From Deltaproteobacteria bacterium (GTDB lineage: Bacteria; Myxococcota_A; Polyangia; Polyangiales; JADJMO01): a stretch of DNA of 64,000 bases. Positions 1 through 64,000 of this stretch are shown piece by piece. The notes beneath the pieces are model-generated. The model had not been told where the DNA came from. It saw only the letters and a list, made by a program, of their open reading frames with translations, and ran no database searches. How positions within the stretch are numbered: the first letter of the stretch is position 1; every line of letters begins with the position of its first letter. The stretch covers positions 1-64,000 of the forward strand of contig JALHOE010000014.1 of assembly GCA_022843175.1 (NCBI GenBank), written 5' to 3'. The position numbers were made by a program, and so were the translations under genes.

Positions 1-1
1 A

Positions 2-1682
2 GCGACGAATCGCGCCGATCCCGAGGCGCTGGTGATGCACTTCCGCGCGGCCAACGAGCTCGGGCGCGCGGGTTCGCACGCCGCCCTCGCCGCGTCGCGC
101 GCGGCCGCCGCGCTCGCCGTCGAGCGCGCCGCGGAGTGGTATCGCACCGCCCTCGAGCTCGGGGTGGAGGACGCCGAGGAGCGCCGCGCGATCGAGCGCA
201 AGCTCGGCGACGCGCTGGCCAACGCCGGCCGCGGGGCCGAGGCGGCCGAGGTCTATTTCGACGCCGCCGAGCGCGCGCGTGGCATCGAGGCGCTCGAGCT
301 CAAACGCATGGGCGCCTCCGAGCTCCTCCGCAGCGGCCACATCGACCGGGGCCTCGCCGCGGTGCGCGAGGTGCTCCTCGCCGTTGGCATTCGCCTCCCG
401 CAGACGCCGCGCCGCGCGCTCGTCTCGATGCTGCTGCGCTCGCTCTACCTCTCCGCGCGTGGGTTCCGCTATCGCGTGCGGGAGCCGGATCAGATCCCGC
501 CGCAGGATCTCAATCGGGTCGACATCTGCTGGTCGCTGATGACCGGCTTCGGCGTCGTCGACAACGTCCGCGCGCGCGAGATGCAGACCCGCCACCTGTC
601 GTTGGCGCTGCAGGCGGGCGAGTCGTTTCGCGTCGCGCGCGCGCTCGCGAGCGAGCTGTGGCCCTCGTCGATCGCCGGGCCGCCGGCCCGCGCGCGCGTC
701 GCGAAGATCGAGCGACTCGCCGCCGAAGCGGCCGAGCGCTCGCCCTCGCCGCACGCCAAGCCGTTCCTGCGCCTGTGTCGAGGCGTCTCCACGTATCTCA
801 TGGGCGACTGGCTCCGCGCGATCGAGCTGCTCGACCCGGCCGCCGTGGAGCTGAGCGAGAACCTCAAGGGCGTCGCCTGGGAGGTGTCGAACGCGCACAT
901 CTTCTCGCTGTGGTCGCACTGGTTCTCCGGCTCGGTCAGCGAGCTGATGATCCGCGTCCCGCGGCTCCTCAAAGAGGCTCGCGAGCGCGGCGATCTGCTG
1001 CTCGAGACCACGGCGCGCATCGGTCGGCTCAACGTGGTGTGGCTCGCGGCCGACGCGCCCGAGCGCGCCGCGCACGAGGTGACCGAGGCGATGTCACGCT
1101 GGTCGCATCGCTACGTGCACCAGCAGCACTACTACGCGGGGCTCGCCGAGGCGTCGCATTCACCTCTACACCGGGCGGCCGGAGCTCGGGCTCGCGCTCG
1201 TCGATGCGCTGTGGCCGAAGCTGGCGTCGGCGTTCCTCCTCAAGATCCAGTCCCTCCGCGCCGAGCTCACCCACCTTCGCGCGCAGCTCTCGCTCGCGGT
1301 CGCGCGAAGCAGCGAGGCGCCCGAGCTGTTGCTCCAGTCCGCGCTGCGCGACGCGCGCCGGCTCGAGAAGGAGCGGACGCCGTGGGTCGACGGCCTCGGT
1401 CACCTCGTCACCGCCACGGTCGCGCACGCGCGCGGGGACGACACCCGCGCGATCGCCACGCTCAGCGAGGCCGAGCGCTCGTTCCGGGGCGCGGACATGC
1501 CGATGTTCGCGTTCGCCGCGCAGCACCGACGCGGCGAGCTCCTCGGGGGCGACGAGGGCGCGTCGCTGGTGCGCGCGGCCGGCGAGGCGTTCACCGCGCA
1601 GCAGATCGCGAAGCCGGAGCGAATGCTCGAGATCTTCGCGCCGGGGTTCGGCGAGCGACGAGCGACGAAGCGACTCGCCTGA
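2..1682 (+). pseudogene. 3' part of a large helical signalling protein (kinase/ATPase-TPR type), frame broken near 1155
   Basis: The frame is open from base 2, so the gene begins before the window and its N-terminal domains are not visible. The visible part is Ala/Leu/Arg/Glu-rich and predicted all-helical, in the style of degenerate TPR arrays. One frame carries the protein to about 1155 (ending HQQHYYAGLAEA). The continuation (IHLYTGRPELGLALVDALWP) lies in the next frame and runs to the stop at 1680-1682, so there is a one-base frame change at about 1152-1165. The C-terminal ERMLEIFAPGF ending and the helical repeats resemble the tails of the very long myxobacterial Ser/Thr kinases that carry an AAA ATPase and TPR region; that is an inference, because no kinase or Walker motif is in the window. 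The break could be a true mutation or an assembly error. Confidence 0.6.
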
Positions 1683-1712
1683 CGGCATGGTCGATGCAGC
1701 TGGGTAGAGACC

Positions 1713-1922
1713 GTGTCAGGCCTGCTCAACTGGATCGCGTATAGCGTAAGCGCGCGCCTCGGGCGCTCGGTGCTCGCGAGCGATCGCACGCCGCGCGGCG
1801 GGCCGGTGCGCGTGGGCACCGAGGCGGACTTCTGCAGGGACGAGGAGCGCTTCCGCGAGGACGAGCGCCGCATCGAAGAGGCGCACAAGCGCGGCGGTGA
1901 TGCTCAGGGCACGGGCACGTAG
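1713..1922 (+). CDS. small hypothetical protein
   Basis: A 69-residue frame starting with GTG. Its codons have the strong third-position G/C bias of neighbouring real genes (runs such as CGC CTC GGG CGC TCG GTG CTC). The N-terminal 25 residues are mildly hydrophobic, and the C-terminal half is rich in Arg, Glu and Asp (DEERFREDERRIEEAHK), probably a charged helix. Its last 19 bases overlap the 3' end of the oppositely oriented gene ending at 1904. I do not recognise a family. It could be spurious. Confidence 0.4.
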   Translation: MSGLLNWIAYSVSARLGRSVLASDRTPRGGPVRVGTEADFCRDEERFREDERRIEEAHKRGGDAQGTGT

Positions 1923-2455
1923 GACAGCGGGCCCTCGCGCTCGAGCAAGAAGTAGCTCGGCGTGCCCACGTTGCCGACGCCGGCGTCGAGGTACGTCCAG
2001 CCGAGCAGCCGCTCGACGCTGCCCGCTTCGAGCGCGACGAGCGGATCGCGGCCGCGGCGGATGGGGTCGAACCGTGGGTTGTCGCCGAGGCCGTAGTCGA
2101 TGACGAGGCCGTGCTGCGCGGCGACGGGCATGCTCGGATACTCGCGGCCCAAGCGCACGCCGTAGAACCCGAAGCACCGCGGCTTCCCCGCGCGATCGAG
2201 CATCGGCACGCGCGCGCCGTCGAGCCCGGTCTGCTGCATGCGCACGTTCCACCCGCGGAGCGCGCCGGTGCGCGGATCGCGGTGGAACGTTTTGCGGAAG
2301 GTGAGCCAGGTGAGCTTGACGAGCGGGGAGGGGAGGCCGAGCGAGACGCCGCGATACTCGGCGTCGTCGAGCGCGGTCGGCTCGATCGGGTGGCCGCGCT
2401 TGAGCATGTCGCGGAGCGACGCGCGGGAGAGCGAGAGGAGCTCTTGCGCGTTCAT
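1904..2455 (-). CDS. conserved-looking hypothetical protein, third gene of the GntR operon
   Basis: A soluble protein of 183 residues (MNAQELLSLSR start). I do not recognise the family. It is rich in aromatic and Gly residues, with stretches such as TWLTFRKTFHRDPRTGALRG, GFYGVRLGREYP and LLGWTYLDAGVGNVGTPSYF that suggest a compact beta-rich fold, possibly a small-ligand-binding barrel. The ATG overlaps the stop of the upstream gene in an ATGA, so the two are probably translationally coupled. It is the distal gene of a three-gene unit led by a GntR regulator, so it is probably controlled by it and functionally tied to the 230-residue protein. Confidence 0.75.
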   Translation of the reverse strand: MNAQELLSLSRASLRDMLKRGHPIEPTALDDAEYRGVSLGLPSPLVKLTWLTFRKTFHRDPRTGALRGWNVRMQQTGLDGARVPMLDRAGKPRCFGFYGVRLGREYPSMPVAAQHGLVIDYGLGDNPRFDPIRRGRDPLVALEAGSVERLLGWTYLDAGVGNVGTPSYFLLEREGPLSYVPVP

Positions 2456-3144
2456 GCCGACACCGGTGCGTAGGCCGAGAGATCGATCTCGCCCCGGAGC
2501 AGCGCGGGCAGGGCCTCGCGCCAGGTCGGCGGCTGGCGCGCGCACCAGCTCAGGTAGGCGCGGAGCGCGATGTCCGGATCGTCGGCCTCGTGCGGCGCGA
2601 AGCGGACGCCGTCGCGCAGCGCGTGCTCGACGGCCGCGAGCAGGTTCTCGTGGTAGCGCTCGAACACCACCAGATCGCGGAGCCACTCGGCGCGCGGATC
2701 CTCGCCGGTGACGACCCGGCGCACGCGCTCGTGCAGCTCCTCGAGCGCGCCCGGATGGATCGCGAGGAGCTCGAGGTCGTAGGCGAACTGATTCGCGTCG
2801 TGGTGGGCGCCGAGCAGGTGCCGGAGGATGCGCTCGCGCGAGCTCGCGAAGCCGGAGAAGTCGAGCGGGGCGATCGCGCGCTCGTGCAGGAGAAACGGAA
2901 ACCGGAGCGGCCGGAACGAGAGCAGGCGCGCGCGGAGGGTTTCGCGCTTGCGGTGCTCGCGACAGGTGCCGATCGTCTCCGGGCGCGTGGCGACGCGGTA
3001 CCACATGCGCACCACGCCGATCGACAGCTGCACCAGGTTCGGCGCGCGCTCGACGACGCGGGCGCGCTCGGCGCGCGCGAGGTTCTCCGCGATGGTTCGC
3101 GGGAAGAGGAGCAGCGCTCCGGTCCACCATGATTCGTCTGTCAC
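2452..3144 (-). CDS. hypothetical protein, second gene of the GntR operon
   Basis: A protein of 230 residues starting with GTG at 3144, which overlaps the TGA of the GntR gene as GTGA. No signal peptide or convincing membrane segment is visible. It contains clustered His, Asp and Glu residues in mostly helical sequence (HLLGAHHDANQFAYDLELLAIHPG, residues about 110-135, and VFERYHENLLAAVEHAL further on), which could be a metal site, but no named family comes to mind. The paired overlaps on both sides mean its level is likely set by the GntR promoter. Function unknown. Confidence 0.75.
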   Translation of the reverse strand: MTDESWWTGALLLFPRTIAENLARAERARVVERAPNLVQLSIGVVRMWYRVATRPETIGTCREHRKRETLRARLLSFRPLRFPFLLHERAIAPLDFSGFASSRERILRHLLGAHHDANQFAYDLELLAIHPGALEELHERVRRVVTGEDPRAEWLRDLVVFERYHENLLAAVEHALRDGVRFAPHEADDPDIALRAYLSWCARQPPTWREALPALLRGEIDLSAYAPVSA

Positions 3145-3890
3145 GCGCGCCTCCGCTTGTTCTTGCTCGTCACCGTGGCGAGGGTTGCTTCGTCGCGGCG
3201 CGCGAGCTCGGCCGCGACGAGGGGGAGGGCATCAACCGAGGGCTGCGCGACGAACGCGGTGAGCGCGCGATAGGCGAGCGCGTTGGCGCGGGGCTCGGCG
3301 TACATCGCGGCGCGCAGCGCGGGCATCGAGCGGAGCACGCTCGCGACCGGGTTGAGGCAGAGCTGGAAGACCGGGCTCCCGGTGGCCTCGAGGATCGTGG
3401 CGAGCACCTCGAGATCGAGCTCCGCGGCCTCGTCGGGGGTGAGGCCCTCTTCGGCGCGCGCGGCGAAGCTCTCGACCGCGGTGTTGATGCGGGCGCGCGC
3501 GGCCTCGCTCACGCCGCGGGCGAGCGCTTCGAGGACCGCCCCCGCGATCGCGCGGCGGACGGCGAGGAGATCGCGCGCGATGGCGTGCTGCTCGCTCGCA
3601 GAGGCCGCGAGCTCGGACAGCCCCGCGATGAGCTCGGGCCCACCCTCCCGACGCCACGCGCGCACCACGTAGCCGCTCCCCTGCCGGACCGAGAGCAGGT
3701 TCGCGGCGACGAGCTGGGAGAGCGCGGCGCGCAGCGTGAGCCGGTTGACGCCGAGCTGCTCGGCGAGCGCGCGCTCGGGCGGCAAGCGCATGCCGGGGGC
3801 GAGCGCGCCCGAGAGCACGCGCCGCCGGATCGCCTCGGCGCACGCCCCGGGTGCGGACTCCTCGGAGGGGCTGATGGGGGTGAACTGCAT
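3141..3890 (-). CDS. GntR-family (FadR-like) transcriptional regulator
   Basis: A 249-residue regulator. The N-terminal winged HTH (about residues 20-75: AIRRRVLSGALAPGMRLPPE, RALAEQLGVNRLTLRAALSQ, QGSGYVV) is the classic GntR signature. The rest is an all-helical FadR-C (FCD-like) ligand-binding domain, with LLAVRRAIAGAVLEA and an acidic region. I chose the ATG at 3890 because an in-frame ATG at 3923 would place the promoter and both operator palindromes inside the gene. No Shine-Dalgarno precedes the ATG and the predicted transcript start is only a few bases upstream, so the message is probably leaderless. Autorepression is likely. The inducing ligand is unknown. Confidence 0.9.
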   Translation of the reverse strand: MQFTPISPSEESAPGACAEAIRRRVLSGALAPGMRLPPERALAEQLGVNRLTLRAALSQLVAANLLSVRQGSGYVVRAWRREGGPELIAGLSELAASASEQHAIARDLLAVRRAIAGAVLEALARGVSEAARARINTAVESFAARAEEGLTPDEAAELDLEVLATILEATGSPVFQLCLNPVASVLRSMPALRAAMYAEPRANALAYRALTAFVAQPSVDALPLVAAELARRDEATLATVTSKNKRRRA

Positions 3891-3922
3891 TGGTTGAACC
3901 AATACTGGAAGTGGTTCAACCA
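3891..3922. promoter_or_regulatory. paired GntR operators (two TGGTNNNACCA palindromes)
   Basis: TGGTTGAACCA at 3891-3901 and TGGTTCAACCA at 3912-3922 are each palindromic and are also reverse complements of each other. Their centres are 21 bases apart, two helical turns. TGGTNNNACCA is the half-site pattern known for FadR-subfamily GntR regulators. One copy sits in the -35/-10 spacer and the other at the transcription start, so bound protein would block RNA polymerase. Confidence 0.75.
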
Positions 3923-3930
3923 AATGTCAA
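3902..3930 (-). promoter_or_regulatory. sigma-70-type promoter of the GntR operon
   Basis: Reading the minus strand, TTGACA (3930-3925) is a perfect -35 element. After 17 bases comes CAGTAT (3907-3902), a 3-of-6 match to the -10 consensus. The predicted start of transcription lies at about 3895, only some five bases before the ATG at 3890. Both GntR-type operators overlap this promoter. Confidence 0.6.
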
Positions 3931-3984
3931 GGGCGTGATTCTACGCGTTTCGCGGGCTCGCGTTTGTGCGATGGTGCACTCCTC

Positions 3985-4467
3985 ATGTGGAGGACGTTCG
4001 CGATCGTGGCCATTGCGGGGTGCACCGCGCAGGTGCGGCTCGACGAGCCGGATCGTCCGGGCACGCCGTGCGCCGCGGTGGAGACGTGCATCAGCTCGGC
4101 GCTCCTCGGGCTGCGCAACGATCTCGCCGCGATGGGCCCCAAGTCCTTCGCCGCGTTTCGGAAGGCGGAGGTCGTGCGGCTCGAGAACACCTTCTCGATG
4201 AGCGCGTTCTCGGGCAAGGTCGAGCTCCAGGGCACCGTCGAGACCTTCGACCCGCCCGACGCGTGGGCCTTCGATGCGCAGGTCGAGGTCGACCCGAGTC
4301 CAAAGAAGCAGCACAAGCCCGACCGCCGCGTCTTCGTGACGGGGAGCGGACGCCTCGTGTCGGTGTGGTTCCACCTCTCCACCCGCGACAAGGCGCTCCG
4401 CGATCGCGTCGACGACGTCGCGATGCGCTGGTTCCGCACGCTGGGCAACGCGCTGACCGAGCGGTAG
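3985..4467 (+). CDS. small lipoprotein of unknown function
   Basis: A protein of 160 residues with a very short lipoprotein signal (MWRTFAIVAIAGC), the lipobox ending in Cys13. The ATG at 3985 is preferred over an upstream in-frame TTG at 3964 because it gives a clean signal peptide. The mature part has two Cys residues (PCAAVETCISS) and a region of beta character (GKVELQGTVETFDPPDAWAF, DRRVFVTGSGRLVSVWFHLS). No family recognised. It is divergent from the GntR operon and convergent with the next lipoprotein. Confidence 0.75.
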   Translation: MWRTFAIVAIAGCTAQVRLDEPDRPGTPCAAVETCISSALLGLRNDLAAMGPKSFAAFRKAEVVRLENTFSMSAFSGKVELQGTVETFDPPDAWAFDAQVEVDPSPKKQHKPDRRVFVTGSGRLVSVWFHLSTRDKALRDRVDDVAMRWFRTLGNALTER

Positions 4468-4474
4468 CTCGAGC

Positions 4475-4975
4475 TCAGTGCTCGAGTGGCTTCCAGTCCG
4501 GGTGGTCGAAGAACTTGCCGTACGCGGTGAGCCCCTGGATGACGCGCACCGCGCCCGCCATGCGGTCGCCATCTTTCTTCATCAGCTCGGTGCCGGCGGT
4601 GATCTGCGTGAGCACGAGGTGGAGCTGGTCGTCGGCGTCCTTCGGGAGCTTGCAGTTGGCGACGATGCCGCCGATCTCTTTGTCGATGCCGGCGGCGAGC
4701 GCTTTGTAGTCGTCCGGCGAGTAGGTCTTCGCGTGGATCGGCTTCACCGCGGCCTGCAGCTGATCGCGGATGGCGGTCATGCCGGTGCGGAGCGACGCGT
4801 CGGTCTGCCACGGCTTGCCGTTGTTGAGCGTGAGGCTCGCGAGCGCCTTGTCCGGATCGACGTGCCCGTGCTCGTGGCCCTTCGCGGCCGGCTCGCTGTG
4901 GCTATGACCCTTCTCGTGACAACCGGCGAGACCGAGCGCCGCCACCAACACCCACGCAGCTTTCGAAAACGGCAT
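4475..4975 (-). CDS. His-rich lipoprotein (DnrO-like helical protein)
   Basis: A lipoprotein of 166 residues: MPFSKAAWVLVAALGLAGC, lipobox Cys19, followed by a His-rich stretch (HEKGHSHSEPAAKGHEHGH) that could bind metal at the cell surface or in the periplasm. The rest is a helical domain with LTLNNGKPWQTDASLRTGM and IVANCKLPKDADDQLH, a pattern I associate with small periplasmic proteins labelled DnrO-like; the fold may be a four-helix bundle. An in-frame start at 5011 would add residues before the signal peptide, so I chose 4975. Function unknown. It could also be a metal chaperone or buffer. Confidence 0.75.
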   Translation of the reverse strand: MPFSKAAWVLVAALGLAGCHEKGHSHSEPAAKGHEHGHVDPDKALASLTLNNGKPWQTDASLRTGMTAIRDQLQAAVKPIHAKTYSPDDYKALAAGIDKEIGGIVANCKLPKDADDQLHLVLTQITAGTELMKKDGDRMAGAVRVIQGLTAYGKFFDHPDWKPLEH

Positions 4976-5081
4976 CGAGAGAGCTATGCGTCGCGTGTCG
5001 CGGAGCGACAAGCTCTTCGGATGACCGAAGTCAGACCGGTCAGTAGCCCGCGAGGTCGTCGCGCGTGAGCGTGTGGCTCTA

Positions 5082-8000
5082 TCAGGAGTGACTGGTGGGC
5101 AGTCGCATCTCCGAGAGCTGGCGGTACATCGAGAGGCGGCGCTCGGCCTGCGCGCGCGACGAGGCGACGAGGCGCTCGAAGCGCTCGGGATCTTGCAGCT
5201 CCACCGAGCGGAAGCGGCCCTCGGCGCGCATGTACTCCTCGATCTGCGCCTTGCTCACCGAGCCCGAGTCGAGGGTGAGCGGCGCTTCGCCGCGGGCGAT
5301 GCGGCGTGGATCGAAGCGGACGAGCGGCCACACGCCGCTGTCGACCGCGCGGCGCTGCTGCTCGATGCCGTGGGAGAGATCGTAGCCGTGCGCGATGCAG
5401 TGGCTGTACGCGATGACCAGTGACGGCCCGTGCCAGCTCTCGGCCTCGCGCATCGCGTCGAGCGTGTGCTTGTCCTTCGCCCCCATCGCCACCCGGGCCA
5501 CGTACACGTGGCCGTAGGTCATCGCGACGAGCGCGAGATCCTTCTTGCCGACCTCCTTGCCGGCCGCCGCGAACTTGGCGGCCGCGCCGGTGGGCGTGGC
5601 CTTCGACTGCTGACCGCCGGTGTTGGAGTAGACCTCGGTGTCGAGCACGAGGACGTTCACGTCGGCGCCGGTGGCGAGCACGTGATCGAGCCCGCCGAAG
5701 CCGATGTCGTAGGCCCACCCGTCGCCGCCGACGATCCACACGATCTTGCGCACCAGGTAGTCGGCGAGCTTGTCGAGCGTGCGCGCCGTCGGGGTGTCCA
5801 TCGACGACAGCTTCTGGCGGAGCGCCACGACGCGGGCGCGCTGCTCGGCGAGCTCGGTCTCGTCCTCTTGCTTTGCGGCGAGCAGCGCGGTGACGAGCTC
5901 GTCGCCGACGGAGGCCTCCTTGAGCAAGCGCTCGGCGTGCGCGCGGTGGTGGTCGAGCGCGAGGCGGATGCCGAGGCCGTACTCGGCGTTGTCCTCGAAG
6001 AGCGAGTTCGACCACGCGACGCCGCGCCCGTTCTCGTCGGTGTGCCACGGGGTCGTCGGGAGGTTGCCGCCGTAGATCGACGAGCAGCCCGTGGCGTTGG
6101 CGATCACGGTGCGATCGCCGAACAGCTGGGTGAGCAGCCGCAGGTACGGCGTCTCGCCGCACCCCGAGCACGCGCCCGAGTACTCGAAGAGCGGCTCGAG
6201 CAGCTGGCTGCCCTTGACATCGAGGTGGACGCGCCGGCGATCGGGGGCGGGGAGCGAGGCGACGAAGTCGAAGCGCGCGCGCTCGAGCGTGCGGCGGTCC
6301 TCCACGTCACCCATGTCGAGGCCCTGGTGGATCGGGTTGGCCTTGTCGTGCGCCGGGCAGAACGCGACGCACAGCGAGCACCCGGTGCAGTCGTCCGGCG
6401 CGACCTGCACGACGTACTGGTCGCCGGCGTGGTCCTTGGCCTTGTAGGGGACGGCGACGAAGCCCTCGGGCGCGTGGTCGAGCTGCTTGCTGTCGAACAC
6501 CGTCGTGCGGATCGCGCCGTGGGGGCAGATCAGCGCGCACTTGTTGCACTGGATGCAGACCTTCGGATCCCACACCGGCAGCTGCTGCGCGATGCTCCGC
6601 TTCTCGTACATGCCGCTGCCGACCGGCCAGGTGCCGTCGACCGGGAACGCGCTCACCGGCAGCAAGTCGCCCTTGCCGGCGAGGAGCACCGCGGTGACGC
6701 GCTCGATGAACGCCGGCGGCTTGCGGCCCGTGTCGGCGAGCACCGGCGGGCGCATCCGGTGGCTCGTCACCGTTCCCGGCAACGGCACGCTCGCCACGCG
6801 CTCGACCGCGCGATCGACGGCGGCGAAGTTCCTCTGCACGACCTCGTCGCCGCGCTTGCCGTACGACTTGGCGATCGACTTCTTGATGTGGGCGAGCGCC
6901 TCTTCGCGCGGCAGCACGCCGGAGAGCACGAAGAAGGCGGCCTGCATCACGGTGCCGATGGTCTTTCCGAGGCCGACCTCCTCGGCGAGCGCTTGCGCGT
7001 CGAGCACGAACACCTTGATGTCCTTGTCGACGATCTGCTCTTGCATCTCGCGGGGGAGGTGGTCCCACACGGCCTCGGGCTTCCACGGCGCGTTGAGGAG
7101 GAGCGTCGCGCCATGGCGGGCGCGCTCGAGGATGTCGATGCGGTCGAGGAACTGCGGCTGGTGGCACGCGATGAAGCTCGCGTCGCTCAACAGATAGGTG
7201 GAGCGGATCGGGCGCGGCGAGAACCGCAGGTGCGAGACCGTCATCGAGCCGGACTTGCGCGAGTCGTAGACGAAGTAGCCCTGGGCGAAGAGGTCGGTGC
7301 CCTCGCCGACGATCTTGATCGTGTTCTTGTTGGAGCCGACCGTGCCGTCGGCGCCGAGCCCGAAGAACATGGCGCGCACCACGTCGTCCGGCTCGAGGTG
7401 GAACCGCGGATCGTAGGCGAGCGAGCGGCGGGTGACGTCGTCCTCGATGCCCACGGTGAAGCCGCTGCGCGGCTGCGACTTGGCGAGCTCGTCGTAGACG
7501 GCGCGCACCATCGCCGGCGTGAACTCCTTCGACGAGAGACCATAGCGGCCGGCGACGATCACCGGCTGCTCGTCGCGCACGCCGAGCCGTCGTCCCTCGG
7601 CGAACGCGGCCACGACGTCGAGCCACAGCGGATCGCCGGGCGCGCCCGGCTCCTTGGTGCGATCGAGCACCGCGACGGCGCGCGCGCTCCTCGGGACGGC
7701 GGCGAGGCACGCGGCGACGTCGAACGGGCGATAGAGCCGCACCTTTACCAGGCCAACGCGCTCGCCGCGGGCCACCAGCCACTCGACGGTCTCCTCGATT
7801 GCGCCGACCGCCGAGCCCATCACCACGAGGACGCGCTCGGCGTCGGGGGCGCCGACGTACTCGAAGAGGTCGTAGCGGCGGCCGGTGAGCTCGCCGAAGC
7901 GCTTCATGGTGTCGCGCACGACGGCGCCGCAGGCGTCGTAGAAGGGGTTGATCGCCTCCCTCGCCTGGAAGAAGGCGTCGGGGTTCTGGGCGGTGCCGCG

Positions 8001-8654
8001 CATCGTCGGCGCGTCCGGGGTCAGCGCGCGCGCGCGGTGCGCGGCCACGGCCTCTCCGTCGAGAAGGGTGCGCAGCACGCTCTCGTCGAGCGTCTCGATC
8101 TTCGCGACCTCGTGCGAGGTGCGGAACCCGTCGAAGAAGTGGAGGAACGGGATGCGGGCGCGGAGGGTCGCCGCGTGGGCGATCGCGGCGAGATCCTGGG
8201 CCTCTTGCACCGACGCCGAGCAGAGCATCGCGAAGCCGGTCATCCGGCACGCCATCACGTCGGAGTGATCGCCGAAGATGGAGAGCGCGTGGGTCGCCAG
8301 CGTGCGCGCCGCGACGTGCATGACGAACGGCGTGAGCTCGCCCGCGATCTTGTACATATCGGGGATCATCAGCAGCAGCCCCTGCGACGCGGTGAACGTC
8401 GTGGAGAGCGCCCCCGCAGACAATGCGCCGTGCAGCGCACCTGCCGCGCCTGCCTCGGACTGCATCTCGACGACCCGAGGTACATCGCCCCACAGGTTCT
8501 TGCGGCCGCGCGACGACCACTCGTCGCACAGCTCGCCCATCGAGGAGCTGGGTGTAATCGGGTAGATGGCGATGACCTCGCTCGCGCGGTGGGCCACGGC
8601 GGCGACCGCTTCGTTGGCGTCCAGGGTCATGTGGGCAGGCGTCTTGTCGGTCAT
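5082..8654 (-). CDS. nifJ: pyruvate:ferredoxin (flavodoxin) oxidoreductase
   Basis: A single-chain homodimer-type PFOR of 1190 residues, the usual family length. It oxidises pyruvate with CoA to acetyl-CoA and CO2 and passes electrons to ferredoxin or flavodoxin; the reaction is reversible. Visible in order: the YPITPSS motif of domain I (about residue 31), the gamma-type domain in the middle, two ferredoxin-type cluster motifs (CIQCNKCALICP near 695 and CTGCSLCVAFCP near 755), the proximal-cluster cysteines CSGCGE (near 830), ATGCSS and SHC, and the ThDP/Mg region GDGWAYDIGFGG (near 978) with DTEVYSNTGGQQS. The ATG at 8654 starts immediately before the conserved domain; an earlier in-frame start at 8750 would overlap the divergent ferredoxin. 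It sits next to a ferredoxin gene and the complex I operon. Confidence 0.97.
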   Translation of the reverse strand: MTDKTPAHMTLDANEAVAAVAHRASEVIAIYPITPSSSMGELCDEWSSRGRKNLWGDVPRVVEMQSEAGAAGALHGALSAGALSTTFTASQGLLLMIPDMYKIAGELTPFVMHVAARTLATHALSIFGDHSDVMACRMTGFAMLCSASVQEAQDLAAIAHAATLRARIPFLHFFDGFRTSHEVAKIETLDESVLRTLLDGEAVAAHRARALTPDAPTMRGTAQNPDAFFQAREAINPFYDACGAVVRDTMKRFGELTGRRYDLFEYVGAPDAERVLVVMGSAVGAIEETVEWLVARGERVGLVKVRLYRPFDVAACLAAVPRSARAVAVLDRTKEPGAPGDPLWLDVVAAFAEGRRLGVRDEQPVIVAGRYGLSSKEFTPAMVRAVYDELAKSQPRSGFTVGIEDDVTRRSLAYDPRFHLEPDDVVRAMFFGLGADGTVGSNKNTIKIVGEGTDLFAQGYFVYDSRKSGSMTVSHLRFSPRPIRSTYLLSDASFIACHQPQFLDRIDILERARHGATLLLNAPWKPEAVWDHLPREMQEQIVDKDIKVFVLDAQALAEEVGLGKTIGTVMQAAFFVLSGVLPREEALAHIKKSIAKSYGKRGDEVVQRNFAAVDRAVERVASVPLPGTVTSHRMRPPVLADTGRKPPAFIERVTAVLLAGKGDLLPVSAFPVDGTWPVGSGMYEKRSIAQQLPVWDPKVCIQCNKCALICPHGAIRTTVFDSKQLDHAPEGFVAVPYKAKDHAGDQYVVQVAPDDCTGCSLCVAFCPAHDKANPIHQGLDMGDVEDRRTLERARFDFVASLPAPDRRRVHLDVKGSQLLEPLFEYSGACSGCGETPYLRLLTQLFGDRTVIANATGCSSIYGGNLPTTPWHTDENGRGVAWSNSLFEDNAEYGLGIRLALDHHRAHAERLLKEASVGDELVTALLAAKQEDETELAEQRARVVALRQKLSSMDTPTARTLDKLADYLVRKIVWIVGGDGWAYDIGFGGLDHVLATGADVNVLVLDTEVYSNTGGQQSKATPTGAAAKFAAAGKEVGKKDLALVAMTYGHVYVARVAMGAKDKHTLDAMREAESWHGPSLVIAYSHCIAHGYDLSHGIEQQRRAVDSGVWPLVRFDPRRIARGEAPLTLDSGSVSKAQIEEYMRAEGRFRSVELQDPERFERLVASSRAQAERRLSMYRQLSEMRLPTSHS

Positions 8655-8691
8655 GGGCAGACTCGCACTCTGCACGTGGCTTGCCGCGGCA

Positions 8692-8734
8692 TGACGGTCG
8701 TCAGCTCGGCCGGCCGGGAACTTGCTAACCGTCA
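8692..8734. promoter_or_regulatory. divergent nifJ/ferredoxin intergenic region with imperfectly centred inverted repeats
   Basis: The 86-base gap between the nifJ and ferredoxin start codons contains TGACGGT (8692-8698) and its inverse ACCGTCA (8728-8734), flanking a central GGCCGGCC. No clear -35/-10 pair could be assigned. It may serve as a shared regulatory site. Confidence 0.3.
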
Positions 8735-8740
8735 GTTGCC

Positions 8741-9046
8741 ATGGCGACACACATCACCGACGCATGCATCAACTGCGGGGCCTGCGAGCCCGAATGCCCG
8801 AACGAAGCGATCACGCAGGGGTCGGACATCTACGTCATCGACGGCGACAACTGCACCGAGTGCGTGGGCTTCCACGAAAAAGAGGCGTGTCAGGCCGTCT
8901 GCCCGGTCGAGTGCTGCATCCCCGACCCGACGCGGGTCGACACCGAGGAGCAGCTGATTGCCCGCGCGATTGCGCTGCACCCCGAGGATGAGGAGCTGAA
9001 GGCACGCGTCGCAAGCGGCGACTTCCCCTCGCGTTTCCGCAACTGA
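8741..9046 (+). CDS. YfhL-type 2[4Fe-4S] ferredoxin
   Basis: A 101-residue ferredoxin. Cluster ligands are C9, C12, C15 and C19, then C38, C41, C50 and C54. The eight-residue insertion between the second and third Cys of the second motif and the C-terminal extension mark the low-potential YfhL/Allochromatium-type (Alvin) ferredoxins. A likely role is electron carrier between PFOR (divergent, 86 bp away), the 2-oxoacid oxidoreductase and complex I. Stop to nuoA start is 54 bases, so it may be cotranscribed with the nuo genes. Confidence 0.93.
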   Translation: MATHITDACINCGACEPECPNEAITQGSDIYVIDGDNCTECVGFHEKEACQAVCPVECCIPDPTRVDTEEQLIARAIALHPEDEELKARVASGDFPSRFRN

Positions 9047-9100
9047 GCCGGTGAAGCGTCTGCGCCGCGACGCACCGATTGCGGGCAGGGGAGTACCGTC

Positions 9101-9463
9101 ATGACCGCCTGGTTGTCTGCGCTTTCGTTCCTCGTCGTGTCCACCCTGGTCGGAGCCGGCATGTTGGTCGCCGCGCGCATCTTGCGCGTCCGCGCTCGCG
9201 CGGCGGCGTCCGAGCTCAAGACCCGCACCTACGAGTGCGGCGAGGAGCCGGCGGGGATGGCGTGGATGCAGTTCCACGCCCGCTACTACGTCGTCGCGCT
9301 GTTCTTCGTCGTCTTCGACGTCGAGGCGGTGTTCCTGTTTCCCTGGGCCGTCGTGCTGCGCGAGCTCGGCGTCGGGGCGTTCATCGCCGCCGTCGGCTTC
9401 GTGCTGGTGCTGATGCTCGGGTGGCTCTACGCGCTCAAGAAAGAGGCGCTCCAATGGCAGTGA
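9101..9463 (+). CDS. nuoA: NADH-quinone oxidoreductase subunit A
   Basis: A 120-residue membrane subunit with three predicted helices (about 5-25, 65-85, 95-115) and the conserved motifs KTRTYECGEEPAG and FHARYYVVALFFVVFDVEAVFLFPWA. The Cys in YECG lies in the loop that changes exposure during turnover in characterised complex I. A strong Shine-Dalgarno (AGGGGAG) precedes the ATG at 9101. First gene of the ten-gene complex I operon; its end overlaps nuoBC by 10 bases. Confidence 0.97.
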   Translation: MTAWLSALSFLVVSTLVGAGMLVAARILRVRARAAASELKTRTYECGEEPAGMAWMQFHARYYVVALFFVVFDVEAVFLFPWAVVLRELGVGAFIAAVGFVLVLMLGWLYALKKEALQWQ

Positions 9464-10605
9464 GCGACACACGAAGAGTCCTGCCGGTCGTGCGCGACGA
9501 GAGCGCGCTCCCCTACGAGCACCCTCTCTACCGCAGCCTGCTCGGCGTGCCCGGCCTGTCGGTCGCGACGGCGGTGCTCGACCAGCTCCTCGAGTGGGGC
9601 GCGCGCAACAGCCTGTGGGTGTTCCCCATGGCGACGAGCTGCTGCGGCATCGAGCTGATGAGCGCGGCCGCCAGCCGCGTCGACCTCGATCGCATGGGCA
9701 CCATCGTTCGCGCCACGCCGAGGCAAGCAGACGTGATGGTCATCGCCGGGACCATCACCACCAAGATGGCGCCGCGCGTGAAGGCGCTGTGGGACCAGAT
9801 GCCCGAGCCGAAGTGGGCCGTGGCGATGGGCTCGTGCGCGATCTCCGGCGACTTCTATCGCAACCTCTACCCGGTCGTCCCCGGCATCGACACCATCCTC
9901 CCGGTCGACGTGTACATCCCCGGATGTCCGCCGAACCCGGAGGCGCTGATGCACGGCCTCCTGCGCCTGCAGGAGAAGATCAAGGCGCGCACCGGCGCGC
10001 CGGCGCCGCGCGATCCCGTGCTCGCGGCGGCGCAGCTCGCCGCGGCGATCGCGGTGTCGTCCAACGACCGCAGCGACGAGCCGGTGGGCGAGGAGCAGGA
10101 GCTGCTCGTGCAGGCGCCCGACGAGGTGCCGTTCACCGAGATCGCGAGCGACTACGACACGATCCTCCGCGAACAGTTTGCCGTCGGCGAATTCCCTGCG
10201 GACGGCGCGCCGATCATCCCGGCCGCGCGCCACCACGAGCTCGCGCGCACGCTGCGTGCATCGGGGTATCGCCAGCTCGTGTACATCGTCGCGACCCACT
10301 GCAAGGCGAAGGCGCTCGGGAAGACCTCACCGGAGAGATACGAGGTCGCGTACGGGCTGCGCAGCCTCGGCAAGGGCTCGAACGTCGCCTCGTGGCGCGT
10401 GCAGCTCGAACCGGGCGCGTCGGTGCCCTCGCTCGTGGGCCTGTTCGCCGGCGCGGACTTTCAGGAGCGCGAGCAGTTCGATCTCGTGGGCGTGCGCTTC
10501 GACGGTCACCCCGATCTCCGCCGGATCATGCTCGCCGACGACTACGAGGGGCACCCGCTCCACAAGGACTTCCCCGCCGACGCGCCCTGCGCGCCGTGGA
10601 GATGA
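9454..10605 (+). CDS. fused complex I subunits B and C (NuoB-NuoC)
   Basis: A protein of 383 residues carrying two normally separate subunits. Residues about 30-180 are NuoB, with the N2 cluster ligands C63 and C64 (TSCCGIEL), C128 (GSCAISG) and C158 (PGCPPNP). After a linker of about 50 acidic and Ala-rich residues, about 230-383 are the 30-kDa NuoC domain, ending with EQFDLVGVRFDGHPDLRRI and DDYEGHPLHKDFP. The start at 9454 (ATGGCAGTG) lies inside the end of nuoA. No internal stop or start separates the domains. NuoC is more often fused to NuoD, so a B-C fusion is unusual. The product would join the hydrophilic arm next to the quinone site. Confidence 0.95.
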   Translation: MAVSDTRRVLPVVRDESALPYEHPLYRSLLGVPGLSVATAVLDQLLEWGARNSLWVFPMATSCCGIELMSAAASRVDLDRMGTIVRATPRQADVMVIAGTITTKMAPRVKALWDQMPEPKWAVAMGSCAISGDFYRNLYPVVPGIDTILPVDVYIPGCPPNPEALMHGLLRLQEKIKARTGAPAPRDPVLAAAQLAAAIAVSSNDRSDEPVGEEQELLVQAPDEVPFTEIASDYDTILREQFAVGEFPADGAPIIPAARHHELARTLRASGYRQLVYIVATHCKAKALGKTSPERYEVAYGLRSLGKGSNVASWRVQLEPGASVPSLVGLFAGADFQEREQFDLVGVRFDGHPDLRRIMLADDYEGHPLHKDFPADAPCAPWR

Positions 10606-10609
10606 CGCC

Positions 10610-11806
10610 ATGACCGAGGGTCTACAGAGCGCGCGTCGCGGAGCGATCGACCCCCACCTGTCGATTCGTCACTACGACGCCGACGCCGACCTGATGCTGC
10701 TCCACTTCGGCCCGCAGCACCCGTCGACGCACGGTGTGTTCCGCATGGACCTCTACCTCGACGGCGAGGTGATCGTGAAGGCCACGCCCTTCCTCGGTTA
10801 CCTGCACCGCGGCGTCGAGAAGCTGTGCGAGAAGCTCACCTACGTGCAGCAGACGCCGGTCGTCGACAAGAACGACTACGTCTCGCCGATGATCAACGAG
10901 CAAGCGTTGAACATGGCGTTCGAGAAGCTCCTCAAGCTGGAGGTCCCGCGCCGCGCCCGCTGGCTGCGCACCCTGCTCGCCGAGCTGCAGCGGCTCGCGT
11001 CGCACCTGCTCTGGCTCGGCACGTTCACGCTCGATCTCGGCGGCGCGCTCGGCGGCGGCTCCACCCTGTTTCTCCACTGCTTCCGCGAACGCGAGCTCAT
11101 CCTCGACCTGTTCGAGGAGCTCACCGGCTCGCGCTTCCACTACAACACCCACACCATCGGCGGCAATCGCCACGACCTACCCGCGGGCCTCGCGGCGAAG
11201 GTCGAGGTCGCGCTCGCAGCCATCGCGGCGCGGCTCGGCGAGTACGAGGACCTCAGCCTCGGACACGCGATCTTCCAGGCGCGCACCAAGGGCGTGGGCA
11301 CGCTTGACAGCGACCTCGCCCTCGAGCTCGGGATCACCGGGCCCATCCTCCGCGCGTCGGGCGTCGATCACGATCTGCGCCGCGACGCGCCGTATCACGC
11401 GTACGACGAGCTCACCGTCAACGTCGCGACCGAGCACGCCGGCGACTGCTTCGCCCGCGCGAGCGTGCGCTTCGCGGAGATGCGCGAGAGCATCCGCCTC
11501 TGTCGCGCGGTGCTCGAGGGCCTCCCCGAGGGGCCGATCGCCGCGTCGAAGGCGGTGCGCCTGCCGACGGCGGTGAAGATCGCGAGCGGTCAGGTCTACG
11601 TCGGCATCGAGGGCCCGCGCGGCGAGATCGGCACCTTCGTGATCGCCGGCGGCGACACGCCGACCACACCCTACCGGCTCAAGATCCGCGCGCCGAGCAT
11701 GCACGCGCTCGCCGCGATTCCGTATGTGATGCCCGGAGCCACGCTGAGCGACGCGGTCGCGATCCTCGGCTCGCTCGACCCGATCATGGGGGAGGTGGAC
11801 CGATGA
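10610..11806 (+). CDS. nuoD: NADH-quinone oxidoreductase subunit D
   Basis: A 398-residue 49-kDa-type subunit that forms the quinone pocket with NuoB. Motifs include GPQHPSTHG (residues 34-42), GYLHRGVEKLCE, the DYVSPM motif and the C-terminal SLDPIMGEVDR. The start is four bases after the nuoBC stop. NuoD descends from the hydrogenase large subunit, but the nickel-ligand cysteines are absent here, as expected for complex I. Confidence 0.97.
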   Translation: MTEGLQSARRGAIDPHLSIRHYDADADLMLLHFGPQHPSTHGVFRMDLYLDGEVIVKATPFLGYLHRGVEKLCEKLTYVQQTPVVDKNDYVSPMINEQALNMAFEKLLKLEVPRRARWLRTLLAELQRLASHLLWLGTFTLDLGGALGGGSTLFLHCFRERELILDLFEELTGSRFHYNTHTIGGNRHDLPAGLAAKVEVALAAIAARLGEYEDLSLGHAIFQARTKGVGTLDSDLALELGITGPILRASGVDHDLRRDAPYHAYDELTVNVATEHAGDCFARASVRFAEMRESIRLCRAVLEGLPEGPIAASKAVRLPTAVKIASGQVYVGIEGPRGEIGTFVIAGGDTPTTPYRLKIRAPSMHALAAIPYVMPGATLSDAVAILGSLDPIMGEVDR

Positions 11807-12780
11807 GCGGCCTGGTTCACGGCGCGCAGTACGCGGTGATGATCGTGTCGTCGCTCCTCGCGGTGATCGCGATCGGCATCTGGTTCGAGCGCAAGTTCGC
11901 CGGCCGGATGCAGTCGCGCCTCGGCCCGACGATCGTCGGACCGGTCGGGCTGCTCCAGCCGCTCGCCGACGTGGTGAAGCTGCTGCAGAAAGAGGACATC
12001 GTCCCCAAGGACGCCGATCGCGCCCTCTTCGACCTCGCGCCGCTGCTCGCCGTCCTCTTCTCGCTCGGCGCCGCCGCGGTGGTGCCGTTCTCGCCCACGG
12101 CGGTCGCCGCCGATCTCGACATCGGCGTCCTGTTCATCCTCGCGATCGGCGCGCTGATGGTCATCCCCACCTTCGCCGCCGGCTGGGCGAGCAACAACAA
12201 GTTCGCGCTCCTCGGCGGCATGCGCGCGGTGGCGCAGTCGGTGTCCTACGCCGTGCCGCTGGTGCTCGTGGTGATGGTGCCGGTGATCCTCTCCGGCAGC
12301 ATGCGCGTCTCGGAGATCGTCACCTTCCAGAGCGAGCACCACTGGTTCGCGGTGTGGCCGATCATCCCCGGTCTGCCGGCGTTCGCGCTGTTCTTCATCG
12401 CGATGCTCGCGGAGTCCAACCGCATCCCGTTCGACATCCCCGAGGCCGAGAGCGAGCTCGTCGCGGGCATCACCACCGAGTACACCGGCGCCAAGTTCGT
12501 CCTCTTCTACATGGCGGAGTACGTCCACACGCTGGTCGGCTCGGCGGTCGGCGCCGCGCTGTTCCTCGGCGGCTGGGACGGGCCCTTCAAGCCGGGGCTC
12601 CACTGGATGGTGCTCAAGACGCTGCTGCTCTTCACCGCCGTGTACTGGGTGCGGTGGACGCTGCTGCGGTTCCGCTCCGACCAGCTGATGGACCTGTGCT
12701 GGAAGCGGCTCGTTCCCATCGCGGTGGGGCTCGTCTTCCTCGCGGCGGCGTGGGTGCAGTTCGTACCGGGAGCTCGCTGA
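11803..12780 (+). CDS. nuoH: NADH-quinone oxidoreductase subunit H
   Basis: A 325-residue membrane subunit with about eight helices. The diagnostic loop ESNRIPFDIPEAESELVAGI followed by TEYTGAKFVLFYMAEY forms part of the quinone entrance. The start overlaps the nuoD stop (ATGA). It connects the hydrophilic arm to the proton-pumping membrane arm. Confidence 0.97.
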   Translation: MSGLVHGAQYAVMIVSSLLAVIAIGIWFERKFAGRMQSRLGPTIVGPVGLLQPLADVVKLLQKEDIVPKDADRALFDLAPLLAVLFSLGAAAVVPFSPTAVAADLDIGVLFILAIGALMVIPTFAAGWASNNKFALLGGMRAVAQSVSYAVPLVLVVMVPVILSGSMRVSEIVTFQSEHHWFAVWPIIPGLPAFALFFIAMLAESNRIPFDIPEAESELVAGITTEYTGAKFVLFYMAEYVHTLVGSAVGAALFLGGWDGPFKPGLHWMVLKTLLLFTAVYWVRWTLLRFRSDQLMDLCWKRLVPIAVGLVFLAAAWVQFVPGAR

Positions 12781-12782
12781 CC

Positions 12783-13379
12783 ATGGGCGTCTTCTCCTAT
12801 TGGATCGACACGGCACGCGCGCTGCGGACGACGCTGCGCAACGCGTTTCGGCCCCCGACCACGGTCGAGTTCCCGGCGGTCATTCGGCCGCGCGCCGAGC
12901 GCTACCGCGCGAGCTTCGCCCTCGTGGACGACGAGAACGGCGAGTGCGCCTGCGTCGCGTGCCAGGCCTGCGAGAAGATCTGCCCGTCGCAGGTCATCAA
13001 GATGAAGAGCGGCGGCAAGCGCGAGTCGCCGGTGACCGGCAAGAAGCGCGCGTACGCCGACGAGTTCGTGCTCGATCTCTCCGCCTGCATGCAGTGCGAG
13101 CTCTGCGTGCAGGTCTGCAACAACGACGCGATCGTCATGATCCGCGAGCCGGAGGAGCCCGCGTACACCCGGGCCGACCTCGTGTTCGACATGGCCCACC
13201 TGCGCGACAACGCGCACACCAAGACGGCCACCTGGGCCAACGGCACGCGCCTGCAGGAGATGCAGGAGGGCAAGAAGGTCCCGAAGGCCAAGCCGGAGCC
13301 CAAGCCGGAGCCCAAGCCGGAGCCCAAGCCGGAGCCCAAGGCGGAGCCGAAGCCGCCCACCGAGGGAGGCACGCCGTGA
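12783..13379 (+). CDS. nuoI: NADH-quinone oxidoreductase subunit I with repetitive KPEP tail
   Basis: A 198-residue ferredoxin-like subunit carrying two [4Fe-4S] clusters: C57-C60-C63-C67 (last followed by Pro) and C102-C105-C108-C112 (followed by Asn). In an enzyme without NuoEFG this subunit and NuoB would be the entry route for electrons, probably from ferredoxin. Residues about 165-198 form a low-complexity Lys/Pro/Glu tail made of KPEP repeats, encoded by a 12-base tandem repeat; this is not part of the usual NuoI. The GTG of nuoJ overlaps its stop. Confidence 0.96.
   Translation: MGVFSYWIDTARALRTTLRNAFRPPTTVEFPAVIRPRAERYRASFALVDDENGECACVACQACEKICPSQVIKMKSGGKRESPVTGKKRAYADEFVLDLSACMQCELCVQVCNNDAIVMIREPEEPAYTRADLVFDMAHLRDNAHTKTATWANGTRLQEMQEGKKVPKAKPEPKPEPKPEPKPEPKAEPKPPTEGGTP
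13290..13349 (+). repeat. 12-base tandem repeat encoding KPEP in the NuoI tail
   Basis: Four perfect copies of AAGCCGGAGCCC (13290-13337) are followed by a degenerate copy (13338-13349). The period is a multiple of three, so copy-number change would lengthen or shorten the tail without shifting the frame. Confidence 0.9.
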
Positions 13380-13921
13380 GCGCGTCGATCGGGTTCGGGT
13401 TCGTCGCCGCGTGCGCGGTGCTCTCGGCGCTCTTCGTCGTCCGGGTGAAGAACCTCGTGCACGCGGCGCTGTGGCTCGGCGTCACGTTGATCGCGACGGC
13501 CGGCCTCTACGCGATGCTCGACGCATCGTTCCTCGCCGGCGTCCAGGTGCTGCTCTACGTGGGCGGCGTCAGCGTGCTGATGATCTTCGGCGTGATGATC
13601 ACGCGGAAGCACGACGGCCTGGTGGTCGAGGCCGAGAGCACGTCGGGCCCCCGCGGGGTGTTCGCGGCCGTCGGCTTGTTCGCGGTGCTCGCGACCTCCA
13701 TCGTCATGACCCCCGAGCTCGATGGCGCGGTCGCCGTCGAGACGGTCACCGCGCGCCACCTCGGGCGCAGCCTGCTCGTCGACCACGTCCTCGCGTTCGA
13801 GGTCGTCTCGTTGTTGTTGCTCATCGCGATCATCGGCGCGGTCGTCCTCGCGCGCCGCCGCGACCACGGCGTCGAGCGCAAAGAGCTCCCGGCGCCCCGT
13901 CGCGAGGAGGTGTCGTCGTGA
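13376..13921 (+). CDS. nuoJ: NADH-quinone oxidoreductase subunit J
   Basis: A 181-residue membrane subunit with five predicted helices. The key piece is VQVLLYVGGVSVLMIFGVMI (about residues 56-75), the helix that forms the pi-bulge region in characterised complex I. It starts with GTG at 13376, overlapping the nuoI stop as GTGA. The hydrophilic C-terminus (ARRRDHGVERKELPAPRREE) is cytoplasmic. Confidence 0.96.
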   Translation: MSASIGFGFVAACAVLSALFVVRVKNLVHAALWLGVTLIATAGLYAMLDASFLAGVQVLLYVGGVSVLMIFGVMITRKHDGLVVEAESTSGPRGVFAAVGLFAVLATSIVMTPELDGAVAVETVTARHLGRSLLVDHVLAFEVVSLLLLIAIIGAVVLARRRDHGVERKELPAPRREEVSS

Positions 13922-14232
13922 CGCTCTCCCACTGCCTCATCCTCGCCAGCGCGCTCTTCGCGATCGGCGTCTACGGCGTGCTCACCCGCAAGCAGGTGAT
14001 CGCCATCCTCATCTCGGTCGAGCTGATGGCCAACGCCGCGAACCTCGTGTTCATCGCGTTCGGACGGTATCGGGTCCCGAGCGCCGTCGGGGCCGCGCCC
14101 GGCCAGCTCTTCGCGCTGTTCTCCCTGGCGCTCACCGTCGCCGAGGTCGCGGTCGGCCTCGCGCTCGTGATCCTCCTCTACCGCAGCTACGGCGACACGC
14201 GCGTCGGGCTGGCCAGCGAGCTGAAGTCATGA
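13918..14232 (+). CDS. nuoK: NADH-quinone oxidoreductase subunit K
   Basis: A 104-residue, three-helix antiporter-like subunit (MrpC-type), with the motif GVLTRKQVIAILISVELMAN that carries the conserved membrane Glu of the proton path. A second conserved Glu lies in LALTVAEVAVGLALVI. It starts with GTG at 13918, overlapping the nuoJ stop. Confidence 0.96.
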   Translation: MTLSHCLILASALFAIGVYGVLTRKQVIAILISVELMANAANLVFIAFGRYRVPSAVGAAPGQLFALFSLALTVAEVAVGLALVILLYRSYGDTRVGLASELKS

Positions 14233-16016
14233 TGCGCCCGATCTTGCTCGCCCTCACGGCGCTCCTCGCGCCGGCGCTCGTCGCTTTGTCGCTCGCGGTC
14301 GCGCCCTCGGTCCGCCGGCGCGGCGCCCCCGCCGCGGCGCTCACCATCCTCGCCTCGCTCGCGTCGTTCGGCGCGGCGGTCGCCCTCTTGTTCGAGCACT
14401 CGGCGCGGCTCACGGTGCCCTGGCTGCGCACCGGCGCGCGCGTGATCGCCGAGGTCGGCGTGAACGTGGACGGGGTGTCGACGTCGATGCTCGTCGTCGT
14501 GACGTTCGTCGCGCTGTGCGTGCAGGTGTTCTCGCTCGGCTACATGCACGACGAGTCGCCGCCCGCGTTCGGGCGGTACTTCGCGTATCACGCGCTGTTC
14601 CTCTTCAGCATGAACCTGCTCGTGCTCGCGCCCAACCTCTTGCAGCTGTTCGCCGGCTGGGAGCTCGTCGGCGTCACGAGCTACCTGCTCATCGGCTTCT
14701 ATTACAAGAAGCCGAGCGCGGCGCACGCGGCGGTGAAGGCGTTCTGGGTCACCAAGTTCGCCGACATGGGCTTCCTGTTCGGGTTGCTCACGCTGTTCGT
14801 CGCGACCGGCTCGTTCTCGTTCAACGTGGCGCTCACGCCCCCGGTCGCCGTCGCCGTGACGCTGCTCTTCTTCCTCGCGGTCGTCGGAAAGTCGGCGCAG
14901 TTCCCGCTCCACGTGTGGCTCCCCGACGCGATGGAGGGTCCGACGCCGGTCTCGGCGCTGCTCCACGCGGCGACGATGGTCGCGGCGGGCGTGTTCCTCG
15001 TGGTGCGCGCCGACCCGCTGTTCGCGCAGGCCGAGTCCACCCGCACGGTCATGCTCGTCGTCGGCGTCGGCACCGCGCTCTTCGCGGCGCTCCTCGCCCT
15101 CGTGCAGACCGACATCAAGAAGGTCCTCGCGTACTCCACCTGCTCGCAGCTCGGCTACATGATCGCCGCGCTCGGCGCCGGCTCGATGCTCGGCGGCTTC
15201 TTCCACCTCACCACCCACGCCTTCTTCAAGGCGCTGCTGTTCCTCGCCGCGGGCAGCATCATCCACGCGGTGGGCTCGAACGAGCTCTCCAAGATGGGCG
15301 GCCTCGCGCGCCGCATGCCGGTCACCTTCGCCGCGTTCACCATCGGCGCGCTCTCGCTCGCCGCGGTCCCCGGCTTCTCCGGGTTCTTCTCCAAGGACCT
15401 CGTGCTCGAGGCGGTCGCGGGGAAGCTCGGCTCGATCCCGCTCGCGCTCCTGGTGGCCACGGCCTTCCTCACCGCGTTCTACATGGGTCGCGTGCTGGTC
15501 GTCGCGTTCCTCGGCGCGCCGAGCAGCGACGAGGCGGCGCACGCGCACGAGGCGGGGTGGTCGATGAAGCTCCCGCTCCTCGCCCTCGCGGCGCTGTCGC
15601 TCGTCGCCGGCTTCTTCGCCGCGCCGTTCGCCAAGCTGCACGGGCAGGCCTACCACTTCCACTTCGGCGGCGTCGCCGCGGTCGGCACCGCCGCCGGGCT
15701 CCTCGGGCTCGTCCTCGCCTACACGCTGTCCTCCGCGAGGATCGCGCGCGCGACCCGCGCGGTGTCGGAGCTCGCGCGCGGGAGCGCCGTGGACCGCTTC
15801 TACGAGTACAGCTTCCGCCGCGTGACGCTCGTCCTGAGCGACTCGCTCGCCTGGGTCGACCGCTACGTGGTCGACGGGATGATCAACCTGCTCGGCTACC
15901 GAACGATCGACGCGGGGCGCGGAATGCGCCCGCTGCAAACCGGCATGGCGCCCGACTACGTGCTCGCGGTCGTGGTGGGCGCGGCCTCTCTCGCTGCCTG
16001 GACGGTGCTGCGATGA
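14229..16016 (+). CDS. nuoL: NADH-quinone oxidoreductase subunit L
   Basis: A 595-residue antiporter-like pump subunit. Landmarks include FAGWELVGVTSYLLIGF with the conserved Glu (about residue 140), KSAQFPLHVWLPDAMEGPTP with the conserved Lys and Pro-rich loop, QTDIKKVLAYSTCSQLGYM, and FKALLFLAAGSIIHAVG. The C-terminal part contains the long lateral helix region and terminal helix (DYVLAVVVGAASLAAWTVL). Two adjacent ATGs occur at 14229 and 14232; the first overlaps the nuoK stop. Confidence 0.97.
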   Translation: MMRPILLALTALLAPALVALSLAVAPSVRRRGAPAAALTILASLASFGAAVALLFEHSARLTVPWLRTGARVIAEVGVNVDGVSTSMLVVVTFVALCVQVFSLGYMHDESPPAFGRYFAYHALFLFSMNLLVLAPNLLQLFAGWELVGVTSYLLIGFYYKKPSAAHAAVKAFWVTKFADMGFLFGLLTLFVATGSFSFNVALTPPVAVAVTLLFFLAVVGKSAQFPLHVWLPDAMEGPTPVSALLHAATMVAAGVFLVVRADPLFAQAESTRTVMLVVGVGTALFAALLALVQTDIKKVLAYSTCSQLGYMIAALGAGSMLGGFFHLTTHAFFKALLFLAAGSIIHAVGSNELSKMGGLARRMPVTFAAFTIGALSLAAVPGFSGFFSKDLVLEAVAGKLGSIPLALLVATAFLTAFYMGRVLVVAFLGAPSSDEAAHAHEAGWSMKLPLLALAALSLVAGFFAAPFAKLHGQAYHFHFGGVAAVGTAAGLLGLVLAYTLSSARIARATRAVSELARGSAVDRFYEYSFRRVTLVLSDSLAWVDRYVVDGMINLLGYRTIDAGRGMRPLQTGMAPDYVLAVVVGAASLAAWTVLR

Positions 16017-17590
16017 CCTCGCATCTGTTGTCCCTCGTGGTCGGTGCGCCCGCGCTCGCCGCGTTGGTGCTGCTGTTCCTGCGGCCCGAGCAGAGGCTCG
16101 CCATCCGCGTCGTCTCGCTCGTCGCCGCCACGGTGTCGCTGCTCGGCAGCGTGGTGGCGCTCACGTCGTACGACCGAGCCCGCTCGGGCTTCCAGATGGT
16201 CGAGAGCTACCCGATCGTCCCGGCGCTCGGCATTCATCTCACGTTCGCGCTCGACGGGTGGGGCGGGCCGCTGCTCATCCTCACCTCGGTGATCATCTTC
16301 GCGGGCGTGCTCGCGAGCTGGTCGATCGCCAAGCGCGACAAGGAGTACTTCGCGCTCCTGCTCATCCTGGTGTCCGGCGTGTACGGCGTGTTCGTCACCC
16401 AGGACTTGCTCGTCTTCTTCCTGTTCTACGAGATCGCCGTGCTCCCGATGTACCTCCTCATCGGCATCTGGGGCTCGAGCCACGAGGTGCGGGCCGAGGG
16501 CCCGTTCCGCCGTGCGTGGGAGTTCTTCTCGGTGGGCGACAAGCAATACGCCGCGATGAAGCTCACCCTGATGTTGCTCGTCGGGTCGGCGGCGATCCTG
16601 GTCGCCATCTTCGCGCTCTACGCCAAGGCGGGCGCGCGGAGCTTCGATCTCGGGGTGCTCGCGAGCGCCCACTACTCGCCCGAGCTGCAGGTGGTGTTGT
16701 TCCCGCTCCTCTGGCTCGGGTTCGGCACCCTCGCCGGCGTCTTCCCCTTCCACACGTGGTCGCCCGACGGTCACGCGTCCGCGCCGACCGCGGTGTCGAT
16801 GCTCCACGCCGGCGTGCTGATGAAGCTCGGTGCGTTCGGCGTGATGCGCGTCGGCATGGTGCTCCTGCCGCACGGCGCGCGGGTGTGGGTGCCGGTCGTG
16901 GGCGCGGTCGCCGCGGTCAACGTGCTCTACGGCGCCTTCTGCGCCATGAGCCAGAAGGACCTCAAGTACATCATCGCGTACTCGTCGGTCAGCCACATGG
17001 GCGTGGTGATGCTCGGCGCGGCGACCCTCACGCCCGAGGGGTGGAACGGCGCGGTGTTCCAGATGGTCGCCCACGGGATCATGACCGCGCTCTTCTTCGC
17101 GATGGTCGGCCTGGTGTACGAGCGCGCGCACACCCGCGCGGTCGCCAAGATGGGCGGGTTCGCCACGGTGATGCCCGGCGTCGCCGCGTTCTTCACCCTC
17201 GCGTGCCTGTCATCGCTCGGCCTCCCCGGCACGGCCGGCTTCGTCTCGGAGTTCCTCGTGTTCCTCGGCGCGTGGCGCGCGGGGCACTACCTGTGGGCGA
17301 TCCCCGGCGTGCTCGGCGCGTTCGTCACCGCGATCTACGTGCTCCGCGCCACCCGCGCGATCTTCTGGGGCGAGGGGCCGAGCAAGGAGTTCCACGACCT
17401 CGGAGAGGCCCGCGGCACCGAGTGGGCGGCGCCGATCGTGCTCGGCGCCTGCGTGGTGTTGTTCGGGCTGTGGCCGCGCATCCTGCTCGATCACATCGAC
17501 CCGGGGAGCGCGATGCACCTCGAGCGGCTGCTCCGCTTGGAGGCGATCGAGCGCGTCGTTTCGACGCACGCGGAAGGGTTCAAGCCATGA
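16013..17590 (+). CDS. nuoM: NADH-quinone oxidoreductase subunit M
   Basis: A 525-residue antiporter-like pump subunit. It contains FFLFYEIAVLPMYLLIGIWG (conserved Glu), FPFHTWSPDGHASAPTAVSM, KLGAFGVMR, QKDLKYIIAYSSVSHMG and FVSEFLVFLGAW. It has about 14 transmembrane helices, the usual number for NuoM. The start overlaps the nuoL stop (ATGA). Confidence 0.97.
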   Translation: MTSHLLSLVVGAPALAALVLLFLRPEQRLAIRVVSLVAATVSLLGSVVALTSYDRARSGFQMVESYPIVPALGIHLTFALDGWGGPLLILTSVIIFAGVLASWSIAKRDKEYFALLLILVSGVYGVFVTQDLLVFFLFYEIAVLPMYLLIGIWGSSHEVRAEGPFRRAWEFFSVGDKQYAAMKLTLMLLVGSAAILVAIFALYAKAGARSFDLGVLASAHYSPELQVVLFPLLWLGFGTLAGVFPFHTWSPDGHASAPTAVSMLHAGVLMKLGAFGVMRVGMVLLPHGARVWVPVVGAVAAVNVLYGAFCAMSQKDLKYIIAYSSVSHMGVVMLGAATLTPEGWNGAVFQMVAHGIMTALFFAMVGLVYERAHTRAVAKMGGFATVMPGVAAFFTLACLSSLGLPGTAGFVSEFLVFLGAWRAGHYLWAIPGVLGAFVTAIYVLRATRAIFWGEGPSKEFHDLGEARGTEWAAPIVLGACVVLFGLWPRILLDHIDPGSAMHLERLLRLEAIERVVSTHAEGFKP

Positions 17591-19026
17591 GCGAGCTCCG
17601 TGCGCTGTGGGTCCCGCTCGCGGTCGCCGCGGTCGCGATCGTGCTGCTCGTCGTCGACGTGCTCACGCACCCGCACACGTCGCGGCGGTGGCTCGGCTAC
17701 TTCGTGGCCGGGGCGCTCGCCGCCATCTTCTGCGCGACGTTCTTGTTTCCGACCGACGGCCGCGCGGCGCACGGCGCGTTCGAGGGCTCGGCCTGGACCA
17801 CCTCCTTCCAGCGCCTGTTCCTCTCCGCCGGCGTCGTCGCGGCCCTCGGCGGGCTCGACGACGTGGCCAAACGCACGCCCCACCGGGTGGGCGAGTACTG
17901 GCTGGCGATGCTGTTCAGCATCATCGGCATGCTGATCCTGCCGGGCGCGCGCGACCTCGTGCTGCTCATCGTCGCGTTCGAGCTGATGGGCATCCCGCTC
18001 TATGTGCTCGCCGCCTACGCGAAGACCGAGACCAAGGGCGGTCACGCCGCCGAGGCCGCGCTGAAGCTGTACCTCACCGGCGCGACGAGCACGGCGATCA
18101 CGCTGTTCGGCCTCGCGCTCTTCACCGGGATGACCGGCACGACCCGGCTCGACGCGCTCGCCGGCGCCGCGGGGGCGACGACGCCGCTCGCGGGCGTGGG
18201 GCTCGCGTTCGTCATCGCCGGCATGGGCTACAAGCTCGGCATGGTGCCCTTCCATATGTGGGTGCCCGACACGTACCAGGGCGCGTCGACGCCGTTCGTC
18301 GCCTTCCTCTCGGTCGCGCCCAAGGCCGCGGGCGTCGCGGCGATGTCGGCCATCTTCCTCTTTGGTATGCGCGGCCACCCGGCGCACTGGGCGCCGGTGA
18401 TCGCGCTGCTCGCGATCCTCTCGATGGTCGTCGGCAACCTCCTCGCGCTGCCGCAGACCGATCTCCGGCGGCTCCTCGGCTACTCGGGCATCGCGCAGAT
18501 GGGCTACGTCCTCGTCGCGCTCGCCTCGAACGACACCTTCGCCGCCGGGATGACGTTCTTCTTCCTTACGGCCTATCTCTTCACCAACATGGGCGCGTTC
18601 CTCGTGCTCCACGTCGCTGCCGAGAGCAGCGGCGAGCACTCGGCCGCGTCGCTCGCGGGCCTCGCCCAACGCGCACCCGGCCTCGCGGCGGCGTTGATGG
18701 CGTTCCTCCTCTCGCTCGCCGGGATCCCGTTCGTCGTCGGCTTCTGGGCGAAGCTCTACGTGCTCCTCGCCGCGTTCCGCGCCGGCCTGGTGCTCCCCGT
18801 GGTCGTGGGCATCGCGCTCGCGGTCGTGGGGTTGTTCTACTACCTCCGCGTGCTCTCGGCGGCGTACATGAGCGAGCCCGGTGCGTTGAAGCGCCCCGAG
18901 CTCGGCGCGCCGATGCGCCTCGCGATCGGCATCTGCGTGGTCGCCGTCGTCGGTCTCGGCCTCTGGCCCAAGCCCCTCGTCGATCAATCTCTCGCGGCCG
19001 CAACCTCGCTCCTCGAGCGCCGGTAG
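17587..19026 (+). CDS. nuoN: NADH-quinone oxidoreductase subunit N
   Basis: A 479-residue antiporter-like subunit, the last gene of the complex I operon. Motifs include VAFELMGIPLYVLAAYAK (conserved Glu), GYKLGMVPFHMWVPDTYQGA, QTDLRRLLGYSGIAQMGY and LLSLAGIPFVVGFWAKLYVL. It overlaps nuoM (ATGA). The operon ends here: no nuoE, nuoF or nuoG follows or precedes it in the window. Confidence 0.97.
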   Translation: MSELRALWVPLAVAAVAIVLLVVDVLTHPHTSRRWLGYFVAGALAAIFCATFLFPTDGRAAHGAFEGSAWTTSFQRLFLSAGVVAALGGLDDVAKRTPHRVGEYWLAMLFSIIGMLILPGARDLVLLIVAFELMGIPLYVLAAYAKTETKGGHAAEAALKLYLTGATSTAITLFGLALFTGMTGTTRLDALAGAAGATTPLAGVGLAFVIAGMGYKLGMVPFHMWVPDTYQGASTPFVAFLSVAPKAAGVAAMSAIFLFGMRGHPAHWAPVIALLAILSMVVGNLLALPQTDLRRLLGYSGIAQMGYVLVALASNDTFAAGMTFFFLTAYLFTNMGAFLVLHVAAESSGEHSAASLAGLAQRAPGLAAALMAFLLSLAGIPFVVGFWAKLYVLLAAFRAGLVLPVVVGIALAVVGLFYYLRVLSAAYMSEPGALKRPELGAPMRLAIGICVVAVVGLGLWPKPLVDQSLAAATSLLERR

Positions 19027-19127
19027 CGACGCAGACCGTGCGCGCGGCCCGCAGCGAATGCGGCGGACGCGCGAGTGCCGGCGCAAAAACGTGGCGGCAT
19101 AACTGTTGCGAAAGTGGTCGCTACCCC

Positions 19128-20912
19128 ATGAATGACCTGATCATCGGCATGGCCGGCTCCGGAGGAGACGGCGTCGTCAGCGCGGGAGAGTCCCTGATCG
19201 CCGCGGCGGCCTACGAGGGTTACCACGCCATGATGACCAAGAGCTTCGGCTCGCAGGTCCGCGGCGGCGAGTCCTCGTGCCGCGTCCGTCTCTCGACGAG
19301 CCGCGTGCACAACCCCGGCGGCGCGCTCGACGTGGCCGTCGCCCTCAACTGGGACGACTTCCTCCGTTTCGGGGCGGAGCTGCCGGTCTCCGGCGATACG
19401 GTGGTCATTTACGAGAGCAAGACCGGCGTCGCGCCCGACGCGCTCCCGTTGATCGGTGTCACGCCGCACGAGGTGTTCGCGATCCCGATCGCCGACATGG
19501 CCAAGCAGGCGACCGGGTCCGACAAGGCCAAGACCACCATCGTGCTCGGGCTCATCGCCGGGTGGTTCGACATCGCCCGCGAGTCGATCCTGCGCGGCCT
19601 GAAGAAGAAGTTCGCGCGCAAGGGCGAGAAGCTCGTCGAGGCCAACGAGAAGGCGTTCGCGCTCGGCGAGGCCTACGCCAAGGAGCACCCGCTCAAGAAG
19701 CCGCGCGCCATGGAGCGGCCCGTGGGACGAGACGGCGCGAAGATGCTCACCGACGGCAACGACATGTGCGCCGCGGCGTCCATCTTCGCCGGCTGCGAGT
19801 TCTTCGGCGGCTACCCGATCACGCCCTCCACCGAGATCATGCAGTTCCACACCCGCGAGCTGTGGAAATACGGCGGCGCGGTGCTGCAGGCCGAGGACGA
19901 GATCGCCGGCATCGGCGCGGCGCTCGGCGCGTCGTTCGCCGGCCGCAAGGCGATGACCGCCACGTCCGGCCCGGGCATGGCGCTCAAGACCGAGATCATG
20001 GGCCTCGCGACGATCGCCGAGCTGCCGCTGGTCATCGTCGACGTGCAGCGCGGCGGCCCCTCCACCGGCTTGCCGACCAAGGCCGAGCAGTCCGACCTCT
20101 ATATGGCCGCGTTCTCCGCCCACGGCGACGTGCTCCGCCCGGTGCTCGCCCCCACCTCGGTGGCCGACACCTTCGACGTCACGGTGCAGGCCTTCAACCT
20201 CGCCGAGCAGTTCCAGACGCCGGTCATCATGCTCAGCGATCAGGAGATCGCGCAGCGCAAGGAGACCGTCGATCCGATCGACACGTCGGCGTTCACCGTC
20301 GAGACGCGCAAGCTCCCGAGCGCGGCCGAGCTGGAGCAGTACTCGCGCTTCCGCATGACCGCGGACGGCGTGAGCCCGGTGAGCCACCCCGGCATGCCGG
20401 GTGGCAACTATCAGGGCGCCGGCATCGAGCACAACGAGGCCGGCAACCCGACGGCGAGCGGTCGGGTCCACCACGCCATGAACGAGAAGCGGTTCCGCAA
20501 GCTCGCGCCGCTCCAGGCGCGGCGAGACCTCTTCCACATCGAGGGCGATCCCAACGCGCCGCTCGCGATGATCGCGTGGGGCTCGATCGCCGGCGTGTGT
20601 CGCGAGGCGCTCGACCTCGCGAAGGCCAAGGCGCTCAACGTGAAGCTGCTGGTGCCGTGGCTGCTCTACCCGATCGCCGAGGACGTCTACCGCGACTTCT
20701 TCGCCGGCGTGAAGGCGGGGCTCGTCGTCGAGCTGTCGTTCCAGGGGCAGCTCTATCACCTGCTCCGCATGTACGTGGACGTCCCGTCGTGCGTGACGTC
20801 GTTCTGCCGCAGCGGCGCCAATCCCATCCAACCGCGCGAGGTCGTCGCCAAGCTGCTCCAGGCTTCGCTCGCCCTACAACACCCGATCAACCCGATCGCG
20901 ACGGAGGCCTGA
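19128..20912 (+). CDS. korA: 2-oxoacid:ferredoxin oxidoreductase, fused gamma-alpha subunit (probably 2-oxoglutarate)
   Basis: A 594-residue subunit with the gamma domain first (MAGSGGDGVVSAGE, CoA/assembly domain, residues 1-190) and the alpha domain after (GGYPITPSTE near residue 228, then TATSGPGMALKTE and VQRGGPSTGLPTK). This is the KorA arrangement of two-subunit 2-oxoglutarate:ferredoxin oxidoreductases, which convert 2-oxoglutarate and CoA to succinyl-CoA, CO2 and reduced ferredoxin, reversibly. Substrate choice is inferred from subunit architecture; 2-oxoisovalerate or pyruvate cannot be excluded. It begins 101 bases after nuoN and may have its own promoter. korB follows after two bases. 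Confidence 0.93.
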   Translation: MNDLIIGMAGSGGDGVVSAGESLIAAAAYEGYHAMMTKSFGSQVRGGESSCRVRLSTSRVHNPGGALDVAVALNWDDFLRFGAELPVSGDTVVIYESKTGVAPDALPLIGVTPHEVFAIPIADMAKQATGSDKAKTTIVLGLIAGWFDIARESILRGLKKKFARKGEKLVEANEKAFALGEAYAKEHPLKKPRAMERPVGRDGAKMLTDGNDMCAAASIFAGCEFFGGYPITPSTEIMQFHTRELWKYGGAVLQAEDEIAGIGAALGASFAGRKAMTATSGPGMALKTEIMGLATIAELPLVIVDVQRGGPSTGLPTKAEQSDLYMAAFSAHGDVLRPVLAPTSVADTFDVTVQAFNLAEQFQTPVIMLSDQEIAQRKETVDPIDTSAFTVETRKLPSAAELEQYSRFRMTADGVSPVSHPGMPGGNYQGAGIEHNEAGNPTASGRVHHAMNEKRFRKLAPLQARRDLFHIEGDPNAPLAMIAWGSIAGVCREALDLAKAKALNVKLLVPWLLYPIAEDVYRDFFAGVKAGLVVELSFQGQLYHLLRMYVDVPSCVTSFCRSGANPIQPREVVAKLLQASLALQHPINPIATEA

Positions 20913-20914
20913 CC

Positions 20915-21802
20915 GTGAGCTCCATTCCTGTCGAACGGCCAGCCCTTCAGGCCAAGGACTTCAAGAGCGACTTGAAGCCGATCTGGTGTCCGGGGTGCGG
21001 CGACTTCGGTGTGCTGCAGGCGATCTACCGCGCGCTCGCGGGCATCGGCCGCCCGCCGCACGAGATCGCCTTCGTGTCCGGCATCGGCTGCTCGAGCCGC
21101 ATCCCCGGCTACACCACCGCCTACGGCTTCAACAGCGTGCACGGTCGCGCGTTGCCGATCGCCCAGGGCATCAAGCTCGCGCGGCCCGAGCTGCTCGTGC
21201 TGGTCGCCGGGGGCGACGGCGACGGCTTCTCGATCGGCGGTGGCCACGTCGCGCACGCGATCCGCCGCAACATCGACCTGACGTACATCGTCATGGACAA
21301 CCAGATCTACGGCCTCACGAAGGGGCAGCTGTCGCCGACCTCGCCGAGGGGCTTGAAGACGGTCACCTCCGAGTACGGCTCGCTCGAGGCCCCGGTCAAC
21401 CCGCTCCTCTACGTGCTGGCCTACGGCGCGAGCTTCGTCGCCCAGGGCACGCCCGCCGACATGGCCGGCCTCGCGGACGTCATCGAGCAGGCGATCCGCC
21501 ACCCCGGGTTCTCGTTCGTCAACGTGCAGTCGCCGTGCGTCACGTTCGCGCCCGAGGACCAGCAGGTGAAGGCGCAGCGCGGTCGGATGAAGACGCTCGC
21601 GAGCGTCGGCCACGACTCGACCAACCGCCTCGCGGCGATGGGGCTCGCGCAGACCTACGGCGAGGTGCTCTACACCGGCGTCCTCTACAAGGACCCGGCT
21701 CCCCAACCCACGCTCGACGCGCTCGTCCGCGAGCGCCAGGCGAAGCTCGCCCTCGAGGCGGTCCCGCGCGAACGAATCCTCGACATGTTCCTCCAGAAGT
21801 GA
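20915..21802 (+). CDS. korB: 2-oxoacid:ferredoxin oxidoreductase beta subunit (probably 2-oxoglutarate)
   Basis: A 295-residue ThDP and [4Fe-4S] subunit starting with GTG. Cluster and active-site motifs are WCPGCGDFGVL (C25, C28) and SGIGCSSRIPGY (C59), plus a later Cys in VQSPCVTF. The ThDP/Mg motif is GGDGDGFSIGGGH (from about residue 99) with MDNQIYGLTKGQ. No delta ferredoxin subunit is encoded next to it, so an external ferredoxin such as the product of 8741-9046 is the probable acceptor. Confidence 0.94.
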   Translation: MSSIPVERPALQAKDFKSDLKPIWCPGCGDFGVLQAIYRALAGIGRPPHEIAFVSGIGCSSRIPGYTTAYGFNSVHGRALPIAQGIKLARPELLVLVAGGDGDGFSIGGGHVAHAIRRNIDLTYIVMDNQIYGLTKGQLSPTSPRGLKTVTSEYGSLEAPVNPLLYVLAYGASFVAQGTPADMAGLADVIEQAIRHPGFSFVNVQSPCVTFAPEDQQVKAQRGRMKTLASVGHDSTNRLAAMGLAQTYGEVLYTGVLYKDPAPQPTLDALVRERQAKLALEAVPRERILDMFLQK

Positions 21803-21810
21803 GGTCGCCC

Positions 21811-22335
21811 ATGGTTCCGCGCACGATCGACTTCGCCACGCTGTCGCTGCAGGACGCGCTCGACCTGGCCATCCTCGTCGAAGAGGAGGCCAAGGAGCGC
21901 TACGACGAGCTCGCGCACCAGATGGAGCTCCACCACAACCAGGACGTGGGCGGCTTCTTTCGCTTCATGGTCAAGATCGAGGGCGTTCACGAGGGACGCC
22001 TCGAGCATCGGCGCACCGAGCTGTTTGGCGCCGCGCCGCGCCGCGTGCGCCGCGAGATGCTCTTCGACGTCGAGGCGCCGGACTACGACGACGTCCGCGC
22101 GAACACCACGCCGCGGCAGGCGCTCGAGGTCGCTCTGCGCGCCGAGAAGAAGGCCCACGAGTTCTTCACGAGGGCGCTCGCCGCCGTGAAGGATCCGGCC
22201 GTGCAGGCGCTGTTCGCCGAGCTCTGCGAAGACGAGGTCGAGCACGCGGGATTGGTCGAGCAGCAGCTGTCGAGGCTGCCGCCCGACCCGGTGATCAAGG
22301 CGGAGGATGTCGAGGACGACCCGGTGGCGCACTAA
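21811..22335 (+). CDS. rubrerythrin/ferritin-like di-iron protein
   Basis: A 174-residue helical protein. Candidate di-iron ligands fall in the ferritin-like pattern: E24/E25, E57 with H60 (KIEGVH), E112 with H116, and E142 with H145 (EDEVEH). No C-terminal rubredoxin domain is present. The family protects anaerobic enzymes by reducing peroxide or storing iron. It starts eight bases after korB and has a Shine-Dalgarno (GTGAGGT), so it is likely in the korAB transcript and may shield these oxygen-sensitive iron-sulfur enzymes. Confidence 0.88.
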   Translation: MVPRTIDFATLSLQDALDLAILVEEEAKERYDELAHQMELHHNQDVGGFFRFMVKIEGVHEGRLEHRRTELFGAAPRRVRREMLFDVEAPDYDDVRANTTPRQALEVALRAEKKAHEFFTRALAAVKDPAVQALFAELCEDEVEHAGLVEQQLSRLPPDPVIKAEDVEDDPVAH

Positions 22336-22364
22336 TGGCTCCAACGGCTCGCGGGAGGTGACCG

Positions 22365-22796
22365 ATGACGATGACGCAAATTCGAACCGAGCTCCTCGAA
22401 CAACACAAAGAGATCTGGCAGCTCCTGGCGCAGACGCGCGCCGCGGTCGAGAAGGCGGCGCACGAGCAGCTGCGCGCGTGTCTCGCCCGGCTCACCGACG
22501 CCGTGCACGGACACAACGCCCGAGAGGTCGCGCTGCTCGGGAACGTGCTCCCCACCGTCGACGCGTGGGGACCGGAGCGCGTGGCGATCATGCTCCAGGA
22601 GCACCAGGCGGAGCACGAGGCGCTCCAGGCCATGATCTCCGAAGCCCGCGCCGCGCCGGACGGGACCGTCGCCGCCAAGCTCACCTCCACCCTGCTCGAC
22701 GAGCTCGCGGACCACATGAAGCGCGAAGAAAAGGTGCTGCTCGGTGAGCGCGTGCTCAAGGACGACCTCTTCCCCGCCGACAACTTCAGCGGCTGA
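22365..22796 (+). CDS. hemerythrin-like (HHE) protein
   Basis: A 143-residue four-helix-bundle protein with the hemerythrin ligand pattern: H14 in LLEQHKEIW, HGHNARE in the second helix, LQEHQAEHEAL in the third, and DHMKREEKVLL in the fourth. Such proteins bind oxygen, nitric oxide or iron at a di-iron site. A clear Shine-Dalgarno (GGGAGGTGA) precedes the ATG at 22365. It follows the rubrerythrin-like gene by 29 bases and probably belongs to the same transcript. Confidence 0.88.
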   Translation: MTMTQIRTELLEQHKEIWQLLAQTRAAVEKAAHEQLRACLARLTDAVHGHNAREVALLGNVLPTVDAWGPERVAIMLQEHQAEHEALQAMISEARAAPDGTVAAKLTSTLLDELADHMKREEKVLLGERVLKDDLFPADNFSG

Positions 22797-22867
22797 TCCG
22801 CCCGCGAACGAGCTGCACGTCGCCGCGCAGGGGGCGTTGCCGTCTCGAGCCCGGTCGCCGGGAACCG

Positions 22868-22884
22868 CCGAGCCATCGGCTCGG
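22868..22884 (+). terminator. hairpin downstream of the hemerythrin-like gene
   Basis: CCGAGCC-ATC-GGCTCGG forms a perfect 7-bp stem with a 3-nt loop, 72 bases after the stop codon. There is no T run after it, so it could be a Rho-assisted or weak terminator, or a processing hairpin ahead of the next gene. Confidence 0.4.
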
Positions 22885-22909
22885 TACGAGATCTGCGTGC
22901 GTTCGCCGC

Positions 22910-23161
22910 ATGCGGCTGCAAGAAATCGATCTCGCCTCTCTCGCGATCAACATCCGCTCCGCGCTGCCGTTCCCGGCCACCGGCTACCTGTACGGGAAGA
23001 CCGAGCTGCGTGACGCGACCGTAAAGCTGCTCGACTGTTCGCTGCTCGAGGCAGAGCAGCTCGTCGACACCATGGTGGCGCGCGGCTTCGTCAGTTACGA
23101 CGCCGAGGGCGAGACCGCCGAGGATCCCGGCGTGTGGCGGTTCCGGGCGTCGCTCGCGTGA
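22910..23161 (+). CDS. small hypothetical protein, possible winged-helix
   Basis: An 83-residue protein not recognised as a named family. TELRDATVKLLDCSLLEAEQ followed by LVDTMVARGFVSYD and GVWRF has the helix-turn-helix-hairpin layout of a small winged-helix domain; this is a shape argument only. It lies between the hemerythrin-like gene and PEP synthase on the same strand, 36 bases before the latter, so it could be a small regulator of that gene. Confidence 0.65.
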   Translation: MRLQEIDLASLAINIRSALPFPATGYLYGKTELRDATVKLLDCSLLEAEQLVDTMVARGFVSYDAEGETAEDPGVWRFRASLA

Positions 23162-23197
23162 GCCACCGGTGGCACGAGTTGCGCACGCTCGCGCCAC

Positions 23198-25474
23198 ATG
23201 GCCACCACCGCATGGTTCGAGGAGCTGTCCCGTAGCGACGTCCCCCGCGCAGGCGGTAAGGGCGCCAATCTCGGCGAGATGACCCGCGCGGGGCTCCCCG
23301 TCCCGCCCGGGTTCGTGGTCACCGTCGACGCGTTCGCGGAGCTGCTGGAGCAGAGCGGGCTCGCGTCCGAGCTGAGCGCGCGAATCGCGGCGCTCAACGT
23401 CGACGACACGGCCGCGCTGCAGCGCGCGGCGGTCGAGATCCAGGAGCGGGTGCGCGCCGCGGCGGTGCCGCCCGGAGTTCGTCAACAGATCCTCGCGGCG
23501 TATCGCTCGCTGAGCACGCGCCTCGGCGTCGACGCACCGTTCGTCGCGGTGCGCTCGTCGGCCACCGCGGAGGACACCGCCCAGTTCTCCTTCGCCGGCA
23601 TGCACAAGAGCTTCCTCAACGTCCGCGGCGACGACGCGGTCGTGGACGCGGTGCGAGATTGTTGGGCGAGCGCGTTCGGCGCCCGCGCGCTCTTCTATCG
23701 GAACAAGCAGCACGCCCCAGCCGATCCCGAGCTCGCCGTCGTCGTCGAGGCGATGATCGACTCCGAGAAGGCAGGCGTGCTGTTCACCGTCGACCCGAGC
23801 AGCGGTCGCGACGACGTCATGGTGATCGAGTCCTCGTGGGGGCTCGGCGAGGTCGTGGTCGGCGGCCTCGTGCAGCCCGATCGCTTCGTGGTCGACAAGC
23901 AGACGCTCGCGATCGTCGAGCGCGCGGTCGGACACAAGGCCTTCGAGCTCGTGCGTGGCCAGAAGGGCGACGAGCGCCGGGACCTCGCGCCCGAGCGCGC
24001 GGACGCGCCCTCGCTCAACGACGACGAGGTCCGCGCGCTCGCCGAGCTGGCCCTGCGCGACGAGCGTCACTACGGCGCCCCGCAGGACGCCGAGTTCGCG
24101 ATCGCCGGGGGCAAGACGTTCCTCGTGCAGACCCGTCCGGTCACCGGCCGGCCGCGCCGGGAGAACGGCGAGGTCCTGGTGCGCGGTCTCGGCGCGAGCC
24201 CGGGCACGGTCAGCGGTCCGATTCGCGTGCTGACCTCGCCGGAGCAGGGCTCCGCGCTGCTGGCCGGCGAGATCCTCATCGCGCCGATGACGACGCCCGA
24301 TTGGGTGCCGGTCCTCCGCCGCGCCGCCGCGATCGTCACCGACAGCGGGGGCAAAACCAGCCACGCCGCGATCGTCTCGCGCGAGCTCGGCATTCCCTGC
24401 GTCGTCGGCGCAGGCAACGCGACGAAGGTGCTCACCGACGGGATCGTCGTGACCGTGGACGGCGTCGAGGGCGTCGTGCGGCGGGGCGCCATCGCTGCGC
24501 CGCAACCCAAACCCACCGTCTCCGCGCCGGTCGCCACCGCGACGGCCACCGCAACCCGGGTCTACGTCAACCTCGCCGATCCCGCGCGCGCGGAGGAGAT
24601 CGCAGCGCGCCCCGTCGACGGCGTCGGGCTGCTCCGCGCCGAGTTCATGATGCTCCGCGCGCTCGACGGCAAGCACCCGCGACTCCTCCTCGAGCGAGGG
24701 CAGTCGAAGGCGTTCGTCGACAAGCTCGCCGAGGGCATCCGCACCTTCGCCAAGGCGTTCCACCCGCGCGTGGTCGTCTACCGCTCGATGGACTTCCGCA
24801 CCAACGAGTTCCGCGGGCTCGAGGGCGGCGAGAAATTCGAGCCCGCCGAGGAGAACCCGATGATCGGGTACCGCGGCTGCTTTCGCTATGTGAAGGAGCC
24901 CGACCTGTTCGCGCTCGAGCTCGAGGCCCTCGAGCGCGCGCGCGCCGGCCTCCACAACGTCCACCTGATGATCCCGTTCGTGCGCACGCTCCGCGAGCTG
25001 CGCGCCTGCACCGACGTGGTCTACCAGAGCAACCTCGTTCGGGACCGCGACTTCCAGCTGTGGGTCATGGCCGAGGTGCCCTCGATCATCCACTGGCTTC
25101 CGGCCTACGCGAGGCTCGGCGTGAACGGCGTGTCGATCGGCTCCAACGACCTCACCCAGCTGATGCTCGGCGTCGATCGCGACAGCACCGCGCTCGCCGA
25201 GCTCTTCGACGAGCGAGACGAGGCCGTGGTGGCGGCGATCGAGGCGATCATCCGCACGGCGCGCGAGAACGGGATGACCTCGTCGATCTGCGGCCAGGCG
25301 CCGTCGGTGCACCCGGAGTTCGCGGAGCTCCTGGTGCGCGCGGGGATCGACTCGATCTCGGTCAACCCCGACGCCATCGCGAGCACCCGCCGCAACGTCG
25401 ACGCGGCCGAGCGCCGGCTGCTCCTCGAGGCCGCGCGCGGTCGGCTCAGCGCAGTCTCTCGAGCGCGCGACTGA
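23198..25474 (+). CDS. ppsA: phosphoenolpyruvate synthase (pyruvate, water dikinase)
   Basis: A 758-residue enzyme (the E. coli enzyme has 792). It converts pyruvate, ATP and water to PEP, AMP and phosphate. Domains in order: ATP-grasp nucleotide-binding (GGKGANLGEM, residues about 18-27; VRSSATAEDTAQFSFAGMH), the swivelling phosphohistidine domain (GGKTSHAAIVSRELGIPCVVG, phospho-His near residue 388) and the PEP-utilising barrel (GLLRAEFMM, GYRGCFRY, SNDLTQLMLGVDRDS, and the catalytic Cys in SSICGQAPS). A Pro/Ala/Thr linker of about 20 residues joins the last two. With PFOR upstream it could direct pyruvate to gluconeogenesis. Its 3' end overlaps the convergent DUF302 gene by 29 bases. Confidence 0.95.
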   Translation: MATTAWFEELSRSDVPRAGGKGANLGEMTRAGLPVPPGFVVTVDAFAELLEQSGLASELSARIAALNVDDTAALQRAAVEIQERVRAAAVPPGVRQQILAAYRSLSTRLGVDAPFVAVRSSATAEDTAQFSFAGMHKSFLNVRGDDAVVDAVRDCWASAFGARALFYRNKQHAPADPELAVVVEAMIDSEKAGVLFTVDPSSGRDDVMVIESSWGLGEVVVGGLVQPDRFVVDKQTLAIVERAVGHKAFELVRGQKGDERRDLAPERADAPSLNDDEVRALAELALRDERHYGAPQDAEFAIAGGKTFLVQTRPVTGRPRRENGEVLVRGLGASPGTVSGPIRVLTSPEQGSALLAGEILIAPMTTPDWVPVLRRAAAIVTDSGGKTSHAAIVSRELGIPCVVGAGNATKVLTDGIVVTVDGVEGVVRRGAIAAPQPKPTVSAPVATATATATRVYVNLADPARAEEIAARPVDGVGLLRAEFMMLRALDGKHPRLLLERGQSKAFVDKLAEGIRTFAKAFHPRVVVYRSMDFRTNEFRGLEGGEKFEPAEENPMIGYRGCFRYVKEPDLFALELEALERARAGLHNVHLMIPFVRTLRELRACTDVVYQSNLVRDRDFQLWVMAEVPSIIHWLPAYARLGVNGVSIGSNDLTQLMLGVDRDSTALAELFDERDEAVVAAIEAIIRTARENGMTSSICGQAPSVHPEFAELLVRAGIDSISVNPDAIASTRRNVDAAERRLLLEAARGRLSAVSRARD

Positions 25475-25850
25475 GGCGCGACTCGGCCTCCTCGGCGATG
25501 GGCGCGAGCCCTTCGTTGGGGCCGGCCGCGTGGAACATCGAGCGCGGTGACGCGATCGAGACCACCGCGTCGGGGCCGTCGCTCGTGACCACGACGTTGC
25601 ATGGCAGGAGTAGCCCGATCCCCGGATCGACGCCGATCGCCTTGTGCGCGAGCTGGGGGTTGCAGGCCCCGAGGATCAGATACGGCTCGGTCTCGAGGTT
25701 GAGCTTCTTCTGCAGCGTCGCCTGCACATCGATCTCGGTGAGGATCCCGAAGCCCTCTTCCTTCAGCGCGTCGGTGATTCGTGCACGCGCGTCGGCGACC
25801 GTGGTTTTGGCGAGGCGCTTGGGCATCCCATAGGGAACGTTGATGTTCAT
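25446..25850 (-). CDS. DUF302 family protein
   Basis: A 134-residue protein of the DUF302 type: TVADARARITDALKEEGFGI followed by LTEIDVQATLQKKLNLETEP, then YLILGACNPQLAHKAI and GLLLPCNVVV, the standard core of this small alpha/beta family. The biochemical role is unknown; members are often found beside stress and anaerobic genes. A good Shine-Dalgarno (AGGAGAG) precedes the ATG at 25850. It converges with and overlaps the ppsA 3' end. Confidence 0.9.
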   Translation of the reverse strand: MNINVPYGMPKRLAKTTVADARARITDALKEEGFGILTEIDVQATLQKKLNLETEPYLILGACNPQLAHKAIGVDPGIGLLLPCNVVVTSDGPDAVVSIASPRSMFHAAGPNEGLAPIAEEAESRLSRALERLR

Positions 25851-26025
25851 GACACTCTCCTGCGACGGATCCTGTCGCCGTGGCCGACGTGCACTGCGAC
25901 GCAGCTCCAGTTGGCTACCGTGCGCGCACCGGTGCCCCCACGGATCAGCCTCGCGTCCCGATGAGGTGACGGGCAGGTGCGAAGTCGCGAGCCGTGTGCC
26001 ACGCGGCTTCGTCCTTGCTTCGTGG

Positions 26026-26517
26026 ATGCATATGTCCTCCATCGACCTCGATGTCCTCCTCCAGTCGGTCGCGAAGCGGGCAGGGATCCCCCGAGCGCCG
26101 ACCGCCGAAGTCCTCAATCTCGTCGAGGCGACGTTGACGGCGCTCGCCAGCGAGCTGCCCACGAACGATGTGCGCGCGCTCGCGCAAACACTGCCGTCGC
26201 CGCTCGGCTTCGCGCTGCGCGCGTCGGAGCTCCCCGGTGGATTCTTCGAGCGCGTCGCGCAGAGCGCGCTCCTCGATCTGCCGGCCGCGACCGAGCGCGC
26301 CGAGTCCGTGCTCCGGGTGGTGGGCGATGCGCTCCCGGCCGAGCTGCTGACGCGAATGATTCGCCACCTCCCGGCGCACGTCGCGCGCCACCTCCAGCGC
26401 GAGTCCGCGAGTCCGCCCCCGCCGCACCCCACCCACGCCAACGTGCGCGGCAACCTCGCGAGCGGCCGCCCCGGCAGCGCGCACCCGCTCAGCGAGTCCC
26501 GACCCATCCGCAAGTAG
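26026..26517 (+). CDS. DUF2267 family protein
   Basis: A 163-residue helical protein; residues about 5-120 match the DUF2267 pattern ([64 protein letters not shown]). The tail after residue 125 is Pro/Ser/Arg-rich and probably disordered. In-frame ATGs occur at 26026 and 26032; neither has a clear Shine-Dalgarno. It precedes groEL by 52 bases on the same strand. Function of the family is unknown. Confidence 0.8.
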
Positions 26518-26569
26518 CTGGCGCGTCGGTTGCTCGTCGCTTCGTTGGACACCCGAGGGGAGGGTCGCG

Positions 26570-28195
<1,626 letters not shown>

Positions 28196-28207
28196 TTCCA
28201 GCGAGCG

Positions 28208-29590
28208 CTACCCGTTGTCGTCGCGCGGCTCGACGGCGAGGCCCCAGCGTTCGAGCTTCCGATAGAGCGTTCTGCGATCGAAGCCGAGGATCTTCGCCGC
28301 CGCCTTCTTGTTGCCGCCCGTCGCCTCGAGCACGCGGACGATGTAGCGCCGTTCGACCTCGTCCATCGTGACGAGCTCTTCGGGATCCTCGCTCGCAATG
28401 AGCACGTGCGAGCGTCGGTAGTTGCGGACCGTCTCCGGGAGGTCCTCGACGGCGATGCGATCGTACTGCGTGAGCGCCACCGCCCGCTCGATCGAGTTCT
28501 GTAGCTCGCGCGCGTTGCCCGGCCACGCGTAGGCGACGAGCTTCTCGGCGGCCGGGGGGGTGAAGCCGGCGACCGGCTTGCCCATCCGCTTCGCGAACCC
28601 CTCGAGGAAGTGCTGGGCGAGGAGGAGGACGTCGGCGCCGCGCGCCCGCAGCGGCGGGAGCTCCACGCGGATCACGTTGATTCGGTAGTAGAGATCCTCG
28701 CGAAAGCGCTTCTCCTCGATGGCCAGCTCGAGGTCGCGGTTGGTCGCGGCGATGATCCGCGCGTCGAAGGCGACTTCCGAGTCGCTGCCGACGGGACGCA
28801 CGGTGCGCTCCTGCAGCGCGCGCAACAGCTTGGGCTGGAGGAGCAGGGGGATCTCGCCGACCTCGTCGAGGAACAACGTGCCGCCGTCGGCCTGCTGGAA
28901 GAGGCCGACCCGCGCGGTCTTGGCGTCGGTGAAGGCCCCGCGCGCGTGCCCGAACAGCTCGCTCTCGAGGAGGTTTCCGGGGATCGCGGCGCAGTTGACG
29001 GCGACGAACGGGCCGGCGCGCCGCGGGCCCCGCGCGTGGAGCGCGCGCGCCGCGACCTCCTTGCCGGTGCCGCTCTCGCCGGTGATCAAGACCGCGGCGT
29101 CGGTCTCGGCGACCCGGCCGAGCAGCTCGGTGACCTCGGTCATCGCCGGGCTCGCGCCGATCATCTCCTCGAAGCGGTTGGCGTTCGCCACCCGCTCGCG
29201 CAGCATGCGCACCTCTTGGCGGAGCGCCCTGTGCGCGACGGCGCGCGCGAGGGTGAGGACCAGCGCCGCGGTCTCGAACGGCTTGGTGATGAAGTCGTAG
29301 GCGCCGGCGCGAATGGCAGCAATGGCAGTATCGAGGCTGCCGAACGCGGTGATCACGACCACGGGCAGATCGGGGCGATCGGCGACGACCCGCTCGCACA
29401 GCTCGATGCCTGTCATCCCGCGCATGTTGAGGTCGGCGACCACCACGTCGAACTCGCGGGTGCGCACGCGCGCGAACGCCTCCTCGCCCGACGTCGCCCA
29501 CTCGGCGTCGAAGCCGCGCCGCTGCAGCCCTGCCGCGAGCATTTCGCAGAGACTCTTGTCGTCGTCGACGATGAGGATGCGGCCGCTCAT
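28208..29590 (-). CDS. NtrC-family sigma-54-dependent response regulator
   Basis: A 460-residue regulator: receiver domain (acidic D10/D11, phospho-acceptor D53, K103), AAA+ domain with Walker A GESGTGKE (171-178), Walker B-type FLDEVGEIP and a sigma-54 contact loop reading GAFTDA (the common form is GAFTGA), and a C-terminal Fis-type HTH ([20 protein letters not shown]). Its ATG overlaps the stop of the sensor kinase gene, so the two form a two-component pair. It converges with groEL, 12 bases apart. Targets are not known. Confidence 0.95.
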
Positions 29591-31026
29591 CCAGTACCTT
29601 CCGCGTGCAGGGGGAGCAGCACCCGGAAGCACGTCCCGTGCCCCGGCGTCGACTCGGCTTCGATGAAACCGCCGTGTTCCTGCACGATGCCATACGAGAC
29701 CGAGAGACCGAGGCCGGTGCCCTCGCCGACGTTCTTGGTCGTGAAGAAGGGCTCGAAGACCTGTTCGAGCACCGCTGGCGCCATCCCCGGACCGTTGTCG
29801 CGGATCTCGATCGCCGCCCACTTCTGTTCGGCGCCCCCGAGCTCGGCCGGCGGCTGCACCCGAGCCGTGGAGAGGGCGATGGTGAGCTGCCCCCCGTCGG
29901 GCATTGCCTCGATGCCGTTCATGACGAGGTTGGTGACGGCCTGCTGCAGCTGCGCGGCGTCGACCTCCACCTCGACCGCCGTCGCGGGCGCGCGGATGGA
30001 GAGCTCGACCCGGCGCTTCTCGGCGATGGGCGTCAGCAACGTCGTCGCCTGCCGGACGACGTTCTCGAGCGATTGCGGCTCTTTGTTCACCACGCGACGA
30101 CGCGCGAAATCGAGCAGCTGGCGGATGATCGCCGCCATGCGCGAGGCGGCGGACGAGACGTTCCGCGCCGCGTTGATCACGCCGTCGCCCTCGACCTCGC
30201 GGTTGACGATCATGTCCGCCCAACCGGAGACCACGTGGAGGGGCGTTCCGAGCTCGTGGGCGATGCCGGCGGCCAGGCGACCGACGACGGCCAGGCGGTG
30301 CGCGTGGCGGAGCTCGTCGACCGCACGCATCCTCGCGAGGCGCTCCTCGGCCAGGCGATCGCACATGGAGTTGATCTCGGTGGCGAGCTCGCCGAGCTCG
30401 TCGCGCTGGCTGAGAACCAGCGGCCCGGTGAGATCGCCGCCGCCGATTCGGCGTGCCTTGGCGATGAGCTCGCGCATCGGCCGGCCGACGAACCAGGCGC
30501 CGAGGAGGATGGTGAGCGCCGCCGCGATGCCGGTGGTCGCGGTGGTGGTGATGCCGATCGCGAGCACGCTCCGTCGGACGTAGCGGTGCTGCTCGGCGAG
30601 AGACGACGAGACCTCGATCGCGCCGCGCCGGCTCGCGTCGATCGCGAGCGGGACGTAGGTGTAGATCGTCCCGTCGCCCTGGAGATCGCGGACCACCGAG
30701 ACGCGCCCCGGATCGGGCGTGCCGATTCTCTCGAGGGCGACGCTGGGCTTGACCTCTGCGTGGGGGAGCAGCGAGACGTACTTGAAGTTGACCGAGGCCT
30801 CGCGCTCGTTGGCCTCGCCGATGGTCTTGCGCGCGCGCTCCTCGCCCTCGGTGCGCCACAGCTCGCTGACGACGGCCGCGAGCGCTCGACCCATCATTCG
30901 CGCGTCGCGCTGGGTGTCGGCCTCGAAGAAGGCGATCTCTCGGCGCGAGGTGAGGTAGCCGTGTACGGCCAGGACCGCGCAGACCGCGAGGACGAGGGCG
31001 ATGGTGAGCTTCCGCGCGATGCGCAT
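29587..31026 (-). CDS. membrane sensor histidine kinase
   Basis: A 479-residue kinase. Transmembrane helix 1 is at about residues 7-27 and helix 2 at about 155-180, with a periplasmic sensor region of roughly 125 residues between them that resembles no named domain I can place. A HAMP linker follows, then the H-box [20 protein letters not shown] (phospho-His near 257) and an ATPase domain with [23 protein letters not shown] and [15 protein letters not shown] chose the ATG at 31026 because it begins the positively charged leader of helix 1; an upstream in-frame ATG at 31149 adds 41 residues of non-signal-like sequence. It is coupled by ATGA to the downstream NtrC-type regulator. Confidence 0.94.
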
Positions 31027-31069
31027 GGGGAGCGGATGATGGCACGGGCGCGGGAGCGCTTCTTGCTGG

Positions 31070-31104
31070 GCCACATGAGCGCTGACATGAACGCCCCATG
31101 TGGC
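31070..31104. promoter_or_regulatory. inverted repeat between divergent kinase and CoA-transferase genes
   Basis: GCCACATG (31070-31077) and CATGTGGC (31097-31104) are perfect inverse copies separated by 19 bases, in the 134-base divergent spacer. It may be an operator for one or both genes. No clear promoter hexamers could be assigned. Confidence 0.4.
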
Positions 31105-31160
31105 GTCCTGCCTCATGGATTGGTTGATCCCCTGGCGCGATCGATTCAACAGTCGCGCGC

Positions 31161-32450
31161 ATGAACTGGTCCTCCCGAGCGTCCAGCGCCGACGACGTCG
31201 TCTCCCGCATCGCCAGCGGCATGAAGCTCTTCGTGCACGCGGCCGCCGCCACGCCGCTGCCGCTCCTCGAGGCGCTCTGCCGCCGCACCGCGCTCGAGGC
31301 GGTCACGCTCTATCACCTCCACCTCGAGGGAGGCGCGCCGTTCGCGGCGGAAGAACACGCAGGCCGGTTTCGGTCGGTGTCGCTCTTCACGGGGCCGGCG
31401 CTCCGCAAGCCCGTTGAAGAGGGGCGCGCAGACTTCATGCCCATCTTCCTGTCCGACATCCCCAAGCTGTTCACCAGCGGGCAGATCCCGCTCGACGTCG
31501 CGATCGTGCAGCTCTCGCCGCCCGACAAGCACGGCCTCTGCACGCTCGGCACGTCGTGCGATGCGGCGCGCGCCGCCGTCGACAGCGCGAAGATCGTCAT
31601 CGCCGAGATCAACAGCCGCATGCCGCGCACGCACGGGCACACCGTGGTGCCCATCGAGCGGGTGTCTGCGTTCATCGAGACCGATCGCCCGCTCCCCCAC
31701 GGCCACGTCGCCGAGATCGGCGAGGTCGAGTCGCAGATCGGCGAACAGATCGCGGCGCTCATCGAGGACGGCTCCACGCTGCAAATGGGCATCGGCGCGA
31801 TCCCCGACGCGGTGCTCGCGCGCCTCGGCGACAAGGTCGACCTCGGCGTGCACACCGAGATGTTCTCCGACGGGCTCGTGCCGCTGCTCGAGGGCGGCGT
31901 CGTCACCAATCGGTTCAAGAAGATTCACTGCGGTCGCACGACCACGTCGTTCGTCAACGGCACCAAGCGCGTGTTCGACTACGTCGACGACAACCCGCGC
32001 GTCGAGTTTCACCCCTGCGACCGCACCAACGACACCGCGCTCATCCGCGAGAACCCCAAGGTCGTCGCGATCAACTCGGCGCTGGAGATCGATCTCTCGG
32101 GCCAGGTGTGCGCCGACTCGATCGGGTTCCGGATCTACTCCGGCATCGGCGGCCAGATGGACTTCATCCGCGGCGCTGCGCTGTCGCACGGCGGCAAGCC
32201 GATCATCGCCCTCCCGTCGACGGCGGCGTCCGGCAAGCTGTCGCGCATCGTCCCGTCCCTCAAGCCGGGAGCGGGCGTCGTCACCACGCGCGGGCACGTC
32301 CACTGGGTCGTCACCGAGTACGGCGCGCAGAACCTCCATGGCATGACGCTTCGCGAGCGGGGCGAGGCGCTGATCGCGCTCGCGCACCCGAGCTTCCGCC
32401 CCGAGCTGCGCCGCGAGCTCGCCGCCGCCCGCCACTTCCCGGTCGGCTAG
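31161..32450 (+). CDS. acetyl-CoA hydrolase/CoA-transferase family enzyme
   Basis: A 429-residue member of the class I CoA-transferase family of butyryl/4-hydroxybutyrate CoA-transferases and acetyl-CoA hydrolases. Visible landmarks are the N-terminal domain, [29 protein letters not shown] with the probable catalytic Glu, and [21 protein letters not shown] with IALPSTA, typical of this family's C-terminal domain. It would move CoA between acetate and another acid, or hydrolyse acetyl-CoA; acetate formation downstream of PFOR is plausible. Exact substrate cannot be set by reading. The stop overlaps that of the convergent gene in CTAG. Confidence 0.9.
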
Positions 32451-33007
32451 ACCGCCGCCAGGTAGCTGCGGATCGTCTCTGCTTGCGCGTTGGCGTCGTC
32501 GAATGAGTGGTGCTCGTTGAGCGCGATCGAATAGCCGTGTCCCTCGACGTGCACCACGTGGACGTCGCGCGTGCCCGCGCGGGTGCGGTGCGTGTGTGGC
32601 AGCACCATCACGTGCGTCTCGGCGGCGATCGAGTGCGTGTCCCGCGAGAGCGGGATGAACACCAGCCCGCGCCAGCGAACGATCGTGCCGCTCGCGCGAT
32701 CGATGGTCAGGCCGCCCGTGCCGAGGACCAGCCCGCCGAGCAGCGCGGCGAAGCCGACGAAGAGCAGCACCGCGGCGACGCCGAAGACGAGGTCTCCCAG
32801 TGACTTCTGGAGCGTGCCCTCGAGGTCGCGCGTGGCGTCGAGGACGATGAGCGCGGCGATGAAGCCGAAGATCGCGGCGCCGATTAGCCAAATCGCAGAC
32901 CAGAACCAGCCGAGCACGCCGCCGCCGACGTTCGACCACCGGAGCCGGAGAGGGGGCGCCGGGGGCGGCCGTGGCGGCGTTCGATAGTCGCTCGGGGGAT
33001 GAGGCAT
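32447..33007 (-). CDS. hypothetical membrane protein
   Basis: A protein of 186 residues with a Pro-rich N-terminus (residues 1-22), two transmembrane helices (about 32-58 and 72-100) and a cytoplasmic or periplasmic C-terminal domain of beta character (GGLTIDRASGTIVRWRGLVF, then HVVHVEGHGYSIALNEHHSF). The C-terminal part resembles the PH-like domains found in some small bacterial membrane proteins, but I cannot name a family. Convergent with the CoA-transferase gene. Confidence 0.75.
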   Translation of the reverse strand: MPHPPSDYRTPPRPPPAPPLRLRWSNVGGGVLGWFWSAIWLIGAAIFGFIAALIVLDATRDLEGTLQKSLGDLVFGVAAVLLFVGFAALLGGLVLGTGGLTIDRASGTIVRWRGLVFIPLSRDTHSIAAETHVMVLPHTHRTRAGTRDVHVVHVEGHGYSIALNEHHSFDDANAQAETIRSYLAAV

Positions 33008-33134
33008 CGGGCTTCGTTCAGTGCTTCTCGCGGTCCGCAGGGTGATGCCAGCCCGTCTCGGGGCGCGAGCGGACATTGTGCCCGATCTCGCGCGCACTCG
33101 GCGCGGTGCGCTCCTTGCTGAGCTTGAGGGAGCC

Positions 33135-33566
33135 ATGCTGTACACCGAGGCGACGACCGACGAGTACCCCGCCGCGCGCGGCGACACATCGCCACCCGGC
33201 TCCATGCACGGAGACGTCCTCGTGGTCAGCGGCGATCCGCGCTTCGAGGAGCGCGCGCTCGGCATGCTGCGCGGTTCGTGGCGCGCCGCCGTCGGCAGCT
33301 GCTCCGCGCTGATCGCCGGCTCGCTCCTGACGAGCGACGTCATCGTGCTCGACCCGCACGGTCAGCGCCGCTCGCTCGAGCGCGTGATCGACGCCATCGC
33401 GCGCATTCGTCTGCGTCCGAGCGTCGTCCTCGCGCTGCGCAGGCCCGCGGACCTCGAGGTCGCGGTCCGCCGTTCGATCGGCGCGGTCGCGGTCGACGTG
33501 CCGGAGGACGTGTTTCGGGACGCCGTGCTCCGCACGCACCGCGCGCAGCGGGCTCCGCGGCGCTGA
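33135..33566 (+). CDS. receiver-like hypothetical protein
   Basis: A 143-residue protein. Residues about 25-135 have the alternating strand/helix pattern of a response-regulator receiver: DVLVVSGDP at the first strand, TSDVIVLDPHG with an Asp at the phospho-acceptor position, and RPSVVLALRRPAD. The conserved Lys of the fifth strand appears replaced (AVAVDVPED). It may be a pseudo-receiver. The ATG at 33135 has a good Shine-Dalgarno (TTGAGGGAG), so it is preferred over the in-frame start at 33021, which would almost reach the divergent gene. No output domain. Confidence 0.7.
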   Translation: MLYTEATTDEYPAARGDTSPPGSMHGDVLVVSGDPRFEERALGMLRGSWRAAVGSCSALIAGSLLTSDVIVLDPHGQRRSLERVIDAIARIRLRPSVVLALRRPADLEVAVRRSIGAVAVDVPEDVFRDAVLRTHRAQRAPRR

Positions 33567-33569
33567 CGA

Positions 33570-34451
33570 TCAGCAGCGCTTCAGGCGCTCGGCGAGGAAG
33601 TCGCGAAACAGCTTCACGCGCGCGGGCACTTGTCGGCCGCTCGGGAGCACGAGGTACATCGCGCCACCCTCCATGGTGTGCTCCGGGAGGATTCGCACCA
33701 GATCGTCGGCGTGCGAGATGAGCGGCAGCATGCCGATGCCGGCTCCCTCGCTCATGGCGGGGCGAATGAAGCCGAAGTCGTCCGCGTTGATCGGGCCCCG
33801 AACCCTGACGCTCTCCTCGCCGGACGGGCCGTGGAGCAGCCACGTGGCCTGGCCCTCGTGGCCGCGGAAGAGGACGCAGTCGTGCGCCGCGAGCTCGGCG
33901 ACCGTGGCCGGCGCGCCGCGCAGCTTCACGTAGCCGGGTGACGCGAACAGGCCGATCCGCGGGCCCGGAATGCGGCGCGCGACCAGCGTCGAGTCCTCGA
34001 GCTTCGCGGTGGCCCGAAGCGCGATGTCGATGCGCTCGGCGACGAGGTCGACCAGGCGGTTGGTGAGCACGAGGTCGACGTGAATCAACGGGTGCGCGCG
34101 GACGAAGCTCGCGACGGGCTCGGCGAGGATCTGTGCGCCGAGATCGGGCGGCGCGCTGAACCGAATGGTGCCGCGCGGCTCGCCGGTGCTCTCGACGACG
34201 CAATCCATCGCGTCGAGCACGCCCGACAGCGGCTCTCGCACGCGCTCGAAGAACGCGCGGCCCTCGTCGGTGAGGCTGAGCTTGCGAGAGGTGCGCTGCA
34301 GCAGGCGGACGCCGAGCGCCTCTTCGAGCTGCGCGACGCTGCGGCTGACCGATGACTTCTGCAGGCCGAGCGCGTTCGCCGCGGCCGTGAAGCCCTCGAG
34401 CTCCACGACCTTGACGAACACGGCGACGAGCGAGAGATCCGGGAGGCTCAC
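33570..34451 (-). CDS. LysR-family transcriptional regulator
   Basis: A 293-residue regulator. The N-terminal winged HTH (residues 5-64: FVKVVELEGFTAAANALGLQ then KSSVSRSVAQLEEALGVRLL) is diagnostic, followed by a linker helix and two periplasmic-binding-protein-like effector subdomains. HTH details and FSAPPDLGAQILAEPVASFV suggest the CrgA/PecT-like subgroup. It lies 13 bases downstream of the DoxX gene on the same strand, and probably regulates that operon. The effector is unknown. Confidence 0.94.
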   Translation of the reverse strand: MSLPDLSLVAVFVKVVELEGFTAAANALGLQKSSVSRSVAQLEEALGVRLLQRTSRKLSLTDEGRAFFERVREPLSGVLDAMDCVVESTGEPRGTIRFSAPPDLGAQILAEPVASFVRAHPLIHVDLVLTNRLVDLVAERIDIALRATAKLEDSTLVARRIPGPRIGLFASPGYVKLRGAPATVAELAAHDCVLFRGHEGQATWLLHGPSGEESVRVRGPINADDFGFIRPAMSEGAGIGMLPLISHADDLVRILPEHTMEGGAMYLVLPSGRQVPARVKLFRDFLAERLKRC

Positions 34452-34464
34452 GAGCGCGACCGTA

Positions 34465-34872
34465 TCAGCGACCGAGGAGCGCGAGCGTGCGATCGCGGCG
34501 CACGTAGGCGATGAACGCCGCCGCGAGCAGCAGGGCGAACGGAACGGCGAAGCTCCCGCCGACGATGAAGAGGTGCGTCGCGATCGCGCCGGCCATCACC
34601 CCCGCGAGCAGCGTGGCGGCGGCGCCCGACAGCCGCGGCACGAAGAGCAGCACCGCGCCCGCGACCTCGAGCGCGCCGGTGACGTAGCGGAACCACTGAC
34701 CGACGCCGATCGCTTCGAAGAGCCCGACCATCATCGGGACACCGCGGAGCTTGCTCGTTCCCGCCATGAGGAGCATGAGCGAGAGCGGGACGGAGACGAC
34801 CCATGCGGCGGTGGAAAGGGCGCGGCCGGGGCGCGCGGTCTCGAGCGTGTTGTGCGGGACGGTGGAGTTCAT
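34465..34872 (-). CDS. DoxX family membrane protein
   Basis: A 135-residue integral membrane protein with four predicted helices. The DoxX pattern is visible: AAWVVSVPLSLMLLMAGTSKL, MMVGLFEAIGVGQWFRYVTG, ALEVAGAVLLFVPRLSGAAA, ATLLAGVMAGAIATHLFIVG. The family is associated with oxidoreductase or detoxification partners, but no reaction is established for this subgroup. It precedes the LysR gene and is probably cotranscribed with it. Confidence 0.9.
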   Translation of the reverse strand: MNSTVPHNTLETARPGRALSTAAWVVSVPLSLMLLMAGTSKLRGVPMMVGLFEAIGVGQWFRYVTGALEVAGAVLLFVPRLSGAAATLLAGVMAGAIATHLFIVGGSFAVPFALLLAAAFIAYVRRDRTLALLGR

Positions 34873-34923
34873 GGCGGGAGAGATGCGGCCCCGCCCGCGG
34901 GGATTACACGTTTTTTCGGCAAT

Positions 34924-34949
34924 GCATCGTTCCCGCGCTGCAACGATGC
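34924..34949 (-). terminator. hairpin after the WYL regulator gene
   Basis: GCATCGTT (34924-34931) and AACGATGC (34942-34949) are perfect inverse arms with a 10-base loop, starting five bases after the WYL gene's stop. On the minus strand the bases after the hairpin are not a T run, so termination would be Rho-aided. It may instead lie in the DoxX promoter region. Confidence 0.4.
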
Positions 34950-34953
34950 GCGC

Positions 34954-36024
34954 CTAACGCGCGGTGTAGAGGTGACCCGCCTGCGCGAACATCGCAGGCG
35001 CGCCCCACCGCTCCTGCTCGCCGGAGTCCCGCGCGTACCGCTCGGCGAGGTTCTCGACGACGGCGCGGAGCTGCGCGCGAAGGCTCTCGGGTCCGAGCAC
35101 CTCGATCGCGTCGCCGAAGCCGAGGAGCCATCGCTGTAGCTCGACGCTGTTGGGGACGTCGGCCTCGAAGAACAGGCGCTCGTCATCGTGCGCGCGGAGC
35201 TGCTGCTGCTCGGCGATCGGCAGCTCCATCACCGTGAGCGCCGCCTTCTTGTGAATGAGCGCGGTGAGGCGGATGGGATCGCGGCCGAGGAGGAATCCGG
35301 TGCCGCCGGCGCGGACGAACTCGTCGAGGTCGAAGCCCTTCGGCACGAACCGCGCGCCGGGGAGCAGCGCGGCGCTGCGAATGCGGTGTGGCACCAGCGT
35401 CACGACGCCGTCCTCGTGCTTGTTGAGCACGCACGCGAGATACGGGAAGGCGTCGCGGTACACCAGCGCGATCGGGCTCACCTCGTAGTCGCGCACCTCG
35501 CCGCCGCGCGTCTGGTAGGTGCACTGGAACTTGCGGTCCTCGAGGAGCGCGCGGGTCACGACGTCGAGGATCGGCGCGGGTACGCTCGGGTAGCGCACCG
35601 GCATGCCGGCGCTGGTGACGCGGATCTTCTGCGGCCACCGCGCGAGCTTCTTGTGGGGGACCGCCGCGAGGATCTTCTCGGCGCGTGCCACGTGGCCCTG
35701 CAGCCGCTGGAGCGCCTCGGGCGGCAGCACCCGCGCGAGGAACTCGCGGGAGAGCTTGAGGGTGAGCGCCGTGCTCGTGTCCATCACCGGCGCCTCGAAC
35801 ACCGCGGCGTCCTCCGGCCATCGCCAGCCGTAGGGCTTGGTGTCCTTGCGCAGCTCGAGGCCGAGCGGGTCCTTGAGGTCCTGCAGATCGCGCTGAATCG
35901 AGCGAGCGCCGATCTCGAAGCCGAGCTCGGCGAGCTTCTGCTGGAGCTCCGCGGTGCCAATCGACCTCGGCGCACGCGGGATCAACTGCAGCATTCGCAG
36001 CGTGCGCAACAACGGTTCGGACAT
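34954..36024 (-). CDS. WYL-domain transcriptional regulator (full length)
   Basis: A 356-residue regulator with an N-terminal HTH (residues about 1-75: LLRTLRMLQLIPRAPRSIGT, GARSIQRDLQDLKDPLGLEL), a central WYL domain (about 150-240: YQTRGGEVRDYEVSPIALVY, FPYLACVLNKHEDGVVTLVP) and a C-terminal WCX domain (ELQRWLLGFGDAIEVLGPES). WYL regulators sense nucleic acids or small ligands and often control phage-defence or stress genes; no defence genes are seen here. It starts seven bases after the response regulator stop, so the two are one operon. Confidence 0.93.
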   Translation of the reverse strand: MSEPLLRTLRMLQLIPRAPRSIGTAELQQKLAELGFEIGARSIQRDLQDLKDPLGLELRKDTKPYGWRWPEDAAVFEAPVMDTSTALTLKLSREFLARVLPPEALQRLQGHVARAEKILAAVPHKKLARWPQKIRVTSAGMPVRYPSVPAPILDVVTRALLEDRKFQCTYQTRGGEVRDYEVSPIALVYRDAFPYLACVLNKHEDGVVTLVPHRIRSAALLPGARFVPKGFDLDEFVRAGGTGFLLGRDPIRLTALIHKKAALTVMELPIAEQQQLRAHDDERLFFEADVPNSVELQRWLLGFGDAIEVLGPESLRAQLRAVVENLAERYARDSGEQERWGAPAMFAQAGHLYTAR

Positions 36025-36031
36025 CTGGTCG

Positions 36032-36652
36032 CTACCTCTTCGGGGCCAGCGCGTCGGCCCCGGTCAGCAGTCGCCGCGCATCCTCGAGCGACTCCACGTT
36101 CAACTTGCGAATCAGCGTCCGCACCTTGGACTTGTAGGTGTTGAGGCTGATCTCGCGCTCCGCCACGAACACCTCGCGCGGGATGGCCGCGATCTTCGCG
36201 ATGAGCACGTCGCGCTCGCCGGTGCTCAGGTCGTAGTGCGCCACCGCGTCGGCCACGCGCCGCTGGGTGCGGAGGTCGAGGCCATGGGCGCACGCGTGGG
36301 CCTCTTCGAGGATGCGCGCGAGCGCGCGAAGGCCGAGCGGCTTGGCGACGAACGACGCGCCAAGGTCGTACGTCTCGTTGATCACCGGCACCTCGATGCT
36401 GCCGGTGAGGAGCACCGCAGGGGCGTTGGGGTTCCGCTTGCGGGCCAGCTTGAGCACGTCGAGGCCGTCGCCGTCGGGGAGGCGGAGGTCGATGATGAAG
36501 CCGCAGTAGGGCTCGTCGGTCTTGAGCGCCGCGCGCGCCTCGCGGATGGAGCTGGCGATCGTGCACGCGAACTCGGCGCGGAGCTGGCTCGCGACGGCGG
36601 ACGCGAGCGCGGCGTCGTCGTCGACGATGAGAAAGCGCGGGCTCGTCGACAA
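36032..36652 (-). CDS. response regulator with a putative HTH output domain
   Basis: A 206-residue protein. The receiver (residues about 5-125) has acidic residues D11-D13, a phospho-acceptor Asp in GFIIDLRLPDGDGLDVLKL and Lys in FVAKPLGL. The C-terminal 70 residues contain AEREISLNTYKSKVRTLIRK, which looks like a LuxR/RpaB-like or similar helix-turn-helix. No histidine kinase is beside it. It heads an operon with the WYL regulator, divergent from a shortened WYL-type gene across a perfect dyad. Confidence 0.9.
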   Translation of the reverse strand: MSTSPRFLIVDDDAALASAVASQLRAEFACTIASSIREARAALKTDEPYCGFIIDLRLPDGDGLDVLKLARKRNPNAPAVLLTGSIEVPVINETYDLGASFVAKPLGLRALARILEEAHACAHGLDLRTQRRVADAVAHYDLSTGERDVLIAKIAAIPREVFVAEREISLNTYKSKVRTLIRKLNVESLEDARRLLTGADALAPKR

Positions 36653-36685
36653 GGCGCGAGCGTAGCCACTACTGATCCTTTGCTC

Positions 36686-36704
36686 ATCACCCCTGGGGGG
36701 TGAT
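36686..36704. promoter_or_regulatory. perfect dyad between response regulator and mini-WYL genes
   Basis: ATCACCCC-TGG-GGGGTGAT, with eight-base arms and a three-base centre. It lies 33 bases upstream of the response regulator start and 34 bases upstream of the divergent mini-WYL start, almost midway. This placement suits an operator shared by both transcripts; the binder could be any of the three regulators encoded here. Confidence 0.6.
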
Positions 36705-36738
36705 TTACCGCGCGGGGGCCTTCCGCTGTCCTCGCGCC

Positions 36739-37284
36739 ATGTCGGCCGCGATTGCAGTAGTTTGTGAGCTTCCGCCGAGTTCTGGACGGCGCCGGGCGAG
36801 CGGCCCCCAGATCCTGCGGCAGGTGGCGATGCTCCAGCTCCTTCCGATTCATCCGCGGTGCATCGGGACGACCGCGCTCCGCGCGCAGCTCGCCCGGCTG
36901 GGGTTTCGCACGACTCCGCGCACGATTCAGCGCGATCTCATCGCGCTGCAGACCGTCTTCCCGATCGAGTTCGATCCTCGCACGCGGCCCTATGCGTGGC
37001 GCTGGTCGCGCGACGCCGACCCGCACCCGCTGCCGATCGCGATCGCGTCGACCCCGGTGCGCCTCGTCGCAGTGGTGACGGCGAGCGTGCTCCGGCGCCT
37101 CGGTGAGGTGGAGGCGCGGCCGCACGGCGACGGGCGCACGTGCGTGACGATGACCGTGTCGGGCGGCCCGGCGCTTCGGCGATGGGTGCTCGGGTTCGGC
37201 GCCGGGTTCGAAGTGTTGCAGCCGGCGTCGCTCCGCGACGAGCTGCGCGCGGAGGCCCTCGCGGCGGCGGCGCGGTACGCGTGA
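36739..37284 (+). CDS. shortened WYL-type regulator lacking the WYL domain
   Basis: A 181-residue protein related to the full-length WYL regulator encoded nearby. Its N-terminus (MLQLLPIHPRCIGTTALRAQ and TTPRTIQRDLIALQTVFPIE, RPYAWRW) parallels the HTH region of that protein, and its C-terminus (LRRWVLGFGAGFEVLQPASL) parallels the WCX domain. The central WYL sensor of about 150 residues is missing and replaced by a short linker. The frame is intact. It could be a DNA-binding antagonist or constitutive version. Start ATG at 36739; an in-frame GTG at 36700 would overlap the dyad. Confidence 0.8.
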   Translation: MSAAIAVVCELPPSSGRRRASGPQILRQVAMLQLLPIHPRCIGTTALRAQLARLGFRTTPRTIQRDLIALQTVFPIEFDPRTRPYAWRWSRDADPHPLPIAIASTPVRLVAVVTASVLRRLGEVEARPHGDGRTCVTMTVSGGPALRRWVLGFGAGFEVLQPASLRDELRAEALAAAARYA

Positions 37285-37285
37285 C

Positions 37286-37960
37286 TCACCACTCCGCGAA
37301 GATGGTGCCGCTCGACCACGAGTGGACCTCGACCGAGGTCTGCGCGTGGGCGATCCCGCACATGTCGAGCGTGCTGAGCATGCCGGCGAGCTGCACGCTC
37401 TCGATGTAGAGCGGCTCGTCGAAGATATGCATCGCCGCCGCGCGTGGCCCCCGTCGCTCGTAGCGCAACGAGCCGTACGACGCGATGTGCGGGCGGCTGC
37501 GCTCGATCTGCGCGAGGAGGTCGTGCGGGGTGGGCTGCACGAGCGAGATGATCAGGCGGCCGAGGATGCTCTTCGCGAAGTAGCCGACCGACGCGCGGTG
37601 CAGCTCGCGCATGCCGTCGTGCACGTGCTCGGGAGATGCGGTCAGCGCGCCGGCGATCACGAGCCGCCGCAGGTAGTCGCGCAGCGGGTACATCTTGAAC
37701 GTGACCGCCTCGTGGCGTCCGCACTCGGCGTCGTACTTGTGCACGAGGCCGGTGCCGCGGCGCGCGACCTCGTCGCGGAGCATCTTGAACCACACTCCAC
37801 GCGCCATCTGATCGCTGCGGATGCGCGTCATTCGCTCGACGACGTCGCAGTGCAGCGCGAGCTCCGCGAAGAGCGAGACGGGCTCGCTCCGCGGCTCCAG
37901 CTCGGCCGACTCCGATTCTCGCCCCATCCCTCCCGGTGAGGATGGCGCACTCGCCGTCAC
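37286..37960 (-). CDS. DUF2378 (TIGR02265) family protein
   Basis: A 224-residue soluble protein. The pattern MARGVWFKMLRDEVARRGTG, FKMYPLRDYLRRLVIAGALT, a central FAKSILGRLIISL helix and a C-terminal beta stretch with LSTLDMCGI match the DUF2378 family, known mainly from myxobacteria, where many paralogues occur per genome. Function is unknown. GTG at 37960 has a Shine-Dalgarno (GAAGGG) at a proper distance; the ATG at 37927 has its purine run too close. Convergent with the mini-WYL gene. Confidence 0.85.
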   Translation of the reverse strand: MTASAPSSPGGMGRESESAELEPRSEPVSLFAELALHCDVVERMTRIRSDQMARGVWFKMLRDEVARRGTGLVHKYDAECGRHEAVTFKMYPLRDYLRRLVIAGALTASPEHVHDGMRELHRASVGYFAKSILGRLIISLVQPTPHDLLAQIERSRPHIASYGSLRYERRGPRAAAMHIFDEPLYIESVQLAGMLSTLDMCGIAHAQTSVEVHSWSSGTIFAEW

Positions 37961-38086
37961 AAATCGACCCTTCGCCCGAATACGGGCGTCGCGTTGCCCG
38001 CTCTCGGGCGTCCGGCGTCGGTTCCTGCCGAGATTTCAGTTTTTTCTGGCTCGGCACGACAGGTGCTCACCGGGCTCGAGCCATCG

Positions 38087-39688
38087 ATGCAAGCGCTGTC
38101 CCACGAAACCCCTCCCCACACCGTCGCGCACGCGATCGTCGACACCCTCCTCGCGTACGGCGTCGACACGCTGTTCGGGATCCCCGGCGGCGCGATCTCG
38201 GCGCTCTACGACGCATGCCTCGACCGTCCAGCGTTGCGACTCGTGACCACGAGGCACGAGACGGCGGCGGTCTTCGCCGCGATCGGGCACGCGCGCGTGA
38301 CCGGTCGCCCCGCGGTCGTCGTCGTGACATCGGGGCCGGGCCTCACCAACGCGATCACGGGGCTCGCCGCCGCGCACGCCGAGCAGGTGCCGCTGCTCCT
38401 CATCGCCGGCGACGTCGCCGTCGAGAGCGCGGGGCGCTTCGCGCTGCAGGACGGCGCTGTGCTCGGGGCTTTGTCGCTCGCGCGCGCGGTGACACGCTTC
38501 TGCGCGCGAATCGAGCGCCCGAGCGCCGCGCAGTCGCTCGTGGTGCGCGCCCTCGCGGAGGCAGCCCGGGGGCCGGTGCTCCTGACGCTCCCTCTCGACG
38601 TGTCGCGCGCGCCCATCGCCCTCCGACGCATCCTCCACGGCGACGGCTACGCGGAGGTCGCGGGTGCGCTGCGCGCCGCCCGATCTCCCTTGATCGTGCT
38701 CGGCGCCGGCGCGCGTCACTGTCCCGCGGTGGTGTCGATCGCCGAGGGGACCGGCGCGATGGTGGCCGTGACCGCGCACGCCAAGGGGGCGTTCCCCGAG
38801 CAGCACCCCCACTATCTCGGCGTCCTCGGGTTCGGCGGGCACGCGTCGGCGACGCGCTACGCGGCCGCTGCCGACGCCACCGTCGTCCTCGGGTCGCGAC
38901 TCGGCGACCTCGCGACCAACGGCTGGTCGTGCGAGCTGCGTTCGGTCGTGCAGATCGACCGCGACGCTGCGGTCCTCGGCCGGAACTACGAGCTCACGCT
39001 CGGGATCGTCGCCGACACCGCCGTCGCCGCGCACGCGATCGCAGGCCACACCCGCGGCGCCGTCGCGCCGCGCGGCGTCGCGCTCGGGTGGGACGAGCCC
39101 GAGGCCACCGCGCCTCTTCACCCCGGCTTCGTCCTCCGCGCGCTCCAGCGTGCGCTGCCGCCCACGGCGATCTTCACCGTCGACATCGGCGAGCACGCGG
39201 CGTTCGCCGTGCACTACCTCCGCGTGGAGACCGCCGATCGCTTCCACCTCAACGCCGGTCTCGGCTCGATGGGCAGCGGGCTCGGCAGCGCGATCGGCAT
39301 CAAGCTCGCCCGCCCCGACGTCCCGGTGGTCGCGATCGTCGGCGATGGGGGGTTCGCGATGCACGCCGGGGAGCTCCTCACCTGCGTCGAGGCAGGGATC
39401 GGGGTCGTGTTCGTGGTGTTCAACGACGGCTGCTATCGGATGTGCGATCTCGGCTTCGACGCGGTGTACGGCCGGCGACCGCGCGGGCTGCCCTCGACGA
39501 GGGTCGACCTCGCCGCGGTCGCGAGCGCGATGGGCGCGGTCTCGGTGCGGGTCGAGCACGCGAGCGATCTGCCGGACCTCACCCCCTCGCGACGACCGAT
39601 CGTCCTCGACGTGAGAATCGACACGCGACAGCAGCTCTCGCTCGGCACCCGCACCGCCAGCATCAAGCACTTCGCGGGGCGGCGATGA
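38087..39688 (+). CDS. ThDP-dependent acetolactate-synthase-like enzyme
   Basis: A 533-residue enzyme with the three-domain layout of acetolactate synthase/decarboxylase ThDP enzymes. The catalytic Glu is E58 (TTRHETAAVFAA), after the GIPGGAISALYDA loop; the central domain has GVLGFGGHASATRYAAAADA; and the ThDP/Mg motif is GDGGFAMHAGEL followed about 27 residues on by FNDGC. No FAD-binding features stand out. Its stop overlaps the start of a KAS III-like gene (ATGA), so the pair is probably coexpressed and works in one pathway, perhaps forming an acyloin. Branched-chain amino-acid synthesis is less likely because no ilvN or ilvC is near. Confidence 0.88.
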   Translation: MQALSHETPPHTVAHAIVDTLLAYGVDTLFGIPGGAISALYDACLDRPALRLVTTRHETAAVFAAIGHARVTGRPAVVVVTSGPGLTNAITGLAAAHAEQVPLLLIAGDVAVESAGRFALQDGAVLGALSLARAVTRFCARIERPSAAQSLVVRALAEAARGPVLLTLPLDVSRAPIALRRILHGDGYAEVAGALRAARSPLIVLGAGARHCPAVVSIAEGTGAMVAVTAHAKGAFPEQHPHYLGVLGFGGHASATRYAAAADATVVLGSRLGDLATNGWSCELRSVVQIDRDAAVLGRNYELTLGIVADTAVAAHAIAGHTRGAVAPRGVALGWDEPEATAPLHPGFVLRALQRALPPTAIFTVDIGEHAAFAVHYLRVETADRFHLNAGLGSMGSGLGSAIGIKLARPDVPVVAIVGDGGFAMHAGELLTCVEAGIGVVFVVFNDGCYRMCDLGFDAVYGRRPRGLPSTRVDLAAVASAMGAVSVRVEHASDLPDLTPSRRPIVLDVRIDTRQQLSLGTRTASIKHFAGRR

Positions 39689-40737
39689 GGGCCGCGATCA
39701 AGGGGCTCGGCCTGTGGCTGCCGGGCGAGGTTCGGCGCAACGACGCGTGGCCTCCGTCGTTCACCGAGCAGTTCGCCGAGCGGCACCGCGCGGACTTCAC
39801 CCGCGTCGAGCCGGCGCGCGACGCGCTCGGTGCGATCGCCGAACGCCATGCCAGAGCCCATGAGCGCGATCCCTTTCGGGGGACCAAGCAACGATACGTC
39901 GCGCGCGACGTCCTCCCGAGTGAGGCGGAGGCGCACGCGGGCGCGGCCGCGCTCGCCGACGCGAAGGTCGATCCGCTGGAGATCGACGTCGTGCTATCGC
40001 ACTCGCTGGTCCCCGATCGCCTCACGCCGCCGAACGCACCGCTCGTCGCGCATCGCCTCGGCCTGCGCCGCGCCGCTGCCTTCGGGCTCGACGCGGTCTG
40101 CGCGTCGGTGCTCGCGCAGCTGATCGCGGGCGCCGCGCTGATCGAGTCGGGACGTGCGCGACACGTGTTGCTCGTGCAGTCGCACCTCGTCTCGCCGACG
40201 CTCGACTACACGCACCCTGCGTCCGTGTTCCTCGGCGACGCAGCCTCGGCGCTCGTGCTCGGGTCGGCTCGCGAGGGCGGGATCGAGCATCACGTGGCGC
40301 GGGCCGACGGCGCGCTCCACGGCGGAATCACCTGGGAGCGCCGCGACGGCGCGCGAGAGCGTTGGTATCAAGCGGGTGGGGCATTTCTCCCCGGGTCGGC
40401 GGATCCCGATGCGGTCCGTGTGATGAGCGCGCGTCTGCTGCACCTCGGCGTCGAGACGCTCACCGAGCTCTTCGCGAACGGTGGTCACACGGATGTGCTC
40501 GTCTGCTTCCAACCCACCGCCTGGTACGGAGCCGCGGCCGCCGAAGCGCTCGGAATCACTCACGCGCCGTCGACATTCGAGCGCCTCGCGCACGTCGGTG
40601 CCTGCGGGGTCGTCGCGAATCTGCTCGAGGCTCGGGACCGCGGGCTGATGGAGCGGGGCGCTCGGCTCGCGCTGTATGCGCATGGCGCCGGCGTTAATCG
40701 CGCAGGTCTGCTGTTGCGTTGTGGTGCTCCTGACTAG
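39685..40737 (+). CDS. KAS III (FabH)-like thiolase-fold enzyme with altered catalytic triad
   Basis: A 350-residue thiolase-fold protein. The nucleophile C139 is present (FGLDAVCASVLAQL), and FLGDAASALVLGSA and LYAHGAGVNRAGLLL are typical KAS III elements. The usual His of the HQAN motif appears replaced (VCFQPTAW, residues 273-280), and the Asn of the GNTS motif aligns with GACG (305-308). So it may be an acyltransferase and not a decarboxylating condensing enzyme. It is coupled to the preceding ThDP enzyme and ends ten bases before the histidine kinase gene. Confidence 0.85.
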   Translation: MRAAIKGLGLWLPGEVRRNDAWPPSFTEQFAERHRADFTRVEPARDALGAIAERHARAHERDPFRGTKQRYVARDVLPSEAEAHAGAAALADAKVDPLEIDVVLSHSLVPDRLTPPNAPLVAHRLGLRRAAAFGLDAVCASVLAQLIAGAALIESGRARHVLLVQSHLVSPTLDYTHPASVFLGDAASALVLGSAREGGIEHHVARADGALHGGITWERRDGARERWYQAGGAFLPGSADPDAVRVMSARLLHLGVETLTELFANGGHTDVLVCFQPTAWYGAAAAEALGITHAPSTFERLAHVGACGVVANLLEARDRGLMERGARLALYAHGAGVNRAGLLLRCGAPD

Positions 40738-40747
40738 ACTTGGCCGC

Positions 40748-42181
40748 ATGGGTGGGGCACGGGCGGTTCTCGCGGCGAGCGAGCGCATGGGGGGGCGTGT
40801 CCGCGAGCTCTGCCGGACGCTCGACGTCGACGTCGTGAGCGTCGAGTCGCTCACCGCCGACGTGGTTGCGCAGCTCCGGGCGACCGCGCCGGTGATCGTC
40901 GCCGTCGTGAGCAGCAAGGAGGCGGCAGAGGCGGCGCTCGCGGCGGACGTCGACGATGTGCTCGAGGAGCAGTTTCTGTCCGTCGAGATGCTGTCGCGAG
41001 CGTTGCGCGTCGCAGCCCTGCGAGCGTCGCGTCGCCGCGACGAGGACGCGCGGGCCGCTCCTCACCGCGAACGGCTGGCCGCGGTGGGCGCGGTCGCCGC
41101 CGGCGTGGCGCATGAGATCAGCAGCCCCGCGAGCGCGGTCGTCGTGCACCTCGAGCTCCTGCGCGCCGAGCTCGACGGGGAGCGCTGCGCGGTCTCCACC
41201 GAACGCCTGCGTCAGGTCCTCGACGACACGCTGGCGTCGATGCGCGTGGTGCTCGATCTCGTGCGCGATCTCCAGTCGCTCGGCGGCACCGACGGCGATC
41301 CCGCGCCCGAGGTCGTCGACGTGCGCGCGCTCGTTCGCCAGGTCCTGCGACTCTCGGTGCCGCGCGATCTGCCGGTGGAGATCGACGACCCCGTCGACGT
41401 CCCGCTGCTGTGGGTGCCGCGGACGCGGCTGATGCAGATTGTCACCAACCTGGTGTCGAACGCGGTCCACGCGATGCGCGAGCACCCGCGGCCGGCCCAT
41501 CGCCTGCGGGTCTCGATCCGTCTCGACGACACGTCGCTGATGCTCGCCATCGCCGACACCGGCTGCGGCATCTCTCCGGAAGACCTCGCCCGGGTGTTCG
41601 ATCGCTACTACACGACGCGCAACGCACGCGGCGGCACCGGCCTCGGCTTGCCGCTCTCGCGCCAGATCGTCCGCGATCTCGGCGGCGATCTCACGCTCGA
41701 CTCCACGGTGGACGAGGGGACGATCGCGATGGTGTTCCTCCCGCTCGCTCTCCGCAGCGGCATTCCCCTCGAGCGCTCGTTCCCCGACTCGCGCGGAGGC
41801 CTGCCCCGGCGCCCGCGGGTGCTCGTGGTCGAGACCGATCCGGCCTGGCTGCGCGCGCTCGAGAAGCTGCTGCTGCCGTACTTCGACCTGCTCCGCGCGC
41901 GGAGCGGCGTCGAGGCGCTCGACGTGATCTCCTCGGGCGCGCGGGTGGAGCTGATGGTGTACGACGAGACGCTCCGCGCCGGCGACGTGCTGCTCTGGGA
42001 GGTCGTCGCCCGCTACGCGCCGGGCATGCTCCGACGCACGGTGCTGATCGGGAGCGGCGAGTCCCCGGTTGCGGCGACGATCCCTCGCGAGGCCCTCGAC
42101 GAAGAGCTGGTTGCCGCGCTCGAGCGACTCGAAGCTGACTACGACGTCGGATCGCTCGCGGATCGACCGCTCATCCCCTGA
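40748..42181 (+). CDS. soluble histidine kinase with receiver-like ends
   Basis: A 477-residue protein without transmembrane segments. Residues 1-95 look like a degenerate receiver (ARAVLAASERMGG, VIVAVVSSKEAAE) lacking the phospho-acceptor. The kinase core follows: H-box AAGVAHEISSPASAV (H122), N-box QIVTNLVSNAVHAM, DTGCGIS and GGTGLGLPLS. A second receiver-like region from about 370 (RPRVLVVETDPAWLRALEKL) has an unusual VYDET at the acceptor position. ATG 40748 lies ten bases after the KAS III stop, so it may share that transcript. It converges with a sigma-54 activator, overlapping by 11 bases. Confidence 0.88.
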   Translation: MGGARAVLAASERMGGRVRELCRTLDVDVVSVESLTADVVAQLRATAPVIVAVVSSKEAAEAALAADVDDVLEEQFLSVEMLSRALRVAALRASRRRDEDARAAPHRERLAAVGAVAAGVAHEISSPASAVVVHLELLRAELDGERCAVSTERLRQVLDDTLASMRVVLDLVRDLQSLGGTDGDPAPEVVDVRALVRQVLRLSVPRDLPVEIDDPVDVPLLWVPRTRLMQIVTNLVSNAVHAMREHPRPAHRLRVSIRLDDTSLMLAIADTGCGISPEDLARVFDRYYTTRNARGGTGLGLPLSRQIVRDLGGDLTLDSTVDEGTIAMVFLPLALRSGIPLERSFPDSRGGLPRRPRVLVVETDPAWLRALEKLLLPYFDLLRARSGVEALDVISSGARVELMVYDETLRAGDVLLWEVVARYAPGMLRRTVLIGSGESPVAATIPREALDEELVAALERLEADYDVGSLADRPLIP

Positions 42182-43115
42182 CGCGCCGGTCGAGCACCTT
42201 GCGGTCGACGCCGAGGAGCCGCGCCGCGCGCGCCCTGACGCCGTCCGACAGCTCCAGCGCGCGCGCGATCAGCGCCTGCTCCAAATGCTCGAGCTTCGAG
42301 CCGGCGACGCTGGACTCGAGGACTGCCGTGACGAGCGCGTCGACCTCCGAGCGACGCCGGCGCGGTGGCACCAGCGCCTCCAGCACGTTGACGGTCACGA
42401 GGTCTTCGTCCGACAGGAGCGCGATGCGCTCGATCGCGTTGCGGAGCTCGCGCACGTTGCCGGGCCAGTTGCGGCGCGCGAGCCAGGCGAGCGCCTCGTC
42501 GGTGAAGGCGAGGCGGTCGCCGGCGAACAGCGCGGCGAGGTGGGGGATCTCCTCTCGCCGCGCCGCGAGCGGTGGCACCTCGAGCGACACGACGTTGAGG
42601 CGGTAGTAGAGGTCCTCGCGGAAGCGCCCCTCGTCGATGCGGGCTTCGAGGTCGACGTGGGTGGCCGCGAGGACGCGGGCCTCGAGGTCGCGGTCCTCGT
42701 CTCCGCCGAGCGGCCGGTAGCGGCCCTGTTCGAGGACTCGCAGCAGCTTGGGCTGCACCTCGAGCGGCACCTCGGCGATCTCGTCGAGGAAGAGCGTGCC
42801 GCGCCCGGCGAGCTCGAGCTCTCCCGGCGCGCGCCGATCGGCGCCGGTGAACGCGCCGCGGGCGTGGCCGAAGAAGATCGACTCGAACAGCGTGGCGGGT
42901 AGGGTGCTGCAGTTGACGGCGACAAAGGGCTCGCCGCGGCGCGCGCCCCGGTCGTGGAGCGCGCGGGCGACGAGCTCCTTGCCGACGCCCGTCTGGCCGC
43001 GAATGAGGACGGGGGCGTCCGCGTTGGCGAGGCGCGTGATCATCCCGTGGACCCCGGTCATGGCCGCCGAGCGCCCGAGCCTCGCTTCGTGCATGGGTGC
43101 GGTATGCAGCGCCAT
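42171..43115 (-). CDS. sigma-54-dependent activator without a receiver domain
   Basis: A protein of about 314 residues (ATG 43115; an in-frame GTG at 43139 adds eight). The AAA+ domain starts almost at once: Walker A GQTGVGKE, the sigma-54 contact loop GAFTGA, FLDEIAEVP and the R-finger region WPGNVRELRNAIER. A C-terminal Fis-like HTH is present (SDGVRARAARLLGVDRKVLD). There is no N-terminal sensory domain, like PspF-type activators, so activity must be controlled by a partner or by amount. It is adjacent to and convergent with a histidine kinase gene. Confidence 0.92.
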   Translation of the reverse strand: MALHTAPMHEARLGRSAAMTGVHGMITRLANADAPVLIRGQTGVGKELVARALHDRGARRGEPFVAVNCSTLPATLFESIFFGHARGAFTGADRRAPGELELAGRGTLFLDEIAEVPLEVQPKLLRVLEQGRYRPLGGDEDRDLEARVLAATHVDLEARIDEGRFREDLYYRLNVVSLEVPPLAARREEIPHLAALFAGDRLAFTDEALAWLARRNWPGNVRELRNAIERIALLSDEDLVTVNVLEALVPPRRRRSEVDALVTAVLESSVAGSKLEHLEQALIARALELSDGVRARAARLLGVDRKVLDRRVRG

Positions 43116-43192
43116 GCCGACGGATTGCGTCGCACGCACGCACGGCTCGGATGCGACGCGATCTGTCGGATCGACGTGTCAGGCCGCGCGCT

Positions 43193-44287
43193 TCAGGCGG
43201 CGAACAGCGTCTGCCGCAGCGTTCCGACCATCTTTTCGACGACCTCGCGCGGCGGGAGGCCGAGCGCCGTCCGCACCCCGGGGTGCACCCTGCCGATCTC
43301 GATGACGACGTCGTCGAGCGCGCGCTCCGTCGCGGCGCGAAGCTCGCCGCGTTGCTCCTCGCTCAGGTGTCGATCGAAGAACGCGATGAGGTCCCAGGAG
43401 AGCGCCGCGTGGTCGAGCTCGTCGTCGTAGAGCGACGCGGCGAGGGCGCGCAGCTCGGGATCCGCGGCGTGCGCGCGCTGGTGCTCGAGGTAGGCGACGC
43501 CGAGCGTCTCGTGGACGCACCCCTCGACGGCGTTCTCGAGCGCGAGGTCGAACGTCGTCGGCGCCGCGTCGCGGGCGAGGGTGATCGGACGCGGACGGGC
43601 GCCGTACTTCTTGGCGAGGCGCGCCGTGCTGCGGGCGTGGGCGATCTCGTCGCGGGCGGCGCGGCGCGTGCGGGCGCGGAGGTCTCCGTCGGCGCCGAGC
43701 TCGCACAGCGAGCGCTCGAGGCGGCGGAACGCGTGGACGCTCGCGGCCTCGATGCGGGCCATCTCGGCGAGCGCGGTGCCGACCGGATTCTCGCCCTCGC
43801 ACGGCCCCACGTCGTTGGCGAGGAGATCGCCCGGCTTGCGGCCGACGGCGCACCCCGAGCAGTACACGGTCGTGCCGTCGCCGCTCGCCATGCTGAGGCT
43901 GCAGTACGAGAAGCTCGGCGCCCCGTAGGAGTACTTGATCGGCGCGCAGAGGCGCTTGCACTCCTCGCTCGTCGGCGGCGTGGAGGGCGGGAAGGGCAGG
44001 CCGCAGGGATAGGTGACCTTCTCGTTGCACGAGGTGTTGTCCGCGATCGGCGTGCAGGCGCCGGTGTCGACCGGGGCGGTGTCGATCGGGAGCGCCGTGT
44101 CGGACGGGGCGGTGTCGGAGGGGACGGCGGTGTCCGCGGGGTCGACCTTGGTGTCGGCGGGGTCTTTGCCCGTGTCGGCGGTCCCGCTGTCGTCGAACGC
44201 TTCGGTGGCGACGTTGCCGCCGCACGCGGGGGCGATCGCGGCGAAGAGGGCCGAGGAGAGGAGGAGCTGCAGGCGGGCACGCGTCAT
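43193..44287 (-). CDS. lipoprotein with Asp/Thr-rich linker and ferritin-like domain
   Basis: A 364-residue protein. The lipoprotein signal (MTRARLQLLLSSALFAAIAP, Cys22) is followed by a linker rich in DPADT/PSDT/APSDT repeats, then a Cys-rich segment (about residues 75-165, at least ten Cys including CKRLCAP and CSGCAVG) and a C-terminal helical domain with EMARIEAASVHAFRRLERSL, RDEIAHARSTARLA, ENAVEGCVHETLG and YDDELDHAALSWDL. The spaced Glu/ExxH pattern suggests a ferritin-like di-iron fold. Start ATG 44287 gives the clean signal. Surface or periplasmic role unknown. Confidence 0.82.
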   Translation of the reverse strand: MTRARLQLLLSSALFAAIAPACGGNVATEAFDDSGTADTGKDPADTKVDPADTAVPSDTAPSDTALPIDTAPVDTGACTPIADNTSCNEKVTYPCGLPFPPSTPPTSEECKRLCAPIKYSYGAPSFSYCSLSMASGDGTTVYCSGCAVGRKPGDLLANDVGPCEGENPVGTALAEMARIEAASVHAFRRLERSLCELGADGDLRARTRRAARDEIAHARSTARLAKKYGARPRPITLARDAAPTTFDLALENAVEGCVHETLGVAYLEHQRAHAADPELRALAASLYDDELDHAALSWDLIAFFDRHLSEEQRGELRAATERALDDVVIEIGRVHPGVRTALGLPPREVVEKMVGTLRQTLFAA

Positions 44288-44378
44288 GACCGTGGCCCAC
44301 AGCAACGGCCGTGCCCGGCCCACGGGCGAAATGTTGTGCCGATGCGGGCCAAAATCCGCTCGGCGGGCGATCACCTTG

Positions 44379-45074
44379 TCAGCTGGCGGCCTCGAGCGCC
44401 TCTTTGACGAGCGCCTTCTCGAACTCGTCCTGCGGCTGCATCGCGCTCACGCGCGCCGCGAAGCGCGCGATCGCCGGGGACTGCACGTCGAGCGCCCGGA
44501 GCGCCTGCACGATCCGCGTCTCGATGTGGAGCGGCTGGGTGGCGCTGTCGAGCATGGCGATCAGGGGCGGGGCGGCGTCCTTCGACTTCGTGTCCTCGAG
44601 CGCGTCGACGAGGATCGAGACGTTGCCCTTGGCGGCGGACGTCTTGCCCTTGCTCTCCTCCTGCAGCCACCGGGCGAGCGTCGCTACCGCCGCGCGCTTC
44701 TCCTTTTCGGGCGCGAGCGCGGCGAGCTTGCCGACGGCGTCGATCGCTGCAGCGGCGACGTAGCCGTCCCTCGCGAGATCGATTTGCTGGAGCGCCGGGA
44801 GCGCGTTCACGTCGCCGCGGGCGATGCTGGCCTCGATCTCCGCGCGGTGCGCGAACGGATCGTAGGACGGCGCGGGCGCGGGCGTTGCGGTCGTCGTCGC
44901 GACGGTGGTCGCGGTCGGCGGCGGCGCGGGGACCGTCGTCGCCGCCGTCGTCGACGCGACCTCCGCGGCGTTCGCGGCCGCCAGCGGCGCAGTCGGGCGG
45001 CTCGGACCGCGCATCACCAGGAGGACGACGACGATCGCGAACGCAGCGGCCGCCACGATGAGGAGCTTCTTCAT
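44379..45074 (-). CDS. membrane-anchored HEAT-like repeat protein
   Basis: A 231-residue protein: an N-terminal transmembrane anchor (KLLIVAAAAFAIVVVLLVMR), an Ala/Thr/Pro-rich linker to about residue 70, then helical repeats (ALPALQQIDLARDGYVAAAA, AAVATLARWLQEESK, ILVDALEDTKSKDAAPPLIA, RIVQALRALD) that look like HEAT repeats. The start codon overlaps the stop of the lysozyme-like gene by one base (TGATG), so it is probably translated with it. It might regulate or scaffold the muramidase. No family named. Confidence 0.75.
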   Translation of the reverse strand: MKKLLIVAAAAFAIVVVLLVMRGPSRPTAPLAAANAAEVASTTAATTVPAPPPTATTVATTTATPAPAPSYDPFAHRAEIEASIARGDVNALPALQQIDLARDGYVAAAAIDAVGKLAALAPEKEKRAAVATLARWLQEESKGKTSAAKGNVSILVDALEDTKSKDAAPPLIAMLDSATQPLHIETRIVQALRALDVQSPAIARFAARVSAMQPQDEFEKALVKEALEAAS

Positions 45075-45904
45075 CAGCACCCCGCGAACTTGCAGTACTC
45101 CGCGCGGAGCGCCGACATGCTCTTGATCGGCTGGCCGTAGCGCCCCGGCGGGAGCGAGGCCCACTCGTAGGAAATCTTGCTCATCACGTTGGCGAACTCG
45201 GTCGCCGTCATCGCGCGATCGGCGGGGATCGTCGCCTTGCGCCAGGAGATGAGCGTCATCGCGCCGCGGGTCTGGTTCTCGGGGCGGAAGTTGGGGAGCC
45301 CGAGCCCGTTCCACGTCTTGTTGAGGAACTGGTAGCGACCGGCCGCGCTCGAGCAATACGAGCCCGAGCAGATCACCTTGTCGGGGTGGCGGTTGCAGTC
45401 GCTCACCGTCTTGTACGAGTAGAGGATGTTGTAGCCGTCGTAGCCGTGGCCCTTGGTGCCCTCGGCGTAGGCGATGGTGTCGAGGAGCGCCTTGCGCTTG
45501 GAGGTCACGACGCCGACGGCGCGCGCGGGCGCGCACGACGCCGGGCCCACGACGCCGCTCACCTTGTCGAGGTAGTCGCCGTGCGACCAGCCCTCGGTGC
45601 CGCCGTAGCGGATGTTGTACCAGCCGCTCTTCGGCGTCGCGTCGACGACCGTGACGAGCGCGCCCTCGGGGATGACCTTGTAGATCTTCGCGGTGCGCGA
45701 GGGCGACGCGCGCAGGTTGAGGTTCGCGTTGGTGCGCAGCTGGGTGCCGGACGACACGCTGCCGACCATCGCCTCTGCGTCACGCGTCTCTCCCTCGTCC
45801 TCGGGCTCCTCGACGCCGACCAGCTCGGAGCCCTCGCCGTCGGCCATCGTGCAGCCGGTGGCGAGCGTGAGCGCGAGGAAGAGCGGGGCGAGGGAGCGCG
45901 TCAT
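45074..45904 (-). CDS. lipoprotein muramidase: SH3 domain plus lambda-lysozyme-type domain
   Basis: A 276-residue protein with a lipoprotein signal (MTRSLAPLFLALTLATGC, Cys18), an acidic linker, an SH3b domain (about residues 54-115: TNANLNLRASPSRTAKIYKV, GTEGWSHGDYLDKV) and a C-terminal domain resembling phage lambda lysozyme (LDTIAYAEGTKGHGYDGYN, SSAAGRYQFLNKTW, YEWASLPPGRYGQ). E148 in AYAEGT corresponds to the catalytic Glu of the lambda enzyme, which cleaves peptidoglycan by transglycosylation. No other phage genes are nearby, so it is a cellular envelope enzyme for wall remodelling or predation. ATG 45904 begins the signal. Confidence 0.88.
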   Translation of the reverse strand: MTRSLAPLFLALTLATGCTMADGEGSELVGVEEPEDEGETRDAEAMVGSVSSGTQLRTNANLNLRASPSRTAKIYKVIPEGALVTVVDATPKSGWYNIRYGGTEGWSHGDYLDKVSGVVGPASCAPARAVGVVTSKRKALLDTIAYAEGTKGHGYDGYNILYSYKTVSDCNRHPDKVICSGSYCSSAAGRYQFLNKTWNGLGLPNFRPENQTRGAMTLISWRKATIPADRAMTATEFANVMSKISYEWASLPPGRYGQPIKSMSALRAEYCKFAGC

Positions 45905-46037
45905 GGAACGCCCACTCTTCAATGAACGTACCGCTCACGAGAACACAGTTTCCCTCGAAGATTCTCGCTCTATCGCACCTGCGCGCACCGGGGCCGCTGG
46001 CGTATCGGGTGAGTGACACGCGGCACGCGCGCGTGCG

Positions 46038-46919
46038 TCAGTCGGGCACTTCGCCGAACTTGCCGAGCTGCACGTCGATCATCGCCTGCTTGATCTCCTG
46101 CATCGTGTTCATGACGAACGGTCCGTACGCGACGACCGGCTCGCGGAGCGGCTCGCCGGCGAGGATGATCAAGTGGGTGTCCTCCTCGGCGACGAGCTCG
46201 AGCTGCTCGCCGTTGTTGGCGAAGAGCACCAGCTCTCCCCGGGCGGCCGGCTTGCCGTCGGCGAGGACGCGCCCCTTCGCGACGACCGCGAGCGCGTTGA
46301 ACGTGGAGGGCAGGGGCACCGTGAGCTTCGCGCCCGCGGGGACGTTGGCGTCGAGCATCGTGATCGGCGTGAACGTGCGCGCCGGACCGCGCGTGCCGTT
46401 CAGCTCGCCGGCGATGACCCGGATGGTGCTGCCGTTGTCGAGCTTCACGCGCGGGATGTCGGAGCTCGTGATCGGCTGATAGGCCGGCTTGGCGAACTTG
46501 TCCTTCTTCGGGAGGTTCACCCAGAGCTGCATCATGTGCATGCGCCCGCCCGAACGGGTGAGCTTCTCCTCGTGGAACTCCTCGTGGAAGATGCCGGCCG
46601 CGGCGGTCATCCACTGCACGTCGCCGGGGCCGATGACGCCGGAGTGGCCGGCGTTGTCGCGGTGCGCGACCGCGCCCTCCCAGGCGAGCGTGACCGTCTC
46701 GAAGCCGCGGTGCGGGTGCCAGCCGACGCCGCGCTTGCCGGTGGCGAGCGGACCGAACTCCTTGGGCGGCCCGTAGTCCATGAGCACGAACGGGCTCACC
46801 CGCTCGGCGGGCAGGGCGGCGCTCGGGAAGTACGTGGACACGTGAAAGCCGTTGCCGACCCAGTGGAAGGTGGTGCTGCGATGGATGGCTTCGACGGTGC
46901 GGTTCATGGCGTTGGGCAT
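46038..46919 (-). CDS. pirin family protein
   Basis: A 293-residue bicupin. The pirin metal-site region is clear: GVGWHPHRGFETVTLAWEGA followed by VAHRDNAGHSGVIGPGDVQW and AGIFHEEFHE. The C-terminal cupin has PSTFNALAVVAKGRVLADGK and LIILAGEPLREPVV. Pirins bind iron; some have quercetinase activity, but this cannot be deduced here. Starts at 46919 or 46907 (12 bases apart) are both possible. Divergent from a lipoprotein gene, 60 bases away. Confidence 0.94.
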   Translation of the reverse strand: MPNAMNRTVEAIHRSTTFHWVGNGFHVSTYFPSAALPAERVSPFVLMDYGPPKEFGPLATGKRGVGWHPHRGFETVTLAWEGAVAHRDNAGHSGVIGPGDVQWMTAAAGIFHEEFHEEKLTRSGGRMHMMQLWVNLPKKDKFAKPAYQPITSSDIPRVKLDNGSTIRVIAGELNGTRGPARTFTPITMLDANVPAGAKLTVPLPSTFNALAVVAKGRVLADGKPAARGELVLFANNGEQLELVAEEDTHLIILAGEPLREPVVAYGPFVMNTMQEIKQAMIDVQLGKFGEVPD

Positions 46920-46979
46920 GAGATGCACGCTCGTGGGTGGGAGGTGACGCGGCCCTGCGGGCGTGGGTAGGGTAGCCCC

Positions 46980-48218
46980 ATGCGCAAGCTCCTCCTCGCC
47001 GTCCTGCTCGCCGGCTGCGGCAGCTCCGACGATCCGACGCCCGCCGCGGCCGACAGCGCCGTCGCAGAGGACACGGGCGCCGTCGTGAGCGACACGAGCC
47101 CGACGGTCGACGCGCCGGTCGATGCGCCGAGCGACGCGCCCGCGGGGTGCACGCGTACGCCCGGGCCGGACGCCGCTCCCCGCAAGGTCGTCGTGTCCCA
47201 CCCGTTCGACGCCGCCGGCAAGAAGACGGGCGCGATGGAGGTCCTCGACCTCTCGGTCGACGGCACGCTCACCGCGAGCGGCAAGACGTTCGCGCTCACG
47301 AAGGCGGCGTTCGAGCCGATCGTGTTCACGCCCGACGGGGAGATCGGCCTCGTCGCCGAGGACGACGGCACCCTCGGCGTCTTCCGCTTCGACGCGAGCG
47401 GTGCGGTGAGCGTCGTGCACGCGGCGTTCAAGGGGAAGTTCTACGCGAACAAGCTCGTCATGGACCCGAGCGGGCAGCGCGCATACGTGGTCGACCCGAA
47501 CACCGAGGAGAACGGCGGCGGCCTCCACGTCGTCGACATCGCGTGCGACGGCACGTTGACGGACAAGGGCAAGCTGGTGCCGGCCAAGACCTGGTCGGTG
47601 TTCCAGTTCGTGGGGGACACTCGAGCGATCGTCGCGGGCGGTCCGGCGCTCGGCTCGCCGGCCACGGTCGACGCGCACCTGCTCTCGTGGAAGTCGCCGC
47701 CGTCGCTGGTCGCGAGCACCGCGCCGTTCGGCGATCGCGACGCGATCCCGTCGTGGATGGACGTCACGCCCGACAAGAAGCTCGCCCTCATCGCCGACAA
47801 CGGCATCCTCGCGGGGAGCCGCGTCGCGGTGGTCGAGATCACCGACACCGCGCTCATCCCGCGGCAGATCCTCCCGATCGACAACCCCGCCGTGGTGATC
47901 GCCTCGCCCCACGACGGCGTCGCGCTGGTCCTCAACTCCGACGGCAAGGACGGCTTCACGCTCCTCAAGCGCACCGGCCCGCCGACCGCGCCCTTCGTCA
48001 ACGCGGGCAAGCTCGCCTATGTGCACGGCAAGCCCGAGCTGCCGTCCGTCGCCGCGATGATCGCGCGCGGACCGCTGAAGGGCCGAGTGCTCGTCGCCGA
48101 GAACGTCGCGGTGCGGTCGCTGCAGTTCACGACCGACGGTGGCGTGACCGACCTCGCGAAGCTCAGGTTCCCGATGGGGCTTCAGAACATCGTCGGCACG
48201 ATCGGGGTTCAGCCCTGA
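46980..48218 (+). CDS. beta-propeller-like lipoprotein
   Basis: A 412-residue protein with a short lipoprotein signal (MRKLLLAVLLAGC, Cys13) and an Asp/Thr/Ala-rich linker to about residue 55. The rest is built from repeated beta units with the look of a seven-bladed propeller or YVTN-type surface protein: FTPDGEIGLVAEDDGTLGVF, MDPSGQRAYVVDPNTEENGG, VTPDKKLALIADNGILAG. No catalytic residues are evident. It converges with the di-haem cytochrome gene across a strong inverted repeat. Confidence 0.82.
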   Translation: MRKLLLAVLLAGCGSSDDPTPAAADSAVAEDTGAVVSDTSPTVDAPVDAPSDAPAGCTRTPGPDAAPRKVVVSHPFDAAGKKTGAMEVLDLSVDGTLTASGKTFALTKAAFEPIVFTPDGEIGLVAEDDGTLGVFRFDASGAVSVVHAAFKGKFYANKLVMDPSGQRAYVVDPNTEENGGGLHVVDIACDGTLTDKGKLVPAKTWSVFQFVGDTRAIVAGGPALGSPATVDAHLLSWKSPPSLVASTAPFGDRDAIPSWMDVTPDKKLALIADNGILAGSRVAVVEITDTALIPRQILPIDNPAVVIASPHDGVALVLNSDGKDGFTLLKRTGPPTAPFVNAGKLAYVHGKPELPSVAAMIARGPLKGRVLVAENVAVRSLQFTTDGGVTDLAKLRFPMGLQNIVGTIGVQP

Positions 48219-48226
48219 TCCCGTTC

Positions 48227-48290
48227 AGGCGCTCGCTCACGCGCGCGCGCCCATCTGGCGGGCGACAGGCGCGCGCGTGAGCGAGCGCCT
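48227..48290. terminator. bidirectional terminator hairpin with 22-bp perfect stem
   Basis: Arms at 48227-48248 and 48269-48290 are perfect inverse copies with a 20-base loop. It lies between the convergent stops at 48218 and 48302, the place expected for a two-way terminator. No T run follows on either strand. Confidence 0.75.
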
Positions 48291-48301
48291 ATACGCAGCC
48301 G

Positions 48302-50011
48302 CTAGAGCGTCTTGAGGTACTCGATCAGATCCTCGAGGTGGTGCCCCGTCGTCCAATCGATGTGCCCGTTGAAGGCCGCGGTGTCGTGCCCCGCGTTCGA
48401 CTGGCCCGCGAGCGTCGTGTCGAAGAGCTCGGCGTTGCCGCCGGGTGCGTCGGACACGAAGCCGAGCTTGGCCTGATCGTAGGCCACGTTGCCGCGGTAG
48501 AACGTGGTCGGCCGCGCGCCGGTGAGCAGCGCCGCGATGCTGGGCACCGAGCCGTTGTGGAGGTAGGGCGCGCGCGCCCACACGCCGTCGAGCGGCGGTG
48601 CGGTGTAGCCGACCTTGCTCTTGTCGAGGATGCCCGCCGGCATGATCTGCTCGTCCGTGCTCGCGCACGCCGGGTCGACCGGCCCGGTGTAACTCGGCGG
48701 CGGGCAGGCGGTGCGAAGCAGCTTGAGGAGCTCGGTCCGCGAGTAGCTGGTCCAGATGTTCGCGCGATTCGGATCGGTCCCCGAGTCGGTGAAGATCGCC
48801 TTGTTCTCCTTGGCGACGTGGCACGAGCCGCAGTACTCGTCGTACAGCCGCTTGCCGCGCATCGCCGCCTTCTCGTCGACGTCGAACGGATACGGCGGCG
48901 GCGGGAGCTCCGCGGTGAAGGCCGTGGTGACGACGGCGTTCGGGAAGTTGACGACGAGCGGCGATGCGGCGACGCCGAGCTCCGCCGCGAGGTTGCGATG
49001 GAGGCGGCTGTTGATGCTGCCGTCCCACTGCGCGAGGACACGGTCGTTCTGCCGCCACACGCTCATCATGTCGATCATCGCCGGCGCTGCGGGCAGCTGG
49101 GCGACGTTCGCCTCGTTGCGCACGTAGCCGGTCGGACCGAACGCGCCGAGCGACGGGATCGCGGTGAGGCCGATGCCGATCGCGTCGAGGTAGCCCGGCG
49201 TCTTCGCGTCCAGGCTCGGCGCATTGGGGCCGCTGTACGTGTTGTAGCCGAGGGTCGAGTCGATGATGATCTTGCGACCGCCGATGCTCTGGGCGATCGC
49301 CGGGACGATCTGTTCGATCGCGTTGGCGCCGATCAGCACCCCGTAGTCGGTCTCCACGCGGCCGGGCGGCGCGTCGGTCCCGTAGAAGTAGCTGAGGCCC
49401 TTGGTCGCCACGCGAGCCTGGATCGCGGCGCGGAAGTTCGCCGCCGTCCACTTGCCGGTGCGCAGGCTTCGCTCGAGCGCCCCGCGGTAGCCGGAGAACG
49501 TCGTGCTCGGCGCGCCGATCATGTGGTGCGGTTTGCCGTCGGCCCCGGTCACGCGGCCCATGTGGCAGCCGCCGCAGGTGAGCGTCGCGGCGCCGAGGGC
49601 GGGCACCGCGGGGTTCGGTGAGAAGCGCACGTTCGTCCAGCCGAAGCCGAGCGGCAGCGCGCGACCGGGCTCGAAGTCGTCCTTCGCGAAGCCGATGGTC
49701 TCGAAGTTGTCGCCCCAGATCCCCGGGAAGATGTCGTCCATGACGCGCAACATCAGCACCGGAATGCCGGTCGTGGAGACCGGCGCGTTCTTGTAGGACT
49801 TCCAGGCCGCGCCGCCGTCCTTGTTCAGGTATGCGGTGAGCGCTGCGTCGCGCGCGGCGCGCTCCTCACGCCACCACGCGTAGTGGTTGGGATCCGCCTT
49901 CTCCGACGCGGCCTGCGCCGATCGGTCGGAGTCCTCCTCGCCCCCGATCGCGCATCCGCCGAACGCCGCGATCGCGCACACCGACAACAAGCCCGCGGTT
50001 GCCATCTTCAT
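48302..50011 (-). CDS. di-haem c-type cytochrome lipoprotein (MauG/RoxA-like)
   Basis: A 569-residue protein with a lipoprotein signal (MKMATAGLLSVCAIAAFGGC, Cys20). Two haem-binding motifs occur: CGGCH (146-150) and CGSCH (about 391-395). Near residue 484 is APYLHNGSVPS, the conserved stretch seen in di-haem peroxidases and in the rubber oxygenase RoxA family. Length and motif spacing are closer to the RoxA group (about 650-700 residues) than to ordinary cytochrome c peroxidases (about 330). The reaction cannot be named: peroxidase, oxygenase or electron carrier. Located at the outer or inner membrane surface. Confidence 0.85.
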   Translation of the reverse strand: MKMATAGLLSVCAIAAFGGCAIGGEEDSDRSAQAASEKADPNHYAWWREERAARDAALTAYLNKDGGAAWKSYKNAPVSTTGIPVLMLRVMDDIFPGIWGDNFETIGFAKDDFEPGRALPLGFGWTNVRFSPNPAVPALGAATLTCGGCHMGRVTGADGKPHHMIGAPSTTFSGYRGALERSLRTGKWTAANFRAAIQARVATKGLSYFYGTDAPPGRVETDYGVLIGANAIEQIVPAIAQSIGGRKIIIDSTLGYNTYSGPNAPSLDAKTPGYLDAIGIGLTAIPSLGAFGPTGYVRNEANVAQLPAAPAMIDMMSVWRQNDRVLAQWDGSINSRLHRNLAAELGVAASPLVVNFPNAVVTTAFTAELPPPPYPFDVDEKAAMRGKRLYDEYCGSCHVAKENKAIFTDSGTDPNRANIWTSYSRTELLKLLRTACPPPSYTGPVDPACASTDEQIMPAGILDKSKVGYTAPPLDGVWARAPYLHNGSVPSIAALLTGARPTTFYRGNVAYDQAKLGFVSDAPGGNAELFDTTLAGQSNAGHDTAAFNGHIDWTTGHHLEDLIEYLKTL

Positions 50012-50122
50012 GCGCTCCCACACAGCAGCAGTCGTGCCCGGCGCGAATCGGGGTGAACCGAAACAATCGTCGGGCATTGCCGATGTATGCCGGACGCGGG
50101 GCTTCTCCGCGGTTGCGCAAAC

Positions 50123-50142
50123 GCGAGGACTGCAGTCCTCGC
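50123..50142. promoter_or_regulatory. 20-bp perfect palindrome between cytochrome and FHA-activator genes
   Basis: GCGAGGACTG followed by its exact reverse complement, no spacer, in the 184-base divergent gap. TTGCGCAA, another palindrome, lies three bases before it (50113-50120). A spacer-free dyad suits an operator for a dimeric regulator better than a transcript hairpin. Confidence 0.5.
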
Positions 50143-50195
50143 CTCGCTTGCTCAAGTTGCGCGAAGCCTTTGCGGCACGTTAGGTTGCCGCGTTC

Positions 50196-51992
50196 GTGAG
50201 CGATGAGCTGCACAAGACCAGCCGGATGGTCGCGGCGAACTCCGTCTCGGCGAGCGCTGTCGGGCGCGCGTCATTGCTCGTGTCCGGCCCCGCAGGCACC
50301 TACAAAATGCCGCTCCCCGATGGGGGCGAGCTGACGATCGGCCGCGCGCCGGAGTCGACGCTCTGCATCGACGATCCGCTGCTCTCTCGCCATCACGCGC
50401 TGCTCCGCGTCACGGGCGACGCGTTGACGGTGATCGATCTCGGGAGCTCCAACGGCACCCGCGTCGGACAGTGTCCGCTCGATCCGCACGCGCCGTTCGG
50501 GATCTCCATCGGCGACGTCGTCACCGTCGGTGCGACCGTGCTCGTCGTCCAGGCGGCGTGGTCCGGTCAGCGCCCGCGACACGTCTGGTCGCACGGCTAC
50601 TTCGAGGCGCGGATCGAGGACGAGTGCGCGCGCGCCGAGAACGGCGGGCGGCCCTTCGCGGTCGTTCGTCTCCGCTTCGCCGCGGGCTCCGAGGGGCGGA
50701 TCGAGGACGCGCTCGTCAGCCTCGTCCGCGCGATGGACGTGCTCGCCACCTACGCCCCCGGCGAGTACGAGGTCCTGCTCCTCGAGGTCGACGCGGCGCG
50801 CGCCGAGGAGCAGCTCCGCAGGCTCGGCGGCGCGCTCGAGGCAGATGGGTTGGCGGTCGAGACCGGGCTCGCGCTCTACCCCCGCGACGGCCGTGCGCCC
50901 GAGTCGCTGATCGCGCGCGCCGCGCCGGGCGCCAAGCGCTCCTCGTCGCGGCACGCGCCCGGCGAGCTGCACGACGGCGGCGCGCTCCGCCGGCTCGAGC
51001 CGCTCCTCCGCCGCGTCGCCGCGGGCACCCTGCCGGTGCTCCTCCTCGGCGAGACCGGCGTCGGAAAGGACGTCTTCGCGCGCCGCATCCACGCGCTGTC
51101 GCCGCGCGCCCACAAGCCCTTCGTGTCGATCAACTGCGCCGCCATCTCGGAGTCGTTGCTCGAGAGCGAGCTGTTCGGGCACGAGAAGGGCGCGTTCACC
51201 GGCGCGTTCCAGGCCAAGGCGGGGCTGCTGGAGTCGGCCGAGGGCGGCGCCGTCTTCCTCGACGAGATCGGCGAGATGCCGCTCGCGATCCAGGCCAAGC
51301 TCCTGCGCGTCCTCGAGCAGCGCGAGGTCGTGAGAGTCGGAGCGCTGCGCCCGCGCGCGATCGACGTTCTCTTCCTGGCGGCGACCAACCGCGATCTCGA
51401 GACCGAGGTCGCCCGCGAGGCGTTCCGTCGCGACCTCTACTTCCGCCTGGCCGGCTTCTCGCTGGTGGTGCCGCCGCTCCGCGATCGCGTCGACGAAATC
51501 GAGCCGCTCGCGCGTCACTTCGCCGCCGCGGCGAGCGCACGGAGCGGCATCCGGCCGCCGGAGATCGCCGCCGACGCGATCGCCGTGCTCGAGGGCTACG
51601 GGTGGCCGGGCAACATCCGCGAGCTCCGCAACGTGATCGAGCGCGCCGTGCTCCTCGCGTCCGGGGGCGGCGCGATCAGCGCGGCGCACCTCCCGGTCGA
51701 CAAGATGGGCACGACCCGCGCGCACGCGGCGCTCACCGCCGCGGCGCACGCGCCGCCCCTGCCGCCCCCCTCCGCCCCCGCGCCTCCGACGCGCAGGCAG
51801 CCGGCGGTCAACCCGGAGGCGACGCTGACCGAGCTCCCCGACGACGATCGCGAGCGGATCGTCGCGGCTCTACGCGAGTGCGGCGGCAACCAAACGACCG
51901 CGGCCAGAGTTCTCGGGATCTCGCGTCGCACGTTGGTCTCACGCTTGTCGGAGTACGGACTGCCGCGACCGCGCCGCCGCGACGACGAGTAG
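50196..51992 (+). CDS. FHA-domain sigma-54-dependent transcriptional activator
   Basis: A 598-residue regulator, start GTG. Residues about 40-115 form an FHA domain ([37 protein letters not shown]), which binds phosphothreonine, so a Ser/Thr kinase probably provides the signal. About 120-250 is an intermediate domain of nucleotide-cyclase-like pattern without clear catalytic residues. The AAA+ domain follows: Walker A GETGVGKD (285-292), GAFTGA (332-337), FLDEIGEMP and [14 protein letters not shown]. After a Pro-rich linker there is a Fis HTH ([20 protein letters not shown]). This architecture is common in myxobacteria. Confidence 0.94.
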
Positions 51993-53453
51993 GTGATAGC
52001 CTCTCCGCCGCGCGTGGTGTCCCGAGTCGTCCGCACATCGATCGTCGCCGCCGCGCTGCTCTCCGCAGAGGCCGCCGGCGCGCAGGGAAATTACCGGTCG
52101 ACGCCGATCGGGGGCCGCAGCGCGTTGATGGGCGGCACCGGCGTCGCGTTCGGCCGCGACGGGGCCGCGCCGTTCAACAACCCGGCGACCATCGTCGCGG
52201 TCGACGATGCGCAGCTGGCGTTCTCGGTGAACTTCTACACCTTCACTGCGTTCCGCGCGCACAACTGGTGGGCGCCGGGGCCGGTCGATCGGTCGAAGCT
52301 CGGCGACATCGGGCCGACCGGCGCCACGCTCACCGATCTCGAGTTCAACGCGCTGCCCTCGAGCCTGTGCCTGTTCATCTCCTCCACGGTGAAGAGCCGC
52401 CTCGCGCTCTGCCTCGCGTCGACCCAGGGCAACACCTTCTCCTTCTCCGCCGAGCGCTACGACGCGCGCACCGCCGACGGTCGCACGACAAGGCAGGCGC
52501 AGACGATGCTCGAGAGCTACAGCCGCTTCGTGTTCGGCCCGACGTACGCGGTCGAGATCAACGAGCGGCTCTCGTTCGGGCTGTCGCTGCACGGCAGCCT
52601 CGTCGCGCACCGCGCCGCGCACAACGCGATCGGAAACACCCACGGCGGCGCCGGCGCCCCGATCGCTTCGGCGTTCTACAGCGGCAGCCGCGGCGACTCG
52701 GCGCAGCTGAGCCTCATCGCCGGCCTCACCTACACCTTCGACAACATCACGACGGCGCTCGCGCTCGAGTCGCCGTCGATCCACGTCTTCGGTGTCGGCG
52801 CCGCCAATCGATACACGCGGTTCGAGGGCGCGGGGGAGTCCACCCGCACCACCGCCGTCGACGGCAGCTTCGTGTCGGCGACTCCCCTCCGCGCGAGCCT
52901 CGGCGCCGGCATCGTCGGCGCGCGCGGCATCGCCGAGATCAATGCGCACATCTACGCGCCGATGGGCCGCGCGTTCCGCGCGGAGCTGTCGGGGACCACC
53001 GTCACCCTCGAGAACGGCGTCGCGCGCGAAGAGGCCGTGCGGGTCAACCTCGCGCAGAACGCCAACGCCGTGTTCGACGTGGGTATCGGCGGGCAGTACT
53101 TCCTCTCGAAGTCGATGAGCGTCCTCGGCGGCGTGAGCACCGATCTGAGCGCGGTGCCCGCGGGCGGGCTGCGCGCCGATCTGTTCAACTACTACCCGTC
53201 GCGCAGCCAGCGGGTCGCGGTCTCGTTCGGCGCCGGTTCGCACGGCGAGGGCGACGAGCTGCTCGTGGGCACCGAGCTCTCCTACGCGTGGGGCGAGCGC
53301 ATCGCGATCAACTCGTATCAGCTCCCGCCGGTGCTCGATCAGGCCTCGCACCGCACGTTCGTCGCGCTCTTCATCGTCGCCGGCTCCACCAGCTTCAAGG
53401 CGATCAAGCGTGCGGTGCAGGACGCGGCCGACGTGATCAAGAAGCCGAAGTGA
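51993..53453 (+). CDS. outer-membrane protein, FadL/OMPP1-like beta-barrel
   Basis: A protein of up to 486 residues with a signal peptide (RTSIVAAALLSAEAAGA, cleavage before QG). Alternate GTG starts occur at 51993, 52014 and 52017; the earliest abuts the previous stop. GRSALMGGTGVAFGRDGAAP with FNNPATIVAVDDAQLAFSVN is the N-terminal NPA-type signature of FadL/OMPP1 hydrophobic-compound transporters. The rest alternates in beta-strand fashion and ends near SFKAIKRAVQDAADVIKKPK, without the usual terminal aromatic. Its 3' end overlaps the convergent GAF gene by 17 bases. Confidence 0.8.
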   Translation: MIASPPRVVSRVVRTSIVAAALLSAEAAGAQGNYRSTPIGGRSALMGGTGVAFGRDGAAPFNNPATIVAVDDAQLAFSVNFYTFTAFRAHNWWAPGPVDRSKLGDIGPTGATLTDLEFNALPSSLCLFISSTVKSRLALCLASTQGNTFSFSAERYDARTADGRTTRQAQTMLESYSRFVFGPTYAVEINERLSFGLSLHGSLVAHRAAHNAIGNTHGGAGAPIASAFYSGSRGDSAQLSLIAGLTYTFDNITTALALESPSIHVFGVGAANRYTRFEGAGESTRTTAVDGSFVSATPLRASLGAGIVGARGIAEINAHIYAPMGRAFRAELSGTTVTLENGVAREEAVRVNLAQNANAVFDVGIGGQYFLSKSMSVLGGVSTDLSAVPAGGLRADLFNYYPSRSQRVAVSFGAGSHGEGDELLVGTELSYAWGERIAINSYQLPPVLDQASHRTFVALFIVAGSTSFKAIKRAVQDAADVIKKPK

Positions 53454-53898
53454 ACCGCTGCGCGTTGCGCACGGCGATCGCGGCCCACGGCGCGAACCGG
53501 GCGAGGGCGTAGGTCGCCTCGGCGGTGATCGGGTGCCCGGTGCACATGGCGATCACGCCGAGCGCCGTACCGTCGAAGATCAGCGGGTAGGCGGCGAACG
53601 CGGCGACGCCCTCGGCCTCGAACCACGCGTGGTCGACGATGCGATGGTCTTTGCCGGGGTCGTGGAGGACGAGCGGCGACGAGAGCTCGGCGAGCAGCGC
53701 GACGGGGGCAGCGATCGGCGTCCCGCCGCGGAGGCGCAGCGCGTCGCCGTCGAAGAGCCAGATCGCCGCGTGCGCGGCGCCGAGCTCACGCTTCATGCTC
53801 GCGACGAACGCCGCGAGCAGCTCCTCGAGGTCGAGCGTGCTGACCAGCCGTCGTGCGATCGCGTCGACCACATCGAGCGAGTACTCCGAGGCGCGCAT
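53437..53898 (-). CDS. single GAF-domain protein
   Basis: A 153-residue soluble protein. Residues 15-150 follow the GAF pattern: LVSTLDLEELLAAFVASMKR, AHAAIWLFDGDALRLRGG, FAAYPLIFDGTALGVIAMCT, FAPWAAIAVRNAQRF. No output domain is attached, so it may be a stand-alone sensor or bind small ligands. Its start codon overlaps the stop of the formylglycine-enzyme-like gene by one base. Confidence 0.85.
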   Translation of the reverse strand: MRASEYSLDVVDAIARRLVSTLDLEELLAAFVASMKRELGAAHAAIWLFDGDALRLRGGTPIAAPVALLAELSSPLVLHDPGKDHRIVDHAWFEAEGVAAFAAYPLIFDGTALGVIAMCTGHPITAEATYALARFAPWAAIAVRNAQRFTSAS

Positions 53899-54746
53899 CA
53901 GTCCCTGCAGCAGCGGAAGCCGAGCCCGCGGAGCACGGTGGTGACCTCGTGGCTCACCGTCATGCCGGTGCCGGAGTTGATCGACGCGCACTTGAGCGCC
54001 TGGGTGTCGGTGTCGCCGAAGTAGCCGCCGAGCGAGCGGCACTTGGTGCCCTCGCACTCGTCGACCCACTCCGACACGTTGCCGCTCAGGTCGTAGACGT
54101 TGGCGTAGGGCTCGGTCTTGCCGGTGCAGTTGGCGAAGCTCGCGACGGGCTCGGGGAGCGCGTCGCCGGCGGTCTTGCCGCTCACGCACGCCGCCGGGTC
54201 GTGCGTGTCGCTGTAGGGAAACGCGGTGGTCCCGCCCTGCGTGCACACGAACGTCCACTCGCTGTTGTCGGAGCCGATCGGCTTGGCCTTGTCGAGCCGG
54301 CCGCACAGGCGCTTGCCGGCCCAGGCGCAGAACGCGAAGGCGTCGCACCAGCCGACGTTGAACTGCGGCGCCTTGAGATCGCCGGTGGTGCCCGGGTACT
54401 GCCGCACGACGCCCATGCAGCGCTCCGGCATGGTGACCGTCGGCGGGATCTTGGCGTACTCGGCGAACTGCTCGTTGGTGACCTCGGTCGCGTCGATGCA
54501 GTAGCTGCCGCCGGGGTGGGCGATCGCGACCATCTCCGGGCCGCGGGTGCTCGCGCAACGGGGCGTCTCCGAGGGCGTCATCGTGTCGCCGTCGGTGACG
54601 GCGGTGTCGAGCCCCGGCGCGTCGCTCGTGTCGACGATCGCGGTGTCGAGTGCGCCCTCGGACGCGCCATCGGACGCGAGGGTGACGTCGTCGATGCCCG
54701 CGAGCGAGTGGCACCCCGTGAGCAAGAGCAGCGGCCAGGCCCTCAC
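53898..54746 (-). CDS. formylglycine-generating-enzyme-like lipoprotein
   Basis: A 282-residue protein starting with GTG: VRAWPLLLLTGC is a short lipoprotein signal (Cys12), then an Asp/Thr-rich linker to about residue 60 and an FGE-sulfatase/SUMF1-type domain: GGSYCIDATEVTNEQFAEYA, WCDAFAFCAWAGKRLCGRL, NVYDLSGNVSEWVDEC, LRGLGFRCCRD. The catalytic Cys pair of true formylglycine enzymes is not obvious here, so it may have a non-catalytic or different role, as in many secreted members. GTGA overlap with the preceding gene. Operon with the PEGA/TPR-type protein and kinase. Confidence 0.85.
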   Translation of the reverse strand: MRAWPLLLLTGCHSLAGIDDVTLASDGASEGALDTAIVDTSDAPGLDTAVTDGDTMTPSETPRCASTRGPEMVAIAHPGGSYCIDATEVTNEQFAEYAKIPPTVTMPERCMGVVRQYPGTTGDLKAPQFNVGWCDAFAFCAWAGKRLCGRLDKAKPIGSDNSEWTFVCTQGGTTAFPYSDTHDPAACVSGKTAGDALPEPVASFANCTGKTEPYANVYDLSGNVSEWVDECEGTKCRSLGGYFGDTDTQALKCASINSGTGMTVSHEVTTVLRGLGFRCCRD

Positions 54747-55693
54747 CACGCGACCTCCACGCCGATCGAGGCGCCGCGGGGGCCGATGCCGCCGGTGACC
54801 CGGGCCGACTTCTTCTCCGGCTTGTCGACGACGAAGAGGACGATGGCCGCGCCCACGGCGACGGCGCCGACGCCGATCGCGACGTTGGAGATCGTGGCCG
54901 CGCGCTTGGCCTCGTCGTTGCGGTCGACCATGGCGGGATCGGTGCACACGTTGTCGGGACACGCCGTCTTCACGTCGCTGCGCTTGCCGATCGCCGTGAC
55001 TCCGAAGTAGCCGCCGACGCCGAGCGCCACGAGCCCGAGGCCGCCGACGACGTAGGGCAAAACGCTCCCCGACTCTCGCGCGGGGGCAGGGGGGCTGACG
55101 GGGGCGGGGGCCGCGGCGGGCTTCGGCGTCTCGATCGGCGCGGCTTCCAGCGCGGGCACCTCGACCTCTTTACGGTCCTTCTCGGCGCCGATCGCGATCT
55201 CCATCCTGCGGGCGACCCTGCCGGGCGCGGTGGCCTCGACCACGTGCGCGCCGCCGTCGATCGGGATCGCCGTGCCGAGCGACGCGGACGGCATCGCGAC
55301 CCCATCGAGCGACACCGTGACCCCCTGCGCACGGATCGTGAGGCGCGAGAGGCGCGGCTCGAGATCGGCGACCTTCCCGCGCGCCGCGTCCTCGCGGTCC
55401 TTGCGCTTGTCGCGGAGCGCGAGGGCGAGCGCCTCGCGGTAGCTGTTCCACGCCGACGCGAGCTTGCCCTGCCCCTCGTAGCAAATCGCGAGAGCGAGGA
55501 TCACACCGCCCCCCGGCTGCAGCCGATGACTCTCGGCGAGCTTGGGACAGCCGGCGTCGAAGTTCTTCTTCTCCATCAACGCCTTGCCCTCCTTGAAGAG
55601 CACATCGGCCGTCGACTTCTCGATCGCGGTGGGCTCGCCCCCCGCGATCGCCGGCACCAGCAACAGCGCGACAACGACGCTACAGCGGATCAT
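54743..55693 (-). CDS. secreted TPR/PEGA-like membrane protein
   Basis: A 316-residue protein: signal peptide (MIRCSVVVALLLVPAIAGGE), a TPR-like N-terminal part (ADVLFKEGKALMEKKNFDAG, GGGVILALAICYEGQGKLAS), a PEGA-like beta module (RLTIRAQGVTVSLDGVAMPS), a Pro/Ala linker and two transmembrane helices (VLPYVVGGLGLVALGVGGYF; ISNVAIGVGAVAVGAAIVLF). This arrangement is common in myxobacteria next to Ser/Thr kinases. Its start overlaps the kinase 3' end by 14 bases. Confidence 0.82.
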   Translation of the reverse strand: MIRCSVVVALLLVPAIAGGEPTAIEKSTADVLFKEGKALMEKKNFDAGCPKLAESHRLQPGGGVILALAICYEGQGKLASAWNSYREALALALRDKRKDREDAARGKVADLEPRLSRLTIRAQGVTVSLDGVAMPSASLGTAIPIDGGAHVVEATAPGRVARRMEIAIGAEKDRKEVEVPALEAAPIETPKPAAAPAPVSPPAPARESGSVLPYVVGGLGLVALGVGGYFGVTAIGKRSDVKTACPDNVCTDPAMVDRNDEAKRAATISNVAIGVGAVAVGAAIVLFVVDKPEKKSARVTGGIGPRGASIGVEVAW

Positions 55694-57020
55694 CAATGGT
55701 CGCCCCCCAGGGCTTCTTGACGGACACCGCCGGCTTGACCACCGGCTTCTTGGAAGCCGCCTTGGCCGCAGACGCAGACGCAGACGCAGACGCAGGCGCA
55801 GACGCAGGCGCAGGCGCAGTCGCAGGCGCAGACGCAGACGCAGACGCAAACGCAGTCGCAGTCGCAGTCGCAGGCGCAGACGCAGGCGCAGTCGCAGGCG
55901 CAGTCGCAGTCGCAGGCGCATCCGCCCCCCGCACCCGCAACACCCCCACCCCAATCCCCAGCGCCGCAACCGCCACGACCCCATACGCCCACCGCACCCG
56001 CGGCGCCGCCGACGCCACGCCGTGCGTCACCGCCGCGTTCGTCGCCGCCTCCACCACGGGCCCCGGCAGGTCGAGCGTTGCCGACGCCGCCAAGCGCGAC
56101 GTCGCCCGAAACCGCGCCGCGGTGGGCGAGTCGGGCGCGAAGGGCGCGAGCGCGCGCGCGAGGTCGGTCACCGACTGGAACCGCTGGACCGGATCCTTCT
56201 CGAGGCAGCGCGCGATCACGGCCTCGAGCTCCGCGGGGAGCTCCGGCCGCAGCGCGCGGAGCTTCTTCGGCGGATCGCTGAGGATCGCCGCGCAGAGGCC
56301 CATCGCGCCCTCTCCCTCGAACGCCGGTGCGCGGGTGAGGAGCCGGAACAACACGACGCCGAAGCCCCACACGTCGGCGCGGTGGTCGGCGTGCTTCGCG
56401 TTGCGAATCTGCTCGGGCGCCATGTACCCGGGCGAGCCGAGGATCGCGAGCGTCTCGGTGAGCTCGCCCTCGCCCTCCTGCGTGGCGAGCTTGGAGATGC
56501 CGAAGTCGAGGACCTTCACCAGCGGCCGGCCGTCGCCGCGCGTGGTGAGGAACAAGTTGCTCGGCTTCAGATCGCGATGGACGATCCCTCGGGCGTGCGC
56601 CTCGACCATCGCGTCGCACGCTTCGAGCACATACTCGACGGCCTCTTCGAGCGGCAGCGGCCCGCGCCGCGAGATCAACCGGTGGAGATCCTCGCCCTCG
56701 AGGTGCTCCATCACAAGGAAGGGAGCGCCCTCGTCGGTCTTGCCCTCGTCGAGCACGCGGACCACATGCTCGGACTTCAGCTCCAGCGTGGCGCGGGCCT
56801 CGCGGAGGAAGCGCGCGACTTGGGTCGGGTTGGCTCCGGCGGCCGAAGCAAGGAGCTTGATCGCCACGCGGTGGCCGAGGACCTCGTGTCGGGCGCCGAG
56901 CACCACCCCCATGCCGCCCCGACCGAGGACCTCTTCTACGCGGTATTTCCCGCCGATCGTCGTGCCCGGGGCCGGCACCGCCGCCGCGTCGGGTGGGGAC
57001 TTGGGAGCGGGCTGATCCAC
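55680..57020 (-). CDS. transmembrane Ser/Thr protein kinase with Ala-rich extracytoplasmic tail
   Basis: A 446-residue kinase. The catalytic domain occupies about 22-290: glycine loop GRGGMGVVLGARH, Lys in RVAIKLLAS, catalytic loop VHRDLKPSNLF, DFG in KVLDFGISKLA, and APEQIRNAK. A transmembrane helix follows near 345-362 (WAYGVVAVAALGIGVGVL). The extracytoplasmic part is a low-complexity Ala/Ser/Thr/Pro stretch of about 50 residues encoded by a hexanucleotide repeat, then a basic end. It heads an operon with the PEGA-like and FGE-like genes. A phosphorylation target could be the FHA activator at 50196. Confidence 0.94.
   Translation of the reverse strand: MDQPAPKSPPDAAAVPAPGTTIGGKYRVEEVLGRGGMGVVLGARHEVLGHRVAIKLLASAAGANPTQVARFLREARATLELKSEHVVRVLDEGKTDEGAPFLVMEHLEGEDLHRLISRRGPLPLEEAVEYVLEACDAMVEAHARGIVHRDLKPSNLFLTTRGDGRPLVKVLDFGISKLATQEGEGELTETLAILGSPGYMAPEQIRNAKHADHRADVWGFGVVLFRLLTRAPAFEGEGAMGLCAAILSDPPKKLRALRPELPAELEAVIARCLEKDPVQRFQSVTDLARALAPFAPDSPTAARFRATSRLAASATLDLPGPVVEAATNAAVTHGVASAAPRVRWAYGVVAVAALGIGVGVLRVRGADAPATATAPATAPASAPATATATAFASASASAPATAPAPASAPASASASASAAKAASKKPVVKPAVSVKKPWGATIDDPL
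55768..55920 (-). repeat. hexanucleotide tandem repeat encoding an Ala-X tail of the kinase
   Basis: About 25 copies of a six-base unit, GCAGNC on the plus strand, where N is mostly A, T or G. Read on the coding strand as GCG NCT it yields alternating Ala and Ser, Thr or Pro. Copy-number change keeps the frame. Confidence 0.92.
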
Positions 57021-57072
57021 GTACGCGCAAGCATCGCATGCGGCGTCTCCGGGATCTATGCTCGGTCCCCCT

Positions 57073-60000
57073 ATGAGTCAGCAGCTCGAACAGATGCTCG
57101 AGTACCTGAAGACCAGCTTGTTGGTGAACGCCAACGATCCGTTCAAGCGGTTCCAGCTCGGTGTCACGTACACGAAGCTCGGTCGCAGCGCCGAGGCGGT
57201 GGCTGCCTACCGCCGGGCGATCGCCGTCAAAGCGGACTACGTCGAAGCGCACTTCGAGCTCGGAAAGGCGCTCGCGTCGGTCGAGAGCTGGGCGGAGGCT
57301 GCCGACGCGTTCCGCGCGACGATCGGCCTCAAGCCCGGCCTCGTCGACGCGCACTTCGAGCTCGGCGTGGTGTGCGGGCGCATGGGCTCCGACGCCGACG
57401 CGGCGAAGGCGTTCGAGCAGGTCAACCGCCTGCAGCCGGACCACCTCCCCGCGCTGCTCGCCGGAGCGGCGGCCCAGACCCGCCTCGGCGCCCACGCCAA
57501 GGCCGTCGAGCTCTACGCGCGCGCCTCCAAGCTCAAGCCCGACGACTTCGACATCCTCAACCTCCTCGGCACCGCGCAGCACGACGCCGGCGAGTTCGCC
57601 GCGTCCGAGTCCACGCTCGGCGCCGTGGTGCGCGAGCAGCCGCGCAACACGCAGGCCTACAAGCTGATCGCCGACGACTGCATCCAGCAGCAGCGCTGGC
57701 CCGAGGCCGCCGACGCGATCCGCGCCGCGCTCGGCCTCGAGCCGTCGTTCATCCAGGGGCACGTGCTCCTCGGCCGCGTCTACGCGTACATGGAGCGCCT
57801 CAACGACTCGGTCGATCAATACAAAGAGGCGCTCAAGGTCCTCGTCGACGACCCGCACCTGCACGCCGCGCTCGCGGGCGTTCTCGCGCGGCTCGGTCGT
57901 CACGAAGAGGCCGTCGAGCGCTACGAGCGCGCGCTCAAAACGAAGCCGGACTGCGAGTGGTACCACCGCCTCGGCCTCTCCTACGTGGCCCTGCAGGAGA
58001 AGGAGCCCGCGCGCGACGCCTTCAAGAAGGCCGTCGACCTGCAGTCCGACGCGGTGATGCCGTTCCGCGACTACGCGCGGGCTTGCCTCGCGCTCGCGCG
58101 CACCAAGAGCGACGCGCGTGCGATCCAGGAGGAGGCGGCCACCGCGTATCGCCGCGCGCTGCTGCTCGACAGCAACTGGCCCGAGGGTCACGCCGCGCTC
58201 GGTCACCTCCACGTCGATCTCGGGCGCGACATCGAGGCCGTCGAGTCGTTCCGCAAGGCGCTCGCGCTGGTCCCCGAGGACCTCGACGTCATCGCCGGGC
58301 TCGGCGGCGCGCTCACCCGCCTCGGTCGGGTCGAGGAGTCGATCGAGCCGCTCGAGCGCGCGGCCAAGCTGCGCCCGGAGGACGCCGAGATCCTCTTCAA
58401 CCTCGGGCTCACCTACGCCAAGGTGGGTCGCTTCGAGCCCGCGCGCGTCGCGCTCGTCGAGAGCACGCGCCTCCGCCCCGAGCACTTCGAGGCCCAGAAG
58501 CAGCTCGCCGAGGCGAACCAGAAGCTCGGTCGCCACGAGGCCGCGGTGAAGGCCTACCGCAAGTGCCTCCAGCTCGATCCGAAGTTCGTCGCCGGGCGCG
58601 TCGAGCTCGGCAAGCTCTACGAGGCCCTCGAGCAGGATCCCGACGCCGCCGAATCGTATAAAGACGCTATCGAGTTCCGCAAAGAGGACGGCGCGCTCCA
58701 CGGCGCGCTCGCGAAGGTGCTCGTGCGCCTCGGTCGCAACGAGGAGGCGAGCACGGTGCTCGCGCGCGCCGTCGAGCTCGAGCCGGACGATCCCGAGCTG
58801 CTCCACACGCTCGGCATCGTGCACAGCAAGCTCGGTCGCTGGGAGCCCGCGCGCATCGCCCTCCAGCGCACCGCGCGGCTCAAGCCCGAGGCCAAAGAGG
58901 TGTTCGTCGCGCTCGCCGAGGCGTGCATGAAGCTCGAGCGCCTCGACGACGCGCTCGCCGCCCACCGCAAGGCCACGCAGATCGATCCCGAGTGGGCCGA
59001 CGGCCAGCTCGCGCTCGCGCGTTTGTACGAGCAGAGCGCGCGCGACGCCGAGGCGGCGACGGCGTACGCCGCCGCGGTGAAGCTTCGCCCGAGCGACGCC
59101 GCCTCCCAGGCCGCGCTCGGCGCCGTGCTCGCGCGCCTCGGTCGGCACGACGAGGCCGTCGTCGCGCTCGAGGCGGCGGTGCGCCTGCACCCCGACGACC
59201 ACGCGAGCCGACGCGCCCTCGGGTTCTCGGCGCTCCGCGCCGGCAAGCTCGACACCGCGCGCGGCGCCCTCGGCGACGTCGTCAAGAAGAACCCCGGAGA
59301 TCTCGACGCGCTCAAGGCCTACGCCGCGGCGTGCGGCGCCTCGAACGACGCGCTCGCCGCCTATCGCAAGGCGCTCGCCGCCGACCCGCTGTGGCTCGAC
59401 GGCTACGCCGCCTTCGGCCAGCTGCTCATCGATCTCGGTCGCGAGCCCGAGGCGATCGACGTCCTCAAGAAGGCCGTCGACGGCCGGCCCGACGACGTCC
59501 ACCTGCGCACCACGTTCGCGCAGGCGCTCATCCGCTGCGAGCGCTTCGAGGAGTCGCTGCCGGAGATCGATCGCGCCATCGAGCAGAGCCCGGACGACGC
59601 CGATCTCCACCACTCACGCGGCTTCGTCGCGTTCAAGCTCGCGCGCTGGGACGTGGCGCGGGCGGCGCTCAAGCAAGCGCTCCGCGTGCGCCCCGATCAC
59701 CTCGGCAGCCTCAAGCTCCTCGCCGAGGCGAGCGCGCGCGCCGGGCAGAACGAGGACGCGGCCAACGCCTATCGTCGCGCGCTCGCGCTCGATCCGGGCT
59801 GGGCGCTCGGCAAGGTCGGCCTCGCGCGTTTGTCTGCGGGCTCCGGCGAAGAGGCCGTCACCGCGCTGCGCGACGCGCTCGCGACCGCGCCCAACGACGT
59901 CGATCTCCACATCGCGCTCGGCGCCGCGCTCGAGAGCGTGTCGCGACCGGGCGAGGCCGAGGAGTCCTATCGACGCGCCAACGAGCTCCGCCCCGGCGAC

Positions 60001-62592
60001 GCCGACATCCTCTACCGCCTCGGCGCCGCGCGGAACGCGGTCGGCCGTCACGAGGCCGCGCGCGACGCGCTGACCGAGAGCCTCCGGCTTCGTCCGGCGC
60101 CGGACACCCAGCGGGCGCTCAACGTCGCCAACGAGAAGCTCGACGCCGGTCACCTCGCCTCCGCGCAGGCCGCGCTCAAGGCCGGTCGCAAGGACGAGGC
60201 GGCGCGACACCTCGAGGCGATCGCCGAACGCAACGACGCGGCGGCGGTCTCGCTCGCCAACCTCTACGTCGACCAGGGCAAGAACGACCTCGCGGCCAAG
60301 GCGTTCTCGGTCGCGCTCCGCGCGCGCCCCAACGACGCCGACGTGCTCTTCGACTACGGCGTGCTGCTCGAGAAGCTCGGGCGCACCGACGAGGCGATCG
60401 GCGCGTTCCGCCGCGCGGCCAAGGCCCGCCCCGCGACCGACGTGCTCGTTCACCTCGCGAGCCTGCAGCGCGCGCTCGGGCTGTTCGACGACGCGGTGCA
60501 GAGCGCCCGCGAGGCGACGAGGCTCGACGACAACGACGTGCAATCGCATCGCCTGCTCGGCCTCGTGCTGTCGCAGACGGGCAAGCACGCCGACGCGGCG
60601 CCGGTCCTCGAGCGCGCCCAGTGGCTGAGCCCGGGCGATCCCGAGGTGCTCGGCGCGCTCGCCCAATCGCTCCTCGCCGCCGGGCGCGACACCGACGCGG
60701 CCGCCGTCCTCGACGACGCGCTCGCCGCCCGCCCCGACGACGCCGAGCTGCTCTACCACGACGGCCGCCTCAAGCGCGCGAGCGGTCAGTACGAGAAGGC
60801 CCGCGAGCGCCTCGAGCGCGCCGCGCGCGTTCGTCCCAACATCCCCGGCCTGTCGCGCGAGCTCGGGCTCACGTTCGCGGCGCTCGGCCGCGATCGCGAG
60901 TCGATCCCGCTCCTGCGCACCTCCGAGGACCGCGACTCGCTCACCGCGCTGCTCAAGGCCGAGCGCGCCGTCGGCGATCACAACGGCGCGGCGACCACGC
61001 TGCAGAAGCTCGCGAAGCTGAGCCCCGGCGATTCGTCGCTCGCGCTCGAGCAGGCGCGCACGCTGATCGCCGCTGGAAGGCTGCCCGAGGCGATCGAGCA
61101 GCTCAAAGAGGTCATCAAGAACCAGCCGAAGACCGTCGAGCCGCGGCTCTCCCTCGGCGACGCCTACTCGGCGCTCAACCGCACCGCCGAAGCCCTCGAG
61201 GCCTATCGTCTCGCGCTGCGGGTCGACGCCAACTGCGCTCCGGCGCTCGAGAAGCTCGCGGTCATGTACGACGCGGCGGGCAAGCAGATCGAGCGGATCG
61301 AAGTGCTCGAGCGGCTGCACAAGCTGCGTCCGAACGACGCGGGCGTCGCGGCCGATCTCGGGCTCGCCTGCGCCGCCCAGGGCCGCGACGACCAGGCCGC
61401 CGACCTGCTGCAGAAGGCGATCTCGCTCGACCCCGAGCGGAGCGATCTCAATCGCCCGGTGGCGGTGCTCCTCCGCAAGGCCAAGCGCTACGAAGAGGCG
61501 ATCGCGGCCCTCGAGCAGACGCTGCTCTTCGACGACGACCCCGAGCTCAAGCTCGAGCTCGCGCGCTGCCTCATCGCGGTCGACCGCGACGAAGAGGCGT
61601 GGTCGCACGCGGTGCAGGTGCTCGCGGTCAAGCCCGACTCGGTCGAGACCTACGAGCTCCTCGCGCCGTCGTACGAGCGCAAGGGCTTCTTCAAGGAGGC
61701 CACCACCTCGTGGGAGTGGTACCTCCACTACAAGCCGGGCGACGTCCGCGCCACCGAGGCGGTGGCCGCGCTCTACCTCCGCGCCGACCGGTACGACGAG
61801 GCGTCGGCGCTGCTCGAGTCGCTCCGCCCCACGCGCGGCGAGGATGTCGCCTTCCTCGTCACGCTCGGTCGCGCGTACGAGGGCGCGCGCAAGTTCGACC
61901 AGGCGGTCGAGGTGTACCGCGAGGCGCTCAAGAAGCGGGCAAACGATCCAGAGCTCTATTTCCGCATGGGTCAGGCGTTCCAGGGCGCCAAGCGCTTCGA
62001 CGAGAGCGCTGCCTCGTTCGTGCGCACGCTGAAGCTCGATCCGAACTACGCCAACGCGCACTACGGCCTCGCCGTGAGCTACGTGCAGCTCGGTCGCCCG
62101 CAAGAGGCGGTCGAGGCGTTCGAGCAAGCGGCCGTCGGCGCGCCCCAAGACGCCTCGCTCCGCGCGGCGCTCGGCTTCGGCTACACCAAGGCCGGCCGCC
62201 TCGAAGAGGCCGAGGCCGCGTTCGCCCACGCGGTGCGGCTCGGGCTCAACGATCCCGACCTCCAGCTCGCGCGCGCGCGCATCCTCGAGCAGCTCAAGCG
62301 CTGGGCCGACGCCGCCGAGGTCTACGCGGCGATCGCCGACGCGGCCCCCGAGCACCCCTTCGCGGGTCGCAAGGCGGCGACGGCGCTCATCGAGCTCGGT
62401 CGCCACAAAGAGGCGATCCCCTACCTGCAGCAGGCCACGCTGGTGTCGCCGGACGATCCCGAGATCCGCTTCGACCTCGGCGTCTGCTACGCGAACATCG
62501 GCAGCAAGGTCGCCGCGGTCGCGCAGCAGAAGGCGCTCGAGCGCGTGAACCAGGACCTCGCGCAGAAGCTGCAGTTCATCATCGAGGCGTGA
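57073..62592 (+). CDS. giant tetratricopeptide-repeat protein
   Basis: A protein of 1839 residues, made almost wholly of TPR units of 34 residues (roughly 50 copies), with the recurring pattern of Gly/Tyr/Ala and Pro such as LGKALASVESWAEAADAFRA, LGLTYAKVGRFEPARVALVE, LGVCYANIGSKVAAVAQQKA. No signal peptide, transmembrane segment or other domain is visible, so it is predicted cytosolic and would form a very long superhelix for protein binding. ATG 57073 begins MSQQLEQMLEYLKTSLLV; an ATG at 57058 adds five residues. Divergent from the Ser/Thr kinase, so it may scaffold that pathway; that is an inference. Confidence 0.93.
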   Translation: MSQQLEQMLEYLKTSLLVNANDPFKRFQLGVTYTKLGRSAEAVAAYRRAIAVKADYVEAHFELGKALASVESWAEAADAFRATIGLKPGLVDAHFELGVVCGRMGSDADAAKAFEQVNRLQPDHLPALLAGAAAQTRLGAHAKAVELYARASKLKPDDFDILNLLGTAQHDAGEFAASESTLGAVVREQPRNTQAYKLIADDCIQQQRWPEAADAIRAALGLEPSFIQGHVLLGRVYAYMERLNDSVDQYKEALKVLVDDPHLHAALAGVLARLGRHEEAVERYERALKTKPDCEWYHRLGLSYVALQEKEPARDAFKKAVDLQSDAVMPFRDYARACLALARTKSDARAIQEEAATAYRRALLLDSNWPEGHAALGHLHVDLGRDIEAVESFRKALALVPEDLDVIAGLGGALTRLGRVEESIEPLERAAKLRPEDAEILFNLGLTYAKVGRFEPARVALVESTRLRPEHFEAQKQLAEANQKLGRHEAAVKAYRKCLQLDPKFVAGRVELGKLYEALEQDPDAAESYKDAIEFRKEDGALHGALAKVLVRLGRNEEASTVLARAVELEPDDPELLHTLGIVHSKLGRWEPARIALQRTARLKPEAKEVFVALAEACMKLERLDDALAAHRKATQIDPEWADGQLALARLYEQSARDAEAATAYAAAVKLRPSDAASQAALGAVLARLGRHDEAVVALEAAVRLHPDDHASRRALGFSALRAGKLDTARGALGDVVKKNPGDLDALKAYAAACGASNDALAAYRKALAADPLWLDGYAAFGQLLIDLGREPEAIDVLKKAVDGRPDDVHLRTTFAQALIRCERFEESLPEIDRAIEQSPDDADLHHSRGFVAFKLARWDVARAALKQALRVRPDHLGSLKLLAEASARAGQNEDAANAYRRALALDPGWALGKVGLARLSAGSGEEAVTALRDALATAPNDVDLHIALGAALESVSRPGEAEESYRRANELRPGDADILYRLGAARNAVGRHEAARDALTESLRLRPAPDTQRALNVANEKLDAGHLASAQAALKAGRKDEAARHLEAIAERNDAAAVSLANLYVDQGKNDLAAKAFSVALRARPNDADVLFDYGVLLEKLGRTDEAIGAFRRAAKARPATDVLVHLASLQRALGLFDDAVQSAREATRLDDNDVQSHRLLGLVLSQTGKHADAAPVLERAQWLSPGDPEVLGALAQSLLAAGRDTDAAAVLDDALAARPDDAELLYHDGRLKRASGQYEKARERLERAARVRPNIPGLSRELGLTFAALGRDRESIPLLRTSEDRDSLTALLKAERAVGDHNGAATTLQKLAKLSPGDSSLALEQARTLIAAGRLPEAIEQLKEVIKNQPKTVEPRLSLGDAYSALNRTAEALEAYRLALRVDANCAPALEKLAVMYDAAGKQIERIEVLERLHKLRPNDAGVAADLGLACAAQGRDDQAADLLQKAISLDPERSDLNRPVAVLLRKAKRYEEAIAALEQTLLFDDDPELKLELARCLIAVDRDEEAWSHAVQVLAVKPDSVETYELLAPSYERKGFFKEATTSWEWYLHYKPGDVRATEAVAALYLRADRYDEASALLESLRPTRGEDVAFLVTLGRAYEGARKFDQAVEVYREALKKRANDPELYFRMGQAFQGAKRFDESAASFVRTLKLDPNYANAHYGLAVSYVQLGRPQEAVEAFEQAAVGAPQDASLRAALGFGYTKAGRLEEAEAAFAHAVRLGLNDPDLQLARARILEQLKRWADAAEVYAAIADAAPEHPFAGRKAATALIELGRHKEAIPYLQQATLVSPDDPEIRFDLGVCYANIGSKVAAVAQQKALERVNQDLAQKLQFIIEA

Positions 62593-63958
62593 GTCGGGCG
62601 ACGGGGTAGGTCGCGTAGAGACGCCAGTCCGTGTTCGGCTCGCCCGGCGTGAACCTCGCGGGATCGCGCGCGGCGAGCGCCTCGGCGAGCGAACGAAGGA
62701 CGGCGGACTCGCTCGGGCGACCGGAGACCGGGTGCGACCACGCCGTCGTGTGCACCACGACGTCGGCGTCCGCGGGGATCGCGAGCTCCCTCGCAGCGTC
62801 GGCGAGCTCGATCCAGAACGCGTCGGGGAAGTGCGCGAGGTAGGCGCGAACGAGCAGGGTGTGCCGCGGGTGATGGATGAAGGGCGCCGTCATCCTGTCG
62901 GGAGACAGGCCGGCGAGTTCCTTGTTCGAGACCGTGATCGGCCCGCGTGGCCCGACGACGACGACGCCGCCCTCGACGATCTCTTCCGGATCCTCGAACA
63001 CGCCGAGCGGGCGGCACGCGTCCTCGTTCCACCCGGCCCCGCTGCCCCCGAACACGAATGGACGAACCCGCGCGTCGTCCTCGCAAGAGCCCTCGACGCG
63101 CTCGAACACGATCCACCACCCGTCGCCCTCGCGCGCGCGAAGACCGAGCAGGCGCATCGCGAAATACGCCTCGTGCGGCTCCTCGGCGTCGAACACCGGC
63201 CACGCTCCGGGCTGCGATGCGCCGCCGTCGAGCACCGCGAGGATCACTGCGGCGGTGATCGCTCGCGGCGCGCGGGCTCGCGCGAAGATCGCCGCCGCGC
63301 GTGCCTCGCCGAGCGCGTCGCGCACGCACCCGAAGATCTGCCCCGACGCGGTTTGGGCGAGGCTCATCAGCATGAGGTTGGCGCGCGGGTCGCCGGTTTC
63401 GGCGCGGAGCGCGAGGAGAGGAAAGCGCGTCGCCGGATCGTGCCAGAGCCACTGGATGACCAACAGGTTGGCGGTCATGTCCGGCTCGCCGGGAGGCGAG
63501 ACGCCCTCGGCCTCGGCGACGGTGCTCACCCCCCATAGAACGTCGAACACCTCTTGCCCGTCGAGCCGCACGAGACACGGCGCGACGCACCACGGCACGT
63601 TGATCAACACCCGCGCGCGGACGAATCGGCGGAGCCACGGCAGGATCGCGGCGCCATAGCGGACGACCAAGTCGACGTTGTCACGGCCCCGCGGATGGAA
63701 CCTCCACTCCAGGCGCGAGGCCTCGCGAACGAACTCCGCGCCGTCCTCGAGCGAGACAAGCGCGGCCCACAGCCGATCGCTGTCGAGGACGTGCGCTCCA
63801 TCGACGAGTCGTCCCTCGCCCCGCTGGAACGCGGCGGCCCTACGCACGATCGCGCGGGCCGTTTCGAGCGGCATCAGACCACGCGCGTCGGGCTCGCGTA
63901 CGCCCCCGCCGCGGATGGCGTCCGTGAGGGAGGGGGCGCGGGTCGGCTTCAACGCCAT
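62579..63958 (-). CDS. hypothetical protein
   Basis: A 459-residue soluble protein. I do not recognise a family. It contains mixed helical and beta sequence with Trp/Gly-rich parts (LRRFVRARVLINVPWCVAPC, DGWWIVFERVEGSCEDDARV, GPRGPITVSNKELAGLSPDR, DADVVVHTTAWSHPVSGRPS). No signal or membrane segment. The 3' end overlaps the giant TPR gene by 14 bases on the opposite strand. The start ATG lies 42 bases from the window end, so any upstream partner is not visible. Confidence 0.72.
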   Translation of the reverse strand: MALKPTRAPSLTDAIRGGGVREPDARGLMPLETARAIVRRAAAFQRGEGRLVDGAHVLDSDRLWAALVSLEDGAEFVREASRLEWRFHPRGRDNVDLVVRYGAAILPWLRRFVRARVLINVPWCVAPCLVRLDGQEVFDVLWGVSTVAEAEGVSPPGEPDMTANLLVIQWLWHDPATRFPLLALRAETGDPRANLMLMSLAQTASGQIFGCVRDALGEARAAAIFARARAPRAITAAVILAVLDGGASQPGAWPVFDAEEPHEAYFAMRLLGLRAREGDGWWIVFERVEGSCEDDARVRPFVFGGSGAGWNEDACRPLGVFEDPEEIVEGGVVVVGPRGPITVSNKELAGLSPDRMTAPFIHHPRHTLLVRAYLAHFPDAFWIELADAARELAIPADADVVVHTTAWSHPVSGRPSESAVLRSLAEALAARDPARFTPGEPNTDWRLYATYPVARLTPR

Positions 63959-64000
63959 CCGGACCGTCGGTCATGCAAGCCTCGTGTCAGGTATTCAGCG

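Follow-up and report, generated by a model that had tools for sequence, protein, structure and literature searches.

A FadR-subfamily GntR regulator, its paired palindromes and a probable near-leaderless promoter ahead of two protein families without known function

The locus discussed here resembles two kinds of described system, the autoregulated operons headed by FadR-subfamily GntR regulators and the leaderless genes of bacteria, a known class with canonical promoters. In the accessible text of PMC4494728, FadR-subfamily boxes have the form TKGT/ACMA, GT and AC being separated by 3 nt, and G is associated with Arg and Gly at HTH positions 28 and 59. For E. coli PdhR the available part of PMC7660256 gives the box as AATTGGTnnnACCAATT and reports that the protein represses its own operon, pdhR-aceEF-lpd. 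The DNA that we have analysed, a stretch of 64 kb (the window), carries an operon on its minus strand that is similar in two respects: a FadR-subfamily GntR gene comes first in the operon that it is predicted to repress, and the 15-bp box ATTGGTnnnACCAAT is the same in both (PMC7660256, as far as its available text goes). It differs from the PdhR case in that the targets are orphan families and not pyruvate dehydrogenase, and in that the promoter is probably near-leaderless.

The domain matches of the regulator, P0001, place it in the GntR family and its FadR subfamily. There is an N-terminal winged HTH (PF00392, E 1.2e-19, 70.1 bits with a cut-off of 27) and an FCD effector domain (PF07729, E 2.5e-6, 28.3 bits with a cut-off of 24.3). 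The comparison with the acyl-CoA-responsive FadR of E. coli is close in one way, as the FadR chain in the PDB aligns with P0001 across both the HTH and the C-terminal domain (E 5e-11), but the FadR_C match is under the Pfam cut-off (14.2 against 23.6 bits) and the NCBIfam equivalogs LldR, FadR and PdhR all score far under theirs. With 53.8 bits against 189 for NF003444 and 50.1 against 249.2 for TIGR02812 it does not qualify as a FadR orthologue, and with 52.5 against 330 for NF007001 it is not a PdhR orthologue. R40 and G71 correspond to HTH positions 28 and 59, numbered from the Pfam match, and both are invariant in A1, an alignment of 20 regulators made without the L154 GntR. No His is found among the invariant or near-invariant columns of these 20 sequences, which we take as not favouring a metal-binding type of FCD domain.

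Table 1. Features of the GntR-P0002-P0003 operon and its promoter region (window coordinates)
Feature	Coordinates	Strand	Remarks
GntR-family regulator (P0001), FadR subfamily, HTH + FCD/FadR_C-like domain, 249 aa	3141..3890	-	Pfam, PDB
Second gene, P0002, 230 aa, GTG start	2452..3144	-	Orphan family; start overlaps GntR stop
Third gene, P0003, 183 aa, ATG start	1904..2455	-	Orphan family; start overlaps P0002 stop
-35 element TTGACA, 6/6 perfect	3925..3930	-	Starts at -40 from start codon
Putative operator 1, TGGTTGAACCA, within -35/-10 spacer	3912..3922	-	Exact palindrome; spacer position common to many relatives
Candidate -10, CAGTAT, 3/6, 17 nt after TTGACA	3902..3907	-	Weak match
Putative operator 2, ATTGGTTCAACCAAT, full 15-bp PdhR-type box	3889..3903	-	Covers expected transcript start

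The initial annotation of this region had described two self-complementary operators and a perfect TTGACA, and all three are present as described, the palindromes being exact at 3891-3901 and 3912-3922. Read along the minus strand the order is TTGACA, TGGTTGAACCA, CAGTAT, TGGTTCAACCA and the ATG at 3890. TGGTTCAACCA is the exact inner 11-bp palindrome of the PdhR-type 15-mer, and the last two positions of that 15-mer fall on the A and T of the start codon. The operator centres lie 21 bp apart, and both boxes, TGGT-TSA-ACCA, fit the 3-nt rule for FadR-subfamily sites. An alternative candidate for the -10 is AGTATT, with 18-nt spacing. A consensus promoter scan reported no promoter because the -10 is weak. 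An ATG had been placed at 3923, where the minus-strand codon is in fact TTG; the GntR start codon is ATG 3890. This start is supported by a P-I-S/P-P motif encoded just inside it, which also stands just after the start in some relatives. The best AGGAGG match ahead of it is 3/6, so there is no recognisable Shine-Dalgarno sequence.

The three genes overlap by 4 bp at each junction (GntR/P0002 at 3144-3141 and P0002/P0003 at 2455-2452), and by this layout the operon is real, as first proposed. That the other two proteins have no known function also holds, with no Pfam or NCBIfam family matched by either. In a scan of 25 members of the P0002 family and 26 of the P0003 family, no Pfam family matched two or more of them and no match was better than E 0.02, and profile searches of both proteins against the PDB gave chance-level matches only. 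(Alignments A2 and A3 were built without the L178 and L160 rows, and A3 took part of the fetched P0003 loci.) AlphaFold models made from two-row alignments were poor, with a mean pLDDT of 49.4 for P0002 and 56.0 for P0003; a fold search with the poor P0003 model returned nothing at E <= 0.001, and lipocalins, frequent among its weak matches, are not used here. The operon is nameless and so not searchable by name, and our literature search found no paper on it. A P0003 paralogue with one TAG in frame (43443-43973) and a distant P0002 paralogue (28363-28815) lie 15 kb apart on contig C23 of the same genome. A pyruvate:ferredoxin oxidoreductase gene (window 5082-8750) is upstream of the operon on the same strand, about 1.2 kb away. 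We considered this PFOR/NifJ as a pyruvate link to PdhR, and its POR domains are confirmed, yet there is no PFOR among the listed shared neighbours and we treat the proximity as coincidence.

We think it probable that the FadR-subfamily protein represses its own operon through the two boxes at the near-leaderless promoter and is released by a ligand. As we infer it, the GntR protein (3890-3141) would be a repressor, not an activator, of GntR-P0002-P0003. Its dimers would sit on both TGGTTSAACCA boxes, the first within the -35/-10 spacer, the second spanning the transcript start as far as the ATG, and in these positions would exclude RNA polymerase. Transcription would begin on the start codon itself or no more than about five bases ahead of it, and the mRNA would lack a Shine-Dalgarno sequence. 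The repressor would be freed by a small ligand, most likely an acyl-CoA- or carboxylate-like metabolite, letting polymerase transcribe, with P0002 and P0003 following by way of their overlapping starts. FadR-subfamily autoregulation through such boxes has been published, and the switch is thus of a kind already known. We regard it as a well-supported, ordinary autoregulatory type, at a promoter that is unusually clear, conserved and near-leaderless; the two families under its control are uncharacterised.

The conservation of the box was followed by searching P0001 in 96 genomes and P0002 in 282 genomes of the phylum, and the complete operon of one marine MAG (L004) was added from a search of genome contigs. 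GntR adjoins P0002 at 17 loci, the window included, and at 15 of them an exact TGGTNNNACCA lies near the GntR start codon; L004 has it with one mismatch and G163 has a different palindrome. This linkage of box and regulator across genomes argues for the original reading of the palindromes as GntR operators with an autoregulatory role. At six of the 17 loci a second exact copy is found within 110 nt, the distances from one start to the next being 21 (the window), 13, 13, 13, 23 and 37. Tandem boxes thus recur, and the spacing of two helical turns that had been claimed is correct for the window but is not conserved.

The link to P0002 can be seen where the two genes are separated. In three genomes (G025, G006 and G039) P0002 lies apart from GntR and the box precedes P0002. 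At the four GntR genes of the clade that lie apart from P0002 (G025, G006, G002 and G004, the last two having no P0002) there is no box, so autoregulation is not universal in the clade; G011 has GntR and box and no P0002. Where the genome has no close GntR, none of eight P0002 genes has the box (five cases with no match or HTH-only matches, three with weaker paralogues); one of the eight is in G087, which has the nearest P0002 and P0003 of all (79 and 75%). The box is thus present at 19 of 20 P0002 units in genomes with the GntR clade, counting L004 despite its mismatch, against 0 of 8 without, and goes with the presence of that clade, most of the 20 loci having been found by adjacency and being dependent on it. 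The strongest cases for the link are the three P0002-first loci, from two genera of one family. In G163 (L223) the operon is kept, the box upstream of the GntR start is replaced by a repeated TCTGATTATCAGA, and AGGAAG stands before the start, so that operator specificity seems to have changed and the leaderless layout to have been lost with it.

These comparisons also bear on which protein uses the boxes. The genome holds five matches to the regulator, and one of them, on contig C225, has tandem boxes of its own, ACTGGTAGTACCACT and ACTGGTACTACCAGT, with the core TGGTNNNACCA in common with those of the window, so that the latter might be true FadR-type operators bound mainly by this or another FadR-subfamily paralogue, or by several. 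We consider that unlikely, as across genomes the boxes accompany the adjoining GntR or its target P0002, P0002 has no box where the GntR clade is missing, and the C225 boxes diverge from those of the window in flanks and centre. The C225 paralogue (L239, 906-3780) is 33% identical to P0001, its boxes are 16 bp apart, and it appears to lead an operon that also encodes a 166-aa protein and a GMC-type oxidoreductase (the latter named from sequence; Pfam GMC domains are confirmed only in the L210-L212 counterparts). In L211 (4305-7586) the genes after a FadR-type regulator are those of a P0003 relative, a 132-aa protein and a GMC oxidoreductase; in L212 (1613-4571) a FadR-type regulator stands before a 211-aa protein and a GMC oxidoreductase, and ATTGGTTGAACCAAT and GTGGTTTAACCAAT lie upstream. 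These operons are like that of the window in having a FadR-type regulator first, in the tandem TGGTNNNACCA boxes of C225 and L212 and in the P0003 relative of L211, and differ in having a GMC oxidoreductase and no P0002.

Returning to regulation by the adjoining GntR protein, the promoter itself proved to be conserved. We aligned 20 promoters on the start codon (the 17 operons, G011, and P0002 of G025 and G006, with G039 omitted as near-identical to G006), taking as start whichever in-frame ATG or GTG came first beyond the last box, or in G163, which has no such box, the only listed start. A TTGACA-like hexamer gives a sharp peak at -36 (3.3/6, with the next best at 1.9 and a mean of 1.45). 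In a grid of 360 cells, with -10-to-start gaps of 0-29 and spacers of 12-23, the best cell is gap 7 with spacer 17 at 6.0/12 (grid mean 3.03, sd 0.58). Masking the boxes leaves it in first place, at 5.2 against a mean of 2.43 with an sd of 0.64. At this cell 11 of the 20 promoters score at least 7 and none of 39 long window ORFs does; with gap 6-8 and spacer 16-18 the counts are 15 of 20 and 3 of 39. The AGGAGG match is at most 4/6 in 19 of the 20, G163 alone having a match of 5. The conserved TTGACA-17-TATAAT-7-start with a box in the spacer is the layout that would be expected of leaderless transcripts.

As in leaderless bacterial genes, the -10 of the relatives puts the predicted transcript start at the start codon, with no Shine-Dalgarno sequence; in contrast to those genes, the spacer here contains an operator, which is conserved along with the promoter. 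The window departs from the conserved gap of 7, having 11 with spacer 17 or 10 with spacer 18, from which a leader of 4-5 nt is predicted. The proposal of a near-leaderless promoter is supported by this comparison, a -10 about 7 nt before the start codon being seen in most relatives; in the window the leader is probably 4-5 nt instead of zero. G079 and G030 resemble the window in geometry, and in both the second box also abuts the start.

A divergent plus-strand gene begins near 3964-3985, leaving an intergenic stretch of less than 100 bp, and PMC4494728 reports that a lone FadR-subfamily site in a divergon usually controls the operons on both sides. That the boxes serve this gene too, or instead of the GntR operon, seems quite improbable to us, since they lie at the GntR end of the shared stretch, fitting the GntR promoter, and the conserved geometry is tied to GntR or P0002 starts. 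A role for the GntR protein as activator of the window promoter has precedent, in that some FadR-subfamily proteins activate certain promoters and PdhR is reported to activate fatty-acid degradation (PMC7660256, in the part available). We think such a role very unlikely here, since boxes placed within the spacer and across the start would obstruct polymerase. Activator sites usually lie upstream of the -35.

The legibility of regulator, box and promoter gives a handle on two conserved families without known function, since the pathway could be identified by assaying binding and screening ligands, and the set of about twenty related promoters allows leaderless geometry to be examined jointly with the position of the operator. 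More tentatively, and with appreciable doubt, we suggest that -35, box in the spacer, -10, seven bases and start codon may form a clade-wide unit across the phylum, placed before whichever gene heads the P0002 unit, with leaderless initiation selected as part of the switch, and that P0002 and P0003 may make up a FadR-controlled metabolic module not described before, perhaps one that works on lipids.

With regard to the rarity of the box, exact TGGTTSAACCA occurs in the window only at the two operator positions. With up to two mismatches there are 6 matches against 2.8 expected; 6 of 100 shuffles did as well, and meaning attaches to the exact copies alone. The scan for further sites proposed in the initial annotation gave three exact copies in the whole genome (9.75 Mb, 470 contigs) against one for the reversed control, the third copy being inside coding sequence. 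At up to two mismatches there are 42 places against 14 for the control, and the four inspected beyond the window and the C225 pair gave no convincing regulon member. Chance palindromes, which the near-chance count at two mismatches might suggest, are extremely unlikely, with two exact copies inside 32 bp against three in 9.75 Mb and the box conserved across genomes.

In 27 chosen genomes the 15-mer ATTGGTNNNACCAAT occurs 19 times (reversed control 0), 12 times ahead of a GntR-P0002 operon and 3 times ahead of P0002 with no adjoining GntR. Across 377 genomes of the phylum there are 71 occurrences against 13 for the reversed control (summed from the table). Seventy-one places were inspected, 68 from the phylum scan and 3 from the 27-genome scan; only 26 are within 250 bp upstream of a related HTH, which suggests that other FadR-type regulators of the phylum use the same box, and the other 45 include coding and unexplained places. 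One genome, G235 (L276-L280), has eight exact ATTGGTNNNACCAAT copies; of the five listed, four are ATTGGTAGGACCAAT and none is near a related HTH. A regulon link to fatty-acid synthesis was considered and is not relied on, the case being a single site before fabH in G037. That site (L199, 1501-1515) is an exact PdhR-type box about 40 bp upstream of the likely fabH start, and the gene adjoins a fabD-like gene, both named from sequence.

Follow-up and report, generated by a model that had tools for sequence, protein, structure and literature searches.

The nuo operon in the analysed window (the whole 64,000-nucleotide stretch of DNA) probably encodes a complete 11-subunit ferredoxin:quinone oxidoreductase and proton pump, in a genome that separately encodes a 14-subunit, NADH-using complex I. 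PFOR and Kor, encoded on either side of the operon, would transfer electrons from pyruvate and another 2-oxoacid to the linked ferredoxin, which would dock at the site that NuoG would otherwise occupy. Electrons would then pass from ferredoxin through the NuoI clusters (N6a, N6b) and N2 of NuoB to quinone bound at NuoB/D/H, and the H-A-J-K-N-M-L arm would pump protons. From the gene content, the FeS ligands, the quinone motifs, most of the pump residues and the conserved gene context, we infer the donor, the direction of electron flow, the docking site and proton pumping. Ferredoxin-driven pumping is the most likely reading because the complex has no NADH-reading part and because the only clear PFOR and Kor genes of the genome adjoin it.

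A complex I operon of 11 subunits

The operon is intact and encodes, from the nuoA start at 9101 to the nuoN end at 19026, all the subunits of the Q and P modules (A, B, C, D, H, I, J, K, L, M and N; Table 1). No NuoE, F or G is encoded in it. The coordinates given in an earlier note on this DNA are exact, and its account of a B, C, D and I set with a full membrane arm and no NuoE, F or G holds, except that NuoB and NuoC, which it does not describe as fused, are a single fused gene of 383 residues. The cysteines of N2, N6a and N6b are kept, including the equivalents, by alignment, of NuoB 63/64/129/158, and NuoD, which scores above the NF004739 cut-off, has the motifs HPSTHG and DKNDY. The quinone site and the N2 ligands are of the complex I type, rather than the ligands of a NiFe hydrogenase. 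Hence, every subunit and ligand of the 11-subunit class (Nuo without the N module) is present, and the NuoEFG of the 14-subunit NADH:quinone oxidoreductase class is absent from the complex. As the family scores are high enough and the cluster is conserved in dozens of relatives, a chance origin of the cluster is excluded. A search for a sigma-70-type promoter gave no match, such a search being uninformative in this GC-rich genome.

Table 1. Positions of the nuo operon, its flanking genes and other features of the window.
Feature	Position	Strand	Remarks
Single-chain PFOR (pyruvate:ferredoxin oxidoreductase)	5082..8654	-	TIGR02176, 1700 bits (cut-off 911)
YfhL/Alvin-type 2[4Fe-4S] ferredoxin	8741..9046	+	NF033683, 105.5 bits (cut-off 86)
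nuoA	9101..9463	+	First gene of the window nuo operon
nuoBC fusion	9454..10605	+	NuoB part keeps the four N2 cysteines; linker; NuoC part
nuoD	10622..11806	+	Quinone-site HPxTHG and ND-Y motifs kept
NuoD loop	about 11560-11590		HHF/HFK region; ~22 residues absent
nuoH	11803..12780	+	
nuoI	12783..13379	+	Both 4Fe-4S motifs
nuoI C-terminal tail	13310-13379		Low complexity, KPEP repeats
nuoJ	13376..13921	+	
nuoK	13915..14232	+	
nuoL	14229..16016	+	Key E144/K229/K342/K399 kept
nuoM	16013..17590	+	E144, K265, E407 kept
NuoM codon 234	16730-16732		K234 to Leu
NuoM codon 259	16805-16807		L259 to His
nuoN	17587..19026	+	Key E133/K217/K247/K395 kept
KorCA, 2-oxoacid:ferredoxin oxidoreductase gamma-alpha fusion	19128..20912	+	TIGR03710, 548 bits (cut-off 483)
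KorB, 2-oxoacid:ferredoxin oxidoreductase beta	20915..21802	+	
Ferritin-like/rubrerythrin-domain protein	21811..22335	+	Conserved with Kor beside nuo in relatives
Hemerythrin HHE protein	22365..22796	+	Recurrent neighbour
PPDK	23198-25474		
GroEL-type chaperonin	26570-28195		
Acetyl-CoA hydrolase/transferase family gene	31128-32447		
Protein with RoxA-like cytochrome c domain	48305-50179		Adjoins the next feature
FHA/sigma-54 activator gene	50184-51989		
Open frame of 1858 residues	57016-62589		TPR repeats almost throughout

Genes flanking the operon

The ferredoxin gene lies 54 bp upstream of nuoA, a position that it also has in the six closest named relatives, and the PFOR gene is transcribed away from ferredoxin and nuo, its start codon being 86 bp from that of the ferredoxin gene. 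On the other side, KorCA starts 101 bp beyond nuoN. The family scores bear out the earlier description of the operon as flanked by PFOR, a 2[4Fe-4S] ferredoxin and a 2-oxoacid:ferredoxin oxidoreductase, the last of which can be refined to a gamma-alpha fusion plus a beta subunit. The complex is therefore linked genetically to enzymes that reduce ferredoxin. The ferritin-like and hemerythrin genes that follow may serve in protection or in sensing when oxygen is low, and the PPDK, chaperonin and acetyl-CoA hydrolase/transferase genes downstream of the cluster suggest a local region of pyruvate/acetate metabolism.

Since complex I is reversible in principle, quinol and the proton-motive force might instead drive the reduction of ferredoxin, with which PFOR or Kor would carboxylate reductively, a use with which the nearby PPDK gene would fit. 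We consider this reverse operation quite improbable, as the oxidative use requires no extra assumption.

A second complex I elsewhere in the genome

The genome is a 9.75 Mb draft of 470 contigs, about 95% complete, and the search of it that the earlier note had proposed, for nuoEFG and for a second, 14-subunit set, found both. A cluster nuoABCDGHI, with nuoG between nuoD and nuoH, lies on contig C141 (L017), and a cluster nuoEFJKLMN, in which nuoEF head the J-N genes, lies on contig C75 (L004). Together they make up a canonical 14-subunit complex I, with which the nuoEFG of the genome therefore belong; the copy on C141 is also the one further NuoD in the genome besides that of the window. Thus, the reported absence of NuoEFG is right for the operon, and the genome does carry these genes, embedded in the canonical set instead of forming an unlinked set that serves the window complex. 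Clusters of the nuoABCDGHI type were also seen in other Myxococcota.

Three NuoF-like proteins are encoded outside the window, so that the 11-subunit complex could in principle borrow an NADH module, either NuoEF/G from the other complex I or a NuoEF-like unit from a formate dehydrogenase or hydrogenase, and act as an NADH dehydrogenase. However, each of the three lies within an enzyme cluster of its own: that of the C75/C141 complex I, one with a molybdopterin (formate dehydrogenase-like) enzyme on C114 and one with a NiFe hydrogenase on C287. Moreover, the window NuoD is without a loop segment found in all the 14-subunit NuoDs examined (see below), and the related complex of Bacteroides shows no NADH role, as deletion of the 11-subunit nuo operon in Bacteroides fragilis leaves NADH:quinone activity unchanged (PMC7002350). 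A borrowed NADH module is, hence, very unlikely.

The enzymes that would supply ferredoxin are otherwise scarce: across the 9.75 Mb, the genome has no full-length PFOR besides that of the window, the second match being partial (30%), and no other close KorB copy. Searches of the genome revealed neither an RnfC-like protein nor a hydrogenase of the FeFe or group-4 type. The ferredoxin:quinone pump proposed in the earlier note is, in this way, supported by the genetic context, by the FeS and quinone motifs and by the lack of detected Rnf, FeFe or group-4 competitors, which makes ferredoxin the probable donor. The genome also encodes a 2-oxoglutarate dehydrogenase E1, so that ferredoxin-linked oxidation would be an alternative route and not the sole one, which counts against the proposal.

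Relatives and gene context

NuoDs of the window type, called type A here, are sharply set off, as matches were either at least 61% or at most 46% identical. They were found in 42 of the 285 genomes sampled from the phylum, and the nearest sampled family member has neither this complex nor a Kor match. The operon recurs, again with no NuoE/F, in 31 named contigs, of which most are from Myxococcota and some are MAGs that bear Planctomycetota or Rhodobacterales labels. A second NuoD is likewise present in most of the 16 named genomes tested. Of 53 type-A loci, 31 have the nuoBC fusion, which is absent from all 37 loci of other types. In Polyangiaceae-type relatives, genes are inserted between the nuo genes, and these were considered as candidates for a hidden NuoG; the inserts proved unrelated.

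Among 50 unique type-A loci, 24 have Kor, PFOR or this ferredoxin as a neighbour, whereas all 23 fourteen-subunit loci lack one (Fisher p 1e-5, with the kinship between loci ignored), and Kor is placed around the type-A nuo genes in three arrangements, before nuoA, after nuoN or convergent. The other 26 type-A loci have no Kor, PFOR or ferredoxin within about 10 kb, some of the contigs being short, which counts against ferredoxin as the general donor and would fit an 11-subunit quinone reductase that takes its electrons from flavodoxin, another FeS protein or a directly docking enzyme. The donor of 11-subunit complexes is regarded as open in the literature, where several have been proposed and no common donor gene was found (PMC11238625), and flavodoxin is used by the complex I of Campylobacter, as cited in PMC7002350. 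Among the neighbours of the type-A loci without Kor, we likewise found no common alternative donor gene. In the window, however, a ferredoxin gene heads the operon, which lies between the only clear PFOR and the only clear Kor of the genome, and we therefore regard another donor as unlikely here.

A distinct second 11-subunit group was seen in other Myxococcota (L066, L100 and L101). Kor, ferritin and PFOR genes lie nearby, upstream of nuo, in L066 and L101, and a YfhL-type ferredoxin gene directly follows nuoN in L100 and L101.

Phylogeny and the NuoD loop

In the NuoD tree that the earlier note had called for, rooted on hydrogenases and containing long branches, type A is a deep clade of its own (support 100/98), and the 14-subunit, NdhH, mitochondrial and other 11-subunit NuoDs lie on the opposite side (96/88); archaeal Fpo and Campylobacter sequences were not included in our trees. 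The window NuoD groups with complex I and apart from HycE, which separates it from the group-4 hydrogenases (Hyc, Mbh), and neither NdhH in this tree nor NdhD1 in the NuoM tree belongs to the window clade, which separates it from cyanobacterial/plastid NDH-1. That the window complex arose by recent loss of nuoEFG from the complex I of the same organism was also considered and rejected, as the type-A NuoD is only about 36-42% identical to the canonical copies and stands in a separate clade. In a tree of B, D and H together, the 14-subunit complexes are one group (94/96) and the split of type A is less strongly supported (72/97). Grouping all the 11-subunit complexes together was not rejected by these data (AU p 0.146), so that a single and a multiple origin of the 11-subunit state are both compatible with them. 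Judged by these sequences, the 11-subunit state of type A is old.

The missing residues of the window NuoD come from one loop, which measures 28-33 residues in the N-module-free complexes examined, with one outlier of 40 (L105), compared to 53-58 in 14-subunit complexes and 52 in NdhH. Among the bacteria sampled, a short NuoD loop thus goes with the absence of NuoEFG.

A paired change in NuoM

The canonical antiporter set (TM7 Lys, TM5 Glu, TM8 Lys/His and TM12 Lys/Glu in L, M and N) is complete with the sole exception of the NuoM TM7 lysine (K234, E. coli numbering), which is replaced by leucine; in addition, L259 in TM8 is replaced by a histidine, matched in the alignment by the one in TM8 of NuoL. 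All 40 type-A sequences have leucine at position 234, and histidine 259 was present in every type-A NuoM examined. The two positions are coupled, with 46 Leu/His and one Ile/His sequences against 15 Lys/Leu and one Lys/His. When the two columns were removed, the Leu/His sequences still formed one clade in the NuoM tree (100/100), which takes in other Myxococcota lineages and the 11-subunit operons of Bacteroidota (Prevotella, Phocaeicola), where the same K234L/L259H swap occurs. The TM7 lysine is kept in the cyanobacterial, Aquifex and plant homologues aligned, which are from solved structures. In E. coli HycC, too, position 234 is leucine (PMC5061711), but position 259 is phenylalanine, unlike in type A.

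Substitutions of K234 in E. coli are described in PMC5061711, which cites Euro 2008, as abolishing quinone reductase activity, and in current models the K234/E144 pair has a gating function (PMC10212512, PMC9271201, PMC13324432). As NuoM is without the lysine needed by E. coli, pumping through this subunit is uncertain, which also counts against the proposed proton pump. Tentatively, the NADH-module-free clade, spanning several Myxococcota lineages and Bacteroidota, may have a NuoM that does without the TM7 Lys/TM5 Glu ion pair and uses a NuoL-type TM8 histidine instead, in which case ferredoxin-linked pumping by NuoM could follow a modified route or have a different proton stoichiometry. The change has been kept over deep time in the clade, together with the other pump residues, and this natural loss of a lysine and gain of a histidine provides a test of ion-pair models of proton pumping.

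Comparison with known complexes

Ferredoxin-using 11-subunit complexes have already been proposed (Desulfitobacterium, Brevibacillus, MBNT15), and the general idea is not new. Neither the Myxococcota clade nor its B-C fusion, its shortened NuoD loop or its paired NuoM change turned up in a limited search of the open-access literature. An 11-subunit Nuo known from a strict anaerobe likewise consists of NuoABCDHIJKLMN without NuoEFG, with PFOR and ferredoxin as proposed donors; there, the partners were inferred from co-expression, whereas here the ferredoxin genes are within the cluster, and the window complex differs in coexisting with a 14-subunit complex I. The complex of Brevibacillus massiliensis, also of 11 subunits, was proposed to pass ferredoxin electrons to the respiratory chain in an organism that, unlike ours, has no NADH complex I (PMC9424855); that of another Bacillota member, Paenibacillus (L072), does not belong to the window clade and has retained the TM7 lysine of NuoM. 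The Bacteroidota complexes (B. fragilis, Prevotella) share the lack of NuoEFG and the short NuoD loop with the window, but have a C-D instead of a B-C fusion, and a 14-subunit complex I is not reported for them in PMC7002350. The MBNT15 bacterium SHF-111 resembles our genome in encoding an 11-subunit complex together with a 14-subunit one, and ferredoxin was suggested for it, as here, although its two nuo clusters are adjacent and those of our genome are unlinked (PMC9386147). The gene clusters of the type-A clade speak for ferredoxin in organisms that have an NADH complex I as well, which would allow the two enzymes to be compared within a single cell.

Cyanobacterial/plastid NDH-1 has extra ferredoxin-docking subunits. 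The window complex resembles it in its 11 core subunits and in the proposed ferredoxin donor, and no NdhS-like ferredoxin-binding subunit was seen, which is a further point against ferredoxin. Unlike the NuoD and NuoM of the window, NDH-1 keeps the long loop in NdhH and the lysine in NdhD.
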